From: Thelephora terrestris
Lineage: Eukaryota; Basidiomycota; Agaricomycetes; Thelephorales; Thelephoraceae
Length of the DNA: 64,000 nucleotides
NCBI GenBank assembly: GCA_015956445.1
Contig: WIUZ02000002.1
Coordinates: 3,224,001-3,288,000, forward strand
Direction of reading: 5' to 3'
Shown: piece after piece, positions 1 to 64,000 of the stretch
How the letters are laid out: every line of letters starts with the position of its first letter
Position numbering within the stretch: the stretch's first letter is position 1
Notes under the pieces: model-generated
Databases searched by the model: none
What the model was told of the DNA's origin: nothing
Seen by the model: the letters and a program-made list of their open reading frames with translations, nothing else
Made by a program: the position numbers and the translations under genes

Positions 1-186
1 TAAACCGAGCAAAGCACAGTTTAGGTTGGGTTTCCCTTTAGGTTTTCGATCTGACTTGCAGTGACCTCGGACAACCTACCAGAAGAATAGAGGTGTGACC
101 ATCCTCTCACAGCTAGTTGGACTAGTGAGTACTCTGCGGAGTCAGCTCAGTGCACTGGTAGTTGTTGGGGTAGAGTGGCCCTGACA
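1..186 (+). mobile_element. Ty3/gypsy LTR, end fragment (family A)
   Basis: This stretch is the terminal piece of the family A long terminal repeat, cut by the window edge. It is the reverse complement of the first ~180 bases of the A1 repeats at 6,124 and 15,442, and ends CCCTGACA at 186. The same terminal piece recurs at 49,720-49,904. It is a solo LTR or one LTR of a longer copy to the left; the window cannot say which. Confidence 0.85.
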
Positions 187-767
187 GTAATTTTATCATC
201 ATTATGTCATTTTTTCCATTTTAACAATAGATAATTTTTTGGCAGGTCACATGAACTTTCCCACGCCACAGATAGCATATAAACAACAAGGGTTGATTTC
301 ATCTCTTTGTCTTTCCCCTATCTCATGCTGGTGGAAGTCCTGCCCCCCGTCTTTTACTAATGAATTTTTCCCTCATCTTCTGTAGTGATTTTAACAGGTC
401 CTGAGCTTGCTATCTCCAAAGATTTATCTCTTTAAGATAATACTGTCCTGTCTATCTGCTGTTTTACCCTTTCTTTCTGTGACAATATTGCTTTATCTGG
501 ACACCTGTTGCTCTTCCTGTCCTAAGGACCTCATCTAACAGGAACTCCTGCTATCCAACAAACCTCCCACTTCCCTTTGCAGGCTCTGTCTGACCTGTAC
601 TCATCATTTCTACAAGATGATGCAGTAAGTCAACTTTCCAGACTCAACTTTTACACACCTCAATCCAAGATAAAAATAGATCAAGATGCTGCATTTGTGG
701 AAAGCAAGTTCAGAAACCTGAAGCACACAGGCAAGAATTCCACACAGACAGCATAAAAGTCCCCCAT
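187..767. other. unassigned AT-rich stretch
   Basis: No coding region is supported. The text is T-rich and resembles the degenerate repeats further right (words such as ctcatct, ctgtcc, ttatct), so it may be the left flank of the old Ulp1/DDE transposon. No terminal inverted repeat was found for that transposon. Confidence 0.3.
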
Positions 768-1400
768 CACTGGGGGCAGACCCCTACTTACCCAGCAGGC
801 AAATTGAGGGGTTTTTTTGAGAGTTTTTTTAACAATTTACTCAGATTTTACCCAGTGGGTACATTGTGAACAAATTCATCAGTTTGCCCATGAGGTACTT
901 CTTTAACAAAACTCCATGGGTTCTTTCACAAATTACACAAAACGTGTCCATCACATGTTCTGAGTCACTCACCCAGAGTTCTTTCACAAACTACCCAGCA
1001 ATTTGCCCACAATATGTTCAAACACATACACAGTGGGTTTGTCAAGAGTTTGTTGTGATTACATTAAAGAAAACCTAGTGTGTATGTCACTGAGTATATC
1101 GTGAGCAAGTTTTGAAAGAACTCTTGATGAGTGGCTCAGAACATGTGGTGGGCACATTTTGTGCAATTTGTGAAAGAACCCTTGAAGTTTTGTCAAAGAA
1201 GTACCTTATAGGCAAACTGATGAGTTTGTTGAGAACAAATTCAAAACTTACCCAGCAATAAAAGTGGGGGCAAAGTGGTGGGCAAGTTTTGAATTTGTTC
1301 ACAATGTATCCATTGGGTAAAAAAATCTGAGTAAATTGTTTAAAAACTCTCAAAAAACCCTCAATTTGCCTGCTGGGTAAATAGGGGTCTGCTCCCAGTG
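768..1400. mobile_element. CACTG-ended fold-back element
   Basis: The element starts CACTGGGGGCAGACCCC and ends with a near reverse complement, CTCCCAGTG. The two arms keep matching inwards: the left arm reads acccagcaggcaaattgagg and the right arm its inverse at about 1,355-1,375. No transposase is encoded, so it is non-autonomous. The ends fit CACTA/CMC-type elements, but the flanking triplets (cat, tac) do not match, so the target duplication is not visible here. Four relatives lie at 26,600, 28,059, 32,608 and 40,992. Confidence 0.75.
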
Positions 1401-1939
1401 TACCGTACCGGCGTGACCAACCCGGCAACGCGGTCAATGACAAGCGCCCGGCAGCTCTTGTGGTGACCGATGACTGCCAGGTCTGCCGGCAGTTTTTGTG
1501 GTAACCGATTGAGGTGCCAGCAGCCTCGAAGGTAAAATTTTGGGTGCTTTTTTGATTGATTGTGTGGCCTTTGGCCGTGAGATCACTCCCACTCAAGTGG
1601 GCACGTTCTGCTGTAACCTCTAGTATTTGGGTCCAATTTGTTATTTCACTAGATATTGTATGTAATTTTCTTATATAAATGTGCAACAAAATACAAAATA
1701 CAAGGAGAAAACCATGAGGGTTGGATTATTATTTGATACCTGTGTGCACACATCCTGACCAGCACTTCCCACACTTCTTGGACTGATCCTTCACTGATTT
1801 TCACTGATCACCAAATTCTGTCCCCATCTGCTGTTTATCTGGCCTTCAATACCTCTCAGGATTGCAACAAGGCCATCCTCTCTACTTCAGAAGTAAATTC
1901 CCATTGGATTTGCTGTCATATCTGTGCTAGGCTCTCTTC
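1401..1939. other. unassigned stretch
   Basis: No gene is supported. The first ~130 bases are richer in GC and repeat words such as gtgaccgatgac and ctgccggcag. A similar text lies at about 50,930-51,110 (gtgaccaatgacctgccgg), which hints at a small repeat family at both edges of the nest. Confidence 0.3.
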
Positions 1940-3110
1940 CCCTTATCTGATCAAGTAAGATAAGACCTTCCTGACCCCAGAGGCTTTACTGGACACCTTT
2001 GTTTGCTTTTTGAGCATTGTCCTTATCATGTTCTTTTGTTCCTCCCTTACAGTCAGTCCAATATTGTGAAGTTGCAAGCTTTGCCCGGACTAGAGGCTGA
2101 CTTCGTGTCGTTCTGAAGCAGTTCTCACGGTCACGGTCGAGGTTGCGACACACAAGTTTCAAAGTTTCGAACTTAGACAGAAGTAGATGTTTCTCTGTAA
2201 AGTCCCCTAGCTATCTACCTCTTAGATACATGTCTTTATATACTAGAAATAATAGGATTTACAGGTGGTTTACCTTGGGTAAACGATCACACGTTTACTC
2301 GAGCGCAGCTCGGACTGATAAGAAGATTGATCTTAATTTAGATATATTTGATGGCGGCTGTGGGCCGTGCTACGGACTACGGATTCCTCACAAATATCTT
2401 GGAGTTGCTGCCCCATCTCTGCAGGGCATTTCCTCTTCATCTGATCATATAAAAATCATCTCTTCCTGATCCAAGAGGTCTACCTTAGCCCATCTCTCTG
2501 TTTTGTAAGCATTCTCCTCATCATCTCTTGCCCTTCTCTCACATTTATTAACTTTCATCAGTGTTGCTGCCCTACCTTTGCTGGGCTCCTCCCCTTACCT
2601 GATCAAATCAAAAATACATCCTCCTGATCCTAGAGGTCCATCTTGGCACCTCTTTCTATTCTGTGAGTATTGTCCTCATCACCTCTTGCCTTTCTCTCAC
2701 AGTTATTCCCTTTCCTTAGTGTTGCTGACCCATCTTTGCTGGGAATTTCCTCCTTATCTGACCACATAAAAATACATTTCAGTGAGTGTTTTTCTTATCA
2801 TCTCTTGCTCTTCACTCACAGTTACTCTACTTGGTCAGGGTTTCTCTATCACCCTCATCCAATCAAGTCAGAATATAACCTCTGATCCCAGAGGCTTGAT
2901 CCCAGAGGCTTGACTCAGTATTTCTACCTCCTGTAAGTGTCATCTATATCAGATGCTTCCCCCCTCCACCCATGATTCTCTTATTTTGTTACACCTATTG
3001 ACTCACCTTTGCTAGATTTCTCCTCCTCACCTGATCAAAATCAGCATATGTCTCTCTGAACCCATAAGTCCAACCCCATATTTCTGTCTCTTCTGTGAGC
3101 TGTACCCTTT
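1940..3110 (+). repeat. degenerate tandem repeat of ~110-160 bp units
   Basis: About six diverged units follow one another. Each has a ctgatcaa(g/a)tca-like block, a gatcccagaggtc block, a gtgagtattgtcctcatca block and a ctcacagttattccc block. Unit starts lie near 1,945, 2,437, 2,598, 2,756, 2,858 and 3,032. The array stands directly in front of the Ulp1-like coding region and may be the subterminal repeat zone of that DNA transposon. It is interrupted by a solo LTR at 2,065-2,392. Confidence 0.6.
2065..2392. mobile_element. 328-bp solo LTR
   Basis: The insert begins TGTGAAGTTG and ends CCTCACA, and is flanked on both sides by AATAT (2,060-2,064 and 2,393-2,397), a 5-bp target duplication typical of LTR elements. 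It has a TATA-like ctttatatact near 2,230. It interrupts a tandem repeat unit, which confirms the borders. No internal region remains and the family was not identified. Confidence 0.75.
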
Positions 3111-3153
3111 CCATGTCTACATTCAACCTATTTATATATATTTAGTTTGACAC

Positions 3154-4230
3154 TATGCCACCTAGTGAACCCATTGACCTAACAGTGGAGCCCAGGGATC
3201 TCTTGCCAAAGGTGGTCACCGATGAATGGCTACCCAAAGAAGAGAAATCTATCTTGTTCTTTTTCTGGGAATTCAATTGATACCCTTCACACCCAACCCA
3301 CTATGTCTTGCCCACCAGCTTTGAGTTGGTCCTGCACCAAGCCACAGTTCAGCACTTTGACTATGTGGACCTGCTCAAAATACCACCCCCTGCACTCCCG
3401 GATATTTCAAAGGCATACCAGGATGCAATCAAGAAGTCAAAACCTTCCATTCTCTCAGTCACTCTCCAACTATACCAAAGGGATCCAATTACATTGCCTA
3501 CTTGGATTTTTCTTTACTGGGTGGAGATTCAGCGTGCGGTTGGTATTTGGCAACAGTGGAAGATTGCCCTAAGATGGGTCAAGGAACAATCTGCACTACC
3601 CCAGGCCTCAGATCTCCACCATCGTCTCCTCCTTGGCCTCTTCCACTTTTCCTGGTCACATGGTGCTGCCTACACCAAGGATATCACCCCCCTGCTCTTA
3701 AACTCCTCTGTGGAGTCATTTCTCAACAGCTTCCACATTGATCATGGGGTTGGGAAAATCAGAGCTGATTATTGGGCACAAGTTGGACCTGATCATGCTG
3801 GTCGCCATGTCTTTGCCACTGTTGATCATTTCAATGCCATCATCAACTTCTATGGCCCAAGCCCTGTGAAAAAGGATGGTTATCAGTGGGATATCCTGAT
3901 GGTGGTTGAGAATCAGGTCGTCACAGGGGAAGTTGATGTTTTCTGTGGTGTCATGCATCTTCCACTACATTGGGTGTCTGTTGTGATTGACTTTCAGCAG
4001 CTGAAGATCCTGTATGGTGACTTCCTTACAGGGCAGATGCCAAAACGTCAACACCAGGCTTGCGAGTGGTGAATCAAGCACTTAGTTGGGCGCTCCACCA
4101 GGTTTCCTGTTGGCAGTAAAATTTCCCTTGGGGAGTTGCTGACTGGACACCAACCAGATCAGTACTCTTGTGGCCTCTTTGCTCTCAACGCCATTGCCCA
4201 CCCTCAACATCCCACTCCTGTCTCCTGACC
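3154..4230 (+). pseudogene. Ulp1-like cysteine protease region of DNA transposon
   Basis: A first short open piece starts with ATG at 3,154 and stops at 3,279. The main frame runs 3,281-4,072, with an in-frame TGA at 4,070-4,072, after which the same frame continues to about 4,228. The C-terminal part carries the C48 (Ulp1/SENP) catalytic pattern: His in HWVSVVID near 3,970, Asp in LYGD near 4,012, and after the stop Gln and Cys in HQPDQYSCGLF near 4,150-4,182. Such proteases cleave ubiquitin-like modifiers such as SUMO. The frame change near 3,280 could be an intron or a shift. The stop suggests this copy is inactive. Confidence 0.65.
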
Positions 4231-4318
4231 CCATTATACTGGTCTGTCATCAAATGGAAATCACATTGGATATTATCAGTAAAATGACGGTGGGTAACTT
4301 CATGTAGCTCAATATATA

Positions 4319-5537
4319 TTGCTTATGAGTTATTACAGACTATTGATGGGGATTCTGAGATTCCAGATGATCTCTCATTCCTCTCTCCTCCAACCTTTGT
4401 CCAACCACTGCCAGGCTTTTCTCCTACCCCTCTGTCTAAACAAACACCTCCTCCATCTACAGTCTGACTACTGCCAGACCCCCCTTCCATTGCTTCATCT
4501 AAAAAACCTCCTCTACCAATGCTACCCTCTCCACAAAAACCACTCCCATCTATTGTCCTGCATAGCTCTCTCTTCCAGGACTCCCACCAGGCCATGGATG
4601 AAGATCTAGATCCCATGATCACTGATGATTTATCAGCTCATGATTATAGTGATCATTCTGAGTTCTCCTCTCATTAAAACACCAACTATTCTGGCTCTGG
4701 CATCTCCCTGGATCTTCCTCAATCTTCTGGTGTATCAAGTAGGGTCAGTTCAGGTGTCACTTCAGATTCAGACCTTCCACCACTGCCAACACCCTCTAAA
4801 CCCCCTCAACCAGTCAACCAAGCTGGACTTTTCAACTTCTTCTCTGCAAAACCTGCAGAAGAAGTACATGCTGGATGGAGCGAGAAGAAGAGGAAGAACA
4901 GAGATAGAAATGAAGAGAGAGGTGTGACAGCTATCTGCCAGGAGGAAGAGTGGAAGAATGAGAAACTTCAAGTCTCACGTGACAACAATCGACTCTCTCA
5001 GCAGAAGCGTCAAAAGAGAATGCAGCATGAAGAGATCAAAGCTGGTATAAGGGCTAAGGATGGGAAAGGGGTTGAGGGAAGGCAAATAATCATGTTAAAG
5101 CATGTGAACTGATTTGTTTGAAGGTTATCATTGAATTAGAGAGGGAGGTTCAGATACCATCACAGTCTGAGGTTGCATCTGCCTCTTGCCCCAAGCAGGC
5201 CATCTTAACAGAAGTAAAGCGGCAGGAGAGCACAAAGGCTGGCAAAACTTACAAGCCCACAAAGCAGGATGAAGCCCCCCACAAGACAACCAATTGGAAG
5301 TCAGAAATCTTCTGGCCAATGATTGAAACAGCTGCAGGTCAACAGATAGGGAAACCCAACCTCACTCAACTTGTGTCACACCTGCAACAGTTTGATGAGG
5401 GGTTTGAACACCTCAGTCACCAGTGGGTCAGTGAGTGGAGAGATAAATCAATCAAAAATAGGATTGAGTGGCCAGGTGGACATCAAACAAATTTCAATGT
5501 ATTTGTGAGTAGATTTGACTATTTTAAAGCATGCTAA
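4319..5537 (+). pseudogene. middle region of the DNA transposon, charged protein
   Basis: Between protease and transposase the plus strand has Pro/Ser-rich then Lys/Glu-rich open pieces. One frame from about 4,830 to 5,110 is strongly charged (EKKRKNRDRNEER, then QEEEWKNEK), and another from 5,118 to 5,537 ends in a WP-rich segment. These could be linker or DNA-binding parts of the transposase polyprotein. I do not recognise a domain. The frame is broken between pieces. Confidence 0.4.
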
Positions 5538-5589
5538 CTGAATATAAATTGCACTACAACATACCCACCCTGGGGTACAAACATAGATC

Positions 5590-6123
5590 AAGACCTCCTT
5601 GACGTCACTTTGTAGTACATCTGTTCACCTGGATCTTTCCTTAACCCATGGCATCATGCCTGCTATCATTGCTGCCAAGGCACCTGATACTTTCAAAGTT
5701 ACTGTCAGCTGGGTGGTGCATGGAAATTACATCTGGGATCACTTTAAATTCCAGGAGTCATTTGTGAAGAAATTCTCATAGGAGGAAATGGGTACTATGT
5801 CAATCAACTTGTCCAGGAAAAAAAAGCTCCAGAAAATATCACAGAGATCCTCACTGATGCTGCTCTTTGCCTCACTTCAACTATATCCCAGTTCCATGTC
5901 CCAAAGTTCCTCATAGTGAACTCTGATCAAACCGGGGCTCAGTACTCAGCTGGTGGTCAAGAAACCTATGCTCCAATTGGGAGTAAACAAGTTGAAGTGA
6001 TTGGCAAGGATGAAAAGCGGTCATCTACACTCATGGTGGGCATATCTATGAGTGGAGAAGTGTTGCCATTCCAAGCAGTCTATGCTGGGACAACAAATTG
6101 GTCACTTCCAACCAGCAGTGCAC
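5590..6123 (+). pseudogene. DDE_1 (pogo-like) transposase, left part
   Basis: The open pieces at 5,599-5,781 and 5,916-6,123 carry the first catalytic Asp in NSDQTGAQYS (from about 5,919), followed by GSKQVEVIGKDEKRS and an LPFQAVYAGTT block. This is the usual layout of DDE_1 (PF03184) transposases, with D-Q-T, then a KxV..GKDEKR strand, then a LPFQ strand. The coding text is cut at 6,123 by insertion of A1 and resumes at 18,743. A frame break lies between the two left pieces. Confidence 0.65.
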
Positions 6124-7153
6124 TGTCAGGGCCACTCTACCCCAACAACTACCAGTTCACTGAGCCGACTCCGCAGAGTACTCACTAGTCCAACTAGCTT
6201 GTGAGAGAACGATCACGTCTCTATTCTTCCGGTAGGTTGTCCGAGGTCACTACAAGTCAGGTCGAAATCCTAAAGAGAAACCCAACCTAAACCGCACTTC
6301 GTTCGGTTTAACAAGCAAGGGTTGATCCCTACAACAGGATTGATGACTCCACCAGTTGATCGACTGGACGCTCGAGGTGTTCTAATATGACTGCTGGGAG
6401 TCTATAGTTACGAGGCGCAGTTGACGCGCAGAGCGGGAGGGAGAGCAGATGGGGGTGTCTTGGATCAAACAAGAAACTCTGACTTGTCCTTAACTGCAAC
6501 TGGGCTGAGAAGGGCAGAGGATTTCCTGAGGTAACAAAACTAAGGTACTACGATACAGCCACAGTTGCTACTTATACTAAAAGGAGTGGCCATGACGTCA
6601 ATACCCTAATATACCCTTATCAAGTCCGAACAAAGGGAGATAAGGAGTGTGAGAACGCTAAGTAAGGGAAGCGAACAAAGGTGACGCGTGGGAGAATAAA
6701 GGACAAAGGGCCTTACTAGCGTGTGAAGGATTGCATAAAAGATAACGAATGTCCGCATGAAACATAGGGGTAAAGATAACACTAGTCCTAAAAGAAATAG
6801 GGGCATGGGGTCATGAAAGTTCATACCTGGGGATCAAACCCAAGGGTCAGGTGGCAATCTCCCTTTACATAGTTGTACCAGCGGATTCGGGAGTAGAGCC
6901 ATGCAAACATCCCTTGTTGTCTGTAGGCGGTAACAGCATCACGGACTAGTGGCAACCTCAACGTACGTCCGAACATGAGGAGGTCGTGCCTAGACTCATG
7001 GGACATGAGGGATTACAGATTCGCCGGCGTTTCACGCTAACGGCTACTCCACATGCGCTGGGCTAACCAGAAGAATCCTAAGGCGATGCTTCCGAATAGC
7101 GGCGAGTCCTTCCTCCGGTTAGGAGACTGTGATGTGACTGTCCACGTGTGTGA

Positions 7154-7381
7154 TCAGGGTCCAGGGTTGATCGTAATCGTAAAGTCATGAGGGGTCGTAA
7201 AAGGGGTTCGTGATGTCATAAAGGGGTCATCAGGGTCTTGAGACCTATTTTTAGTGCGCGCGCGTTCTAGGCGTTCCGGAACGAAGTTCTTCCAAGGCCG
7301 TCCCGCGGGCCGAGGTGTCAGCTTGATATAGTAAGCCGACGATGATGGTACAGGGGCGGAAGTTGATGTGACCCGGACCAA
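7154..7381 (-). CDS. small LTR-internal reading frame, minus strand (family A)
   Basis: A 75-residue frame starts at 7,381 with MVRVTSTSA, only ~120 bases from the divergent plus-strand start at 7,501. It contains AYYIKLTP and PWKNFVPE blocks. Related frames occur in the same place in the other family A copies, at 25,293-25,502 and 40,645-40,854, with many silent-looking differences, so the peptide seems conserved. The twin in the right LTR lies at 16,472-16,699. A second minus block at 6,821-7,006 (LPLVRDAVTAYRQQGM) also recurs near 49,100-49,237. Function unknown; it runs in the same sense as gag-pol. Confidence 0.5.
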   Translation of the reverse strand: MVRVTSTSAPVPSSSAYYIKLTPRPAGRPWKNFVPERLERARTKNRSQDPDDPFMTSRTPFTTPHDFTITINPGP

Positions 7382-7500
7382 TGAGGTTCGTCGAGGTAGG
7401 TCACGTGAAGGATCACCGATCTAGGCTATAAGAAGGACGTCTTCTTGGAGCCATCCTTGATCAGCAACACCAGCAACTTCCCCATCATCTTACCAAAACA

Positions 7501-9105
7501 TGTCCTTCCCCAACAACCATACCTACAAAGTCGCCAACGGCATCTCCACCATCTCTCGCATCGACCGTCGTGCCGCCGCCCGCAAGTCCTACGCTTGTGC
7601 AGCTGGGACTCCCTATACCACGGATGACCAGGTATGGGGGAGACCTAGAGCTTTGCTTCGTTAGCGCTAACGCCTTCCTCTAGGTAGAGGTTACGTTCTT
7701 TTGGGCGTTGATGTCCAGCTAACGGCTTCTAGATCTTGGAGGTCGTCACGGAGGTGGACCCTGAACGTCTCAGGGAGACTATGCCTCATTTGATGGGGTT
7801 GACCTGGGACGATGAGCTCTGGGTCCGTACAATCATTGCCGAGAAGGTGGCCTTCCGAATGAGGGGTAGGTTCGGAGAGTTGGAGCATCCGATCAAGAAG
7901 GAGCTCTGGTACACCCTGCAAAGGGGAATCTACGATCAGGACCTATTGGAGCACGGGGCAACCGTTCCTCGGGCCGTCCGCCATGCCACTGCTGCCACGT
8001 CATTGTTGTGGTCGCTCGTTCGGGAGGGGGAGAGCAAGGTAGGTTCTCCGTTTGAATATTCGAGTATGACTCTCGAATAATCAAACTGCCTAGGTTGAAC
8101 GTTTGGAACGTGAGGTGAAGGAAGCGAAGGCAGACGTCCTTCGTCTATCTGCGGAGGGTCTTCAGATGAAGGAGACCTTGGCCGCCTTCCAGCAGGGGAC
8201 GAACGAGGCGTTGGAGGCAATGGTCGCCAACCATCAAGAGTTGATCGCCGGGTTGAAGGTTCGGGACAACAACATCAAGGGAGCGTTGGCCAGGAGGGAT
8301 GAAAAGGTAATGCCGCTTTCATCATTTGCTTAGAATGATGGAAGCTGACATTTCCTAGACCGAAGAACTCGAGAACGTGGTGGCCGTGTTGACAGCGCAG
8401 CTCGAGTCCTTGCAGGACAAAACCTGCAACTGTAAGGAGGGTCCCAAATTGGTTGGTCAGGGGACCGCCGACGTTCCGTTCGAGCTGGAGTACGCCGACG
8501 AGGTGGTACTCCCATCTCCTAACCCGTCGTCCTATGCGACGCCTCCGATCGAGAACGCGGTTCCAGTTCCGACTCCAGGTCCGGCTTCCACCTTGGCCGC
8601 TTCCGACAAGGAGAACTGTGGGCGCTGCGTCTTGCAGCCGATCCATCAGTTGGTGAAGATCGAGGACGAGGTCATGGAGGTTGACCGAGCTGAAGATGCT
8701 CCGAGGGTCGCCGAGGTACGTCCGGTGACTAAGGGGCAACGTTGCAAGCGCTCTCGACGCCGTCCTGCTCATCGCATGGCTCCATCGGCTAATCCTTACC
8801 CTCGACCAGTTGAGTCGGATGGTGACCAGTCTGGTCGAGGTGGGGGACGAGAGTTCAGCTATCGGGTCCACCGTCCCTACCGACAGGTCGAGTCGGAGAT
8901 CCAGCTTCGCCACCAGCTACGACTCGCAAGACAGGATCCCACCCAGGGGTCCGACGAGGGAGACGGAGGGTCGCTTGCCGACTACGTCGATAGTGCTGGA
9001 GGGCAGTCACCCAGTGATGGCGATGTGGGACCAGGTGTTCCAGAGTTCAGTGACATCTGGGAGGCTGATCGGTCCGCTCGAAGGAGTCTCTTCCTATCGG
9101 CTTGA
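7501..9105 (+). CDS. LTR-internal coiled-coil coding region, antisense to gag-pol (family A)
   Basis: Four open blocks follow each other on the plus strand: about 7,501-7,629 (begins MSFPNNHTYKV), 7,736-8,038 (LMGLTWDDELWV, KKELWYTLQRGIYD), 8,095-8,308 (a heptad-rich segment, LEREVKEAKADVLRL) and 8,360-9,105 (coiled coil, then an acidic, Ser/Pro-rich and Arg-rich tail). The gaps are short and have GT and AG borders, like fungal introns. The same blocks recur in the right LTR (16,819-18,423), in A3 (from 25,621) and on the minus strand of A2. I recognise no known domain. It could be an accessory factor of the retroelement or a captured host gene. Confidence 0.5.
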
Positions 9106-9424
9106 ACTAGTCGTTCAGCTGAGTGCCGAAGATGGTGACGCCATGTTCGGGGAGGTTCTTGCGAGGAGGGGCCAGCACTACGATCTCCGAGATGGACGTT
9201 TGGCGACCTTCAGGCCTGCCGTAGATAGAGTCGACTTTTAAGGATGTAGGATAGCACTTGTATAGCTCGTTGTGGATTCGCTGGGAATAGTACGCGCGTG
9301 TGTGTGTTTCGAATGATTGGCATGAAGGATAAGGAGTGTGAAGCATTCCAAACATAAGAAGTGGTAAGAAGAGTTCGAAGAAAGAGCGTGTTATAAAAAG
9401 TTTAAAAATACCATGTTCCTGACA

Positions 9425-9436
9425 TTATCCTCTTCC
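9425..9436 (-). other. polypurine tract of A1
   Basis: In element sense the text is GGAAGAGGATAA directly before the 3' LTR. Plus-strand DNA priming in Ty3/gypsy elements uses such a tract, and it confirms that A1 reads right to left. Confidence 0.75.
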
Positions 9437-9444
9437 TGGATTGA

Positions 9445-12400
9445 CTAGTCCCTAGTCAATGATCCAATAGGCCATTTTCGAACATCAGTATGAATTGTCA
9501 TGGGACGATGATCTAAAAGGCCTATCCTCTTCCTGCCACGTTTCTTCCTGGTGGTAACGGGTTTGCCTGACATTGTGCCATCAGGTAGTCGTCGTGGTGC
9601 GCCTGGGAACTGCTTATAGAATTCGGCAATTAGTTCTGGGGAATTCTCGAGGTTGTCTTCATCTTCCCAAGAATTCTCAGTGTCCGGCCAGCCTAACCAC
9701 TTGACGAGGTATTTGAGGTTACCGTGTAAGAACTTGGCATCGAGGATTTTCTCCACTTCCCATTCGGGTTCGCCTTCAACGATATCCGGGGGTGGGCGAG
9801 GGTGATTGGGGTTAAGAGGATCTTCGTGGTAGGGGAATATCTTGGAGACATTCCAGACGGAATGAACGTTCTTCCAGTAAAGGGGTAGCTTGAGTCGATA
9901 GGCATGTGTGCCAATTTTCTCAATGATCTCAAATGGACCAGAGTATCGCTCGGATAGCTTTCGGGAAGGACGGTTCAACGCTAGGTCCGAATTATCCAGA
10001 AGGACCTTGTCTCCAATATTGAATTCGGGGGTCTTGTTCCGATGACGATCGTAGAACTTCTTCATGTCTTCTGCTGCTTTGGTTAAAGATTCTTCGGTCT
10101 GTTTCTGCACCTCGTGAAGGTGAGATACGAAGTCTTCGACTGAATCGATGGGGGATTGAACTCGAGGAAGGGAACCAATGTGTGGGTGATAACCGTAGTT
10201 CGCATAGAAAGGCGTGGTCTTGAGACCAGAATGATAACGGTTGTTGAGAGCAAATTCGATAACAGGGATCCAGTCAACCCAATCGTCTTGGTGATAGGAT
10301 ATGACTGTGCGAAGGGCCTGTTCGACTTCTTGGTTGGTTCGTTCCGATTGTCCATCGGTCTGTGGATGATAAGCAGTAGACAGAGCAAGTTCCACACCTA
10401 GTTGTTTGCAAATTTCCCTGAAGGATCGTGAGGACATTTGGGGACCTCGATCAGTGATGATCTTCTTGGAGGTGCCATGACGTTTCCAAATGTTCTCCAG
10501 GTATAACTTGGCAAAGCCACTAGTATCAAGGGTATCAACGGTGGGGGCGACGTGTTTCATCTTGCCTCGTTTATCGGTATAGGTAACGACCGAATTGTAT
10601 CCTTGGCAAGGAGGGAGACCAGTGATCAGATCTGTGGTAACAACTTCCCAAAACCCTGGTGTAACATCGATGGGTTTGAGGAGTCCGTGAGGCTTCTGAT
10701 TACGGTTCTTCTGCGTTTGGCATACATGACAGTTCTGAACTCGTTCCTTGATTTCTGTCCGCATCAGTGGCCAGTAGAAGTCTCTCTGTATGACTTCTAG
10801 ACTGCCTTTAATTCCGGGATGAGCTGCAGGTCCTAAAGCGTGCAACTGCTGGAATACTTCTGAGCGTAGGAGGGATGGAACGTAGATCTTGCCACGATAA
10901 GTCCATAGTTCGCCTAGTAAGGCCCAACCGTTGGGTAGACCGTCCATTTCGGAAGACAGTTGACTTTCAGTCATCGTGTTGAATCCTTGAATGAGTGGAT
11001 CCTGTGATTGAGCGATGGCGATTTCTTTTCCAAAGTTTCGCTCATTGAGGGTTTTGGTGATGACCGAATTGATCTTCTGTGCTTCGAAGTTGTCTTTGAA
11101 GAGGGAAGGAGGTAGGAGGATTTGTTCTTCGTCGGGTACATCCTTTGGGACGTGGTCTGCGCGACGAGAGAGATGGTCAGGGACAGATGATTGTCTGCCT
11201 GGTCGATAACGAAATTCGAAATAATAGTTGGCCAAGATCTGGGACCAACGTGCCTGTCGCTTGGACAGTTTTCGCTTCGTCTTGAAATACTGAAGGTTGT
11301 TGTGATCGTTAAGGATGGTGATGGGGAACTTAGTTCCCATAAGGAAGTGATGGAAGGCTTCTAGTGCGCGGATAATAGATAGGAGTTCTCGGTCGTGAGT
11401 GTCGTAACGCGTCTCCGGATCTGTGAAACCTTGAGAAAGACAGCCAATTGGTCGCCATTTTCCTTCGTCATCTTGCTGTGACAGAACAGCACCCCAGGCA
11501 TAACCTGAAGCGTCCGTTTCGAGAATGAACTGTTTCTCGTTGTCTGGATGAAGGAGAAAGGCTTCATGAAGGAGGAGTTCCTTCAACTTTTGGTAGGCGT
11601 CTTGTTGAGGAGTTTCCCATTTCCAGGGAGCGTCTTTTCGTAAAAGGTCGTTAAGAGGTCGTGCAATGATGGAGAAGCCAGGGATGAAACGGCGGTAGTA
11701 GCTCATGATGCCTAAGTAGGCTCGTAGCTCGGAAACGGTAGTGGGTACTGGCCAATCGGTAATTCCTGCGAGTTTGACAGGGTCTGGACGGATTCCTTTG
11801 CCCGAGATGTAATGTCCTAGATAAGGAATCTCTTTCTGCATTATAACGCACTTCTCCGGTTTAAGGGATAGTTTGTGTTCTCGGCAGAGTTGGAAGATTT
11901 CTTTTAGAACGGAGAGATGAAATTCTTCGGGGCTAAGGAGTTTTCGTGGGTCGTAGGAGGTTCCAATGCCTATGTCGTCGATGAAGGTTCCCGTATCGCC
12001 TCGTCGTATCTGAACGATGAAGATAGAGTCCATCATGGTCTGAAAAGTGGCAGGAGCGTTGCACTGTCCAAACGTCATGACGAGGGATTCGAAGAGTCCT
12101 CGGTTGGTGGTGAACGCGGTTTTCCATTCGTCGCCTTCGCGCATTCGAACATTGTAGTATCCAGAGCGAATGTCGAGGGCAGAGAAGTAGAGACAGCCTT
12201 TCCATTTCTGGATAAGCTCATCAATACGAGGAAGGGGGTAAGCGTTCTTCTTGGTGATGTCGTTGAGTCTTCGGTAATCGATAACCATACGTTTCTTGCC
12301 ATCCTTCTTATTGATAAAGAAGACAGGGGATGCCAAGGGTGACTCCGAACGACGGATTCGACCATTTGCGAGGTTTTCTTCGATGAAGATATCGAGTTCC

Positions 12401-13263
12401 TTCTGTTCGTCGTAGGAAAGGGGATAGGTATGTGGTTTCCAAAGCTGTGATTCCCAGTCGGGTACTAGCTCGATTTTGTGATCCCATTTTCGGTGTGGGG
12501 GTAATTCTTGATAGGTCATTTCTTCAAATACATCCGCATACGCCTTGAGTGGTCCTTTTCGAATGTCTTCGATGGTAAGGACTTTCTTGTTCTTCAAGTC
12601 GTCTATAGCCCAACGCATGGCAGCGTTTTCTTTGGCATTGATAGAATGAGCGATACGATTGATGTCGAATTGAGAAGAGTACTCCGTGATAACCGAAGCG
12701 TAATCAAGTGCAGAGGGTAGAACGTCGGATAAAGATTGATGAGCGATGCATGAGGAGGGACATCTGGTGAATGAGACTTGTCCAGTTCGCCAATCGATTT
12801 CCGGATTATGGGTTCGTAACCAGGTCATACCCACGATCATAGTCTTGGTGCCTATGTCCGTGACAAGGAACCATTCGGCAGAAATGTGTCCTTTGAAGCT
12901 AAGGGTAAGCTTCGTTTGATGGGTAATGGTAGTGGCATTGAACGTGTCATCTGCATTGATGGCATAGATAGGGGTAGTGAGCTTCCGAGTGGAGAGGGCA
13001 TGATCTTGAACAAATGAGCGTGAAATGTAGGTGGCGGTTGCGCCCGAATCAAGGAGGGCTTCGATGTCGTAAATTTCGTCAGATGAAACTGCAATCTGCA
13101 GTTTGATCATGGGGAATAGTCGTGAAAGTCGTGACGATGTTCTGTTGACAACTTTTTGGTTTTCGAGAGCGGCGAGAGGATGCAAAGAGAGTGGGAAAGC
13201 AGATTCGATTCGCTGCTTTAGAGAGGCTAAAAGTACATGTGATTCAGGAAAAGAGGGAAGCAT
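9445..13263 (-). CDS. pol: A1 pol polyprotein (protease, RT, RNase H, integrase, chromodomain)
   Basis: This single 1,272-residue frame contains, in order: an aspartic protease motif LLDSGATATYI near residue 70; reverse transcriptase with LDIRSGYYNVRM and the catalytic FIDDIGIG (a variant of YVDD); RNase H with LETDASGYAWGAV; the integrase zinc finger (HALGPAAHPG... CHVCQTQKN) and core with TTDLITGLPP and TDRGPQMSSRSF; and a C-terminal chromodomain, YLVKWLGWPDTENSWE. The chromodomain places it in the chromovirus branch of Ty3/gypsy, whose integrases target chromatin through that domain. It starts 65 bases after the gag stop in another frame; how the two are coupled is not shown. Confidence 0.95.
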   Translation of the reverse strand: MLPSFPESHVLLASLKQRIESAFPLSLHPLAALENQKVVNRTSSRLSRLFPMIKLQIAVSSDEIYDIEALLDSGATATYISRSFVQDHALSTRKLTTPIYAINADDTFNATTITHQTKLTLSFKGHISAEWFLVTDIGTKTMIVGMTWLRTHNPEIDWRTGQVSFTRCPSSCIAHQSLSDVLPSALDYASVITEYSSQFDINRIAHSINAKENAAMRWAIDDLKNKKVLTIEDIRKGPLKAYADVFEEMTYQELPPHRKWDHKIELVPDWESQLWKPHTYPLSYDEQKELDIFIEENLANGRIRRSESPLASPVFFINKKDGKKRMVIDYRRLNDITKKNAYPLPRIDELIQKWKGCLYFSALDIRSGYYNVRMREGDEWKTAFTTNRGLFESLVMTFGQCNAPATFQTMMDSIFIVQIRRGDTGTFIDDIGIGTSYDPRKLLSPEEFHLSVLKEIFQLCREHKLSLKPEKCVIMQKEIPYLGHYISGKGIRPDPVKLAGITDWPVPTTVSELRAYLGIMSYYRRFIPGFSIIARPLNDLLRKDAPWKWETPQQDAYQKLKELLLHEAFLLHPDNEKQFILETDASGYAWGAVLSQQDDEGKWRPIGCLSQGFTDPETRYDTHDRELLSIIRALEAFHHFLMGTKFPITILNDHNNLQYFKTKRKLSKRQARWSQILANYYFEFRYRPGRQSSVPDHLSRRADHVPKDVPDEEQILLPPSLFKDNFEAQKINSVITKTLNERNFGKEIAIAQSQDPLIQGFNTMTESQLSSEMDGLPNGWALLGELWTYRGKIYVPSLLRSEVFQQLHALGPAAHPGIKGSLEVIQRDFYWPLMRTEIKERVQNCHVCQTQKNRNQKPHGLLKPIDVTPGFWEVVTTDLITGLPPCQGYNSVVTYTDKRGKMKHVAPTVDTLDTSGFAKLYLENIWKRHGTSKKIITDRGPQMSSRSFREICKQLGVELALSTAYHPQTDGQSERTNQEVEQALRTVISYHQDDWVDWIPVIEFALNNRYHSGLKTTPFYANYGYHPHIGSLPRVQSPIDSVEDFVSHLHEVQKQTEESLTKAAEDMKKFYDRHRNKTPEFNIGDKVLLDNSDLALNRPSRKLSERYSGPFEIIEKIGTHAYRLKLPLYWKNVHSVWNVSKIFPYHEDPLNPNHPRPPPDIVEGEPEWEVEKILDAKFLHGNLKYLVKWLGWPDTENSWEDEDNLENSPELIAEFYKQFPGAPRRLPDGTMSGKPVTTRKKRGRKRIGLLDHRPMTIHTDVRKWPIGSLTRD

Positions 13264-13328
13264 AGGGATATCGTCCGCAATCTGAGAAAAATCAAGACTC
13301 GCCGGTGTTGTCTGTCCGGTCTGTCCAT

Positions 13329-15215
13329 CTAAAAAGACTCCTGGTCTTCTTGTCCCATGTCTGGTCCATAATTCGGGGCTCCTGGGATCGAGCCAAAAGG
13401 TTCTTCTTCCAGGTCAATAAGATTTTCTTCTTCTTCTGCTTCTTCTTCGTTGTCAAACACTCCTGCTTCTTCGAATGCTGCCAAGGGATCTTCCAATTCG
13501 TATTCATCGTTCCCTTCCTGTCCAAAACCTTGGATGCCGTAGATGTATTCTAGAGCGTGCTCTAGTTGTTGAACATGGGTGGAGTCCAACTGTCGAATGT
13601 TGGCCGTGCAATTCCTAGCGTAATGGCCAGGTTGGTTACAGGCGTAACAAATGACTTTTCGAGGAGGGGGTTTGGATCCAGAGGGCTTGGAGGGATTCGG
13701 TTTCTTCGAAGAAGATGCCGGTTTGAGATTTCCACCTGTAGGATAAGGAGCTAGACGAGGGTGTGCGGCTTTGACAGGAGGTTTGGACTGCGGTCGACGT
13801 AGAAGGACTCGGGGTTGTTGGCGCATGGCGTCGACTTGCATAGGTCCATAACCTTTGACATTAGAAGGTTGATAGTTTTGGTGTTGGGTGTTCTTTCCAA
13901 AACTATTTCCGTATTCGTGCCTGTCGTATTCCCTAGTCGAGTCTAGCTGTTCTTGCATTTGAATCAACGCGTCCTTCCACTCATCGTAAGTGGTAGGAGG
14001 TTTTTCGCGCATAAGGAGTTGCGTGCGAAAAGTTGGGAAGGTGTTCTGCTTCAAATGGAAGAAGGCCTGTGGTTTGGTGATATCAACCGCTTGTCGTCTG
14101 AAATCTTCGAACGCGTCGTAGAAGGCTCGGCACTTTTGACCTTTGTTTTGTTTGTAAGCCATCATCCTTCGATGGAAGTATTGGGGAGCGTTTTGTATTC
14201 CGTATAGCTTCAGGAATTGTGCGGTGAAAGCATCCCAATTATCGAAGTAATGAGGTTTGACGTTTCCAGCGGTACTGGTGGCCAAAGCGTTGCGAACATT
14301 CTGTGCCCATTGCTTGGTTTTATTGCACTTGCTGAGGAGATTAAGGGTGACAAGAATTCGATTCTTCGTGTACCTCATCGCTTTAGGCTTCGTTTTGAAG
14401 TAAGCGGCAAGTCGGTCCAAAAAGGGTTGTGCGTCCGTTTCTGCTCCAGAAAACTCTTCAGGCCTGGGAAAGTCTTTAATGTCTTCAACTCCCGGTTCCA
14501 ACGGAAACGACTCATAGTCAACGTTAGCAGTAGGGGTGGATAGGATAGGGTTGGTAACTGTCTGAATCCGTTGAGGAGGAGTGATAGCCGTAAGGAGGGC
14601 ATTGAAGTTAGCTTGGGTAGCCAATGGTGCGGCCTGTGCAGCTGTAAGCTGTTGGTTCAGCGCTTGGTTTTGCGCTTGAAGCTGCGTCTGTAAGGCTGCT
14701 GATTGTACCAAGTAGCGTTGCAGATCAGTTGCATCTGCGACGTTATAGGTATCATTTCCCAAGGTAACGTTGTTGACTGCCATGATTATTGGAGGTGTCT
14801 GAAGAGGTGGTACAGGTAGATGGCTTGGCGTTGTCGGTGTAAGAGGTCGTGAAGCAACTGAAGGTTCTGGAGAACGAGGAAGATTTGGAGAAGGAGGAGG
14901 AAATACCGGGGAGGAATGGTGAGACGAGCGAGGAGATTGTTGAGAGACTGGGGTGACTCTTCGAAGAGCGTCTTCGTAGACGGAGTGATCTGAAGAGGCT
15001 GGGGTAACCGGCCTAGGTTCTAACGGTTCGTCGTCGTCAAGGAAACCTCCAGGTAAATCTGAAAGTTGTGAAGAAGAGGGGAGAAGAGCGAGTTGTCGTG
15101 GGACAGGGGTGTGGAGAGGGGACTGAGAAGTAGGAGTTGATTGAAAGGAGGGGATGCGAGGGGTGAAACGAGATAAAAGAGTTGAGCTGTTTGAAGCGAG
15201 AGTAGCACGGTACAC
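13329..15215 (-). CDS. gag: A1 gag protein with CCHC zinc knuckle
   Basis: This 628-residue frame has a Ser/Pro-rich N terminus, a Gln-rich coiled-coil segment (QLQAQNQALNQQL), a retrotransposon capsid region (FSGAETDAQPFLDRLAAYF through DEWKDALIQMQEQLD), and a nucleocapsid knuckle CYACNQPGHYARNC near residue 535, followed by an acidic C terminus (EEAEEEENLIDLEEE). Gag forms the virus-like particle. It lies directly inside the 5' LTR, upstream of pol. Confidence 0.93.
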   Translation of the reverse strand: MYRATLASNSSTLLSRFTPRIPSFQSTPTSQSPLHTPVPRQLALLPSSSQLSDLPGGFLDDDEPLEPRPVTPASSDHSVYEDALRRVTPVSQQSPRSSHHSSPVFPPPSPNLPRSPEPSVASRPLTPTTPSHLPVPPLQTPPIIMAVNNVTLGNDTYNVADATDLQRYLVQSAALQTQLQAQNQALNQQLTAAQAAPLATQANFNALLTAITPPQRIQTVTNPILSTPTANVDYESFPLEPGVEDIKDFPRPEEFSGAETDAQPFLDRLAAYFKTKPKAMRYTKNRILVTLNLLSKCNKTKQWAQNVRNALATSTAGNVKPHYFDNWDAFTAQFLKLYGIQNAPQYFHRRMMAYKQNKGQKCRAFYDAFEDFRRQAVDITKPQAFFHLKQNTFPTFRTQLLMREKPPTTYDEWKDALIQMQEQLDSTREYDRHEYGNSFGKNTQHQNYQPSNVKGYGPMQVDAMRQQPRVLLRRPQSKPPVKAAHPRLAPYPTGGNLKPASSSKKPNPSKPSGSKPPPRKVICYACNQPGHYARNCTANIRQLDSTHVQQLEHALEYIYGIQGFGQEGNDEYELEDPLAAFEEAGVFDNEEEAEEEENLIDLEEEPFGSIPGAPNYGPDMGQEDQESF

Positions 15216-15441
15216 TCGAGCTTCAGCTGGAGATGAGAGACGTTGTAAGGAGGGTTGAGAGGGTGAAGGCTGTGTACGACGCCTTTGAGGGGTGTCTTCT
15301 GTAGACGAATCTGATTCCTCTCCTGAGACAGGGGGCCGAAATATACTTCTGTTAGACGAAATGGTTGTCCGTCTTTAAGTAACAGTGATAGTTTCGCGAT
15401 GTGGTGGGTGAACAAGGTACCGGCTGGTAGTTTTGTTACTC

Positions 15442-18400
15442 TGTCAGGGCCACTCTACCCCAACAACTACCAGTTCACTGAGCCGACTCCGCAGAGTACT
15501 CACTAGTCCAACTAGCTTGTGAGAGAACGATCACGTCTCTATTCTTCCGGTAGGTTGTCCGAGGTCACTACAAGTCAGGTCGAAATCCTAAAGAGAAACC
15601 CAACCTAAACCGCACTTCGTTCGGTTTAACAAGCAAGGGTTGATCCCTACAACAGGATTGATGACTCCACCAGTTGATCGACTGGACGCTCGAGGTGTTC
15701 TAATATGACTGCTGGGAGTCTATAGTTACGAGGCGCAGTTGACGCGCAGAGCGGGAGGGAGAGCAGATGGGGGTGTCTTGGATCAAACAAGAAACTCTGA
15801 CTTGTCCTTAACTGCAACTGGGCTGAGAAGGGCAGAGGATTTCCTGAGGTAACAAAACTAAGGTACTACGATACAGCCACAGTTGCTACTTATACTAAAA
15901 GGAGTGGCCATGACGTCAATACCCTAATATACCCTTATCAAGTCCGAACAAAGGGAGATAAGGAGTGTGAGAACGCTAAGTAAGGGAAGCGAACAAAGGT
16001 GACGCGTGGGAGAATAAAGGACAAAGGGCCTTACTAGCGTGTGAAGGATTGCATAAAAGATAACGAATGTCCGCATGAAACATAGGGGTAAAGATAACAC
16101 TAGTCCTAAAAGAAATAGGGGCATGGGGTCATGAAAGTTCATACCTGGGGATCAAACCCAAGGGTCAGGTGGCAATCTCCCTTTACATAGTTGTACCAGC
16201 GGATTCGGGAGTAGAGCCATGCAAACATCCCTTGTTGTCTGTAGGCGGTAACAGCATCACGGACTAGTGGCAACCTCAACGTACGTCCGAACATGAGGAG
16301 GTCGTGCCTAGACTCATGGGACATGAGGGATTACAGATTCGCCGGCGTTTCACGCTAACGGCTACTCCACATGCGCTGGGCTAACCAGAAGAATCCTAAG
16401 GCGATGCTTCCGAATAGCGGCGAGTCCTTCCTCCGGTTAGGAGACTGTGATGTGACTGTCCACGTGTGTGATCAGGGTCCAGGGTTGATCGTAATCGTAA
16501 AGTCATGAGGGGTCGTAAAAGGGGTTCGTGATGTCATAAAGGGGTCATCAGGGTCTTGAGACCTATTTTTAGTGCGCGCGCGTTCTAGGCGTTCCGGAAC
16601 GAAGTTCTTCCAAGGCCGTCCCGCGGGCCGAGGTGTCAGCTTGATATAGTAAGCCGACGATGATGGTACAGGGGCGGAAGTTGATGTGACCCGGACCAAT
16701 GAGGTTCGTCGAGGTAGGTCACGTGAAGGATCACCGATCTAGGCTATAAGAAGGACGTCTTCTTGGAGCCATCCTTGATCAGCAACACCAGCAACTTCCC
16801 CATCATCTTACCAAAACATGTCCTTCCCCAACAACCATACCTACAAAGTCGCCAACGGCATCTCCACCATCTCTCGCATCGACCGTCGTGCCGCCGCCCG
16901 CAAGTCCTACGCTTGTGCAGCTGGGACTCCCTATACCACGGATGACCAGGTATGGGGGAGACCTAGAGCTTTGCTTCGTTAGCGCTAACGCCTTCCTCTA
17001 GGTAGAGGTTACGTTCTTTTGGGCGTTGATGTCCAGCTAACGGCTTCTAGATCTTGGAGGTCGTCACGGAGGTGGACCCTGAACGTCTCAGGGAGACTAT
17101 GCCTCATTTGATGGGGTTGACCTGGGACGATGAGCTCTGGGTCCGTACAATCATTGCCGAGAAGGTGGCCTTCCGAATGAGGGGTAGGTTCGGAGAGTTG
17201 GAGCATCCGATCAAGAAGGAGCTCTGGTACACCCTGCAAAGGGGAATCTACGATCAGGACCTATTGGAGCACGGGGCAACCGTTCCTCGGGCCGTCCGCC
17301 ATGCCACTGCTGCCACGTCATTGTTGTGGTCGCTCGTTCGGGAGGGGGAGAGCAAGGTAGGTTCTCCGTTTGAATATTCGAGTATGACTCTCGAATAATC
17401 AAACTGCCTAGGTTGAACGTTTGGAACGTGAGGTGAAGGAAGCGAAGGCAGACGTCCTTCGTCTATCTGCGGAGGGTCTTCAGATGAAGGAGACCTTGGC
17501 CGCCTTCCAGCAGGGGACGAACGAGGCGTTGGAGGCAATGGTCGCCAACCATCAAGAGTTGATCGCCGGGTTGAAGGTTCGGGACAACAACATCAAGGGA
17601 GCGTTGGCCAGGAGGGATGAAAAGGTAATGCCGCTTTCATCATTTGCTTAGAATGATGGAAGCTGACATTTCCTAGACCGAAGAACTCGAGAACGTGGTG
17701 GCCGTGTTGACAGCGCAGCTCGAGTCCTTGCAGGACAAAACCTGCAACTGTAAGGAGGGTCCCAAATTGGTTGGTCAGGGGACCGCCGACGTTCCGTTCG
17801 AGCTGGAGTACGCCGACGAGGTGGTACTCCCATCTCCTAACCCGTCGTCCTATGCGACGCCTCCGATCGAGAACGCGGTTCCAGTTCCGACTCCAGGTCC
17901 GGCTTCCACCTTGGCCGCTTCCGACAAGGAGAACTGTGGGCGCTGCGTCTTGCAGCCGATCCATCAGTTGGTGAAGATCGAGGACGAGGTCATGGAGGTT
18001 GACCGAGCTGAAGATGCTCCGAGGGTCGCCGAGGTACGTCCGGTGACTAAGGGGCAACGTTGCAAGCGCTCTCGACGCCGTCCTGCTCATCGCATGGCTC
18101 CATCGGCTAATCCTTACCCTCGACCAGTTGAGTCGGATGGTGACCAGTCTGGTCGAGGTGGGGGACGAGAGTTCAGCTATCGGGTCCACCGTCCCTACCG
18201 ACAGGTCGAGTCGGAGATCCAGCTTCGCCACCAGCTACGACTCGCAAGACAGGATCCCACCCAGGGGTCCGACGAGGGAGACGGAGGGTCGCTTGCCGAC
18301 TACGTCGATAGTGCTGGAGGGCAGTCACCCAGTGATGGCGATGTGGGACCAGGTGTTCCAGAGTTCAGTGACATCTGGGAGGCTGATCGGTCCGCTCGAA

Positions 18401-18742
18401 GGAGTCTCTTCCTATCGGCTTGAACTAGTCGTTCAGCTGAGTGCCGAAGATGGTGACGCCATGTTCGGGGAGGTTCTTGCGAGGAGGGGCCAGCACTACG
18501 ATCTCCGAGATGGACGTTTGGCGACCTTCAGGCCTGCCGTAGATAGAGTCGACTTTTAAGGATGTAGGATAGCACTTGTATAGCTCGTTGTGGATTCGCT
18601 GGGAATAGTACGCGCGTGTGTGTGTTTCGAATGATTGGCATGAAGGATAAGGAGTGTGAAGCATTCCAAACATAAGAAGTGGTAAGAAGAGTTCGAAGAA
18701 AGAGCGTGTTATAAAAAGTTTAAAAATACCATGTTCCTGACA
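15442..18742 (-). repeat. A1 long terminal repeat (5' LTR in element sense)
   Basis: This is the partner of the repeat at 6,124-9,424 and carries the same open frames at offset 9,318 (for example 16,472-16,699 minus and 17,695-18,423 plus). The right edge is followed by the TGCAC duplication and by the continuation of the DDE_1 gene. I could not name a tRNA primer site at the inner edge (about 15,420-15,441). Confidence 0.92.
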
Positions 18743-19702
18743 TGCACCCAATTACACCAAGGCAACACAGGAGCTGAAATTCCTCTTTGAAAGTTCTGGG
18801 AGTGACACCTTAGTACTGGTCAACAATGAAGACCATGAAAAGCTACGTCATCAAAATCCTCGCACCATACTTCCAATCAAACTGCCAGCAGCTTGATTCA
18901 ACCAACCAGTTGTGCGTTTGGCAAATTGATTGCTGGTCTGTCCACCAATCATTAGAGTTTTGTACTTGGATGTGAACAGCTTATCCATGGATCCAAATCC
19001 ATTATGTTCCTGCCAATTGCACTGGCCTCTTCCAGGCCTGTGATATTTGAATTCAAAGGATTCTCAAGCTTGCCATCAGGAGATCTGCCCTCAAAGCCAT
19101 TTTTGATGAAACCATGAAACAGCTGAATGCTGGTGTTCCAGCCAGCAAAGTTACATTTGAGAAGAGGTTACCTGTTGTTCGGGACCAGTCTGTGGGTTGG
19201 CTTGTAAATGGATATGAAGCTATCAACAAGCATGAAATTGTAAAAAAGGTATGTTGTTCCCTTAAGGATTTCCAATTTTTCCTCTTACATATCTTGTTTT
19301 ACACATTCAAACTTTGCCCAACAGGGAAAGGGGGCTTCAACCTTTCTATGAGAGTTTGACCAGTGAAAAAGCCAAGACTGCTCTTGCAGAGCAAACTGCA
19401 GCTAGTCCAGGGTTTGTAAAGAGTCTAAATTGGCCAGAAACAGGGAGTGAGGAAGTTGTGGTTGGGGAAGAAGTCCTATATGATGAAGTCGACTCATCAA
19501 GGACAGTTGAGGTGGAGGTGGGGGCTCTGATCTTGCGGGAGCCAAGCCATATCATAGGAGAGTGGGAATCCAGGCCAGTTGATGACAATGATGATGATGT
19601 GCACATCATAGGGCCATTTATGGGGAAGTATACAGGATGTGACTTTTCATCCTGTACAGCAACCAATGAGTGGATGGAGTGGGACGTGGCATCCAATGTG
19701 TA
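18743..19702 (+). pseudogene. DDE_1 transposase, right part
   Basis: The coding text cut by A1 resumes here after the duplicated TGCAC. It shows the second catalytic region (WQIDCWSVHQS near 18,922), then the HYVPANCTGLFQ block near 19,000, which precedes the third acidic site in this family, and FEKRLPVVRDQSVGWLVNGYEAI near 19,150-19,220. A short AT-rich gap near 19,248-19,325 looks like an intron. The C-terminal frame to 19,702 is acidic (DDNDDDVHIIGPF). Frame shifts show decay. Confidence 0.6.
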
Positions 19703-20087
19703 GTCTTATGTACTTATACAGCCATCCAATATTACAACCTCAACTACAAAATAAGCCCAAGTATAGGGACAGTATCAGACTGCAATAAACAGTGGGACCT
19801 GGCCTCCATATTGTGTGATTTCTCAACCCATGTTGTGTAATAATTGATGATTAAGAGAGGTAGGAAATAAGGCCAAAATTTTACCAATGACAAGGCCAAA
19901 GCTAGTGTAGAAATCTTTTTATACCCTGTTGTCGGGTTCATGGGGAGTGTAGTGTTATGTTCTATGCAGAAGATAACTAACACCCTTTGGTTTGCTTAGA
20001 GACTAGAATATAGAAACCAAGCAGGCTGGTTGATTAGTCAATGAACTAGACTAACAACTTCACAGGGTAGAGTGGGGTTCCTCTTTC
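19703..20087. other. 3' flank of the DDE_1 gene, no gene
   Basis: AT-rich non-coding text between the transposase stop and cassette B1. It continues beyond B1 at 22,359-22,491. It probably belongs to the old DNA transposon; no inverted terminal repeat was found. Confidence 0.35.
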
Positions 20088-20358
20088 TGTCATGAACACG
20101 TGACATAGTAGCCAAGATCACACAAGTAATTCAAGACATTGGTCTTATTCGCAGAAATAATAGTACATTGGCAGCTAGCAAGAACTACAAATTCAGACAA
20201 GGACAAACGGGTCTACGTCGCATGAACAGTCCTGAGCAAACGGGCAACGATGAGCGAAGTGGTGAGGGTTATGAACACTCTCAGGACAATACAAATACGC
20301 TCGCGTCACCGGATCCTGCCAACACTCCCTACACCCCAACACATCATGATATAGACTA

Positions 20359-21096
20359 TCATGCATCTCCCACTTCACGTCTGACAAGGCTGCACTCACT
20401 AAGGCGAATCCATACCTGTCCTGGAGACCCGCCACTTCCACCTTCAACTTCATCCGAACCTGCCGTGACTTGTTGGAGGGATGACAACGTTGACCAGAAC
20501 GAGTCATCGGACTCTTGCGGTTCTTCTTCCTCTGGGACCTCTCCACCATCTGGCGAACTGGGGCAGGACTCCAGGGAGGGGATGGAGGGAGAGGAACGCC
20601 CTGATCCTGGCGGTGGCGAAGGGATGACTGGGGACTTGCAAGGGGGGTCGGTGCAATAAGCCCCATGGCATTGGTGTCCGAAATATCGGAAGAGAGATGC
20701 CTGGAAAGGTCCCCAATGTTCCAAAGCAAAGTGAGAGAAGTCATCATTTAAACTATTCATGATGACGTACATGAGGTCGACCCGCTTTTCCAGCTTCGCA
20801 ATCCTATCCTCTCTCTCCCTCTCCATGGCGTCCAACAAAAGGACGGCTCCGGGGTGACCCGCTTGAACACGAGGCCTAGAAAGCCTGGGGTTCTCGTACC
20901 CAGCTTGTTCCCAGAACTCGGCAGGGGCGTTGTGGGCGGTGAGGAAGTCCACGGCAACCTGGTTGTCATGGGCAATGTTGGCGGGGGAGTCATACAAGTG
21001 TTGCTCCACGTCGTAGGGAGCAACCATCTCGAAAGACGGAGTAAAGGGGGTGGCAGCAGCATTGAGCATGGCATTGTTGGCAACAAAGGCAGACAT
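20359..21096 (-). CDS. B1 beta frame (unknown, coiled coil)
   Basis: The frame from the ATG at 21,096 (MSAFVANNAML) extends upstream to 21,207, but the inner ATG is the one kept in all five copies. Visible parts are an N-terminal segment with YDVEQHLYDSPANIAHDNQ, an EFWEQAGYENP block, a short heptad region (DRIAKLEKRVDLMYVIMNS), HQCHGAYCTDPPC, and an acidic Ser/Pro tail. A second frame overlapping its 3' half is also open and conserved. A TATA-like gtatttaagtc lies upstream. Not recognised. Confidence 0.5.
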   Translation of the reverse strand: MSAFVANNAMLNAAATPFTPSFEMVAPYDVEQHLYDSPANIAHDNQVAVDFLTAHNAPAEFWEQAGYENPRLSRPRVQAGHPGAVLLLDAMEREREDRIAKLEKRVDLMYVIMNSLNDDFSHFALEHWGPFQASLFRYFGHQCHGAYCTDPPCKSPVIPSPPPGSGRSSPSIPSLESCPSSPDGGEVPEEEEPQESDDSFWSTLSSLQQVTAGSDEVEGGSGGSPGQVWIRLSECSLVRREVGDA

Positions 21097-21714
21097 AGTA
21101 GTGATGAGTATTTGAGAGAGGAGAGGAGTGCTGGTGATTGTGGGTGGAAAAGAGGCAATGGAGGGAATGATCATTAATCCCCCTGACTTAAATACATCCT
21201 GACTCAAAGAAAACCAAAAGGGGAAAACAATAACCCATTATCCATTTAACGTCCTCATTAGGATAAACGAACCCTCAACCCCAATCGCGATCCCATCAAT
21301 TCAGAGAAATCCCCATCCGTCCTCTATTACCACCGTGAAACACGAGAAATCCCCACCGATCATGAGAAATCCCCACCAGTCTTCTATTACCACCATCGAT
21401 CGCGAGAAATCCCCATTACGCTCTAAATGACTCCTTTACTATTGTTCCCCTATTTCATTTCGACATTTATCGCTACCTCGCCCGACCTACCCTAAACTAC
21501 GCACAGACCATGTTGACTCCTGTTTGACTCGTTGTAAATAAATGACTCCTGTAGAGGATTGGGTATATAAGGAAGAGCGTTCGCTCCTTTCTTTTCCCCA
21601 TTCTCAATCTCTTCTGTACTCCTCTACCCATAACTTGAATAAAAGTAAGCTGAGGAATTCTCCTCACTGCTTACCTCTTCTAACTCATTTCAGCAGGAAT
21701 CCTCCTGCCAGTGT

Positions 21715-22338
21715 ATGTTCAGTGCCCCCAACCCCTTTCCCTCTACCAGTCCAGTCCAGCGACCAGTCGTCCCTGACGCCAGAAGACCTATCTGGGAGTA
21801 TAAACTCATCAGGAGTCTTCAAGTAAACCGGACCACCGGTTTACTCACTCATTTCCCTTACTACCGACCCTTTGCAGCTCTCGACGCCGGAGTCACTACT
21901 CCCCCTTTTCTCCTAGGAGCGGATCACCAATTCCTTTGGAATTCGGATCTTACTGAGAGCGTCCTCGCGACTGTCTACTTCAGTATCAGTCCAGCCTTTT
22001 ACTTCCCTTCCCCACGTGTTCATCTCACTACTAACATCCATACCCATTCTCCTGCTATCATCGTTCTTTGGTGGGAGGTCCCAACTGAATTACCTTATCC
22101 AGTTATAGAATATCTTGTCAATTTCGAACGCCTTAGCGACCAAGACTTCAAACCTTTTGTGCAGCAACTCAATCAATTCTGCCAAGACTACCACTCACCC
22201 GTTCACCCTTATCAGACAGAGTCACCCCTCTCTCTTGATATTCCTCCTCCCCTTGTTTCCACACCCGGAACCCCTTTCAAGACTAGACCCGACACCCCTC
22301 ACCCTTCCGCTAATCCTCTAGCGCCCCACAAACAGTAA
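21715..22338 (+). CDS. B1 alpha frame (unknown, 207 aa)
   Basis: The frame begins MFSAPNPFPSTSPVQ and has a central hydrophobic and aromatic region (TGLLTHFPYYRPFAALD, LATVYFSISPAFYFPSP, SPAIIVLWWEVPTELPYPV) and a Pro-rich tail. About 140 bases upstream is ggtatataagg, a good TATA box, kept in the other B copies. The same protein is open in B2 (28,731-29,330), B3 (39,581-40,204) and B4 (42,349-42,972). I cannot assign it to a family. It may be structural, but this is a guess. Confidence 0.5.
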   Translation: MFSAPNPFPSTSPVQRPVVPDARRPIWEYKLIRSLQVNRTTGLLTHFPYYRPFAALDAGVTTPPFLLGADHQFLWNSDLTESVLATVYFSISPAFYFPSPRVHLTTNIHTHSPAIIVLWWEVPTELPYPVIEYLVNFERLSDQDFKPFVQQLNQFCQDYHSPVHPYQTESPLSLDIPPPLVSTPGTPFKTRPDTPHPSANPLAPHKQ

Positions 22339-22358
22339 GCAGGCCTACAACCCTGACA

Positions 22359-22491
22359 CTTTCCGGCTCTTGGTCCTGATGAGTTTGCTGGGGATCTACT
22401 TGTAAGTATGTCCCTAAGTAATTGTTCCAGGGAATCAGTAATACTATCACTCAGAGGCTCTGTTCACCTTGATAGACACCTAACTTGACCA
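22359..22491. other. old flank between B1 and A2, no gene
   Basis: Continuation of the target sequence of B1 (starts with the duplicated CTTTC). No coding or structural signal is visible. Confidence 0.4.
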
Positions 22492-22550
22492 TGTCAGGAA
22501 CATGGTATTTTTAAACTTTTTATAACAACGCTCTTTCTTTAAACTTGACC

Positions 22551-22925
22551 TGTCGGAATGGCCGGTTGACCTTGTATCAGAACCGTTGAACTAGCCACAA
22601 AGCCTTCGGAGTCCGAGAGGGCAGAGATGGCAGTCAGAAGGTCGGGTCCTCGGTTTAGAGGCGCGAGCCTCTAGGGGATCTGTGGGAAGGAAATGAACAG
22701 TGAGAGGGAAAGTCGCGATAAGTCGGGAGGACGAAGCGAAAGACAACAGGGAAGTCAAGGAATGAGACTACCAATAACAGACTAAGGGAAACATCGGGAA
22801 ACATCGGGATAACAAGGCCAAAAAGCGGGACACCAGTGGGACACAAGAGACCAGAGGGACGACGAAGACAAGATCGAGACGACAAGGGAACCAAAGGGAG
22901 GACCGTAGTGACGCTGCTAGGCCTC

Positions 22926-22959
<34 letters not shown>

Positions 22960-23530
22960 GGAGAACACTGCTGATTGTTTGTTTTGTCTATCGAATACAG
23001 GGGCCTTTATATACAATGCTAAGGGCTCTGAGAACGAAGGGAACCAAAGGGAATGAACCAAAATGATGTCAAGAGACCTTATGACGAGTCTATGACATAG
23101 GGAAGGCAGGGGATCGAAGGGAACAACGAAGGAAAGGAATATGGTTGAGAAACGAACCAGAGGGAGGTCTGGAGTCTCAAGCGGGGCGATCGATCGAGGC
23201 ATGATTGGGATGGAGGGAATGGAGATAGGGAGATGAAAACTAAAGATATAAAACGTACTGGAAAGTCAGGACACTATCGGGACTGATTGGGATGTGATTG
23301 GGAGGGAACGTGAAGGAAACAAAGTCCAAGGGATACTAAATGCTAAGGAGCGCAGGTCGCAGGTCGAAAGGGGAAAACATCGGGACATCGCAAGGGAAAA
23401 CATCGGGACGTCGTGAAGGGGGATAAGGAGAGAGGGAAGTGTAGCGAAGCAAAGGGACAGGCGAGTCCTCGTTGGGACAGTCAGGAATGCTGAGGGACGT
23501 CTTGTAGACCTCGAGCAGCGGTTGCCAATA
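22551..23530 (-). mobile_element. repeat F, copy 1 (right border approximate)
   Basis: This purine-rich insert in A2 begins TGTCGGAATGG. Its part 22,980-23,200 matches the reverse complement of 45,060-45,250: both hold the TATA-like text, ctgtattcgatagac in the second copy's sense, and the gacgagtctatgacatagg block. It is probably an LTR-like repeat with its own promoter. The right border is not clear and no coding frame is supported. Confidence 0.45.
22928..22960 (+). repeat. (GA)n microsatellite
   Basis: A simple GA dinucleotide run of about 30 bases inside repeat F, copy 1. The translated frames over it are an artefact of the repeat. Confidence 0.95.
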
Positions 23531-23539
23531 GTCAAGGGA

Positions 23540-24240
23540 GGATTGTGATTCCGAATACTGTCCGAAATACGGTCACAACACCGTCTTCCCTCATCTCTAC
23601 CAGACTCCTCACCATCCGACTCAACTGGAACAGGGTAAGGACTCGAGGCTGTCATACAACCCACTTGACTAAACTTGGAGCTTTTACAATGCTGCCCAGT
23701 TCAAGTCAGATGTACCTCTACAGCCCTCGGCTCATCCTCAGCCTTGTCAATGGTCATCTCCTCGATTGGAAGACGCGGACTAGTCACGCAGTGTTGACAG
23801 TTCTCCTTGTTGGATGCCTCCAAAACAAAAGCCAGAGCAGGCGTGGGGATGGGAGCCTCGTTCTCTACAGGAGGAGTGGCGTAGGACAATGGGTTGGGAG
23901 ATGGAGCAGCCACATCCTCGGCGTACTCCAATTTGAAAGGAACACTGGCAAACCCTGGCCCACCAATCATGGTGAACCCTTGGCACAATGGCACAACTTG
24001 TCCTGCATGGATTCCACCGTCGCCATTAGGACATCAACCTTGTCCTTGAGCAAAGCAACCTAGTGAGCATTAGTACTCTCTCACAAATAAGAGCATACTT
24101 TGCATCACTCACCCTGTTGCCCTCGTCACTGAACCTCTTGGAGTGCCAATCCAACTGCTTGTCATGATCCTTGAAGGCACCCTTCACATTCTTGTCCCTA
24201 CAGTCCAGGCCTGCAATTGACTCATGATTGTTCTCAAGGA
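23540..24240 (-). pseudogene. A2 remnant of the LTR-internal coding region
   Basis: On the minus strand the text matches the tail of the family A plus-strand coding region: an open block at 23,701-23,994 contains GFASVPFKLEYAEDV and LEASNKENCQHC, which parallel VPFELEYADEV and LAASDKENCGRC in A1. It is a fossil copy, cut at 24,240 by A3, and continues at 31,514. Confidence 0.6.
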
Positions 24241-25292
24241 TGTCAGGGCCACTCTACCCCAACAACTACCAGTGCCCTGAGCCGACTCCACAGAGTACTC
24301 ACTAGTCCAACTAGTTGTGAGAGGATGGTCACACCTCTATTCTTCCGGTAGGTTGTCCGAGGTCACTGCAAGTCAGGTCAAAATCCTAAAATAAAACCCA
24401 ACCTAAACCGTACTTCGTTCGGTTTATCAAGCAAGGGTTTATCCCTACAACAGGATTGATGACTCCACCAGGTGATTGACTGGATGCTTGAGATATTCTA
24501 TAGGATGAACACTGGGGTTCTATAGTTACAAGGCGCAGTTGATGCGCAGAGCGGGAGGGAGAGCAGATGGTGATGTCTTGTGTTCAAACAGAAAACTCTG
24601 ACTTGGCCTTAACTGCAACTGGGCCGAGAAGGGCAGAGGATTTCCTGAGGTAACAAAACTAAGGTACTACAATACAGCCACAGTTGCTACTTATACTACT
24701 GGAGTGGCCATGATGTCAGTAACCCTAATATACCCTTATCAAGATAGAACAAAGGGAGATAAGGAGTGTGAGAACACTAAGTAAGGGAAGCGAACAAGTA
24801 TAATGCGTGGGAGGATAAGGACAAGGGGCCTTACTAGTGTGTGAAGAAATGCATAAGGGATAACAATAGTCTGCTTGAAACATAGGGGTAAAGATAACAC
24901 TAGTGCTAAAAGAAGTAGGGGCATGGGGTCATGAAAGTTTGTACCTGGGAACACACCCAAGGGTCAGGTGAGGATCCTTCTTGAATACTTCTTGTAGAGT
25001 GGCTAAGGATAGGAACTCAATGCATCCCTTGTTGTTGGTAGGCGGTAACAGCATCACGGACTAGTGGCAACCTCAACGTACATCCGAACATGAGGAGGTC
25101 AGGCCTAGACTCATGGCACATGAGGGATTACATGCTTTGCCGGTGTTTCGCACTAACGGCTACTTCCACATTCACTTGGTTAACCAAAGGGGGACTAAAG
25201 GCAGTCCTTCTGATTAACGGTGAATCCTTTCTTTGGTTAGGAAGACTGTGATGTGACTGTCAACATGTGTGATCAGGGTCCAGGGTTGGTCG

Positions 25293-25502
25293 TTATCGTG
25301 ATGTCATAAATGAGTCATCAGGGTTGTAAAGGGGTTTGTAAAAGGGGTTGTCAAGGTCATGAGACCTATTTTTAGTGCGCGCATGTTCTAGGTGTTCTGG
25401 AACGAAGTTCTTCCAAGGCCATCCAGCAGGCTGAGGTGTCAGCTTGATGTAGTAAGCCAATGATGATGGTACAATGGCAGAAGTTGATGTGACCCGGACC
25501 AA
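25293..25502 (-). CDS. A3 small LTR-internal frame
   Basis: This counterpart of the 7,154-7,381 frame in A1 starts MVRVTSTSAIVPSS and keeps AYYIKLTPQPAGWPWKNF. It is one of three diverged copies of the same peptide in the window, which is why I take the frame to be real rather than chance. Function unknown. Confidence 0.45.
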   Translation of the reverse strand: MVRVTSTSAIVPSSLAYYIKLTPQPAGWPWKNFVPEHLEHARTKNRSHDLDNPFYKPLYNPDDSFMTSR

Positions 25503-25620
25503 TGAGGTGCATCGAGGTAGGTCACATGAAGGATCACCGATCTAGGCTATAAGAAGGACATCTTCTTGGAGCCATCCTTGATCAGGAACACCAGCAACTT
25601 CCCCACATCTTACCAATATG

Positions 25621-28050
25621 TCTTTCCCCAACAACCATACCTACAAAGTCACCCAAGGAATCTCCACCATCTCTCGCATTGACCGTTGTGCCGCCTCTTG
25701 CAAGACCTATGCCTGTGAGGTGGGGGTTCCGTACAGCTCTGATGACCAGGTAGATCATCTTTCGACAGTTTGATGTCAAAAGACTGGTCTAACATCTTCT
25801 AGATCTTGGAGGTCGTCAAGCAGGTGGACGCCGAGCGTCTCAGGGAGATGATCCCACATTTGATGGGGTTGACCTGGGACAATGAGCTCTGGGTCCGTTC
25901 CATGATTGCCGAGAAGCTGATCCACCAAATGAGGGGTTGGTTCGGAGAGTTGGAACACCCTATTAAGAAGGAGTTGTGGTATACCCTAGGGCGAGGGATC
26001 TACGATCAGGATCTATTGGAGCACGGAGCAACCGTTCCTCGAGCCGTTCGCCATGCCACTACGTCCACTACCCTGCTCTGGTCGCTGGTGCAAGAGGGAT
26101 ATAGCAAGGTGGGTTGCTAGGTTGTTCCGAGTATGACTCTCATTAAACATAGCTTCCATAGGTTGAGTGTTTGGAAAGGGAGGTGAAGGAAGCAAAGGCA
26201 GATGTCCTTTGGTTGTCCTCTGAGGGTCTCTTGATGAAGGAGACCATGGCTGAGCTCCAAAAGAAGATGAATGAGGCATTGGAGGCGATGGTAGCTAACC
26301 ATCAGGAACTGGTCGCAGGCTTGGGCGTTCAGGACGACAACATGAGGGGTGCCTTGGATAGGAGGGACGATCGCCTGGATAGGCACTCAAAGAATATCAG
26401 GGATGAAAGCAATAAGGTAGCTTTCCTCATCTTGAATGTGAAATGAGGAAGGCTGACATTTCCTAGGTGGATGAACTCAAGGACGAGGTCGCTGTCCTGA
26501 CTGCGCAGATCGAGTCCTTGCAAGTCAAGATCTGTCGCTGCGACAAGTCACCCCAATTGGTGGGCCAGGGTTCGGCCGATGTTCCCTTCGAGTTGGAGTC
26601 CCTGGGGACAAACCCCTAATTACTGACCAGGTACTTTTTGAGTACATTGTAGTTCCATGTACGATGTACTAACACTTTGCTGGGCAAGGAAAAGCTAAGT
26701 TCTTTCAGAATGTACTAAAGAATATAACTACTAATTCCCAGCTCAGTGCATTGTGGGAACATTCAAAAAGTACTGAATCATGTGACCACAATGTCCCTAA
26801 TCAGTAATTGTTCAGTACTTTTTGATTTTCCCAAAGAAAGTGATCAACAAGTACCTGCGCTGCACATTGTGGTTTCAATCAAGATTTACTGGGTCATGTG
26901 ACCACAAAGTACCAAATTTCACATGAGTGGCCCAAAGAAAATGTGATCACAAAGTACTGAGACTGGGTAAATCTTGAACACTTTTTGAAAGAGACCAAAA
27001 CATACTGAATCGTTGCACAGTACTTTTTGAACGATTTAGTATGTTTTGGTCTCTTTCAGAAAGTGTTCAAGATTTACCCAGTCTCAGTACTTTGTGATCA
27101 CATTTTCTTTGGGCCACTCATGTGAAATTTGGTACTTTGTGGTCACATGACCCAGTAAATCTTGATTGAAACCACAATGTGCAGCGCAGGTACTTGTTGA
27201 TCACTTTCTTTGGGAAAATCAAAAAGTACTGAACAATTACTGATTAGGGACATTGTGGTCACATGATTCAGTACTTTTTGAATGTTCCCACAATGCACTG
27301 AGCTGGGAATTAGTAGTTATATTCTTTAGTACATTCTGAAAGAACTTAGCTTTTCCTTGCCCAGCAAAGTGTTAGTACATCGTACATGGAACTAAAATGT
27401 ACTCAAAAAGTACCTGGTCAGTAATTAGGGGCTTGTCCCCGGTGAGTACGCTGATGAGGTGGTACTCCCATCGCCTAATCCATCATCCTATGCCATGCCT
27501 CCGGTAGAGAATGAGGCTCCTATCCCTGCTCCGGCTCCGGCTTCTACTCTGGCCGACTCCGACAAGGAGAACTGTGGGTGATGTCCAATGCAACTGATCA
27601 GCCAGTTGGTGCCGATCAAAGAGATGGCCGTTGACCAGGCCGAAGATGCTCCGAGGGTTGCCAAGGTACGTCCGGTTGTAAGGGGTCAGCGTTGCAAACG
27701 CTCCCAATGCCATATCGCTCATCGTATGGCACCCTTGTCCTATCCTTACCCTCGTCCAGTTGAGTCGGATGGTGACCAGTCTGGTCGAGATGAGGGAGGA
27801 CAGTTCCAATACCAGGTCAACCGTCCCAACTGACAGGTCGAGTCGGAGGTCCAGCGTAGGCACCTCACTCGACTCACAGTACAGGATCCCGCCCAGGCCT
27901 CCGATGAGGGAGACGGAGGGTCTCTCTTCGACTACGTCGACAGTGCTGCCGAGCAGTCACCCAGTGATGGAGATGTGGAACCAAGTGTTCCAAAGTTCAG
28001 TGACATCTGGGCGGCTGGTGGGTCCCTTCGAAGGATTCTCTTCGTATTGA
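25621..28050 (+). pseudogene. A3 copy of the LTR-internal coiled-coil region
   Basis: Open blocks matching A1 occur at about 25,621-25,749 (MSFPNNHTYKVTQGIS), 25,806-26,108 (LMGLTWDNELWVRSM), 26,162-26,414 (LEREVKEAKADVLWL) and beyond 26,466. The last block is divided by the fold-back element 26,600-27,444. The GT/AG-bordered gaps stand at the same places as in A1. It is a fossil with a few breaks. Confidence 0.5.
26600..27444. mobile_element. CACTG-type fold-back element, 845 bp
   Basis: The ends are CCCTGGGGACAAACCCC and GGGGCTTGTCCCCGGTG, near inverse copies, and the target triplet AGT is repeated on both sides (26,597-26,599 and 27,445-27,447). The arms match as a long palindrome to a centre near 27,020 (for example gtactttttgaacg and its inverse). 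A 3-bp duplication with CACTG-like ends fits the CACTA/CMC superfamily. There is no coding region. It interrupts the A3 coding-like tail. Confidence 0.85.
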
Positions 28051-28730
28051 CTTGAACTCACTGGGGGCACGGGGTCACTTACCCAGCAGATACATTGTGA
28101 TTACATTGTGATTTTTAGACAGTGTGTCCAGCCTGTGGCCAGGAGGTACATGCTGAGTGCTTTTACAAAGTACCCATCAATATGACCACAATGTGGCCAG
28201 TGGGTCCATCTTGATCACTTTTACAAAGTGCCCATCAATTCAATCACAATGTGCACTGTGGGTCCATGCAGGACACATTGTAAAAGTATCCATCAAAGTG
28301 GCCACTGGGCACTTTGTGAAAGAAACCCCTGGGTTCTTTCACAATTTTGTTCACAATGTATCCTACTGAGTGCCTGAGCCACTCATTGAGAGTTCTTTCA
28401 AGAAGTACCCAGCAATGCAACCACAATGTCCCCAGGGGGTTCTTCTTAATGTTTTCACAATGAACTCCCAATGTGGTTGGATTTCACAACAAACTCCCAA
28501 CGAAACCATTGAGTATCTGGTTGAATACTTTGTGGACACATTGCTGGATATTTTCTGAAAGAACTCTCAATGAGTGGCTCAGGTGTATGCTGGTCACTTT
28601 GTGAACAAAATTGTGAAAGAACTCAGGGGTTTCTTTCACAAAGTGCCCAGTGGCCACTTTGATGGATACTTTTACAATGTGTCCTGCATGGACCCACAGT
28701 GCACATTGTGTGTCAGGGTTGTAGGCCTGC

Positions 28731-29330
28731 TTACTGTTTGTGGGACGCTAGAGGATTAGTGGATGGATGAGGGGTATCGGGTCTGACTTGGAAGGGGGTT
28801 CCGGGCGTAGAGACTAGGGGAGGGGGAATATCGAGAGAGAGAGGTGACTCTGTCTGATATGGGTGGACGGGCGAGTGGTAGTCTTGGCAGAACTGATTAA
28901 GTTGCTGCACAAAGGGTTCGAAGTCTTGGTCGCTAAGGCGTTCGAAGTTGACGAGATATTCTATAACGGAATAGGGTAATTCAGTTGGGACTTCCCACCA
29001 GAGAACGATGATAGCAGGGGAATGGGTATGGATGTTAGTGGTGAGATGAACACGTGGGGAGGGAAAGTAAAAGGCTGGGCTGATACTGAAGTAGACAGTA
29101 GCAAGAACGCTCTCTGTAAGATCCGAATTCCAGAGGAATGGAGGAGTGGTGACTCCGGTGTCGAGAGCTGCAAAGGGACGATAATAAGGGAAATGGGTGA
29201 GTAAGCCGACGGTTCGGTTTACTTGGAGACTTCTGATGAGCTTATACTCCCAGATAGATCTTCTGACGTCCGGGACGTTTGGTCGGAGGACTGGGCTGGT
29301 AGAGGGGAAAGGATTTGGGGAACTAAACAT
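28731..29330 (-). CDS. B2 alpha frame
   Basis: A frame of 199 residues, close to B1 alpha, starting MFSSPNPFPSTSPV and ending in the same Pro-rich tail. The TATA box ggtatataagg of the cassette lies upstream on the minus strand near 29,480. Unknown function. Confidence 0.45.
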   Translation of the reverse strand: MFSSPNPFPSTSPVLRPNVPDVRRSIWEYKLIRSLQVNRTVGLLTHFPYYRPFAALDTGVTTPPFLWNSDLTESVLATVYFSISPAFYFPSPRVHLTTNIHTHSPAIIVLWWEVPTELPYSVIEYLVNFERLSDQDFEPFVQQLNQFCQDYHSPVHPYQTESPLSLDIPPPLVSTPGTPFQVRPDTPHPSTNPLASHKQ

Positions 29331-29989
29331 ACACTAGCAGGAGAATTCCTGCTTGAATGAGTTAGAGAGAGTAAGGCGTGAGGAGAATTCCTCAGCTTAC
29401 TTTGTTTATTCAAGTTGTGGGTAGAGGAGTACAGAAGAGATTGAGAATGGGGAAAAGAAGGAGCGAACGCTCTTCCTTATATACCCAATCCTCTACAGGA
29501 GTCATTATTCTACAATGAGTCAAACAGGAATCAACATGGTCTGTGCGTAGTTTAGGGTAGGGTAGATGAGTCAGAATGAGGGGACTTAGAATGACAGATG
29601 GTAATTAATAGTACGGGAACAGTAGAGGCACGAGTTGATGGAAGCATTCGGGGATTTCTCGTGTTTCATGGTAGTAATAGAAGCGCGGTGGGGATTTCTC
29701 ATGATCAATGGGGATTTCTCTGGATCAATGGTTGTAATAGAAGCGTGGTGGGGATTTCTCATGATCGATGGGGATTTCTCAGGGTTTGATGGGATCGCGA
29801 TCGGGGCTGAGGGTTTGTTTATCCTAATTAGGACTTTAATGGATAATGGGTTATTGTTTTCCCTTTCCGGTTCTTTCCTTGAGTCAGGATGTATTTAAGT
29901 CAGGGAGATTAATGATCGTTCCCTCCATCGCCTCTTTTCCACCCACAATCACCAGCACTACTCTTCTCCCTCAAATATCCATTACTACT

Positions 29990-30613
29990 ATGTCTGCCTT
30001 CGTTGCCAACAACACCGTGCTCAGTGCTGCCGCCACCCCTTTTACTCCGTCCTTCGAGACGGATGCTCCCTTCGATGTGGAGCAACATTTGTACGACTCC
30101 CCCGCCAACATCGCCCACGACAACCAAGTCGCCATCAATTTCCTCACCGCTCATAATGCTCCCGCCGAGTTCTGGGAACAAGCTGGGTATGAAGACCCCA
30201 GGCTGTCTAGGCCTCAGGTTCAAGCTAAGCACCCTGGAGCTGTCCTTTTGTTGGACGCCATGGAGAGGGAGAGGGAGGATAGGATTGCGAAATTGGAGAA
30301 GCGTGTGGACCTCATGTACGTCATCATGAACAGCTTGAATGATGACTTCTCTCACTTTGCTTTGGAACATTGGGGACCTTTCCAGGCATCTCTCTTCCGA
30401 TATTTCGGACACCAATGCCATGGGGCTTATTGCACCGACCCCCCTTGCAAGTCCCCAGTCATCCCTTCGCCACCGCCAGGATCAGGGTGTTCCTCTCCCT
30501 CCATCCCCTCCCTGGAGTCCTGCCCCAGTTCGCCAGATGGTGGAGAGGTCCCAGAGGAAGAAGAACCGCAAGAGTCCGATGACTCATTCTGGTCAACGCT
30601 GTCGTCCCTCTGA
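29990..30613 (+). CDS. B2 beta frame
   Basis: It begins MSAFVANNTVLSAAATPF and follows B1 beta through the heptad segment and the HQCHGAYCTDPPC block to an acidic tail. An overlapping second frame, 30,339-30,893, ends in a Cys/His-rich stretch (CRECWQDPVTRAYSYC, HRCPFAQDCACD) which is also conserved in the other copies. Which frame, or combination, is used is not known. Confidence 0.45.
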   Translation: MSAFVANNTVLSAAATPFTPSFETDAPFDVEQHLYDSPANIAHDNQVAINFLTAHNAPAEFWEQAGYEDPRLSRPQVQAKHPGAVLLLDAMEREREDRIAKLEKRVDLMYVIMNSLNDDFSHFALEHWGPFQASLFRYFGHQCHGAYCTDPPCKSPVIPSPPPGSGCSSPSIPSLESCPSSPDGGEVPEEEEPQESDDSFWSTLSSL

Positions 30614-31513
30614 CAAGTCACGGCAGGTTTGGATGAAGTTGAAGGTGGAAGTGGCGGGTCTCCAGGACCGCTATGGATTCGCCTTAGTGAGTGCAGCCTT
30701 GTCGGACGTGAAGCGAGAGATGCATGATAGTCTATATCATGATGTGTTGGGATGTAGGGAGTGTTGGCAGGATCCGGTGACGCGGGCGTATTCGTATTGT
30801 CCTGAGAGTGTACATAACCCTCACCATTTCGCTCATCGTTGCCCGTTTGCTCAGGACTGTGCGTGCGACGTAGATCCGTTTGTTCTTGTCTGAATTTGTA
30901 GTTCTTGCTAGTCACCTTTGTACTATTATTACCGCGAATAAGACCAATGTCTTGAATTACTTGTGTGATCTTGGCTACTATGTCACGCGTTCGTGACATT
31001 GTGATTGAATTGATGGGCACTTTGTAAAAGTGATCAAGATGGACCCACTGGCCACATTGTGGTCACATTGATGGGTACTTTGTAAAAGCACCCAGCATGT
31101 ACCTCCTGGCCACAGGCTGGACACACTGTCTAAAAATCACAATGTAATCACAATGTATCTGCTGGGTAAGTGACCCCTTGCCCCCAGTGACTAGTCATTT
31201 CGTTGAGTGCGGAGGATGGGAACGCCATGTTCGGAGAGATGCTCGCTAGGAGAGGACATTGGTTCAACCGGGATGGCCAGCTTGAGCATTGGGTGCCCAT
31301 AGAAGATAGTATTGACTTCTGATAGCTGTGGACTTTGGTCATAGCAGTGTAGCGTTCCGTTTATGTGCCTTGAATACACTGTGCGTCTTGTGGTTTGAAT
31401 GATGGAATGAAGGAAAGGGAGTGTGAAGCATTCAAATAATAAGAAATGGTAAGAAGAGTTCAAAGAAAGAGCATGTTATAAAAGTTTAAAAATACCATGT
31501 TCCTGACAAAGGA

Positions 31514-31954
31514 TCCTTTCAAACGCCTCATTGGTCTTCTCCTGGAGCTCTGCCAAAGCAGTCTTCCATCCGACACATTCTTCAGAAACTCGAAGGGCAT
31601 CTGCCTTCACTTCCTTCACCTTGCATTCTGAATGTTCGACCTAAGGGCAGCTTCGGTTAATGAGAGTCACACTCGCTATTCCAAGGCAAAAACCCACTTT
31701 GTTTTCCCCTTCTTGAACCAATGTCCATAACAACGTGGTGGATTGCCTGAGGAATAGTTGCTCCGTGCTCCTGCCAGTCCTGGTCGTACACTCCTCATTT
31801 CAAGGTGTACCACAACTCCTTGATTGGATGCTCCAACTTGCCATGTAAACCCCTCATTCGATGAAGCACCCTCTCATTGATCATGGTCTAAAACCAGAGT
31901 TCAAAACCAGAATTCATCATCCCACATCAACGCCGGAGGATGCTGGATCATCTC
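31514..31954 (-). pseudogene. A2 remnant, central part of the LTR-internal region
   Basis: The minus strand carries diverged matches to the family A blocks (parallel to KELWYTLQRGIYDQD and to LEREVKEAKAD). It ends at the ATCTC target duplication of element X. Fossil, clearly broken. Confidence 0.5.
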
Positions 31955-32607
31955 TGATGATTTCGCTGTTTACCCCCTTTTATTTCCTTTATTTAACGCC
32001 TCATCACCACTAAGTCAGTTGGTGCCCTGCCCTAAACATGGCGGTAAACTGTTTATTATGCAATATGCCCTATGCTTAACGATTCAAAGTCCAATACGTG
32101 GAACGTGCTACTAGTCAAAATACCCCAGAAGACCCGAGGTATAATACGTGAACATGTACCGGCGGACCTTCATACAAAGATCCCCCCTACCTGGCCCTCC
32201 GTTGCCCCTGGACGACTAGTAGATATTCAGGCTACCGACAACAGGGGATGTATTAATAAGTGTCGCACGTTGACCTCTTGCAGAAGTCAACCGACTTATT
32301 AATCTGACCCTTGGATTGGACTTATGAAAACCATTATGCTTAATGACTTATGGATCACGCACAATAGACAAAGGAAGACAATGAATTCCAAAGGGAGCCA
32401 CTACAAACGGGAACTAGTTTACATCCCTAATAATCCTCTGGACCACTTCCAGAGCACTCCGCACCAGTTCCTCGTTCGCCCAATTCTGCTCCCTAATCTC
32501 GTTCAGGTCCACGTCCGACAGGTCCTCATAATCTGGAAGCTCCGTGTCAGAGTTCGGTTCACTATCAGGAACGAACTCGGCATACAGGTCATACTCCAAG
32601 GCAGTAA

Positions 32608-33108
32608 CACTGGGGGCAAGGGCACCTGGAATCGGTGATTACATCTTGATTACATGGTGAGTTCATGTGCACTTTTCAATGATTGTAATTGCTGATTCCA
32701 GGTTGGTTACATTTAAAATGTTACCTTGACATGTAATCCAGCCAATGTCCATCAATTACATTTGGAATGTTCTCTACAAATGTTTCTGGGATGTTTTTTA
32801 CCTGTCAGCAAAAATGATACTGCAATGTAGTCAACATGTTCTTCAATTGTCCGAGATGTAATCTAAATGCGCTCAAAAATATGAGATGTTTTCACAATGT
32901 GCCCAGTGGGCTCATTCAGGAAACATTGCTTGGGAACATTTTGAGGAAATTTCAAATGGAGTTGGTGGGCACAGTTGAATTACATGTCAAGGTAACATTT
33001 TAAATGTAATCAACCTGGAATCGGCGATTACAATCATTGAAAAGTGTACATGAACTCACCATGTAATTGGGATGTAATCACCGATTCCAGGTGCCCCTGC
33101 CCCCAGTG
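32608..33108. mobile_element. CACTG-ended MITE, 501 bp
   Basis: The ends are CACTGGGGGCAAGGGCACC and GGTGCCCCTGCCCCCAGTG, inverse copies, with TAA on both sides (32,605-32,607 and 33,109-33,111). The arms continue to match inwards (ggaatcggtgattaca and its inverse at about 33,070). No coding region. It belongs with the other CACTG elements of this window. Confidence 0.8.
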
Positions 33109-33490
33109 TAATGGAAATGACACGGCGTGGGACGTGCGATGTCTCGCACGGTAGTTCAGCCATGTGCCGCCTTTATTTCTTTTGTTTCTTTGTTCTGTTA
33201 CTTCTCTTTGTATGAACGGCCATTCAGCCACATGGCCACATGGTCTATTAGACAGTATATAAAGAGTAGCTACGTAGGTTGTGAACCCCACCAGTTTGTA
33301 GCCGCCTGGAGTTCACGACAGCTGGAATCACTATCTACCTCGTTTACGAATTCCAACACAAACCGGTGTCGTACCCAGGCATTTGTGGTGCCCAATCCAC
33401 ATCCTCGTATCTCAATCGCTTTTCTCTAGCGCCCAGCGCGCCCGCTCCTCGCATCGCAAGAAAACCACCCGAATTTATTGACCGCAAGAC

Positions 33491-34243
33491 ATGTCTATGA
33501 ATGAAATGGACTCTATGAAATTCACCCGCCTCAACGACTCGAACTACGTATCCTGGAGCCTGCGAATGGAGGCAGAACTTGTCAGGAAGGATTTATGGGG
33601 ATGGGTGAGTGGGGAGCAGGGCATGCCGGAAGCCATCCAGGAGGCGCCTGCAGCAGAAGATGGAACCCCCGCAGTCACAAAAACCCAAGTGAAAGAGAAC
33701 ACCAAAGAGAGAGCGTTAGTGAAGAAGAAGTGGGCAGAGGCACGAGCCGAGATCATCTTGCGCGTCGAGGACTCCCAGTTATCGCACGTCACGAGCACCA
33801 ACCCAGCCGAGATCTGGGATCAGTTGAAGTTGGTCCACTGAGCGCGCGGTTTTGCCACCTGGATCTCAATCAAGAGGAAGTTCTTTACGGCACGAAAGAA
33901 GGCAAGCGAACCAATGTCAGCCTGGATCAGCCGTATCCGCAGAATTGCCAACCATCTGAATGAAATCGGTGCCAAGGTCGACAATGAAGAGATCATCCTC
34001 GCCTTAACGATGGGACTGCCGGATCATTACAACAATCTCATCATTACCCTTGACTCCTCCACCCAACTCGAAATCGATACCATGATCACACGTTTATTGA
34101 ATGAAGAAATCCGCCAGGAAGCGTTACCTGGAGATGGACCCAGATCCCAAGGCAGGGAAGTTGCATTGGTTGCCAGCACTCGCGATCGAAGCGCCAAGTT
34201 GCACATCACGTGTTTCGGATGCGGAAGGAAGGGACACTATTGA
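33491..34243 (+). pseudogene. copia-type gag remnant with zinc knuckle
   Basis: An open stretch from 33,491 begins MSMNEMDSMKFTRLND, with YVSWSLRMEAEL and NPAEIWDQL, typical of the copia gag (UBN2-like) fold. A second stretch to 34,243 contains MGLPDHYNNLIITLD and CFGCGRKGHY, the start of a CCHC knuckle. Fossil with a few breaks. Confidence 0.65.
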
Positions 34244-36097
34244 TCGGAATGTCCCCGAGCTGAAAATGGAAAAGGTTCCAATGGGAAATCGGACGGTGGA
34301 AAGAAGTGTCACAAATGTGACCACGAAGGAGCGACACTGGCGATAGTGTCGGATGTATTTGACAAATGGTGAACGGTGCAAAGATTGAGGGAGTGCAGGC
34401 TCGCACAGGGTTCCTCGGGATATCTTTGCAGACTCGCGATTATTATTTTTTATCTCTTTTTTCCTTTGATCAAATTTTCTTTCATTTCTAGCTCTGACTA
34501 CCTGTGCTTGAAGGGAGTGTAATGGAAATGACACGGCGTCGGACACGCAATGTCTCGCACGGTAGTTCAGCCATGTGCCGCCTTTATTTCTTTTGTTTCT
34601 TTGTTCTGTTACTTCTCTTTGTATGAATGGCCATTCAGCCACATGGCCACATGGTCTATTAGACAGTATATAAAGAGTAGCTACGTAGGTCATGAACCCC
34701 ACCGGTTTGTAACCGCCTGGAGTTCACGACAGCTGGAATCACTATCTACCTCGTTTACGAATTCCAACAGGCAGGCCATTGACGACGACTACCCCAAGGA
34801 GTAGACACGAACTCAGGACGAGGGGTGTCCCTACGGACGACTCCCAAGTTCTGGTAGAACTCGTTGCTCCCAATCTCAATGACCTCATCATCAACAGGAA
34901 CCAACCTGTTCTCGTGACGGACCAACAAACGAGCAGGCGGCGACTCAGCCAGATTAGGAATTATCGGCGACCCAGCCCAATGGGGAACCTCCAGCTCTTC
35001 TTCTTCAACTCAGACCTCTGGCTCGTTGCACCTCCTCTGGAGATCCCGGACTTCTCCGGTCAACTCGGAGACACGACGAGTAAGACGAACCTAAAAGGAA
35101 CAGGGTTAGAAGAAATCAATTATCTTCAATCCCAGCCCCCGTACCTTATCGTCTTCCAATCTCCCAGTCTGATCAACCAGACCCCGGTTCAGATCCTTCA
35201 ACGTAATCATCTCCCCCTTCAACAAATCGAGATCAGCCGCTTGTTTCTCAGTGGCATTGTCCGTCTTCATCGTCCAATCTTGCAATACGGCAATGTCCTT
35301 CTCCAAATTCTCGATCCCATCCTGATGACCATCAATACGCTCATTAACGTGGGCAATCTCATCCATCAACATGGACCCAACGTTACTCGTATGGATAACA
35401 CTGGCCTCCAACACAGAGTTGAAGGTCTCATTGGTCTCAGTGACGAACTCGACACCCCTATTAAGGAGTTCGGTCACATAAGGGTTAGTCTCAATGCGCG
35501 CCAACTTGCACCGAGACACTCTACGAGAAGCTTGGATGAAATCCCTAAAGCCTAAAGCGGAACATCAGTAGACATGCCAAATATGTCAACCGGCATCCTG
35601 AACCTAAATCGGTAAAACCCTCATTAGGGTCGGCGGTGTTGGTGCGGTCCATGACATTTCCCAAAGTGGGATAAGGACGAGAGGAATCACGATGAGCGTG
35701 AGAGAAACGATCAATGTTGTAGTTGTTCTCCTGAACAGGAGAATAGGAGGTAGAGCGACGGGTGGGATTGTGAGTAGAAGCACGAGGCATGTTGGCTGTG
35801 TGTAACAAAGGTGGGTTTGTTGAGAGACCCAGTCATCCAACCCCCTTTGGTTATATACCAAATGCCACGCCCCTTTCACGACTCAGGAGCTGAGTCATCC
35901 TTTCTATTGTTTACTGCGCATGACCCACATGACATCATATGCCCCTATTTCTTAAGTCATATGCTCCCCTTTTGCCATTGGCTGTTAGTCAGCCATACCC
36001 ACATTCCTTCCGAACATTCTCAGGATACGTCATGCTTTGTAACTGCTTTGTAATGCTCTCAAATTGCTATTGGCCGCCACACTTTCGTTTATCAGTG

Positions 36098-37456
36098 TGA
36101 TGATTTCGCCGTTTACCCCCTTTTATTTCCTTTATTTAACGCCTCATCACCACTAAGTCAGTTGGTGCCCTGCCCTAAACACGGCGGTAAACTGTTTATT
36201 ATGCAGTATGCCCTATGCCTAACGACTCAAAGTCCAATACGTGGAACGTGCTACTAGTCAAGATACCCCAGAAGACCCGAGGTATAATACGTGAACATGT
36301 ATCGGCGGACCTTCATACGAAGATCCCCCCTACCTGGCCCTCTGTTGCCCCTGGACGACTAGTAGATATTCAGGCTACCGACAACAAGGGATGTATTAAT
36401 AAGCGTCGCGCGCTGACCTCTCGCAGAAGTCAATCGGCTTATTAATCTGACCCTTGGATTGGACTTATGAAAACCATTATGTTTTACAACTCATGGATCA
36501 CACGCAATAGACAATATAGAAGATTCATTGGAAGCCAACAGTACAAAAGAGTTATTTAATCAATATCTCTTCGGATCCTTTGTACTACTTCCAATGCCGA
36601 CCTCACCAACTCCTCATTCAACCAGTTCTGCTCCCGGATCTCGTTCGGGTCCACATCCGACAAGTCATCGTAATCTGGAAGCTCCGTATCAGAGTTTGGT
36701 TCACTATCGGGAACGAACTCGGCGTACGGATCATACTCCAGAGCAGGCCATTGACGGCGACTACCCCAAGGAGTAGAAACGAACTCAGGACGAGGAGTGT
36801 CCCTACGGACGACTCCTACGTTCTGGTAGAATTTGTCGCTCCCGATCTCGATGACCTTATCATCGATGGGAACCAACCTGTTCTCATGACGGACCAACAA
36901 ACGAGCGGGCGGCGACTCAGCCCAGTTAGGGATGATCGGCGACCCAGCCCGATACGGAGGGCCCCCACCTAAATCAGAGAACCCCTCATTAGGGTCGGCG
37001 GTGGCGGTCCAGTCCATAACCGCTCCCAAAGTAGGATAAGGGCGGGACGGATCACGGCGGGCATGGGAGAAGCGATCGATATTGTAGTTATTCTCCTGAA
37101 CAGGAGAATAAGAGGAAGAGCGACGGGTGGGATTGCGAGTAGAGGCACGAGGCATGTTGGCTATGTAACAAAGGTGGGTTTGTTGGAAGACCAGTCATCC
37201 AACCCCCTTTAGTTATATACCAAATGCCACGCCCCTTCCACGACTCAGGAGTTGAGTCATCATTTCTATTGTTTACTGCGCATGACCCACATGACATCAT
37301 ATGCCCCTATTTCTTAGTCATATGCTCCCCTTTTGCCATTGGCTGTTAGTCAGTCATACCCACATTCCTTCCAAACATTCCCAGGCTACGTCATGCTTTG
37401 TAACTGCTTTGTAATGCTCTCAAATTGCTATTGGCCGCCACACTTTCATTTATCAG
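36098..37456. repeat. unit D2 of element X
   Basis: This unit runs from TGATGATTTCGCCG to tttatcag and repeats D1 without the copia and MITE insertions. Shared landmarks are the tttatttaacgcctcatcac block near its start, the acidic end block of the minus-strand frame, and the TATA-like tatataac near 37,215. Confidence 0.65.
36556..37155 (-). CDS. D2 reading frame, 199 aa, unknown
   Basis: A single open frame starts MPRASTRNPTRRSSSYSP and contains NNYNIDRFSHARRD, LLVRHENRLVPIDDKVIE and a very acidic stretch (PDSEPNSDTELPDYDDLSD) before a Leu-rich end. It corresponds to the first and last blocks of the D1 region, without the coiled-coil block between. It sits inside an LTR-like unit, with a TATA-like signal ~60 bases upstream. 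No known domain was recognised. Confidence 0.45.
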   Translation of the reverse strand: MPRASTRNPTRRSSSYSPVQENNYNIDRFSHARRDPSRPYPTLGAVMDWTATADPNEGFSDLGGGPPYRAGSPIIPNWAESPPARLLVRHENRLVPIDDKVIEIGSDKFYQNVGVVRRDTPRPEFVSTPWGSRRQWPALEYDPYAEFVPDSEPNSDTELPDYDDLSDVDPNEIREQNWLNEELVRSALEVVQRIRRDID

Positions 37457-37847
37457 CTGATAATTTGTAGCATTAGTCACCACGTAACGCACAGACCATG
37501 CAGTGCTGCGCACGGACCATGTTTGTCTGTGTTTGTATCTTTAGGGTAGTTACATGTCACTGTCACGTCACAAATCTAAGAAGTATATATACTCAGAGTA
37601 GTTTAGCCTGTACTCCTTAGATTTGTTATCATCAGACTCTCCGTGACCTCTACTGCTGTGTGCTTAGAGCAAGAGTGCCTGAAGACCCTTGTCTCCTTCT
37701 TTCTCCTCTTCTCCAATCTAGTCTGTGAAGAGACTTCCGATATCCCTGGGTTTGCAATAGGGTTATAACTGTGTGTTTGACCCCTGTGTGTGATAGGTTT
37801 GGATAGCAAAAGTGCTATTGAACTGTAGAGGTCGCGTCGGCCTGACA
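37457..37847 (+). repeat. unit C1 of element X, promoter-like
   Basis: It begins ctgataatttgtagc and ends ggcctgaca. It holds aagtatatatactcag, a TATA-like signal near 37,581, and is repeated as C2 from 37,853. It is most likely the downstream part of the terminal repeat of X. Confidence 0.55.
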
Positions 37848-38188
37848 ATCAGCTGATAATTTGGAGCATTAGTCACCACATAACACACAGACCATGCAGT
37901 GCTGTGCACGGACCATGTGTCACGAACGCGTGACATAGTAGCCAAGATCACACAAGTAATTCAAGACATTGGTCTTATTCGCGGTAATAATAGTACAAAG
38001 GTGACTAGCAAGAACTACAAATTCAGACAAGAACAAACGGATCTACGTCGCACGCACAGTCCTGAGCAAATGGGCAACGATGAGCGAAGTGGTGAGGATT
38101 ATGTACGTTCTCAGGACAATACGAATACGCTCGCGTCACCGGATCTTGCCAACACTCTCTACACCCCAGCACATCATGATATAGACTA

Positions 38189-38926
38189 TCATGCATCTCC
38201 CGCTTCACGTCCGACAAGGCTGCGCTCACTAAGGCAAACCCATAGCGGTCTTGGAGACCCGCCACTTCCACCTTCAACTTCATCCGAACCTGACATGACT
38301 TGTCGGAGGGACGACAACGTTGACCAGAACGAGTCATCGGACTCTTGCGGTTCTTCTTCCTCTGGGACCTCTCCACCATCTGACGAACTGGGGCAGGACT
38401 CCAGGGAGGGGATGGAGGGAGAGGAACGCCCTGATCCTGGCGGTGGCGAAGGGATGACTGGGGACTTGCAAGGGGGGTCGGTGCAATAAGCCCCGTGACA
38501 TTGGTGTCCGAAATATCGGAAGAGAGATGCCTGGAAAGGTCCCCAATGTTCCAAAGCAAAGTGAGAGAAGTCATCATTCAAACTGTTCATGATGACGTAC
38601 ATGAGGTCCACACGCTTCTCCAACTTCGCAATCCTATCCTCCCGTTCCCTCTCCATGGCATCTAACAAAAGAACGGCTCCAGGGTGAGCAGCTTGAACAC
38701 GAGGCCCAGAAAGCCTGGGGTCCTCATAACCAGCCTGTTCCCAGAACTCGGCGGGGGCGTTGTGGGCGGTGAGGAAGCTAATGGCAACCTGGTTGTCATG
38801 GGCGATGTTGGCAGGGGAGTCATACAAATGTTGCTCCACGTCGTAGGGAACATCCGTCTCGAAGGACGGAGTGAAGGGGGTAGCGGCAGCATTGAGCACG
38901 GCGTTGTTGGCAACGAAAGAAGACAT
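38189..38926 (-). CDS. B3 beta frame, 245 aa
   Basis: This is the cleanest copy of the beta frame. It starts MSSFVANNAVLNAAATPF, then EFWEQAGYEDPRLSG, the heptad segment, HQCHGAYCTDPPC and the tail ending GREAGDA. The overlapping second frame (38,023-38,577) with the Cys/His-rich end is open too. Function unknown. Confidence 0.45.
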   Translation of the reverse strand: MSSFVANNAVLNAAATPFTPSFETDVPYDVEQHLYDSPANIAHDNQVAISFLTAHNAPAEFWEQAGYEDPRLSGPRVQAAHPGAVLLLDAMEREREDRIAKLEKRVDLMYVIMNSLNDDFSHFALEHWGPFQASLFRYFGHQCHGAYCTDPPCKSPVIPSPPPGSGRSSPSIPSLESCPSSSDGGEVPEEEEPQESDDSFWSTLSSLRQVMSGSDEVEGGSGGSPRPLWVCLSERSLVGREAGDA

Positions 38927-39580
38927 AGTAGTAGTGGATATTTGGAGAAGGTGGTACTGGTGTTTGGTGGGAGTGGAAAAGAGACGATGAGGGAAACGAT
39001 CATTAATCCCCCTGACTTAAATACATCCTGACTCAAAGAAAACCAAAAAGGGAAAACAAAAACCCATTATCCATTAACATCCTCGTTAGGGTAAACGAAC
39101 CCTCAACCCCAATCGCGATCCCATCAATTCAGAGAAATCCCCATTGATCATGGGAAATCCCCATTCGTCCTCTACTGCCACCGTGAAACGAGAGAAATCC
39201 CCACCGATCATGAGAAATCCCCATCAGTCTTCTATTACCACCATCAATCGTGAGAAATCCCCATTATGCTCCTAATGACTCCTTTACTATTGTTCTCCTA
39301 TTTCATTTCATTATTTGTCGCTCCAAAGTCCCACTCCCCTGACTCGCCCAACCTACCCTAAACTACGCACAGACCATGTTGATTCCTGTTTGACTCGCTG
39401 TAAAGTACTGACTCCTGTAGAGGATTGGGTATATAAGGAAGAGCGTTCGCTTCTTTCTTTCCCCCATTCTCAATCTCTTCTGTACTCCTCTACCCACAAC
39501 CTGAATACAAGTAAGCTGAGGAATTTTCCTCACGTCTTATCCTTTCTGACTCATTTCAGCAGGAATCCTCCTGCCAGTGT

Positions 39581-40204
39581 ATGTTCAGTGCCCCTAATCC
39601 CTTCCCCTCTACCAGCCCAGTCCAGCGACCAGTCATCCCTGACGCTAGGAGATCTATCTGGGAGTATAAGCTCATCAAAAGTCTTCAAGTAAACCGAACC
39701 ACCGGTTTACTTACCCATTTCCCTTACTACCGACCCTTTGCAGCTCTCGACGCCGGAGTCACTACTCCTCCCTTTCTACTAGGAGCAGATCACCAATTCC
39801 TTTGGAATTCAGATCTTACTGAGAGCGTCCTTGCGACTGTCTACTTCAGTATCAGCCCAGCCTTTTACTTCCCCTCTCCACGCGTTCATCTTACCACTAA
39901 CATCCACACCCATTCCCCTGCTATTATTGTTCTTTGGTGGGAAATCCCAACTGAATTACCTTATTCCGTTATAGAATATCTCGTCAATTTCGAACGTCTT
40001 AGCGACCAAGACTTCGAACCGTTTGTGCAGCAACTCAATCAGTTCTGCCAAGACTACCACTCACCCGTTCACCCTTATCAGACAGAGTCACCACTCTCTC
40101 TTGATATCCCTCCTCCCCTCATCTCCACACCCGGAACCCCTTTCAAAACCAGACCCGACACCCCTCACCCTTCCGCTAATCCTCTAGCGCCCCACAAACA
40201 GTAA
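39581..40204 (+). CDS. B3 alpha frame, 207 aa
   Basis: Same length as B1 alpha with scattered substitutions only; it starts MFSAPNPFPSTSPVQ. The TATA box ggtatataagg is near 39,428. Unknown function. Confidence 0.45.
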   Translation: MFSAPNPFPSTSPVQRPVIPDARRSIWEYKLIKSLQVNRTTGLLTHFPYYRPFAALDAGVTTPPFLLGADHQFLWNSDLTESVLATVYFSISPAFYFPSPRVHLTTNIHTHSPAIIVLWWEIPTELPYSVIEYLVNFERLSDQDFEPFVQQLNQFCQDYHSPVHPYQTESPLSLDIPPPLISTPGTPFKTRPDTPHPSANPLAPHKQ

Positions 40205-40295
40205 GCAGGCCTACAACCCTGACATGACCCCTGTATTGTGATAGGTTTGGATAGCAAGAGTGTTATTGAACTGTAGAGGTCACGTTGGCCTGACA

Positions 40296-40991
40296 ATCTC
40301 CCTTAGGTGTTCGGCGTCTGCCCTGTTAATGGTCTCAAGAAGCTAGAACATGTAAGACATGTTCTTTGGTTGTAACCCATCCAAAGAACATACCTACCTG
40401 TTCATTAGAGCAGTAGGGTTTCCCCTCTTCGGCAGCATAACTCTTGACACCAACCAAACAACAGTCAGTGTGACTGATATTGGAGATGGACTGGGGCACT
40501 TTGTAAGTGTAGTTGTTGGAGAGAGACATGTTGGTAAGATAATAGGAGGTTGTTGGTGTTGCTGATCAAGGACGGCTCCAAGAAGGCGTCCTTCTTATAG
40601 CCTAGATTGGTGATCCTTCACGTGACCTCCCTCGACGCACTCCATTGGTTTGGGTCACATCAACTTCCGCCTCTGTACCATCATTGTTGGCTTACTACAT
40701 CAAGCTGACACCTCAGCCCACAGGACGGCCTTGGAAGAACTTCGTTCCGGAACACCTAGAACATGTGCGCACTAAAAATAGGTATCATGACCTTGACGAC
40801 CCCTTTTACAAACCCCTTTACAACCCTGATGACTCATTTATGACATCACGATAACGACCAACCCTGGACCCTGATCACACATGTGGACAGTCACATCACA
40901 GTCTTCCTAACGGAAGGAAGGAATCACCGTTAATTGATAGGAGTGCCTCTAGGCTCCTTTTGGTTAGCCAAGCAAATGTGGAAGTAGCTGT
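40296..40991 (-). pseudogene. A2 remnant: first blocks of the divergent gene pair
   Basis: After X, the A2 repeat continues. The minus strand holds the start block MSLSNNYTYKVPQSIS (40,529 downwards), parallel to MSFPNNHTYKV of A1. The plus strand holds MVWVTSTSASVPSLLAYYI (40,645-40,854), the small frame. The divergent arrangement and ~115-base spacing are as in A1. Fossil, diverged. Confidence 0.6.
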
Positions 40992-42216
40992 CACTGGGGA
41001 CAAAACCCAGTTTCCCAGCCTGGGACATCGTAAACACATTGTAAGGAAATGGAAAATGTGCCTGACAAAGACCCACCTGGTACATTGTAAATACATTCAA
41101 AATGTCCAGGCCAATTTTCTTAGAGTGTTGCCAGCACAGGAAATTCTCAGTACATTCATGGTGTTCCTGGTCATGTGATCTCAGTGTTCCCATTAGGTAA
41201 TCCATGGGAACATCATGAAATTTTCCAAAGAAATACCCATGATGTCCCTGAGTGGCTCATTGAAAGAAAACCCTGAGTGAACCCACAGTTTCCCAGGTCA
41301 TGTGACCTTGATGTCCTGATTAGGTAATTTGAGGGTAAACCATGAATTTTCCCAAAGAAAGTAACCATGGTGTTCCTGAGTGGCTCATTCACAGTGTTCT
41401 TTCCAGTGTTCCCAGTGGTGTGATCACAGTGTTCTGAGTCAGTAAAATTCAAATTGAGCCTTAACGGTGCGCCGGAAGTGTACCAGTGTGGTATATCCTG
41501 AAAGTACTAAGGCCTTCGACCATGATGTACCAAAATTCGGCAAACCATCAGGAAACTGTGGGAACACTGAAAGGAAACTGAGAAATTGGGAACATTTTGA
41601 ATGGGTTTATGATGTTCCCAGTGTCCCCAGTTTCCTTTCAGTGTTCCCACAGTTTCCTGATGGTTTGCCGAATTTTGGTACATCATGGTCGAAGGCCTTA
41701 GTACTTTCAGGATATACCACACTGGTACACTTCCGGCGCACCGTTAAGGCTCAATTTGAATTTTACTGACTCAGAACACTGTGATCACACCACTGGGAAC
41801 ACTGGAAAGAACACTGTGAATGAGCCACTCAGGAACACCATGGTTACTTTCTTTGGGAAAATTCATGGTTTACCCTCAAATTACCTAATCAGGACATCAA
41901 GGTCACATGACCTGGGAAACTGTGGGTTCACTCAGGGTTTTCTTTCAATGAGCCACTCAGGGACATCATGGGTATTTCTTTGGAAAATTTCATGATGTTC
42001 CCATGGATTACCTAATGGGAACACTGAGATCACATGACCAGGAACACCATGAATGTACTGAGAATTTCCTGTGCTGGCAACACTCTAAGAAAATTGGCCT
42101 GGACATTTTGAATGTATTTATAATGTACCAGGTGGGTCTTTGTCAGGCACATTTTCCATTTCCTTACAATGTGTTTACGATGTCCCAGGCTGGGAAACTG
42201 GGGTTTGTCCCCAGTG
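40992..42216. mobile_element. CACTG-ended fold-back element, 1,225 bp near-perfect palindrome
   Basis: The ends are CACTGGGGACAAAACCCAG and CTGGGGTTTGTCCCCAGTG, with TGT on both sides (40,989-40,991 and 42,217-42,219). The two arms of about 600 bases are almost identical: the frames read from 41,452 leftwards and from 41,756 rightwards translate to the same 79 residues. The centre lies near 41,605. No transposase. The fold would give a long hairpin in RNA or single-stranded DNA. Confidence 0.9.
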
Positions 42217-42328
42217 TGTTAGCACGAAACACCAGCGAAGCATGTAATCCCTCATGTCCCATGAGTCTAAGCCCAACCTCCTCATGTTTGGACATACGTT
42301 GACATGCCTCCATTCTCTGGAGTACTTG

Positions 42329-44694
42329 TGTCAGGGTTGTAGGCCTGCTTACTGTTTGTGGGGCGCTAGAGGATTAGTGGATGGGTGAGGAGTGTCGGGT
42401 CTGGTTTTGAAGGGGGTTCCGGGTGTGGAAACAAGTGGGGGAGGAATATTAAGAAAGAGGGGCGACTCTGTCTGATAAGGGTGGACGGGCGAGTGGTAGT
42501 CTTGGCAGAACTGGTTGAGTTGCTGCACAAAGGGTTCGAAGTCTTGGTCGCTGAGGTGTTCGAAATTGACGAGATATTCTATAACCGAATAGGGTAATTC
42601 AGTTGGGATCTCCCACCAAAGAACAATGATAGCGGGAGAATGGGTATGGATGTTAGTGGTGAGATGGACACGTGGGGAGGGAAAGTAAAAGGCGGGACTG
42701 ATACTGAAGTAGACAGTCGCGAGAACGCTCTCAGTAAGATCTGAATTCCAAAGGAATTGATGATCTGCCCCTAGGAGAAAAGGAGGAGTAGTGACTCCGG
42801 TGTCGAGAGCTGCAAAGGGTCGGTAGTAAGGGAAATGGGTGAGTAAGCCGGTGGTTCGGTTTACTTGAAGGCTTCTAATGAGTTTATACTCCCAGATAGA
42901 CCTTCTAGCGTCAGGGATGATTGGTCGTTGGACTGGACTTGTAGAGGGGAAGGGATTGGGAGCACTGAACATACACTAGCAGGATGATTCCTGCTAAAAG
43001 GAGTTAGAAGAGGTAAGACGTGAGGATAATTCCTCAGCTTACTTTTATTCAGGCTATGGGTAGAGAGGTACAGAAGAGATTGAGAATGGGGAAAAGAAGG
43101 AGCGAACGCTCTTCCTTATATACCCAATCCTCTACAGGAGTCATTATTCTACAACGAGTCAAACAGGAGTCAACATGGTCTGTGCGTAGTTTAGGGTAGG
43201 GTAGATGAGTTAGAGTGAGGGGACTTAGAACGACAGATGGTAATTACTAACACGGGACCAGTAGAGGCGCGAGTCGATGGAAGCATTCGGGGATTTTTCG
43301 TGTTTCATGGTAATAATAGAAGCGTGATGGGGATTTCCCATGATCGATGGGGATTTCTTTGGATCAATGGTAGTAATAGAAGCGTGGTGGGGGTTTCCCA
43401 TGATCGATGGGGATTTCCCTCGTTTCAAGGTAGCAATAGAAGGGAGGCGGGATTTCTCATGATCGAGGGGGATTTCTCCGGGTTTGATGGGATCGCGATT
43501 GGGGTTCAGGGTTCGTTTATCCTATTTGGGATGTGCGTGGATAATGGTTCATTGTCTTCCCTTTTCGGTGTCCTATTGAGTCAGTCATATATAATCCAGG
43601 AGATTATTGGTCCTTTCCTCCCATCGTCTCTTTTCCCCTCCCATAACCACCAGCACTACCACCTTCCCAAATATCTGCTACTACTATGTCTGCTTTCACT
43701 GCCAACAACGTCGTGCTCAACGCCGCTGCTACCCCTTTTACTCCGTCCTTCGAGACAGATGCTCCTTACGATGTGGAGCAACATCTGTATGATTCCCCCG
43801 CCAACATCGCTCACGACAATCAAGTCGCTATCCAGTTCCTCACTGCTCACAATGCCCCTGTCGAGTTCTGGGAACAAGCTGGGTACGAAGATCCCTGACT
43901 TGCTAGGCCTCAGGTTGAGGCTCAACATCCCGGAGCCGTCCTTCTGTTGGACGCCATGGAGAGAGAGAGGGAAGATAGAATTGCGAAGTTGGAGAAACGC
44001 GTGGACCTCATGTACGTCATCATGAACAGCTTGAATGACGACTTCTCTCATTTTGCTTTGGAACATTGGGGACCTTTCCAGGCGTCTCTCTTCAGATATT
44101 TCGGACACCAATGTCACAGGTCTTATTGCACCGACCCCCCTTGCAAGTCCCCAGTTGTCCCTTTGCCACCGCCAGGATCAGGGCGTTCCTCTCCCTCCAT
44201 CCCCTCCCTGGAGTCCTGCCCCAGTTCGCCAGATGGTGGAGAGGTCCCAGAGGAAGAAGAACCGCAAGAGTCTGATGACTCGTTCTGGTCAACGCTGTCG
44301 TCCCTCCGACAAGTCACGTCAAGTGCGGATGAAGTTGAAGGTGGAAGTGGTGGGTCTCCAAGACCGCTATGGGTTTGCCTTAGTGAGCGCAGCCTTGTCG
44401 GACGTGAGGCGGGAGATGCATGATAGTCTGTATCATGATGTGTTGGGGTGTAGGGAGTGTTGGCAGGATCCGGTAACGCGAGCGTATTCATATTGTCCTG
44501 AGAGCGTACATAACCCTCATCACTTCGCTCATCGTTGCCCGTTTGCTCAGGACTGTGCGTGTGACGTAGATCCGTTTGTTCTTGTCTGAATTTGTAGTTT
44601 TTACTAGCCTTCCTTGTACTATTACTACTGCGAATAAGACCAATGTCTTGAATTATCTGTGTGATTTTGGCTACTATGTCACGCGTTCGTGACA
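42329..44694. mobile_element. cassette B4
   Basis: It starts TGTCAGGGTTGTAGG and ends CGCGTTCGTGACA. The flanks acttg and ctcgt do not match. Alpha is open at 42,349-42,972 (minus). Beta starts at 43,686 on the plus strand, with pieces at 43,686-43,898 and 43,947-44,423; this copy is slightly broken in beta. Confidence 0.8.
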
Positions 44695-46248
44695 CTCGTC
44701 AGCAACGTTCCCCACATCCCTTTCCCTCGGGATGCGTCGCAACGTTTCGCAACGTTTCTATGCTCTCTATACCTCCCTACCCCTCCCTATACATCCCTAT
44801 ACTTCCCTACATACCCGTATATCTCCCTTTACCTCACTACTCCCTTCCCTATACTAACATGCTCGTCCCGATGCTTTGCGACCTTCCCGATGTTTTGGTA
44901 TCCTCTCTATCTCTCGCTACCCCCCCCTCCCGACCTCCCTATATCCCTCCCAACACTACACCATTCGCAACCCCTCCCTATATCTTCTCCCGACTTCCCT
45001 ATACCTTTGCGATATCTCCCTACACCATTCCCCTCAATCTCTCGATCCCTATGCTCGATCATTCCCTTTTGGTTCATTTCTCAACCACATCTCTTTCCTT
45101 GGTCGTTCCCTTCGATCCCTCGCCCTCCCTATGTCATAGACTCGTCATTAGGTCTTTTGACATCATTTGGTTTATTCCCTCTTGCTTCCTACGTTCTCAG
45201 AGCCTCCTAGATTAGTATATAAGCCTCTGTATTCGATAGACTCACCAGAGACCAATCCAGGGGACTGATTCCCATGTTTTCCTCTCCCTATCGTTCTCGT
45301 CGTCATACCTGCGTCCCTGCGTTCTCGTCGTCGTCTCTAGCGTCCTGTCGTCATCCCGAAGATCCTGACCTCCCGAAGTTCTCGTCATCGTCCCGAAGTT
45401 TTCCCTTGTCGTTCCTTTGTCTGTTTCATTGATTCCCTTCTGTTATCTTTAGTTATCTTTAGTTCCCTCTTGATATCTACTTCTCCCTACACGTCCCGAC
45501 GTTCCCGACGTTCCCGACATTTCACTATATTTCCCTACAGTTCCCTACGTGTCCCTACAGAGCTAGGAGGCATCGTACGACCAAGGACCACCTTCATCGA
45601 CGTTGACAGGGCACCCCATCTTCTCCCCATCGGACCATAGCCCACATAGCCCCTGTTCAACGTTGAACTTGCTGAACACTCCGGGTAGTCGGATACCCTA
45701 AAAAGAGTGTACAAGCAGTTGAGGTGGGTACCGGTTGAGTGTTGAGTTCTGTATGACCACCGGAACAGAAGATCTGCTCTGAGATGCCCGAAGATGTCTG
45801 GAGAATCGCCGGGGAAGACTGCGACGACTAGAGTAAAGCGCGAGATTTGAGACAAAGCAGAGGGGGATAGGAACCGAGGTTGCGGAGAGTCGCGATAGAG
45901 AATCACCGCGAAGTCGTAGAGTAGCCGAGGTAGGCTTTGGTAGGAGCAAGAGATAAGACAGAGAAGCCAAGAACTTTGACTTGAGAACTGGAGGGCGAAC
46001 CGGAGAACTGGAGAACTTGGACTGAAACTGAACTGGGGGATCTGAGTCAATGCATTCCAGGCTATCTAAGACACAGTATATAAAGGAAACCAAAGAATCT
46101 CCTAAATAAGCAGTGTTGAGATAGTCCGTGAGAGAGAAGGGGAACGGAAAAGCGAAACTAAGAGGAACTTGGTAAGAGGGGTAACTACTAGGGGGGAACG
46201 ACGATGAAAGCTGAGTAACTATAGGGACGATGATGAAGGGGTGACGAC
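44695..46248 (+). repeat. repeat F copy 2, pyrimidine-rich
   Basis: The stretch is dominated by short C/T-rich words (ccctatacctccctac and variants) between 44,740 and 45,060. It then carries tagtatataagcctctg near 45,214, a TATA-like signal shared with F copy 1. A second TATA-like cagtatataaagg lies near 46,073. Open frames here are by-products of base composition. No gene is supported. Confidence 0.5.
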
Positions 46249-48562
46249 TGTCAGGGTTGTAGGCCTGCTTACTGTTTGTGGGGCGCTAGAGGATTAGCGG
46301 ATGGATGAGGAGTGTCGGGTCTGGTTTTGAAGGGGGTTCTGGGTGTGGAGACGAGGGGGGGAGGGATATCGAGAGAGAGGGGCGACTCGGTCTGATAAGG
46401 GTGAACGGGTGAGTGGTAGTCTTGGCAGAACTGATTGAGTTGCTGCACAAACGGTTCGAAGTCTTGGTCGCTAAGACGTTCGAAGTTGACGAGATATTCT
46501 ATAACGGGATAAGGTAATTCAGTTGGGATCTCCCACCAAAGAACGATAATAGCAGGGGAGTGGGTGTGGATATTAGTCGTAAGATGAACACGTGGAGAGG
46601 GGAAGTAAAAGGCCGGACTGATACTGAAGTAGACAGTCGCAAGGACGCTCTCAGTAAGATCTGAATTCCAAAGGAATTGATGATCCACCCCTAGTAGAAA
46701 GGGAGGAGTAGTGACTCCGGCGTCGAGAGCTGCAAAGGGTCAGTAGTAAGGGAAATGGGTAAGTAAACCGGCGGTTCGGTTTACTTGAAGACTTCTGATG
46801 AGCTTATACTCCCAGATAGATCTTCTAGCGTCAGGGACGACTGGTCGCTGGACTGGACTGGTAGAGGGAAAAGGGTTAGGGGCACTGAACATACACTGGC
46901 AGGAGGATTCCTGCTGAAATGAGTCAGAAGAGGTAAGGCGTGAGGAGAATTCCTCAGCTTACTTTTATTCAGGTTGTGGGTAGAGGAGTACAGAAGAGAT
47001 TGAGAATGGGGAAAAGGAAGGAGCGAACGCGCTTCCTTATATACCCAATCCTCTACAGGAGTCATTATTTTACAACGAGTCAAACAAGAGTCAACATGGT
47101 CTGTGCGTAGTTTAGGGTAGGTGGGACGAGTCAGGGGAGTGGGGCTTGGAACGACAGATGAGGAAGCAAAATAGGGGAACAATAGTAAGGGAGTCATTTT
47201 GGGGCATAATGGGGATTTCTCGCGATCGATGGTGGCAATAGAAGACTGATGGGGACTTCTCATGATCGATGGGGATTTCCCTCGTTTCACGGTGGCAGTA
47301 GAGGTCGGATGGGGATTTCCCATGATCGATGGGGATTTCTCTGAATTGATGGGATCGCGATTGGGGTTGAGGGTTCGTTTTACCGATGAGGATGTTTTAA
47401 TGAATAACGGATTATTGTCTTCCCCTTTCGGTTTTCTTTGAGTCAAGATGTATTTAAGTCAGGGGGGTTTTAATGATCGTTCCCCTCATCGTCTCTTTCC
47501 ACTCCCACCAAACACCAGTACTCCCTCCTCCTCTTTTAACCACCACCACTACTATGTCTGCTTTTACTGCCAACAACGCCGTGCTCAGCGCTGCCGCTAC
47601 CCCCTTCACTCCGTCTTTCGAGACGGATGCTCCCTACGACGTGGAGCAACATTTATATGACTCCCCTGCCAACATCGCCCATGACAACCAGGTCGCCATC
47701 AGCTTCCTCACTACCCACAATGCCCCCGCCGAGTTCTGGGAACAAGCTGGGTACGAGAACCCCAGGCTTTCTGGGCCTCAGGTTCAAGCTTTTCACCCTG
47801 GAGCCACCCGTTTGTTGGACGCCATGGAGAGGGAGAGGGAAGATAGGATTGCGAAACTGGAGAAGCGTGTGGACCTCATGTACGTCATCATGAACAGCTT
47901 AAATGATGACTTCTCTCACTTTGCCTTGGAACATTGGGGACCTTTCCAGGCATCTCTCTTCCGACATTTCGGACACCAATGTCACGGGGCTTATTGCACC
48001 GACCCCCCTTGCAAGTCCCCAGTTGTCCCTTTGCCACCGCCAGGATCAGGGCGTTCCTCTCCCTCCATCCCCTCCCTGGAGTCCTGCCCCAGTTCGCCAG
48101 ATGGTGGAGAGGTCCCAGAGGAAGAAGAACCGCAAGAGTCCGATGACTCGTTCTGGTCAACGTTGTCGTCCCTGCGACAAGTCACGTCAGGTTCGGATGA
48201 AGTTGAAGGTGGAAGTGGCGGGTCTCCAAGACCGCTATGGGTTCGCCTTAGTGAGCGCAGCCTTGTCGGACATAAAGCGGGAGATGCATGATAGTCTGTA
48301 TCATGATGTGTTGGGATGTAGGGAGTGTTGGCAGGACCCGGTAATGCGGGCGTATTCGTACTGCCCTGATAGCGTACATAATCCTCATCACTTCGCTCAT
48401 TGTTGTCCGTTTGCTCAGGACTGTGCGTGCGATGTAGATCCGTTTGTTCTTGTCTGAATTTGTAGTTTTTACTAGCCCCCTTTGTATTATTATTACTGCG
48501 AATGAGACCAATGTCTTGAATTATCTGTGTGATCTTGGTTACTATGTCACGCGTTCGTGACA
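46249..48562. mobile_element. cassette B5
   Basis: It starts TGTCAGGGTTGTAGG and ends CGCGTTCGTGACA. Flanks acgac and gacgg do not match exactly. Beta is open from 47,554 to 48,291 (plus). Alpha is open from 46,269 to 46,688 in this copy and otherwise slightly broken. The central short-repeat region is at about 47,210-47,350. Confidence 0.8.
47554..48291 (+). CDS. B5 beta frame
   Basis: It begins MSAFTANNAVLSAAATPF and keeps all blocks of B3 beta with the tail ending GHKAGDA. The overlapping second frame, 47,903-48,457, again ends in the Cys/His-rich stretch. Confidence 0.45.
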   Translation: MSAFTANNAVLSAAATPFTPSFETDAPYDVEQHLYDSPANIAHDNQVAISFLTTHNAPAEFWEQAGYENPRLSGPQVQAFHPGATRLLDAMEREREDRIAKLEKRVDLMYVIMNSLNDDFSHFALEHWGPFQASLFRHFGHQCHGAYCTDPPCKSPVVPLPPPGSGRSSPSIPSLESCPSSPDGGEVPEEEEPQESDDSFWSTLSSLRQVTSGSDEVEGGSGGSPRPLWVRLSERSLVGHKAGDA

Positions 48563-49095
48563 GACGGCACGAGAGGAAGCTGCGTCATACAGGAGAAAAT
48601 GCAGGGGAACAGAAATTGAGAGCGGAAGATAGCAATGGAGGCAAATGCCCGGAGAACGGAACGGTGCGGGGAATGGAACTGATCGATCGACCGGGAAGTT
48701 CCGATCAATAAGGAATCGCGGGGACGAGAGCGCAGAACGATGGGATAACCGGAGATCAATGGCGGGAGGAATCGATAACGATAGATAGCGATGGCGAAGG
48801 GCTAGAACGAGAGTCGAAACGAGGATGAAAGGCGAGGGGAACGAGGCGTCGGGGATATCAGAGTTCCGGAAGGTCGAGTAGCGGGTGGCAGATGGCAGAA
48901 TGCGAGGATTCGAAACAGGGTTCCCGAGAGGAGATGCGAAGCGGGGAAGAACGTTTGAGGAACAATAGAGGTGGTCCGGTGATCAGGGTGAAGGTTGCCT
49001 CGAGGCAATCGCGAGGCCAAGAAGAGTCCGGAACTCAATGGAGTCGAACGACCAATAGGAAGGGATTGGAGATTGAGAGTTTCGACGTCGCGACA
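48563..49095. other. right part of composite G, no gene
   Basis: GA-rich text with repeated words such as gaacgag and gataacgatag. No coding frame of note. It ends at the ACGT junction with A2. Confidence 0.35.
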
Positions 49096-49904
49096 ACGTT
49101 GAGGTTGCCACTAGTCTGTGATGCTGTTACCACCTACAGACAACAAGGGATGCTGTATGGCTCCACTCCTGAATCCTGCTGGCAAAGCCATGTAAAGGGA
49201 GGTTTCCACCTGACCCTTGGGTGTGATCCCCAGGTATGAACTTTCATGACCCCATGCCCCTATTTCTTTTAGGACTAGTGTTATCTCCTATGCATTCCTT
49301 CACACACTATTAAGGCCCTTTGTCCTTTATTCTCCCACACGTCATACTTGTTCGCTTCCCTTACTTAGTGTTCTCACACTCCTTATCTCCCTTTGTTCTA
49401 TCTTGATAAGGGTATATTAGGGTTACTGACATCATGGCCACTCCAGTAGTATAAGTAGCAACTGTGGCTGTATTGTAGTACCTTAGTTTTGTTACCTCAG
49501 GAAATCCTCTGCCCTTCTCGGCCCAGTTGCAGTTAAGGCCAAGTCAGAGTTTTCTGTTTGAACACAGGACATCACCATCTGCTCTCCCTCCCGCTCTGCG
49601 CATCAACTGCGCCTTGTAACTATAGAACCCCAGCGTTCATCATATAGAATACCTCAAGTGTCCAGTCGATCACCTGGTGGAGTCATCAATCCTGCTGTAG
49701 GGATAAACCCTTGTTGGATAAACCAAGCAAAGCACGGTTTAGGTTGGGTTTCCCTTTAGGATTTTGACCTGACTTGTAGTGACCTCGGACAACCTACCAG
49801 AAGAATAGAGACGTGACCGTTCTCTCACAGCTAGTTGGACTAGTGAGTACTCTGCGGAGTCGGCTCAGTGCACTGGTAGTTGTTGGGGTAGAGTGGCCCT
49901 GACA
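49096..49904 (+). repeat. terminal part of A2
   Basis: It matches the reverse complement of about 6,124-6,960 of A1. The block LPLVCDAVTTYRQQGM near 49,108 is kept, followed by a GT-bordered end at CCCAGGTATG. The end reads GAGTGGCCCTGACA. The text from 49,720 on repeats the piece at the window's left edge almost base for base. Confidence 0.8.
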
Positions 49905-51407
49905 CACTGTGGGAATCTGTGTTCTGATGGAAATGGAGTTCCTGACCAAGAAATGTCCTTGAGGCTGTGCTTAAGGCTGTGCAATAGTCCTGTGCTTAGG
50001 CTGTGTCGAAACTATGTTGTGAGACTAAAACAAATAAGGAAGGTGTACACTTACACCTGAGGCTGTGCTTGATATGTCGGAAAAGTGACAAGATATGCCG
50101 TAGAACTTATAGAGGTATGTCAGATACCTAAGACTTCCTGTAGATGATGCCTAGTACATCTAACAAATATAACTTGAAGTAAACTTGAGATAAAACAATA
50201 TGTTGTAGAATATGTTGAGGACCTTTGTGGTACTGCTAAATCTGGCTGTCACCTAGATAATCACTATACTGAGGCGAAGGGCTGCCTGCCTAAAGTATCA
50301 GACTTCAGTAATACAGACACCAAAACTCCAACATCACAAGTGTACTAGTCCCATTCAGTACTTCTGACTTAGTGCTTCTTCACACAGAGGATGAGGCTGA
50401 AAGTGGTGTGTGATTACTCAAAATCACTCAACCAATCAGTCCTAAGGGATAGAGGGTAGATGTAGAGTTGTGGGGGGAAAACTAGCAAGGAGATGCTCAG
50501 TCAAGGTGGGAACTGAGCTGTTGGGTGATTCTCCTTGAGCAGATAGGTGAATGAATGTCCCTTAGAAGTGTGGTTGAGGTCTATATATATACTAATTTAC
50601 AGGAGAATGTTCCAGGACATTCCAAGACATTCCACATAGTTCCATAATATTCCATCATGCTCCGGGTGACAAGCAGTCACATTTGTGACATTTCATCACC
50701 TTCTAGAATGTTCCATTACCTTCTAACATGTTCCAGTGCTTCCAGTAGGCTCCAAGGTTTTTCATGACTTTTTCATGAATTTCCAGGCTTATCTTATCTC
50801 TTATCTTATCTATCAGTCCTTATCTTACCAAATGAATAAACAGTGCTTCATCCTTAGATTATTCTTGCTTGGGCTGTAAGTACACTATTAATTGTGTGAA
50901 AAATCATAAATAAATCATGATTAATCCAGGGGTCCGACACCGTTGGTAGGTTTGGCGATGACAAATGGAACCCTAGGCCAACAGCAGATCTGGTGGTGAC
51001 CAATGACCTGCCGGTAACCTGGCAGCAGATTTTTCTATAACAGGTGACAAAGGCAAGATTCCGGTGGTGGCAGATTTTTTTATGACCAATGACCACTGGG
51101 TTGGTCATGTCAGTACAGTAATCAGGAGGGGTAATTGACTCATTGTCACTTTTTGTAATGGAACAGCAATGTATCAGTAAGTTTAAGAAGAATAAAATAG
51201 CAGTTGGGTGTAAGGGTATTGATGTGTGGCCAAGATTACAAGTGCTAACACAGTGGACATGGGGGGATTTTCCAAACCAGAAAACCTCCCCATGCCCACT
51301 GTGTAAGGAACAGCAATAAAAGAGCACTGGGATTATTTTTATACCCAGTTCTTTGTTTATATTGCATTCCTACCTAATACTCATCTACACCAGAAGAAAA
51401 GATACAG
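49905..51407. other. unassigned flank with TATA and heat-shock-like motifs
   Basis: No gene is supported. A run tctatatatatact stands at 50,580-50,593, followed by many TTCC words (50,608-50,760). They include GAATGTTC at 50,605-50,612 and TTCTAGAATGTTC at 50,701-50,713, which fit heat-shock elements. It may be a decayed LTR. At 50,930-51,110 GC-richer words recall 1,401-1,530. From about 51,130 to the NLR stop it is AT-rich 3' flank. Confidence 0.35.
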
Positions 51408-54400
51408 CTACCAAGAAATAGGACTCCACTCACAAAAACAATATACTACATACTCCTGTTGAGGATATAGATGACAGAAATCTAAAATCAAAACCTCTCC
51501 AGTATCATAGCCAGCAACCAAATATTGCCCATCCCACTGTGCCACTTTGGGCCCTGCATACCTCCCAAAGAGTTGGAAATCCACTTTTCCAGTGACTTTG
51601 TTCTCAATTCTAGGGGGTTCTCTGATGAATTCTAGGGAGGATCTCTCCAAGGGTATGTTGGGCAGTGGAACAGGGGAAGATCCTGAGACTCCAAAGTCCC
51701 ACCCTTGAACTGAAGAGTTCTCAAGCTCAACCCAGATTTTTGAGCCATCCAAACAGAAGAAATTCCCCCATGAGTCACTTTCCAACTCAACTGTGCCTAT
51801 GGGCTCGCCTGTCCATATAGACCATGCCTCAAGGATGGTGAAGCTATTCAGGCAGAAAACCTTGGATCCATCCCCTGAAATTCTGAGGCTCTGGCAGTCT
51901 GGGAGCTCTACTGTTTGGAGAAGTTCTGCTTTCTCAATGTCCCAGATGTGAATTTTCTCACTCTCATGCCAAACCAAGATTAGCTTCCCATCTACCAGCT
52001 GGACATCTTTCAAATAATTCCCAGCTGGGGTCTGGAAGGATGCTTTGCAGAAGCCAGTCAAGATATCCCAGGTCTTTACTACCCCACCTCTGTCACTTGA
52101 GATGACAGTTCTATTCCTTGGGCTAAGACTAATAGACTGGATTGGAGCTGAGGTAACCAAAGTGGACTTTTTTCCAAAGACAACTGGATCTGTAAGTGAA
52201 ACACCAATCTGCCAGAACCTGACTGATTTGTCTCTGGATGCTGAGATCAAAGTTGAGGGAGATGAGAATATAAGGCTTGACATGCTGCCAGCTTGTCTGA
52301 TAAATGGCTCTATGGGGTGAGAGTCTAGACTGGTGGTATCCCATATGTAGGTAGTACTGCTAGTAGCAACTGCAACAAGCTTGCCATCAGGGGAGAAACA
52401 GCAGCTGTTAGTGAGACTACCAGCCATATGGAATTCAGCTACAATTGCTCTGGTATCAGAGTGTTGGATTGTGACTGTGTTTTCATTGCATAAGACAAAA
52501 TGGGTGCCATCTGAGGAGAAAGCAAAGTGAGACCCATCATACATTGGTCCAAGCTGCTGACCATTGATGTCCCACTGCCAGACTTTGTGATCAGATATAA
52601 ATGTGAGGTGTTGGGGGTTTATAGGAGAAAAGCAAACATAGTCCACTCTTCTGTCTTGCTTAATGGTACCATAGCACTCCCCTGTCCTGATATCCCACAA
52701 GCAGATTGCTCCAATGTTATCTCCTGAGGCAATCATAGCAGAGTTTGTTGACATGGAAACAGACATGACCCAGTCTTTGTGGCCATAAAATGTCTTGATG
52801 ACTCCACCAGTCTGTACATCCCAGAGCTTGACAGTCATATCATAACTTCCAGATACAAATAATATTCCATCTGATGAGAAGGTAGATGATGTGACCAAAG
52901 CAGTATGACTTGAAAAGATAGCAGTCTGGCTACCAGTAACTGCATTCAAGATGATGATGTTTTTAGATTGCAGGCAAACTGCAACAGTGTTGTTCCAGCA
53001 TGAGATGGCCTCTGGTTCAGAGTTAAGGGAGACTGTTCGAGAACATGTTCCCCATCCAAGTGGAAGCCCCCTAACCACCTTGACCCCATTTGGGAGTCCT
53101 GAACTATAGCACTTTTGCAGCCAAGATGAGGGAGGAGAAAATGGGAGGGCAAAATGGTATATCTGGGAAGGAGAGTCACAGATTGCATCAAAGTGCTCCA
53201 ACAGAAAACGTTGGGTATCATTTGTCCACTTGCATGAAACTCCTGCCTGAATAATCATTAATATCAGTTTCAGTGAACATTTTAATAGCACTTACTGATG
53301 TATACCATTGTTCAATATCATTCATGGCATAAACTCCAATACCAAGACTTCCTGTGAGTACAAGGACTTCAATCCAATGCAACAAGCTGGTTGTGAAGAA
53401 GTCATCTATTGCACTCTCTATTTCCTTGACATTGTGGGCACTTCCAGGGATCTCCAGAAGGTGCTTTGTCCAAAAGTTGCATGCATATTGTAGAGCACCC
53501 CCTATCTTATCCTTTTTTTGAGTAGAAAGGTCCTTGACATCTCTAAGAACAACATTGTCATCAAGGTTATAAATGTTCTTCTTCAACCTTTCCTTCATCA
53601 ACCTCAAGCATGAAAGCAAGATCTCTCCATGGTAGGCTTTTGGCTCCACAAAAAACCATTTGTCCCCACACCGGTTGGTATCTGTGAGAAAGTCAGGAAA
53701 TGACTTGTGGAAGGCTCGAATTGGGTCTTCTGTTTTCCCTGGGTCTGGTATAAGGAGAAGAGAATGGAGGGAACGGAGGGTGGTAGGAATGTTAGACATT
53801 TTGAGGAGGTCTGAGAGTGCCTTCACTGGGAGGGGGTTGAAAGCCAGCACCACCAATCCAAGGACAGTCCTGAAGCAGGAATAAAATTCCTGCTCATTTG
53901 CCTCTACATCATGAAAGGCCTGCTCCAGAACTTGAGTATAGAGAAGATCAACCCCTGACTTCCCTTCATGGGCAGTCTTTTGTGGGAGTGAGATGATGAG
54001 GGTGAGTCTCTCCGAGGGAAGGTGGTTTTCAGACGCAACGAATTTGACAACTGTTGAAGCATAGATGAACAAACCACCAGCCTTCCTGCAGAGAACATCA
54101 ACATCATAGGAGCTTGGCCACTGCTTTGTGAAGTCACTGTCACTCCGTGTATCAGCAATCTTGGCAAGCTGAGACCTGAAGTAGAGTTTGATATCTGCAT
54201 CAACAGATGATCGTTCTACATCGTGAAGCCTGAGTACTTCTGTAATAGGACGCAGTGTCTTGAGTCGGAACCCGGAGCGGATACGAGATTCAGGACGACC
54301 TGTGATGAAGAACTTGACATTGGGTATCTCATCTGTGTAGCAGGAGAGCATGGAAAGAATGGCAGATGCAGGCTCTTTGTCCTTGCACTCATCAAGGGCA

Positions 54401-55885
54401 TCAATGATGATAAGGGTTGAGATGGGTGTAGTTTTGAGTGGGCCAATGATGAGTTTCTCCATCTGTGAGCAGAGAGACTCTCGTCCAACGTCGGGTATCG
54501 CCTTCAGGACCTGCAACAACTCCTCCCGGAAAAGCGGATACTTGTAGGCAAGCTGGAAAGCAAGTGTTGGGAAGATCATCTGAAGATTACTTCGGTCTGC
54601 GAAGTCTCGTGAGCAGAAGAAGCTCGCCCCGAGTCTTCCGTCCGCAAAGCTCATTTCGGCGAATGTTTGGGCAATAGTAGACTTCCCAGTTCCAGCCAGG
54701 CCATTCAGCCAGAAGACGCGTTGATCTTGTTTATCTGTCGACCAACGTTCGATATCCCTGAGGACATCCTGCCTTGTTCCTCTCAAGCATCCCTGCCTGT
54801 TACCACAGCGGTACCCAGCATCCGGGCTGTGATACATCCTGTCGAGAAGGGCAAGGTCCGCTGATTCCTATCCATTGATTAGTTCGTGAAGACAGAGAAT
54901 GAGGAGGTGAGACTTACGATAAGCTGACAACTCTTGTTATAGATGTCTTGCTGTAACGAAGTCTAGAGCGAATGTCAGCGACGTCGGAAAAGTACCGTTG
55001 AAACATACCTGATACTCCATCATTGCATCGCGGATGTCCTCAACCAGTCCGCTTAGCCTATCGGCATTCTCGATATTACGGAAAAATCCTTCAATGTTTC
55101 CTTGTTCCGCCAACAGGTTTAGATCTTGATGAACACCTTGCAATTTCCTAGGGATCCGCAAGTCAGAGGCAGAAGCTGTTATCAAATGGCATGGTCTAAC
55201 CGTTCCATAGCTTTCCTTCTAGATTGTTCCTTGATGTCACCCTTAGGAACAGGCGCGCAGAGCGACTCGGCAAGCGCACAGATCCGCGGTGCCAATGATT
55301 CTATCGATTGCTTATTCGCCTTGGATCTCTGATGCATCTATGAGCGCTGTGATTAATAGGTACAGGAGGGGAATCGCACCTCGCAATTTTCCAGGATGAA
55401 ACAAAGACCTCCCGCAACGGCCTTAAGCGGACCGAAGGCGTCTGCGGATTCTCTCACCCCAATGAGGAGTAATTTGGTCGTGGAAGATGCGGTGGACTTC
55501 CAGTTTGATTCGCCCTCATCCTTCGCAGTAGGATCGACGGAGGGTTTCGAGGGTTCTGTGGGTTTGTTTGGCCTTTTGCTGAGAGTGGATCGGAGACGAT
55601 CGGAAATCGATGGGGTGACTACATCGTGAAGAAAAGAGCGGTCAGACACATGGACCGAGAGGAAAATGACTGCGTACCGCTGGGTTCCTGACCACGCGTG
55701 GTAGAGGGGCCGGTCGTTGTCGAAGTTGAAGTACCTATCTGAAGATCTGGAGCTGATCCCGCGGTGGGACGTGGCAGGACCAGATCAACTTCGCCTGCGC
55801 CCTCATTCGGGCCAATCTCACTCCTCGCTTTGCTCTCCTTTCGGCGATGGCGTTTAGGTAGACCGAGGAAATCCCGCAATCCCAT
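51408..55885 (-). CDS. NLR-like STAND protein: NACHT and WD40 repeats
   Basis: Seven exons fit a continuous 1,385-residue protein: 55885-55678, 55618-55380, 55328-55201, 55147-55009, 54950-54918, 54867-53296 and 53246-51408, all with GT-AG introns of 49-61 bases and matching phases. Residues 1-250 are the helical N-terminal region common in agaricomycete NLRs (LCFILENCE, GLVEDIRDAMMEYQ, QDIYNKSCQLI). Residues ~300-480 form a NACHT domain with Walker A GLAGTGKST (~305) and Walker B LIIIDALDE (~401). From ~870 on there are WD40 repeats (SGSYDMTVKLWD, ASGDNIGAICLWD, SASRDKSVRFWQ). Such proteins are thought to act in non-self recognition and programmed cell death; the ligand is unknown. The gene appears intact and borders the transposon nest with its 3' end. 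The start at 55,885 (MGLRDFLGL) is chosen by similarity to the family N terminus. Confidence 0.88.
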
Positions 55886-56736
55886 GTCGTCGCTAGTTCG
55901 TCGTAGACGATTGGGTAGTGGCAGATAGATGGACCCGTGGGACTCGCGGCGATCGTTGCATTTTGGGTCAGCAGAATGCGCGGAGAAACGCGCGAGCTCT
56001 TTCCTGCACATGAGAGTGACTACAGGCAAGAATTTACCATCCCCTGACCTTATTGTCTGCAGTGCACTCACCTTGCAGGCTACCCGATTTCATTTCAAGC
56101 GCCCGGATGGTCTCCATGCTCACCCTCCATTGGCTCGTGCACGCGACGACTACTTCTTCCCCCGATCGCGATTTTCGCCATCGTTGAACCTGACCTGAGC
56201 GCGTCTGCTCTTGCTTTTGGAAATGACGCCTTGACGTCGCTGAAGTCCACGACTTCGAGCCCCGGGCACGATGCATCGCCGTCCCATCTACGGTCCCGAC
56301 TTGTAAATCTCATTCATTTGTAGGATTCTAGGGGGGGAAATGCAGTCAACCTCTCGGCGGCACCCTCTTCCAATCACCGAACGTTTGCCATCACCGGGGG
56401 ATAAGCCCGTGATTCCTGTCGTCGAAACGAGCTTAGAAGCATCCCCAGAGGGAAGACATGGGATTTTTACGGCTTGAACTCTAGATCCACCGAGCCAGGG
56501 GGCTGTCTTCCTTCTCTTCGCCCTTGAGTCGGTGGCACGCAAAAATCAATGAAAGAACGTGTCCGTTTGACATCGATCCCGGAGCTCATACAACGTGAGG
56601 AGCATAAAATCCCTACTAGCCACGAATGGCCTGAGACAATCATGGCCAAATCGAATGATATTCCAGGGGTTTATTCCTTTCCTTACAATCGCAGCGCCCT
56701 ACTAGTATATTCGAACAGTACAACGTAACCTCTAGC
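55886..56736. other. intergenic, no gene recognised
   Basis: Upstream region of the NLR gene and downstream region of the dehydrogenase remnant. Several short frames exist on both strands but none has a recognisable motif or exon structure. GC content is like that of host DNA, so this is not obvious transposon sequence. Confidence 0.4.
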
Positions 56737-57843
56737 TTACTCATAGGGGGTTAGGTATCCACGGATAATCTTGTCACAGAAGTACCACATCTCCTGCTGG
56801 GTCATCTCGTCTCTAGAGGCTTATGAGGTTTCTCCGATTCTGGATGGCTGGGTGAGGTATTTCCCCTGTAGTTCAAAGGGCTCGTCCGATGCGTGTGTGG
56901 CCGCGTAGAGGTAGGTGGCGAAGGTTCCACCCTCGGATGGGCGAGATAGTTTTTTGACCTGCAATTGCACAACCTTTGAATAAGAAATTATTGAAAACTC
57001 GGAGCGGGAGGAGACATACAAACTTTATTTTGGAAATCTTCGACGAGTTTAAGGCCTGTATCCCTTGGTCAAGTATTGCTATCACAACGCCGTCTTCTTT
57101 GAACGTCATTCGTGACATGTGCAACCCAAGCTGTACAATCGCAAACTTGCTCGACTCGTACAGAGTCTGAGGTGTTATAAACTTCTGGCTTCTTGCATGG
57201 GTATCCTTAAGCGCCTCGTAGTTGAACCGAGTGGTACAGCGTGCGTGGACCGAGGAAGATGCCCACATGACCCTTGTGGGACACTTTGCGGCCGTGCTCG
57301 AGATTAAAAGGGAGTAGAGCTTTCGGATGAAGAGGAAGTGGCCGAGGGTGTTGGCCCCAAATTGTATGTCGTACCCCTGTGCGGTGTATTTTTCTTTTGT
57401 GGAATGCACGGTATCGGCGATACAAAAGAGCATGTGAAGGGAGGTCTCCTTCCTACGGTCGCGTAAACTAGCGTTCCAAAAAGGAGAAAATGATGGCAGG
57501 AAATTAACATACTTCAGAAATCTTTCGGCGGACTCGTTGACGGAACCGAGGTCGGTAAGGTCCAAGTGCAGTAATTGGGCGTATTTGCCGTCGGTTTCCA
57601 TTGCTATCTCGGCAATAGCTACGGTCGCATGGTCCTGTGACTCATCTGCCATGTAAACTCTCGCATTCTTCAAGAGAAACTGTCTACATATACCCCTCCC
57701 CAAACCTGCAGACGGTGTTGGTGAGTGAAAAATATGCTTGGACTCATGTGGAGATACCTGAAACCCCGCCAGTAACAATGACCACTTTACCCTCCAAGTC
57801 CGGCATTTGGCCCATCAGAGTAGGCGTAGTCGAGACTCCCATT
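56737..57843 (-). pseudogene. short-chain dehydrogenase/reductase, decayed
   Basis: Four exon-like pieces fit an SDR: 57843-57758, 57705-57513, 57467-57020 and 56973-56737, with GT-AG introns of 46-50 bases. Family marks are the cofactor loop near VSGLGRGI, DLTDLGSV, QGYDIQFGANTLGH, the active Ser in MWASSS and Tyr/Lys in YESSK, and a C terminus PSEGGTFATYLYAAT. Three lesions are seen: an extra base near 57,781 shifts the frame just before the glycine-rich loop, the NNAG motif is replaced by CIAD, and a TAA at 56,821-56,823 precedes about 27 further family-like codons (EMTQQEMWYFCDKII) to the next stop at 56,737. The likely ancestor is a retinol-dehydrogenase-like SDR using NAD(P). An alternative is a live but divergent gene if the extra base is a sequencing error. 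Confidence 0.7.
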
Positions 57844-58523
57844 TGAGGTTTGATGCTTCCAAATGAAACCATCGTTTCGAGTTGAGCGTGATCATGTGGA
57901 ATAGAAGGTGAGCTACAAGGATCTCAAGCCAAGAAGACGCAGGAGAAAACGTTTGGTGGTTGTTTCGAGTCACATCAGAAAATACAAGAGCCCAGGCGAC
58001 GTCCTCGTACCGTCTCACTCCGCCCCAGGGTGATAATACCGAACCCCACCGAACCGGGGCCAATGATATTGCCACCGCGTCAGGAACATGACTCAGGAAA
58101 AACGCCGGTGGCAGAGGGTAAATCCGATGTGGCTTTGGCGAAGCTAATAAAGTTCAGGGTGCCCACTGCTTCGATGAAGCTGTGGAAAGTAAGGGCCCCG
58201 TGGACCTGGACCGCTGGATGATGAAGGCGCGATCCAAGCGTGATATATGCGTGGTGCGGAAGCGGAAATAGCGTTGTCTGAGTAGCCTGAGATAGACTCT
58301 ATAGTATGTTCTGCAGTGAGAGTCGAGTGGCATCATTGTGGTAGCTTCGGCATTAGTCACCGAGTTCGTGTGGCCCCAGGTAACACCGGGAGGATATAGA
58401 TGATCAAAAACTGCGCAGGAATGAGCCGAGGCAATTGACTGAAGTCGAGTCATGTCAGAACTCGATTGGGAGGACGGACGGAAGATTTGAGGTGGATATG
58501 CGGAAGCAAGGGAAAAATCCCCA
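57844..58523. other. divergent intergenic region of SDR and TAH18
   Basis: This 680-base space separates two start codons facing away from each other. A 99-codon minus frame (58,154-58,453) has no recognisable motif. No TATA box stands out near either start. Confidence 0.4.
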
Positions 58524-60833
58524 ATGGGCGTGGGAATGCTGACTGAACCGTTCCGTCTGATGGACGAGCACCACCAGAGCAGGTCCCTTAAGATCCTCTA
58601 TGCCACTGAGTCCGGCTGTGCTCAGGATGCAGCCAACAAAATCGCGCGTCATTGCCGGAGTCTCAGCTTCGAATGCCAAAATATCAACATTCGAGATTAC
58701 CCTTTGGTAAGTTTTTCTATTCCTTTGGAAGCCCGGCAGAACCCGGTCCCATTATCAGATAACAAACATGCACAGTCGGACCTCATTCACGAGACCCTCG
58801 TAATATTCGTCGTTTCAACAACAGGCTCAGGACAAGAACCCAGGTCGATGACCATGCTTTGGAACACGCTCCTCCGGTCGGACTTGCCGAATGATCTCCT
58901 TGAAGACTTGCATTTCGCCGTCTTTGGCTTAGGCGACTCGTCGTACGAGAAGTTTTGTTGGCCAGCCAAGAAGCTTTCGCGTCGACTGGTTGGATTGGGT
59001 GCGACGCAAATATACCATAGAGGAGAGGGGGATGATCAGCATCATTTCGGGTCGGTTTTGACGCGTACAACACCAGTTCTCTTGCTGACTGCATCTTAGG
59101 GTTGATGGAGCCCTCAATCCATGGATAGAACAGCTGTCTTCAGTCCTCCTGGAGGCACATCCGCTGCCAGATGGTGTACTTCCAGCCACTTCATCTGGCT
59201 TACCGCCTCCGCGTGTAAAGATGGACCGGAGAGATGTAACCGACGCCAGTGTCCCCGACCCACTGTCTTTGGACGAGCAATATCATACGGCGAAGTTACG
59301 ATGTAATCGACGAATAACGTCTCCGGACTGGTATCAAGATGTCCGACACATAGAACTCTCGTTCGAGGATGAGATAAGGTGCGGTCTGGTTGCAACGCCC
59401 GTAAACTGGTGGAATAACTGGACAAGCTATGAACCAGGGGATGTCGCGGTCATACATCCAAAAATCCCGTCACAGGACGTCGACTCTTTCCTGTCGACGC
59501 TGGGCTGGTCAGATATCGCTAACTCCGTATACACTATTGACACATTATTACAAGGCAAGCACCACGTGGCAGAGCAGCGTATCTACACCAGTTAACGAAC
59601 TTGTAGATCAAACACTCCCCGATCATCTCCCACCCGCTGCCACGTTAAGGGAGATATTCACTCGGTATCTCAACTTTAATGCTATCCCAAGATACGGGTT
59701 TTTCGAGATCTTGCACCACTTCGCTGAGAATCCGGTGGAAAAGGAGAAGTTGCAAGAGTTCATCACTCCTGAGGGAGCGGTGCGTTTTGTAATTCATCGA
59801 GTCTATAGGATCCGGATTGATTTTCCCATTGTAGGATGAACTCTATGAGTATGCGCAGATGGTGCGCAGGACGATCAAGGAAGTCTTAGAAGAGTTTCGT
59901 TCCGTGCGGATACCCCTTGATTACATCTTCGACGTGTTTCCCCCACTGCGACCGCGAGAGTTTTCGATCGCAAGTTCGGTAAAGGTACGCACTTGCGTCT
60001 GGTCCTCGTCTGTGCAGGAACTTAGGATGGAGCTAGTGCCACCCAAAAGAAATACACCTCTGCGTTGCCATGGTGAATTATAGAACTCGCTTGAAAGCTC
60101 CACGAAAAGGAGTATGCACATCGTACTTGTCCACCCTTTTGCCGGGTAATTTACTTTTACAGTTTTTGTCTGACAACAATTAATCTTTTTGACAGGTGAT
60201 AACATCTTGGTGGGGATTTCAAAAGGATTTGTTTCACTCCCAGACGACCCTAAGACCCCAATAATATGCGTAGGGCCCGGGACGGGTGTGGCTCCTATGC
60301 GAGCCATCATCCAGCACCGTCTAAATCTCGGTGCGACGGGTGAGACGCTTGAAACACCATCGCACCATTTTTTACGCCACTAACCCTATGTTTGCTATCG
60401 AAAGGCAACACACTCTATTTTGGGTGTAGGTCCGCGGCGAAAGACCAACACTATACCGTCGAGTGGGAGAATCACGCCAAATTCGATAGTCTCAAGTATC
60501 GACTTGCTGCGTCCCGTGACGGTCCAGAGGGTGTCCGAAGGACTTATGTGCAACACCTCATTGAACGAGACGTGGAGCACGTTTGGGACGTGGTTGGTAA
60601 TAGGGGTGGATGGGTATATATCTCAGGGTGATCACCATCGGCGCGAATGAATGGGTAGAGCTTCGAATGGCTGAGATGCTTTTACCAGGTCTTCCAACAA
60701 GATGCCGGTGGCCGTGAGGGCCGCGATCAAGAGTGCAGCCGTGGAGGTCGGCGGCATGTTGGACGAGGAGGCTAATGATTTCATGTCTATGATGGAACGG
60801 AGTGGGAGACTCGTTGAGGAGACCTGGAGCTGA
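58524..60833 (+). CDS. TAH18: NADPH-dependent diflavin oxidoreductase (Tah18/NDOR1)
   Basis: Nine exons give 618 residues in phase: 58524-58706, 58776-59050, 59100-59554, 59607-59779, 59835-59984, 60037-60145, 60196-60339, 60405-60627 and 60689-60833. Domain order is a flavodoxin-like FMN domain (KILYATESG at ~20, STTGSGQEP, FGLGDSSYEKFCW), an FAD-binding domain with PREFSIASS (~403), and an NADPH domain with GPGTGVAPMRA (~475), YFGCRS and the terminal ETWS. In yeast Tah18 passes electrons from NADPH to Dre2 in cytosolic iron-sulfur protein assembly. Intron 3 (59555-59606) has a GC donor (AAG/GCAAGC). An alternative start MDEHHQSRS at 58,560 is equally possible. The gene looks intact. Confidence 0.93.
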
Positions 60834-61137
60834 AGGTAGTTTTTTGTGATGGCCTGCCGTGATCTACCTGTAGCCCTCCAGGCGACAACGCTACCAATTT
60901 CCCGCGTTCAATAGAATCTAGGAAGAGACTACATGAACCTGTTTATAACCGTTGGGCACGTTGCAAGCACTAAATGTTACATGGGGTGACCCTTGGCAAT
61001 GCAAGAAACGGGGATAAAAATAAATGTTTAACTACAACCCAAGAATTCGTGTATCTGGAGCTCTATCTAAACGTTTAAGCCCCGCGAATGCATCGCAAAG
61101 CACGAACGAGTCCCGAACGCCACGACGGGAAAACCAT
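60834..61137. other. convergent 3' intergenic region
   Basis: Short space between the TAH18 and BAR-SH3 stop codons, which converge. An AT-rich part near 61,010-61,030 (gataaaaataaatg) could serve 3' end formation for the plus gene. Confidence 0.4.
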
Positions 61138-63594
61138 CTACTTCCTGTCAAATGGATTTGTATCTGCATATTGGTCGTTCACGCTGAACGTCGACCGCAT
61201 CGGACTGTCAAAAGGTGACGAATTGGCAGGGGTTGAGGTGAGGGACGATAACGAGGAACTCGTCCGATTCCTCTGGGGTATAGGCGGGGGCGCCAGACCC
61301 GGAAGTGCCGACCTTCTCGGAGGCGGCGGAGGTGGGGGTGGTTTCTTTCCGAACGAAGGCTGCCTAACGAGATTCGGCGGCTCGCCTTCTCCGTGGATAT
61401 CAGCAAACGAGTCATTTACCAGCAGAGGGTTGTAATCGGTCTCGTTCTCGTCCTCCGTCGCGCTATCTCGAGGATGGTGACCAGTATAAGACGATGGGTA
61501 GGATGGAATGATGGCACTCCGAGAGGAGAGGTAATTGGAGTCGCTGAAGGGATGATCATCGTCGTCGCTCGTCACCGTATGAGAGTGGGTGTCCGACTCG
61601 TCTTGGTTGACCAACGTCGTCTTGCTCATGTCCTCGTCGGATGTCGGGCCAGACCCCCTTTTCCAACTCGGAAGCCGTTGTAGCTTCGCGGGAGAAGGTG
61701 AGTTTTGTATCGGTTCCGTGTACGAAGTAGGGAATAGCCCCTTCTTGCCCCGCAGCTCGCCCATCCACCACCCTTCGATCACCTCGTTCGACAAGACGAT
61801 CTCGTCCCCGATTCTGAAGGACAACTCGTCCACGGACCCAGAAAAGTCATCGATCGCCCGAACCATCTTCGGTGGTCCGGAAGAAGTCCCGGCTGAGAAG
61901 GGTTTTAAGCTCCGGAAGGCAGCCGAAGGGGAGCTTGAAGGCGTGTTCTTCTTGCTACCGGGTTGCGATTTCGAAGAATGTCTGCGGAGGAGTGTTGGTC
62001 GCGTACTCGAGCTCTTCTCTTCAGCATCGGCTCCGCCTTCCTCGTCCGCTAGGGTGGAAAAATTCTCCTTATCCTTCTTTCCCCGTCCGCCCATTACCGA
62101 GTCTATGGCGGAAGATGCCCATCCAGCGACGCTCAACCGAACGGAGGTCTTATCCTTGTCCTTCTCTTTTTCTTTCTCCTTGTCCTCCCCTTTCTCACTA
62201 GCTCCGACCGTCGCGGCACTGTCAGCCCTTTGTCTCGATGTCCTCGAGGAAGGACGAGACGAAACCTTCTCTGTGTCGGACCTGTGTCTAGCGCTCGAGG
62301 ACTTCCTCCTCGTCAACTTTGCTGGTGCAGCCACGTCGTCCTCATCAGATGACTCGATCACCTGTGATCGAGTAGAACGATGGGATCTTACGGACCCTTG
62401 TTTATTGTTGGGGGTTGAATGTGCAGATGCGGGTGGGCGAGGGGGAGGCCTTGCGGCCGCGACGCGCTCCAAGGTTACGCTTTACAGGGGTTAGAAAACC
62501 GCCATGCTGGGGAGTTGGCCACGCACTCGTCAATCCAATCTTCTTTTACACCCCTGAGAACATCCAGATACTGCTCCGCAAATCTGATCTCCATCTCGAG
62601 GAATCTCGAGAGTTCTCGAAGTTGATCGATCTCGTTTTCCTGAATAGCGTGCATCCTAGCCCGGACATCTTCCGACGTCTCTTCGCTAATTGCACGGTCT
62701 AAGATTCGCCTCGAGGGTGACGAGAACTACTCACTATTTGCTCTTGCAGATGTCAAACTCGACATCGGCCTCTTCCTTGTCCTTGTCCTTTTTGGAGTTC
62801 TTTAACCGCTCAACTTTGCTGTTTGCAGCGTCGTAGTTCGCTCTATTGAGGGCCGTGGGTGACAACGAACCGCGTGTTTGCATATATCTTCTTACCTTCG
62901 ATTCTCAAGCTTCTTTCTTTGGACATGGTATTCCTTGATCTCGTCATGATACATCTTGAGAGACGCGAAGAAGGTATCCTTGAATGTCAAAGCTTGCGTC
63001 TCCTGCAGTGTAGCTAGTCTGCACATCCCTTGGCCGAACTTCACGAGAGAAGACCCTGCAAGTTGATTGCAGCGATTAGGCACCGAGGCCTTTATCGACG
63101 GGATGACGGAGCGGACTCACCGAAAGCCGAATCTTCCCCAAATTCCTCTCCGTGAGATATCATGACAATCCCAAACGCATCACGGGCGGACAGCTTCGCG
63201 GATTCTTCCGAGAGAATTTCTTTTTTCTTTGACAAGAACCTGTGGTAGTTCTCCGACACAAGCTGGAGCCTACAAACAAACAAAAGAGTGTAACGTTAAG
63301 CTCTACGGTGTTCGACCCAAGGGTAAACCTTAGCTCGAGGACATACCTAGCAATCCCTTTGCGCCTAAGTTCGATATCGTTCTCGAGCGCTTTGAACTCG
63401 TCGGTAACGGCCGTTTTGTCTTTGAAAGGAATCACTTCTCCGGCCCACTAGACGGAGATAAATGCCGGCCACAATTCGAGAACGGGGTGACAGACCTGAC
63501 GCAGCTTGTCCAGCTACAGCACGGCGCTTCGTCAGCCACCTGTAACGAACAATGGCCCGATGTCAGAAGATGTACGCACTTTCTTGCTGGCCAT
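61138..63594 (-). CDS. BAR domain and SH3 domain protein
   Basis: Eight exons give 683 residues in phase: 63594-63580, 63513-63496, 63447-63347, 63269-63121, 63055-62896, 62842-62735, 62685-62527 and 62479-61138. Residues 1-~237 form a BAR domain (FKALENDIELRRKGIAR, FKDTFFASLKMYHDEIKEY, ARMHAIQENEIDQLREF), which binds and bends membranes. A basic, Ser-rich disordered linker with an EKEKEKDKDK run follows. An SH3 domain lies at ~442-495 (ALYDF-type start reads VRAIDDFSG; then WWMGELRGKKGLFP), and a Pro-rich stretch (KKPPPPPPPPRRS) is near 615. Likely roles are endocytosis or actin-linked membrane traffic. Unlike Rvs167, the SH3 is not at the very end. The first two exons are tiny (15 and 18 bases), so the N terminus rests on splice phase. 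Confidence 0.88.
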
Positions 63595-64000
63595 CGCTCA
63601 AAGTCGCAATTGAAGGTGTAGGAGTGTGTGAATGAGGGTTTCAGACAAAGGTTGGCTGTGAGGTGAAGAGGCGAGGTATAAATGCGTGAGTGGCCTGATC
63701 AGCCAGGGCCGTCCGCCCATGATCGGTGCTAACAAAAGCCGATGCCCGATTGAATCTCCCTCACAATCGTGCTTACAACGGCTCGAAAAGGCAACAGTTC
63801 CGTTACCCGTTGAAGAATGGTGAGAAGAACAAGACAGCAAAGCGACTAAGGTTACGAAGAAGTTCACGAGTCCTTTTGCGAAAGCTCAAACCGAATCGCG
63901 ACTGTCTCCTCCACACACATGGTAGCGTGAAGAAATTCGCTCCTCTTCGGATCCTTCAGTCGAATCTCACCATCCGAAATTCCGCTTCCGAAACCGAACT
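63595..64000. promoter_or_regulatory. 5' region of the BAR-SH3 gene
   Basis: No further gene is visible up to the window edge. It should hold the promoter of the minus-strand BAR-SH3 gene, with a possible TATA-like gtataaatg at 63,674-63,682 in plus reading. Frames here are short and unconvincing. Confidence 0.35.

Follow-up and report, generated by a model that had tools for sequence, protein, structure and literature searches.

Each LTR of a Ty3/gypsy family in Thelephora terrestris, here called family A, very probably holds a spliced gene of its own, kept by selection and running antisense to gag-pol, with the anatomy modelled below. The material is a 64,000-nucleotide stretch of DNA (the window), together with copies drawn from the window's own 40.6-Mb genome, whose gene content and introns of about 50 nt fit a basidiomycete. 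An intron-containing antisense gene that lies inside LTRs and is kept intact in most of the copies examined is unusual.

The reference element, A1, spans positions 6124-18743 and is bounded by the target site duplication (TSD) TGCAC. Its 3.3-kb direct repeats form the LTR pair of a single element, with termini TGTCAGG...CCTGACA and their sense on the minus strand: the 3' LTR (TGTCAGGG...CCTGACA, 3302 bp) lies at 6124-9425, and the 5' LTR, at 15442-18743, is 100% identical to it and carries the antisense gene too, with coordinates shifted by +9318. Between them, two overlapping minus-strand frames (9445-15374) encode a CCHC-type gag and a pol with protease, RT, RNase H, integrase, SH3 and chromodomain. 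Pfam matches above cut-off were RVP_2, RVT_1, RT_RNaseH, Integrase_H2C2, rve, SH3_Tf2-1 and Chromo in pol; in gag, zf-CCHC was matched and Retrotrans_gag fell slightly below the cut-off. The order protease-RT-RNase H-integrase, the C-terminal chromodomain and the CCHC gag are those of a Ty3/gypsy chromovirus. TG..CA ends with a 5-bp target duplication are found in A1 and, with a perfect duplication, in 27 of the 29 genome copies that have both ends visible, none of which has an interior. A previous sequence-only reading of the window had taken the repeats for LTRs of a Ty3/gypsy element with the longer gene antisense, and the identical LTRs, the TSD and the minus-strand gag-pol bear this out.

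Other members of the family were compared with A1. The older solo LTR A3 (24241-31508; TSD AAGGA) is interrupted by two insertions, one at 26599-27445 and one at about 28058-31190, and is roughly 75-86% identical to A1 in nucleotides, depending on the piece. It was claimed earlier that the older copies A3 and A2 keep the gene's start region. This holds for A3, where promoter and start are preserved and the compared pieces of exons 1-4 are free of stops, and in part for A2, where the promoter is kept and the start is present but diverged. Another A-family element, L076, has LTRs that are 99.9% identical over the visible 1506 nt and is missing some 0.93 kb that A1 has in its gag region. Near-perfect palindromes (26599-27445 and 40992-42216; arms 98-100%, loops of 15 and 47 nt) lie in or beside old A copies.

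The LTR gene is read from the plus strand, antisense to gag-pol, as four exons in one frame (465 codons) separated by three GT..AG introns, all in phase 0. Including the overlapping frame ORF2, it extends over 7500-9241 and thus lies wholly within the LTR. What had been noticed as a plus-strand multi-block coding region is a clean four-exon gene for 465 amino acids, conserved far beyond chance in copies from its own genome. A putative promoter, TATAAG at 7427-7432 on the plus strand, stands 73 nt upstream of the ATG and occurs in A2 and A3 as well. The start context of exon 1 (7500-7631) reads CAAAACATG in 46 of the 47 copies, and the remaining one has a gap. Exon 2 (7733-8038) is predicted with low confidence to be all-helical (mean pLDDT of the structure model, 64.4), and exon 3 (8094-8306) is coiled-coil-like, with sub-threshold Pfam matches only. 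Exon 4, or ORF1 (8359-9105), contains, as judged by eye, a C-x-C pair, a Pro-rich stretch, a basic KRSRRRP and an acidic tail. Intron 1 (7632-7732) resembles, in the A copies printed, two back-to-back introns (52 and 49 nt long in A1) that both have GT, CTAAC and TAG; its counterpart in the sister family A' is a single 52-nt intron. The LTR gene protein gave nothing above the Pfam cut-off, no match at E 0.001 in a PDB sequence search and no match in a fold search. A pattern search of IMG/VR for relatives of exon 2, in which records close to the window's genome may be left out, returned 11 matches and no relative.

For the analysis of selection, we assembled 40 genome stretches, 37 ranked by identity at 7200-7600 and three taken from an exon 2 protein ranking, and added 22 further loci from 30 ranked by exon 2 protein, the remaining eight being places already in the set; L009-L038 and L076-L078 are those picked through the exon 2 ranking. 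Conservation of the promoter and of exon 1 is inflated by the ranking of 37 of the 40 stretches on 7200-7600. Removal of seven fragments and of five second or identical LTRs from 59 aligned rows left a set of 47 copies, A1 included.

Over the 34 copies that span the whole gene (A1 included; 561 pairs), pairwise dN is 0.025 and dS 0.257, giving a dN/dS of 0.098; the sequence-only reading had asked for this ratio over many family copies, and the value is well below 1. The ratio is 0.036 in exon 1, a stretch that overlapped the copy-selection query, 0.070 in exon 2, 0.013 in exon 3 and 0.185 in exon 4. In the same copies, the other forward frames give 1.17 or more, and the reverse frame that shares wobble sites with the LTR gene ranges over 0.07-0.28 and exceeds the sense value in every one of the four exons. 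The reading frame is perfect in 49 of the 59 aligned rows; seven are truncated or interrupted, two (L049 and L061) have one stop and one has an in-frame loss of 3 nt. Among the 47 copies, omega is 0.118 for variants present in at least six copies, 0.156 for those in three to five, 0.39 for those in two and 0.41 for singletons. Stop-making variants, from the rarest class to the commonest, number 1, 0, 0 and 0 against 10.8, 2.8, 4.0 and 6.6 expected (24.2 in total). Of the 47 rows (A1 included), none has an indel relative to A1 in exons 1-3, one has an indel in exon 4 up to 8715 and none at 8716-9105; outside the exons, the rows with an indel number 28 at 7001-7499, 45 for intron 1, none for intron 2, 41 for intron 3 and 35 for the 3' flank. 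Between A1 and A3, pN/pS of the LTR gene is 0.23-0.36 by exon piece, a value that includes the dead phase of A3. Judged by these codon-level patterns, the LTR gene is protein-coding and under purifying selection.

The comparison of A1 with L076 provides a yardstick: three pol pieces give ratios of 0.013-0.031 and two gag pieces 0.063 and 0.32, and the LTR gene is therefore constrained, but less than pol. We may also hypothesize that only the antisense RNA matters, through a duplex with genomic RNA and silencing, the open frame being a by-product. From its position, the complement of the entire transcript would indeed be present in genomic RNA; however, the codon-level constraint and the contrast between exons without indels and introns 1 and 3 of variable length remain unaccounted for, and we give this hypothesis very little credence.

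Linkage among 170 variants decays with distance: r2 is 0.26 for sites up to 10 bp apart, 0.037 at distances of 100-200 bp and 0.02-0.03 further away, against 0.021 after permutation. Linkage thus comes close to background over some 200 bp, and the majority of variants occur in more than one copy. For these two reasons we take the copies for descendants of a recombining pool and reject the idea of long-dead, diverging copies. Between 7500 and 9105, third-codon positions differ more among the 34 copies (mean 0.149) than do introns (0.084) or the 3' flank (0.078).

ORF2 (8819-9241, plus strand) is a second conserved frame overlapping ORF1, perhaps reached through alternative splicing. Its ATG at 8819 is invariant in the 47 copies, and the frame is open from 8810 through the stop at 9241 in 46 of them, the exception being the truncated L015. 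Variable sites by ORF2 codon position number 2/0/12 at 9107-9151, 5/4/11 at 9152-9196 and 5/7/7 at 9197-9241, against 27/27/28 past the stop. In the tail that belongs to ORF2 only, omega for shared variants is 0.178 in its own frame versus 2.6 in the ORF1 frame, and for singletons 0.56 versus 1.11. Within the overlap, 32 changes alter both proteins, versus 41 expected, and site-wise no change makes an ORF1 stop, versus 5.7 expected, yet copy L049 has an ORF1 stop there. Single-frame omegas in the overlap are mixed: 1.28 for singletons and 0.56 for shared variants in ORF1, 0.58 and 1.14, respectively, in ORF2.

The candidate alternative intron is a 94-nt segment in phase 0 (8716-8809, plus strand), with GTACGT at 8716 and a CAG acceptor at 8809 in 47 of 47 copies, and its excision would lead exactly from ORF1 into the ORF2 frame. 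The segment is also constrained as ORF1 coding sequence (omega 0.33-0.46), and the ORF1 tail that follows it resembles the A' tail (two-sequence BLASTP, E 2e-6). In A', we found no frame-switching acceptor of equal quality, and the A-A' comparison of ORF2 gave E 0.041, which we do not count as homology. We suggest that two C-termini would be chosen by retaining or excising the 94-nt intron.

The gag-pol transcript would start from a promoter of its own. Its presumed TATAAG is at 6571-6576 on the minus strand. Located 34 nt downstream of this TATAAG (at 6576), in a block whose conservation over 42 aligned sequences mostly reaches 95% or more, is TAGTTTTGTTAC (6531-6542, minus strand), the presumed R start and self-primer, which is complementary over 12 nt to the primer-binding region beside the 5' LTR (15426-15441, minus strand; GAGTAACAAAACTACC in the sense direction); 300 mononucleotide shuffles gave at most 11. 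The PBS may pair with the start of A1's own RNA, as in Tf1-like self-priming. If R starts at 6542, U3 would correspond to 9425-6543, and the entire antisense gene would then lie inside U3.

The start region had also been interpreted as a divergent gene pair with a shared bidirectional promoter, an idea now dropped in favour of the separate presumed sense promoter (TATAAG at 6576, self-priming motif at 6542), which is about 0.85 kb away from the antisense gene's TATAAG at 7427. The supposed partner, a minus-strand frame once read as starting MVRVTSTSA and in fact LVRVTSTSA... (7154-7381), is not a gene. It has TTG at 7381 in place of ATG in 47 of 47 copies, a premature stop in 19 and a length change in 26, and its variable sites number 18/20/13 by codon position. 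The interval of some 120 bases between the two starts is real, at about 119, but one of the two 'genes' is no gene. Accessory genes under selection had been proposed, and the plus-strand antisense gene answers to this description; the minus frame shows no conservation of a coding kind.

The association of the gene with gag-pol extends to a sister family, A'. Among the 44 matches listed from an RT search (89 candidates), we found eight A elements at 99-100% and three A' elements at 77%, and by coordinates the antisense gene flanks gag-pol on both sides in all eight and all three. The A' gene, as modelled in L079, has 506 codons and 33% amino acid identity to A; introns 1-3 occupy matching places in phase 0, and there is one more intron. 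In a set of five A' copies (L079 and four chosen from the A' exon 2 listing), four are intact and L083 is broken, and pN/pS is 0.113 (0.093, 0.064, 0.053, 0.010 and 0.274 in exons 1-5). In the last 300 nt of the A' ORF1, pS is lowered in both frames, to 0.066 and 0.082 versus 0.23-0.34 in exons 1-4. A host gene captured once and since drifting in dead copies would explain the introns, which give the gene a cellular-type structure; we find this scarcely believable, since the gene is constrained in two families and flanks each of the 11 gag-pol copies among the matches listed on either side, with strand and place always identical.

Between A and A', the LTR gene has diverged faster than RT (33% versus 77% amino acid identity). 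This may suggest that the target of the protein is the host, or the passage of the element from cell to cell or nucleus to nucleus, rather than the element's own cycle. Such a role would be like that of MMTV sag, a gene of U3, where the A gene too would lie. No host or PDB homologue was found, and we regard such a role as improbable.

In the exon 2 search, whose ranking favours intact copies, none of the best 150 of 601 A candidates has a stop, and a manual count gives stops in 11 of the best 150 of 568 A' candidates. The exact 30-nt left LTR end occurs 350 times in the genome, and it is joined to the internal region eight times. L046 and L047, solo copies separated by 8.5 kb, show no difference in the part that was aligned, yet their TSDs differ. 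In our reading, the many lone copies are young solo LTRs, produced by LTR-LTR recombination, with their genes still intact.

The 350 exact left ends against eight gag-pol junctions, as well as the identity of L046 and L047 despite their different TSDs, would also fit another scheme: the 'LTRs' may be mobile gene units (TGTCA...TGACA, 5-bp duplications) moved in trans by a gypsy integrase, with the gag-pol element as a composite of two units. Family B, a second set of sequences in the window, lends this scheme some support. It comprises five 2.3-kb units with LTR-like ends (TGTCAGGG...TGACA) at 20088-22358, 28710-30998, 37918-40224, 42328-44694 and 46249-48564, two of the five having a clear 5-bp TSD, and a by-eye comparison of the RT and B lists revealed no gypsy RT flanked by two B units among the matches listed. 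Nevertheless, ordinary solo-LTR formation accounts for the same facts, and we consider the mobile-unit scheme very improbable.

Family B has coding capacity of its own. A conserved 245-codon frame (pN/pS 0.13 ahead of the overlap) is overlapped by a 184-codon Cys/His-rich frame with a value of 0.06 in its tail, and pS is low in both frames of the overlap. Among the best 150 of 391 genome candidates, ranked by protein likeness, 130 have no stop (manual count). Homology between the A and B proteins was not detected (E 0.15), and the structure model of B ORF1, with a confidence of 38.5, is worthless. At L080, a pol-like frame on C13, copia-type as judged by eye, has a B unit on either side; B has therefore probably inserted into other elements there.

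What the LTR gene protein does may be approached from these features. We favour, as an evenly balanced guess, an accessory protein that serves the replication of the element itself. The gene would be driven from its own promoter within U3, antisense to gag-pol, and this orientation would let introns persist, because the genomic RNA carries their complement and would not be spliced there. As U3 is present once in genomic RNA, reverse transcription would copy the gene into both LTRs. The protein may be oligomeric, through its coiled coil, and possibly nuclear, given the basic KRSRRRP, and it would prefer the RNA or the copy that made it. Such a preference bears on the main difficulty: with hundreds of copies able to supply the protein in trans, it is not easy to see how selection stays strong unless the protein acts preferentially in cis. 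Any one of three things could explain it: cis-preference, silencing of the majority of copies, or frequent arrival in low-copy genomes.

Alternatively, the protein may be a self-limiting regulator, whose gene dosage, solo LTRs included, counts copies and damps transcription or retrotransposition. This would work like Ty1 copy number control, though distinct from it. A promoter-like start of its own, a gene intact in lone LTRs, the excess of left ends (350) over gag-pol junctions (8), and basic and coiled-coil stretches suited to a nuclear oligomer are all consistent with this hypothesis. However, selfish copies should lose a trans repressor, yet the family keeps the gene at a dN/dS of about 0.1, and we consider such a regulator rather unlikely, if worth keeping in mind.

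Several known systems resemble the A gene in part. MMTV sag, of an animal retrovirus, is a protein gene within U3 on the sense strand; the A gene would share the U3 placement if R starts at 6542, but is antisense. The coding regions of HTLV HBZ and HIV ASP, from unrelated retroviruses, reach outside the LTR. Both are antisense genes, as is the A gene, and their expression is driven by a promoter on the minus strand of the 3' LTR (PMC10186651). A gene for an HIV-1 antisense protein (HAP) has been claimed in the U3-R region of the LTR, with RNA and protein reported (PMC1654176). Like the A gene, known here from sequence alone, it is antisense inside an LTR, so the bare idea of an antisense LTR gene has a precedent; unlike the A gene, it is retroviral, its initiator lies near and overlaps the sense start, and the abstract mentions no introns (PMC1654176). 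For an antisense promoter of the HBZ, ASP or HAP kind, family A offers a conserved TATA and start context only, which may represent one.

Among gypsy elements, including the fungal Boty, known extra antisense genes are located between pol and the 3' LTR (PMC7264820). The plant antisense ORFs (Grande gene23, RIRE2, Retand, PvRetro13) share with the A gene their orientation, their presence in most family copies and their lack of clear homologues, and nuclear localisation is reported for some of the products (PMC7264820). These ORFs are internal, between pol and the 3' LTR (PMC7264820), whereas the A gene is wholly in the LTR, so that each element has two and solo LTRs retain it. With respect to the aORF-3R class, the A gene is antisense to gag-pol and is not located between pol and the 3' LTR. 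Among fungi, Boty of Botrytis is a gypsy element that, like A, has a single additional antisense gene, brtn (Zhao et al. 2011, as cited in PMC7264820 and PMC8365987); unlike the A gene, brtn is placed in the pol-3' LTR class (PMC7264820). The rice gypsy elements Retrosat2, RIRE3 and RIRE8 resemble A in several respects: their LTRs exceed 3 kb and have TGTCA-type ends, and they carry an additional gene whose evolution is faster than that of pol. This gene, ORF0, is however internal, upstream of gag-pol (PMC3485330). Our literature search, partial and with subscription papers outside its scope, found no gene wholly inside a fungal LTR, and none is described in the accessible parts of PMC8365987, PMC5408684, PMC9674265, PMC10186651, PMC3485330 and PMC10787394.

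If the A gene is as modelled, a retrotransposon uses its terminal repeat as a gene locus, which would be copied to both ends of the element in each cycle. A gene in this place outlives the loss of the element body, and a single genome may thus come to hold very many intact copies. This raises the question of why a protein available in trans from so many copies should be under such strong selection, and it suggests that sequences annotated as 'solo LTRs' may be protein genes.
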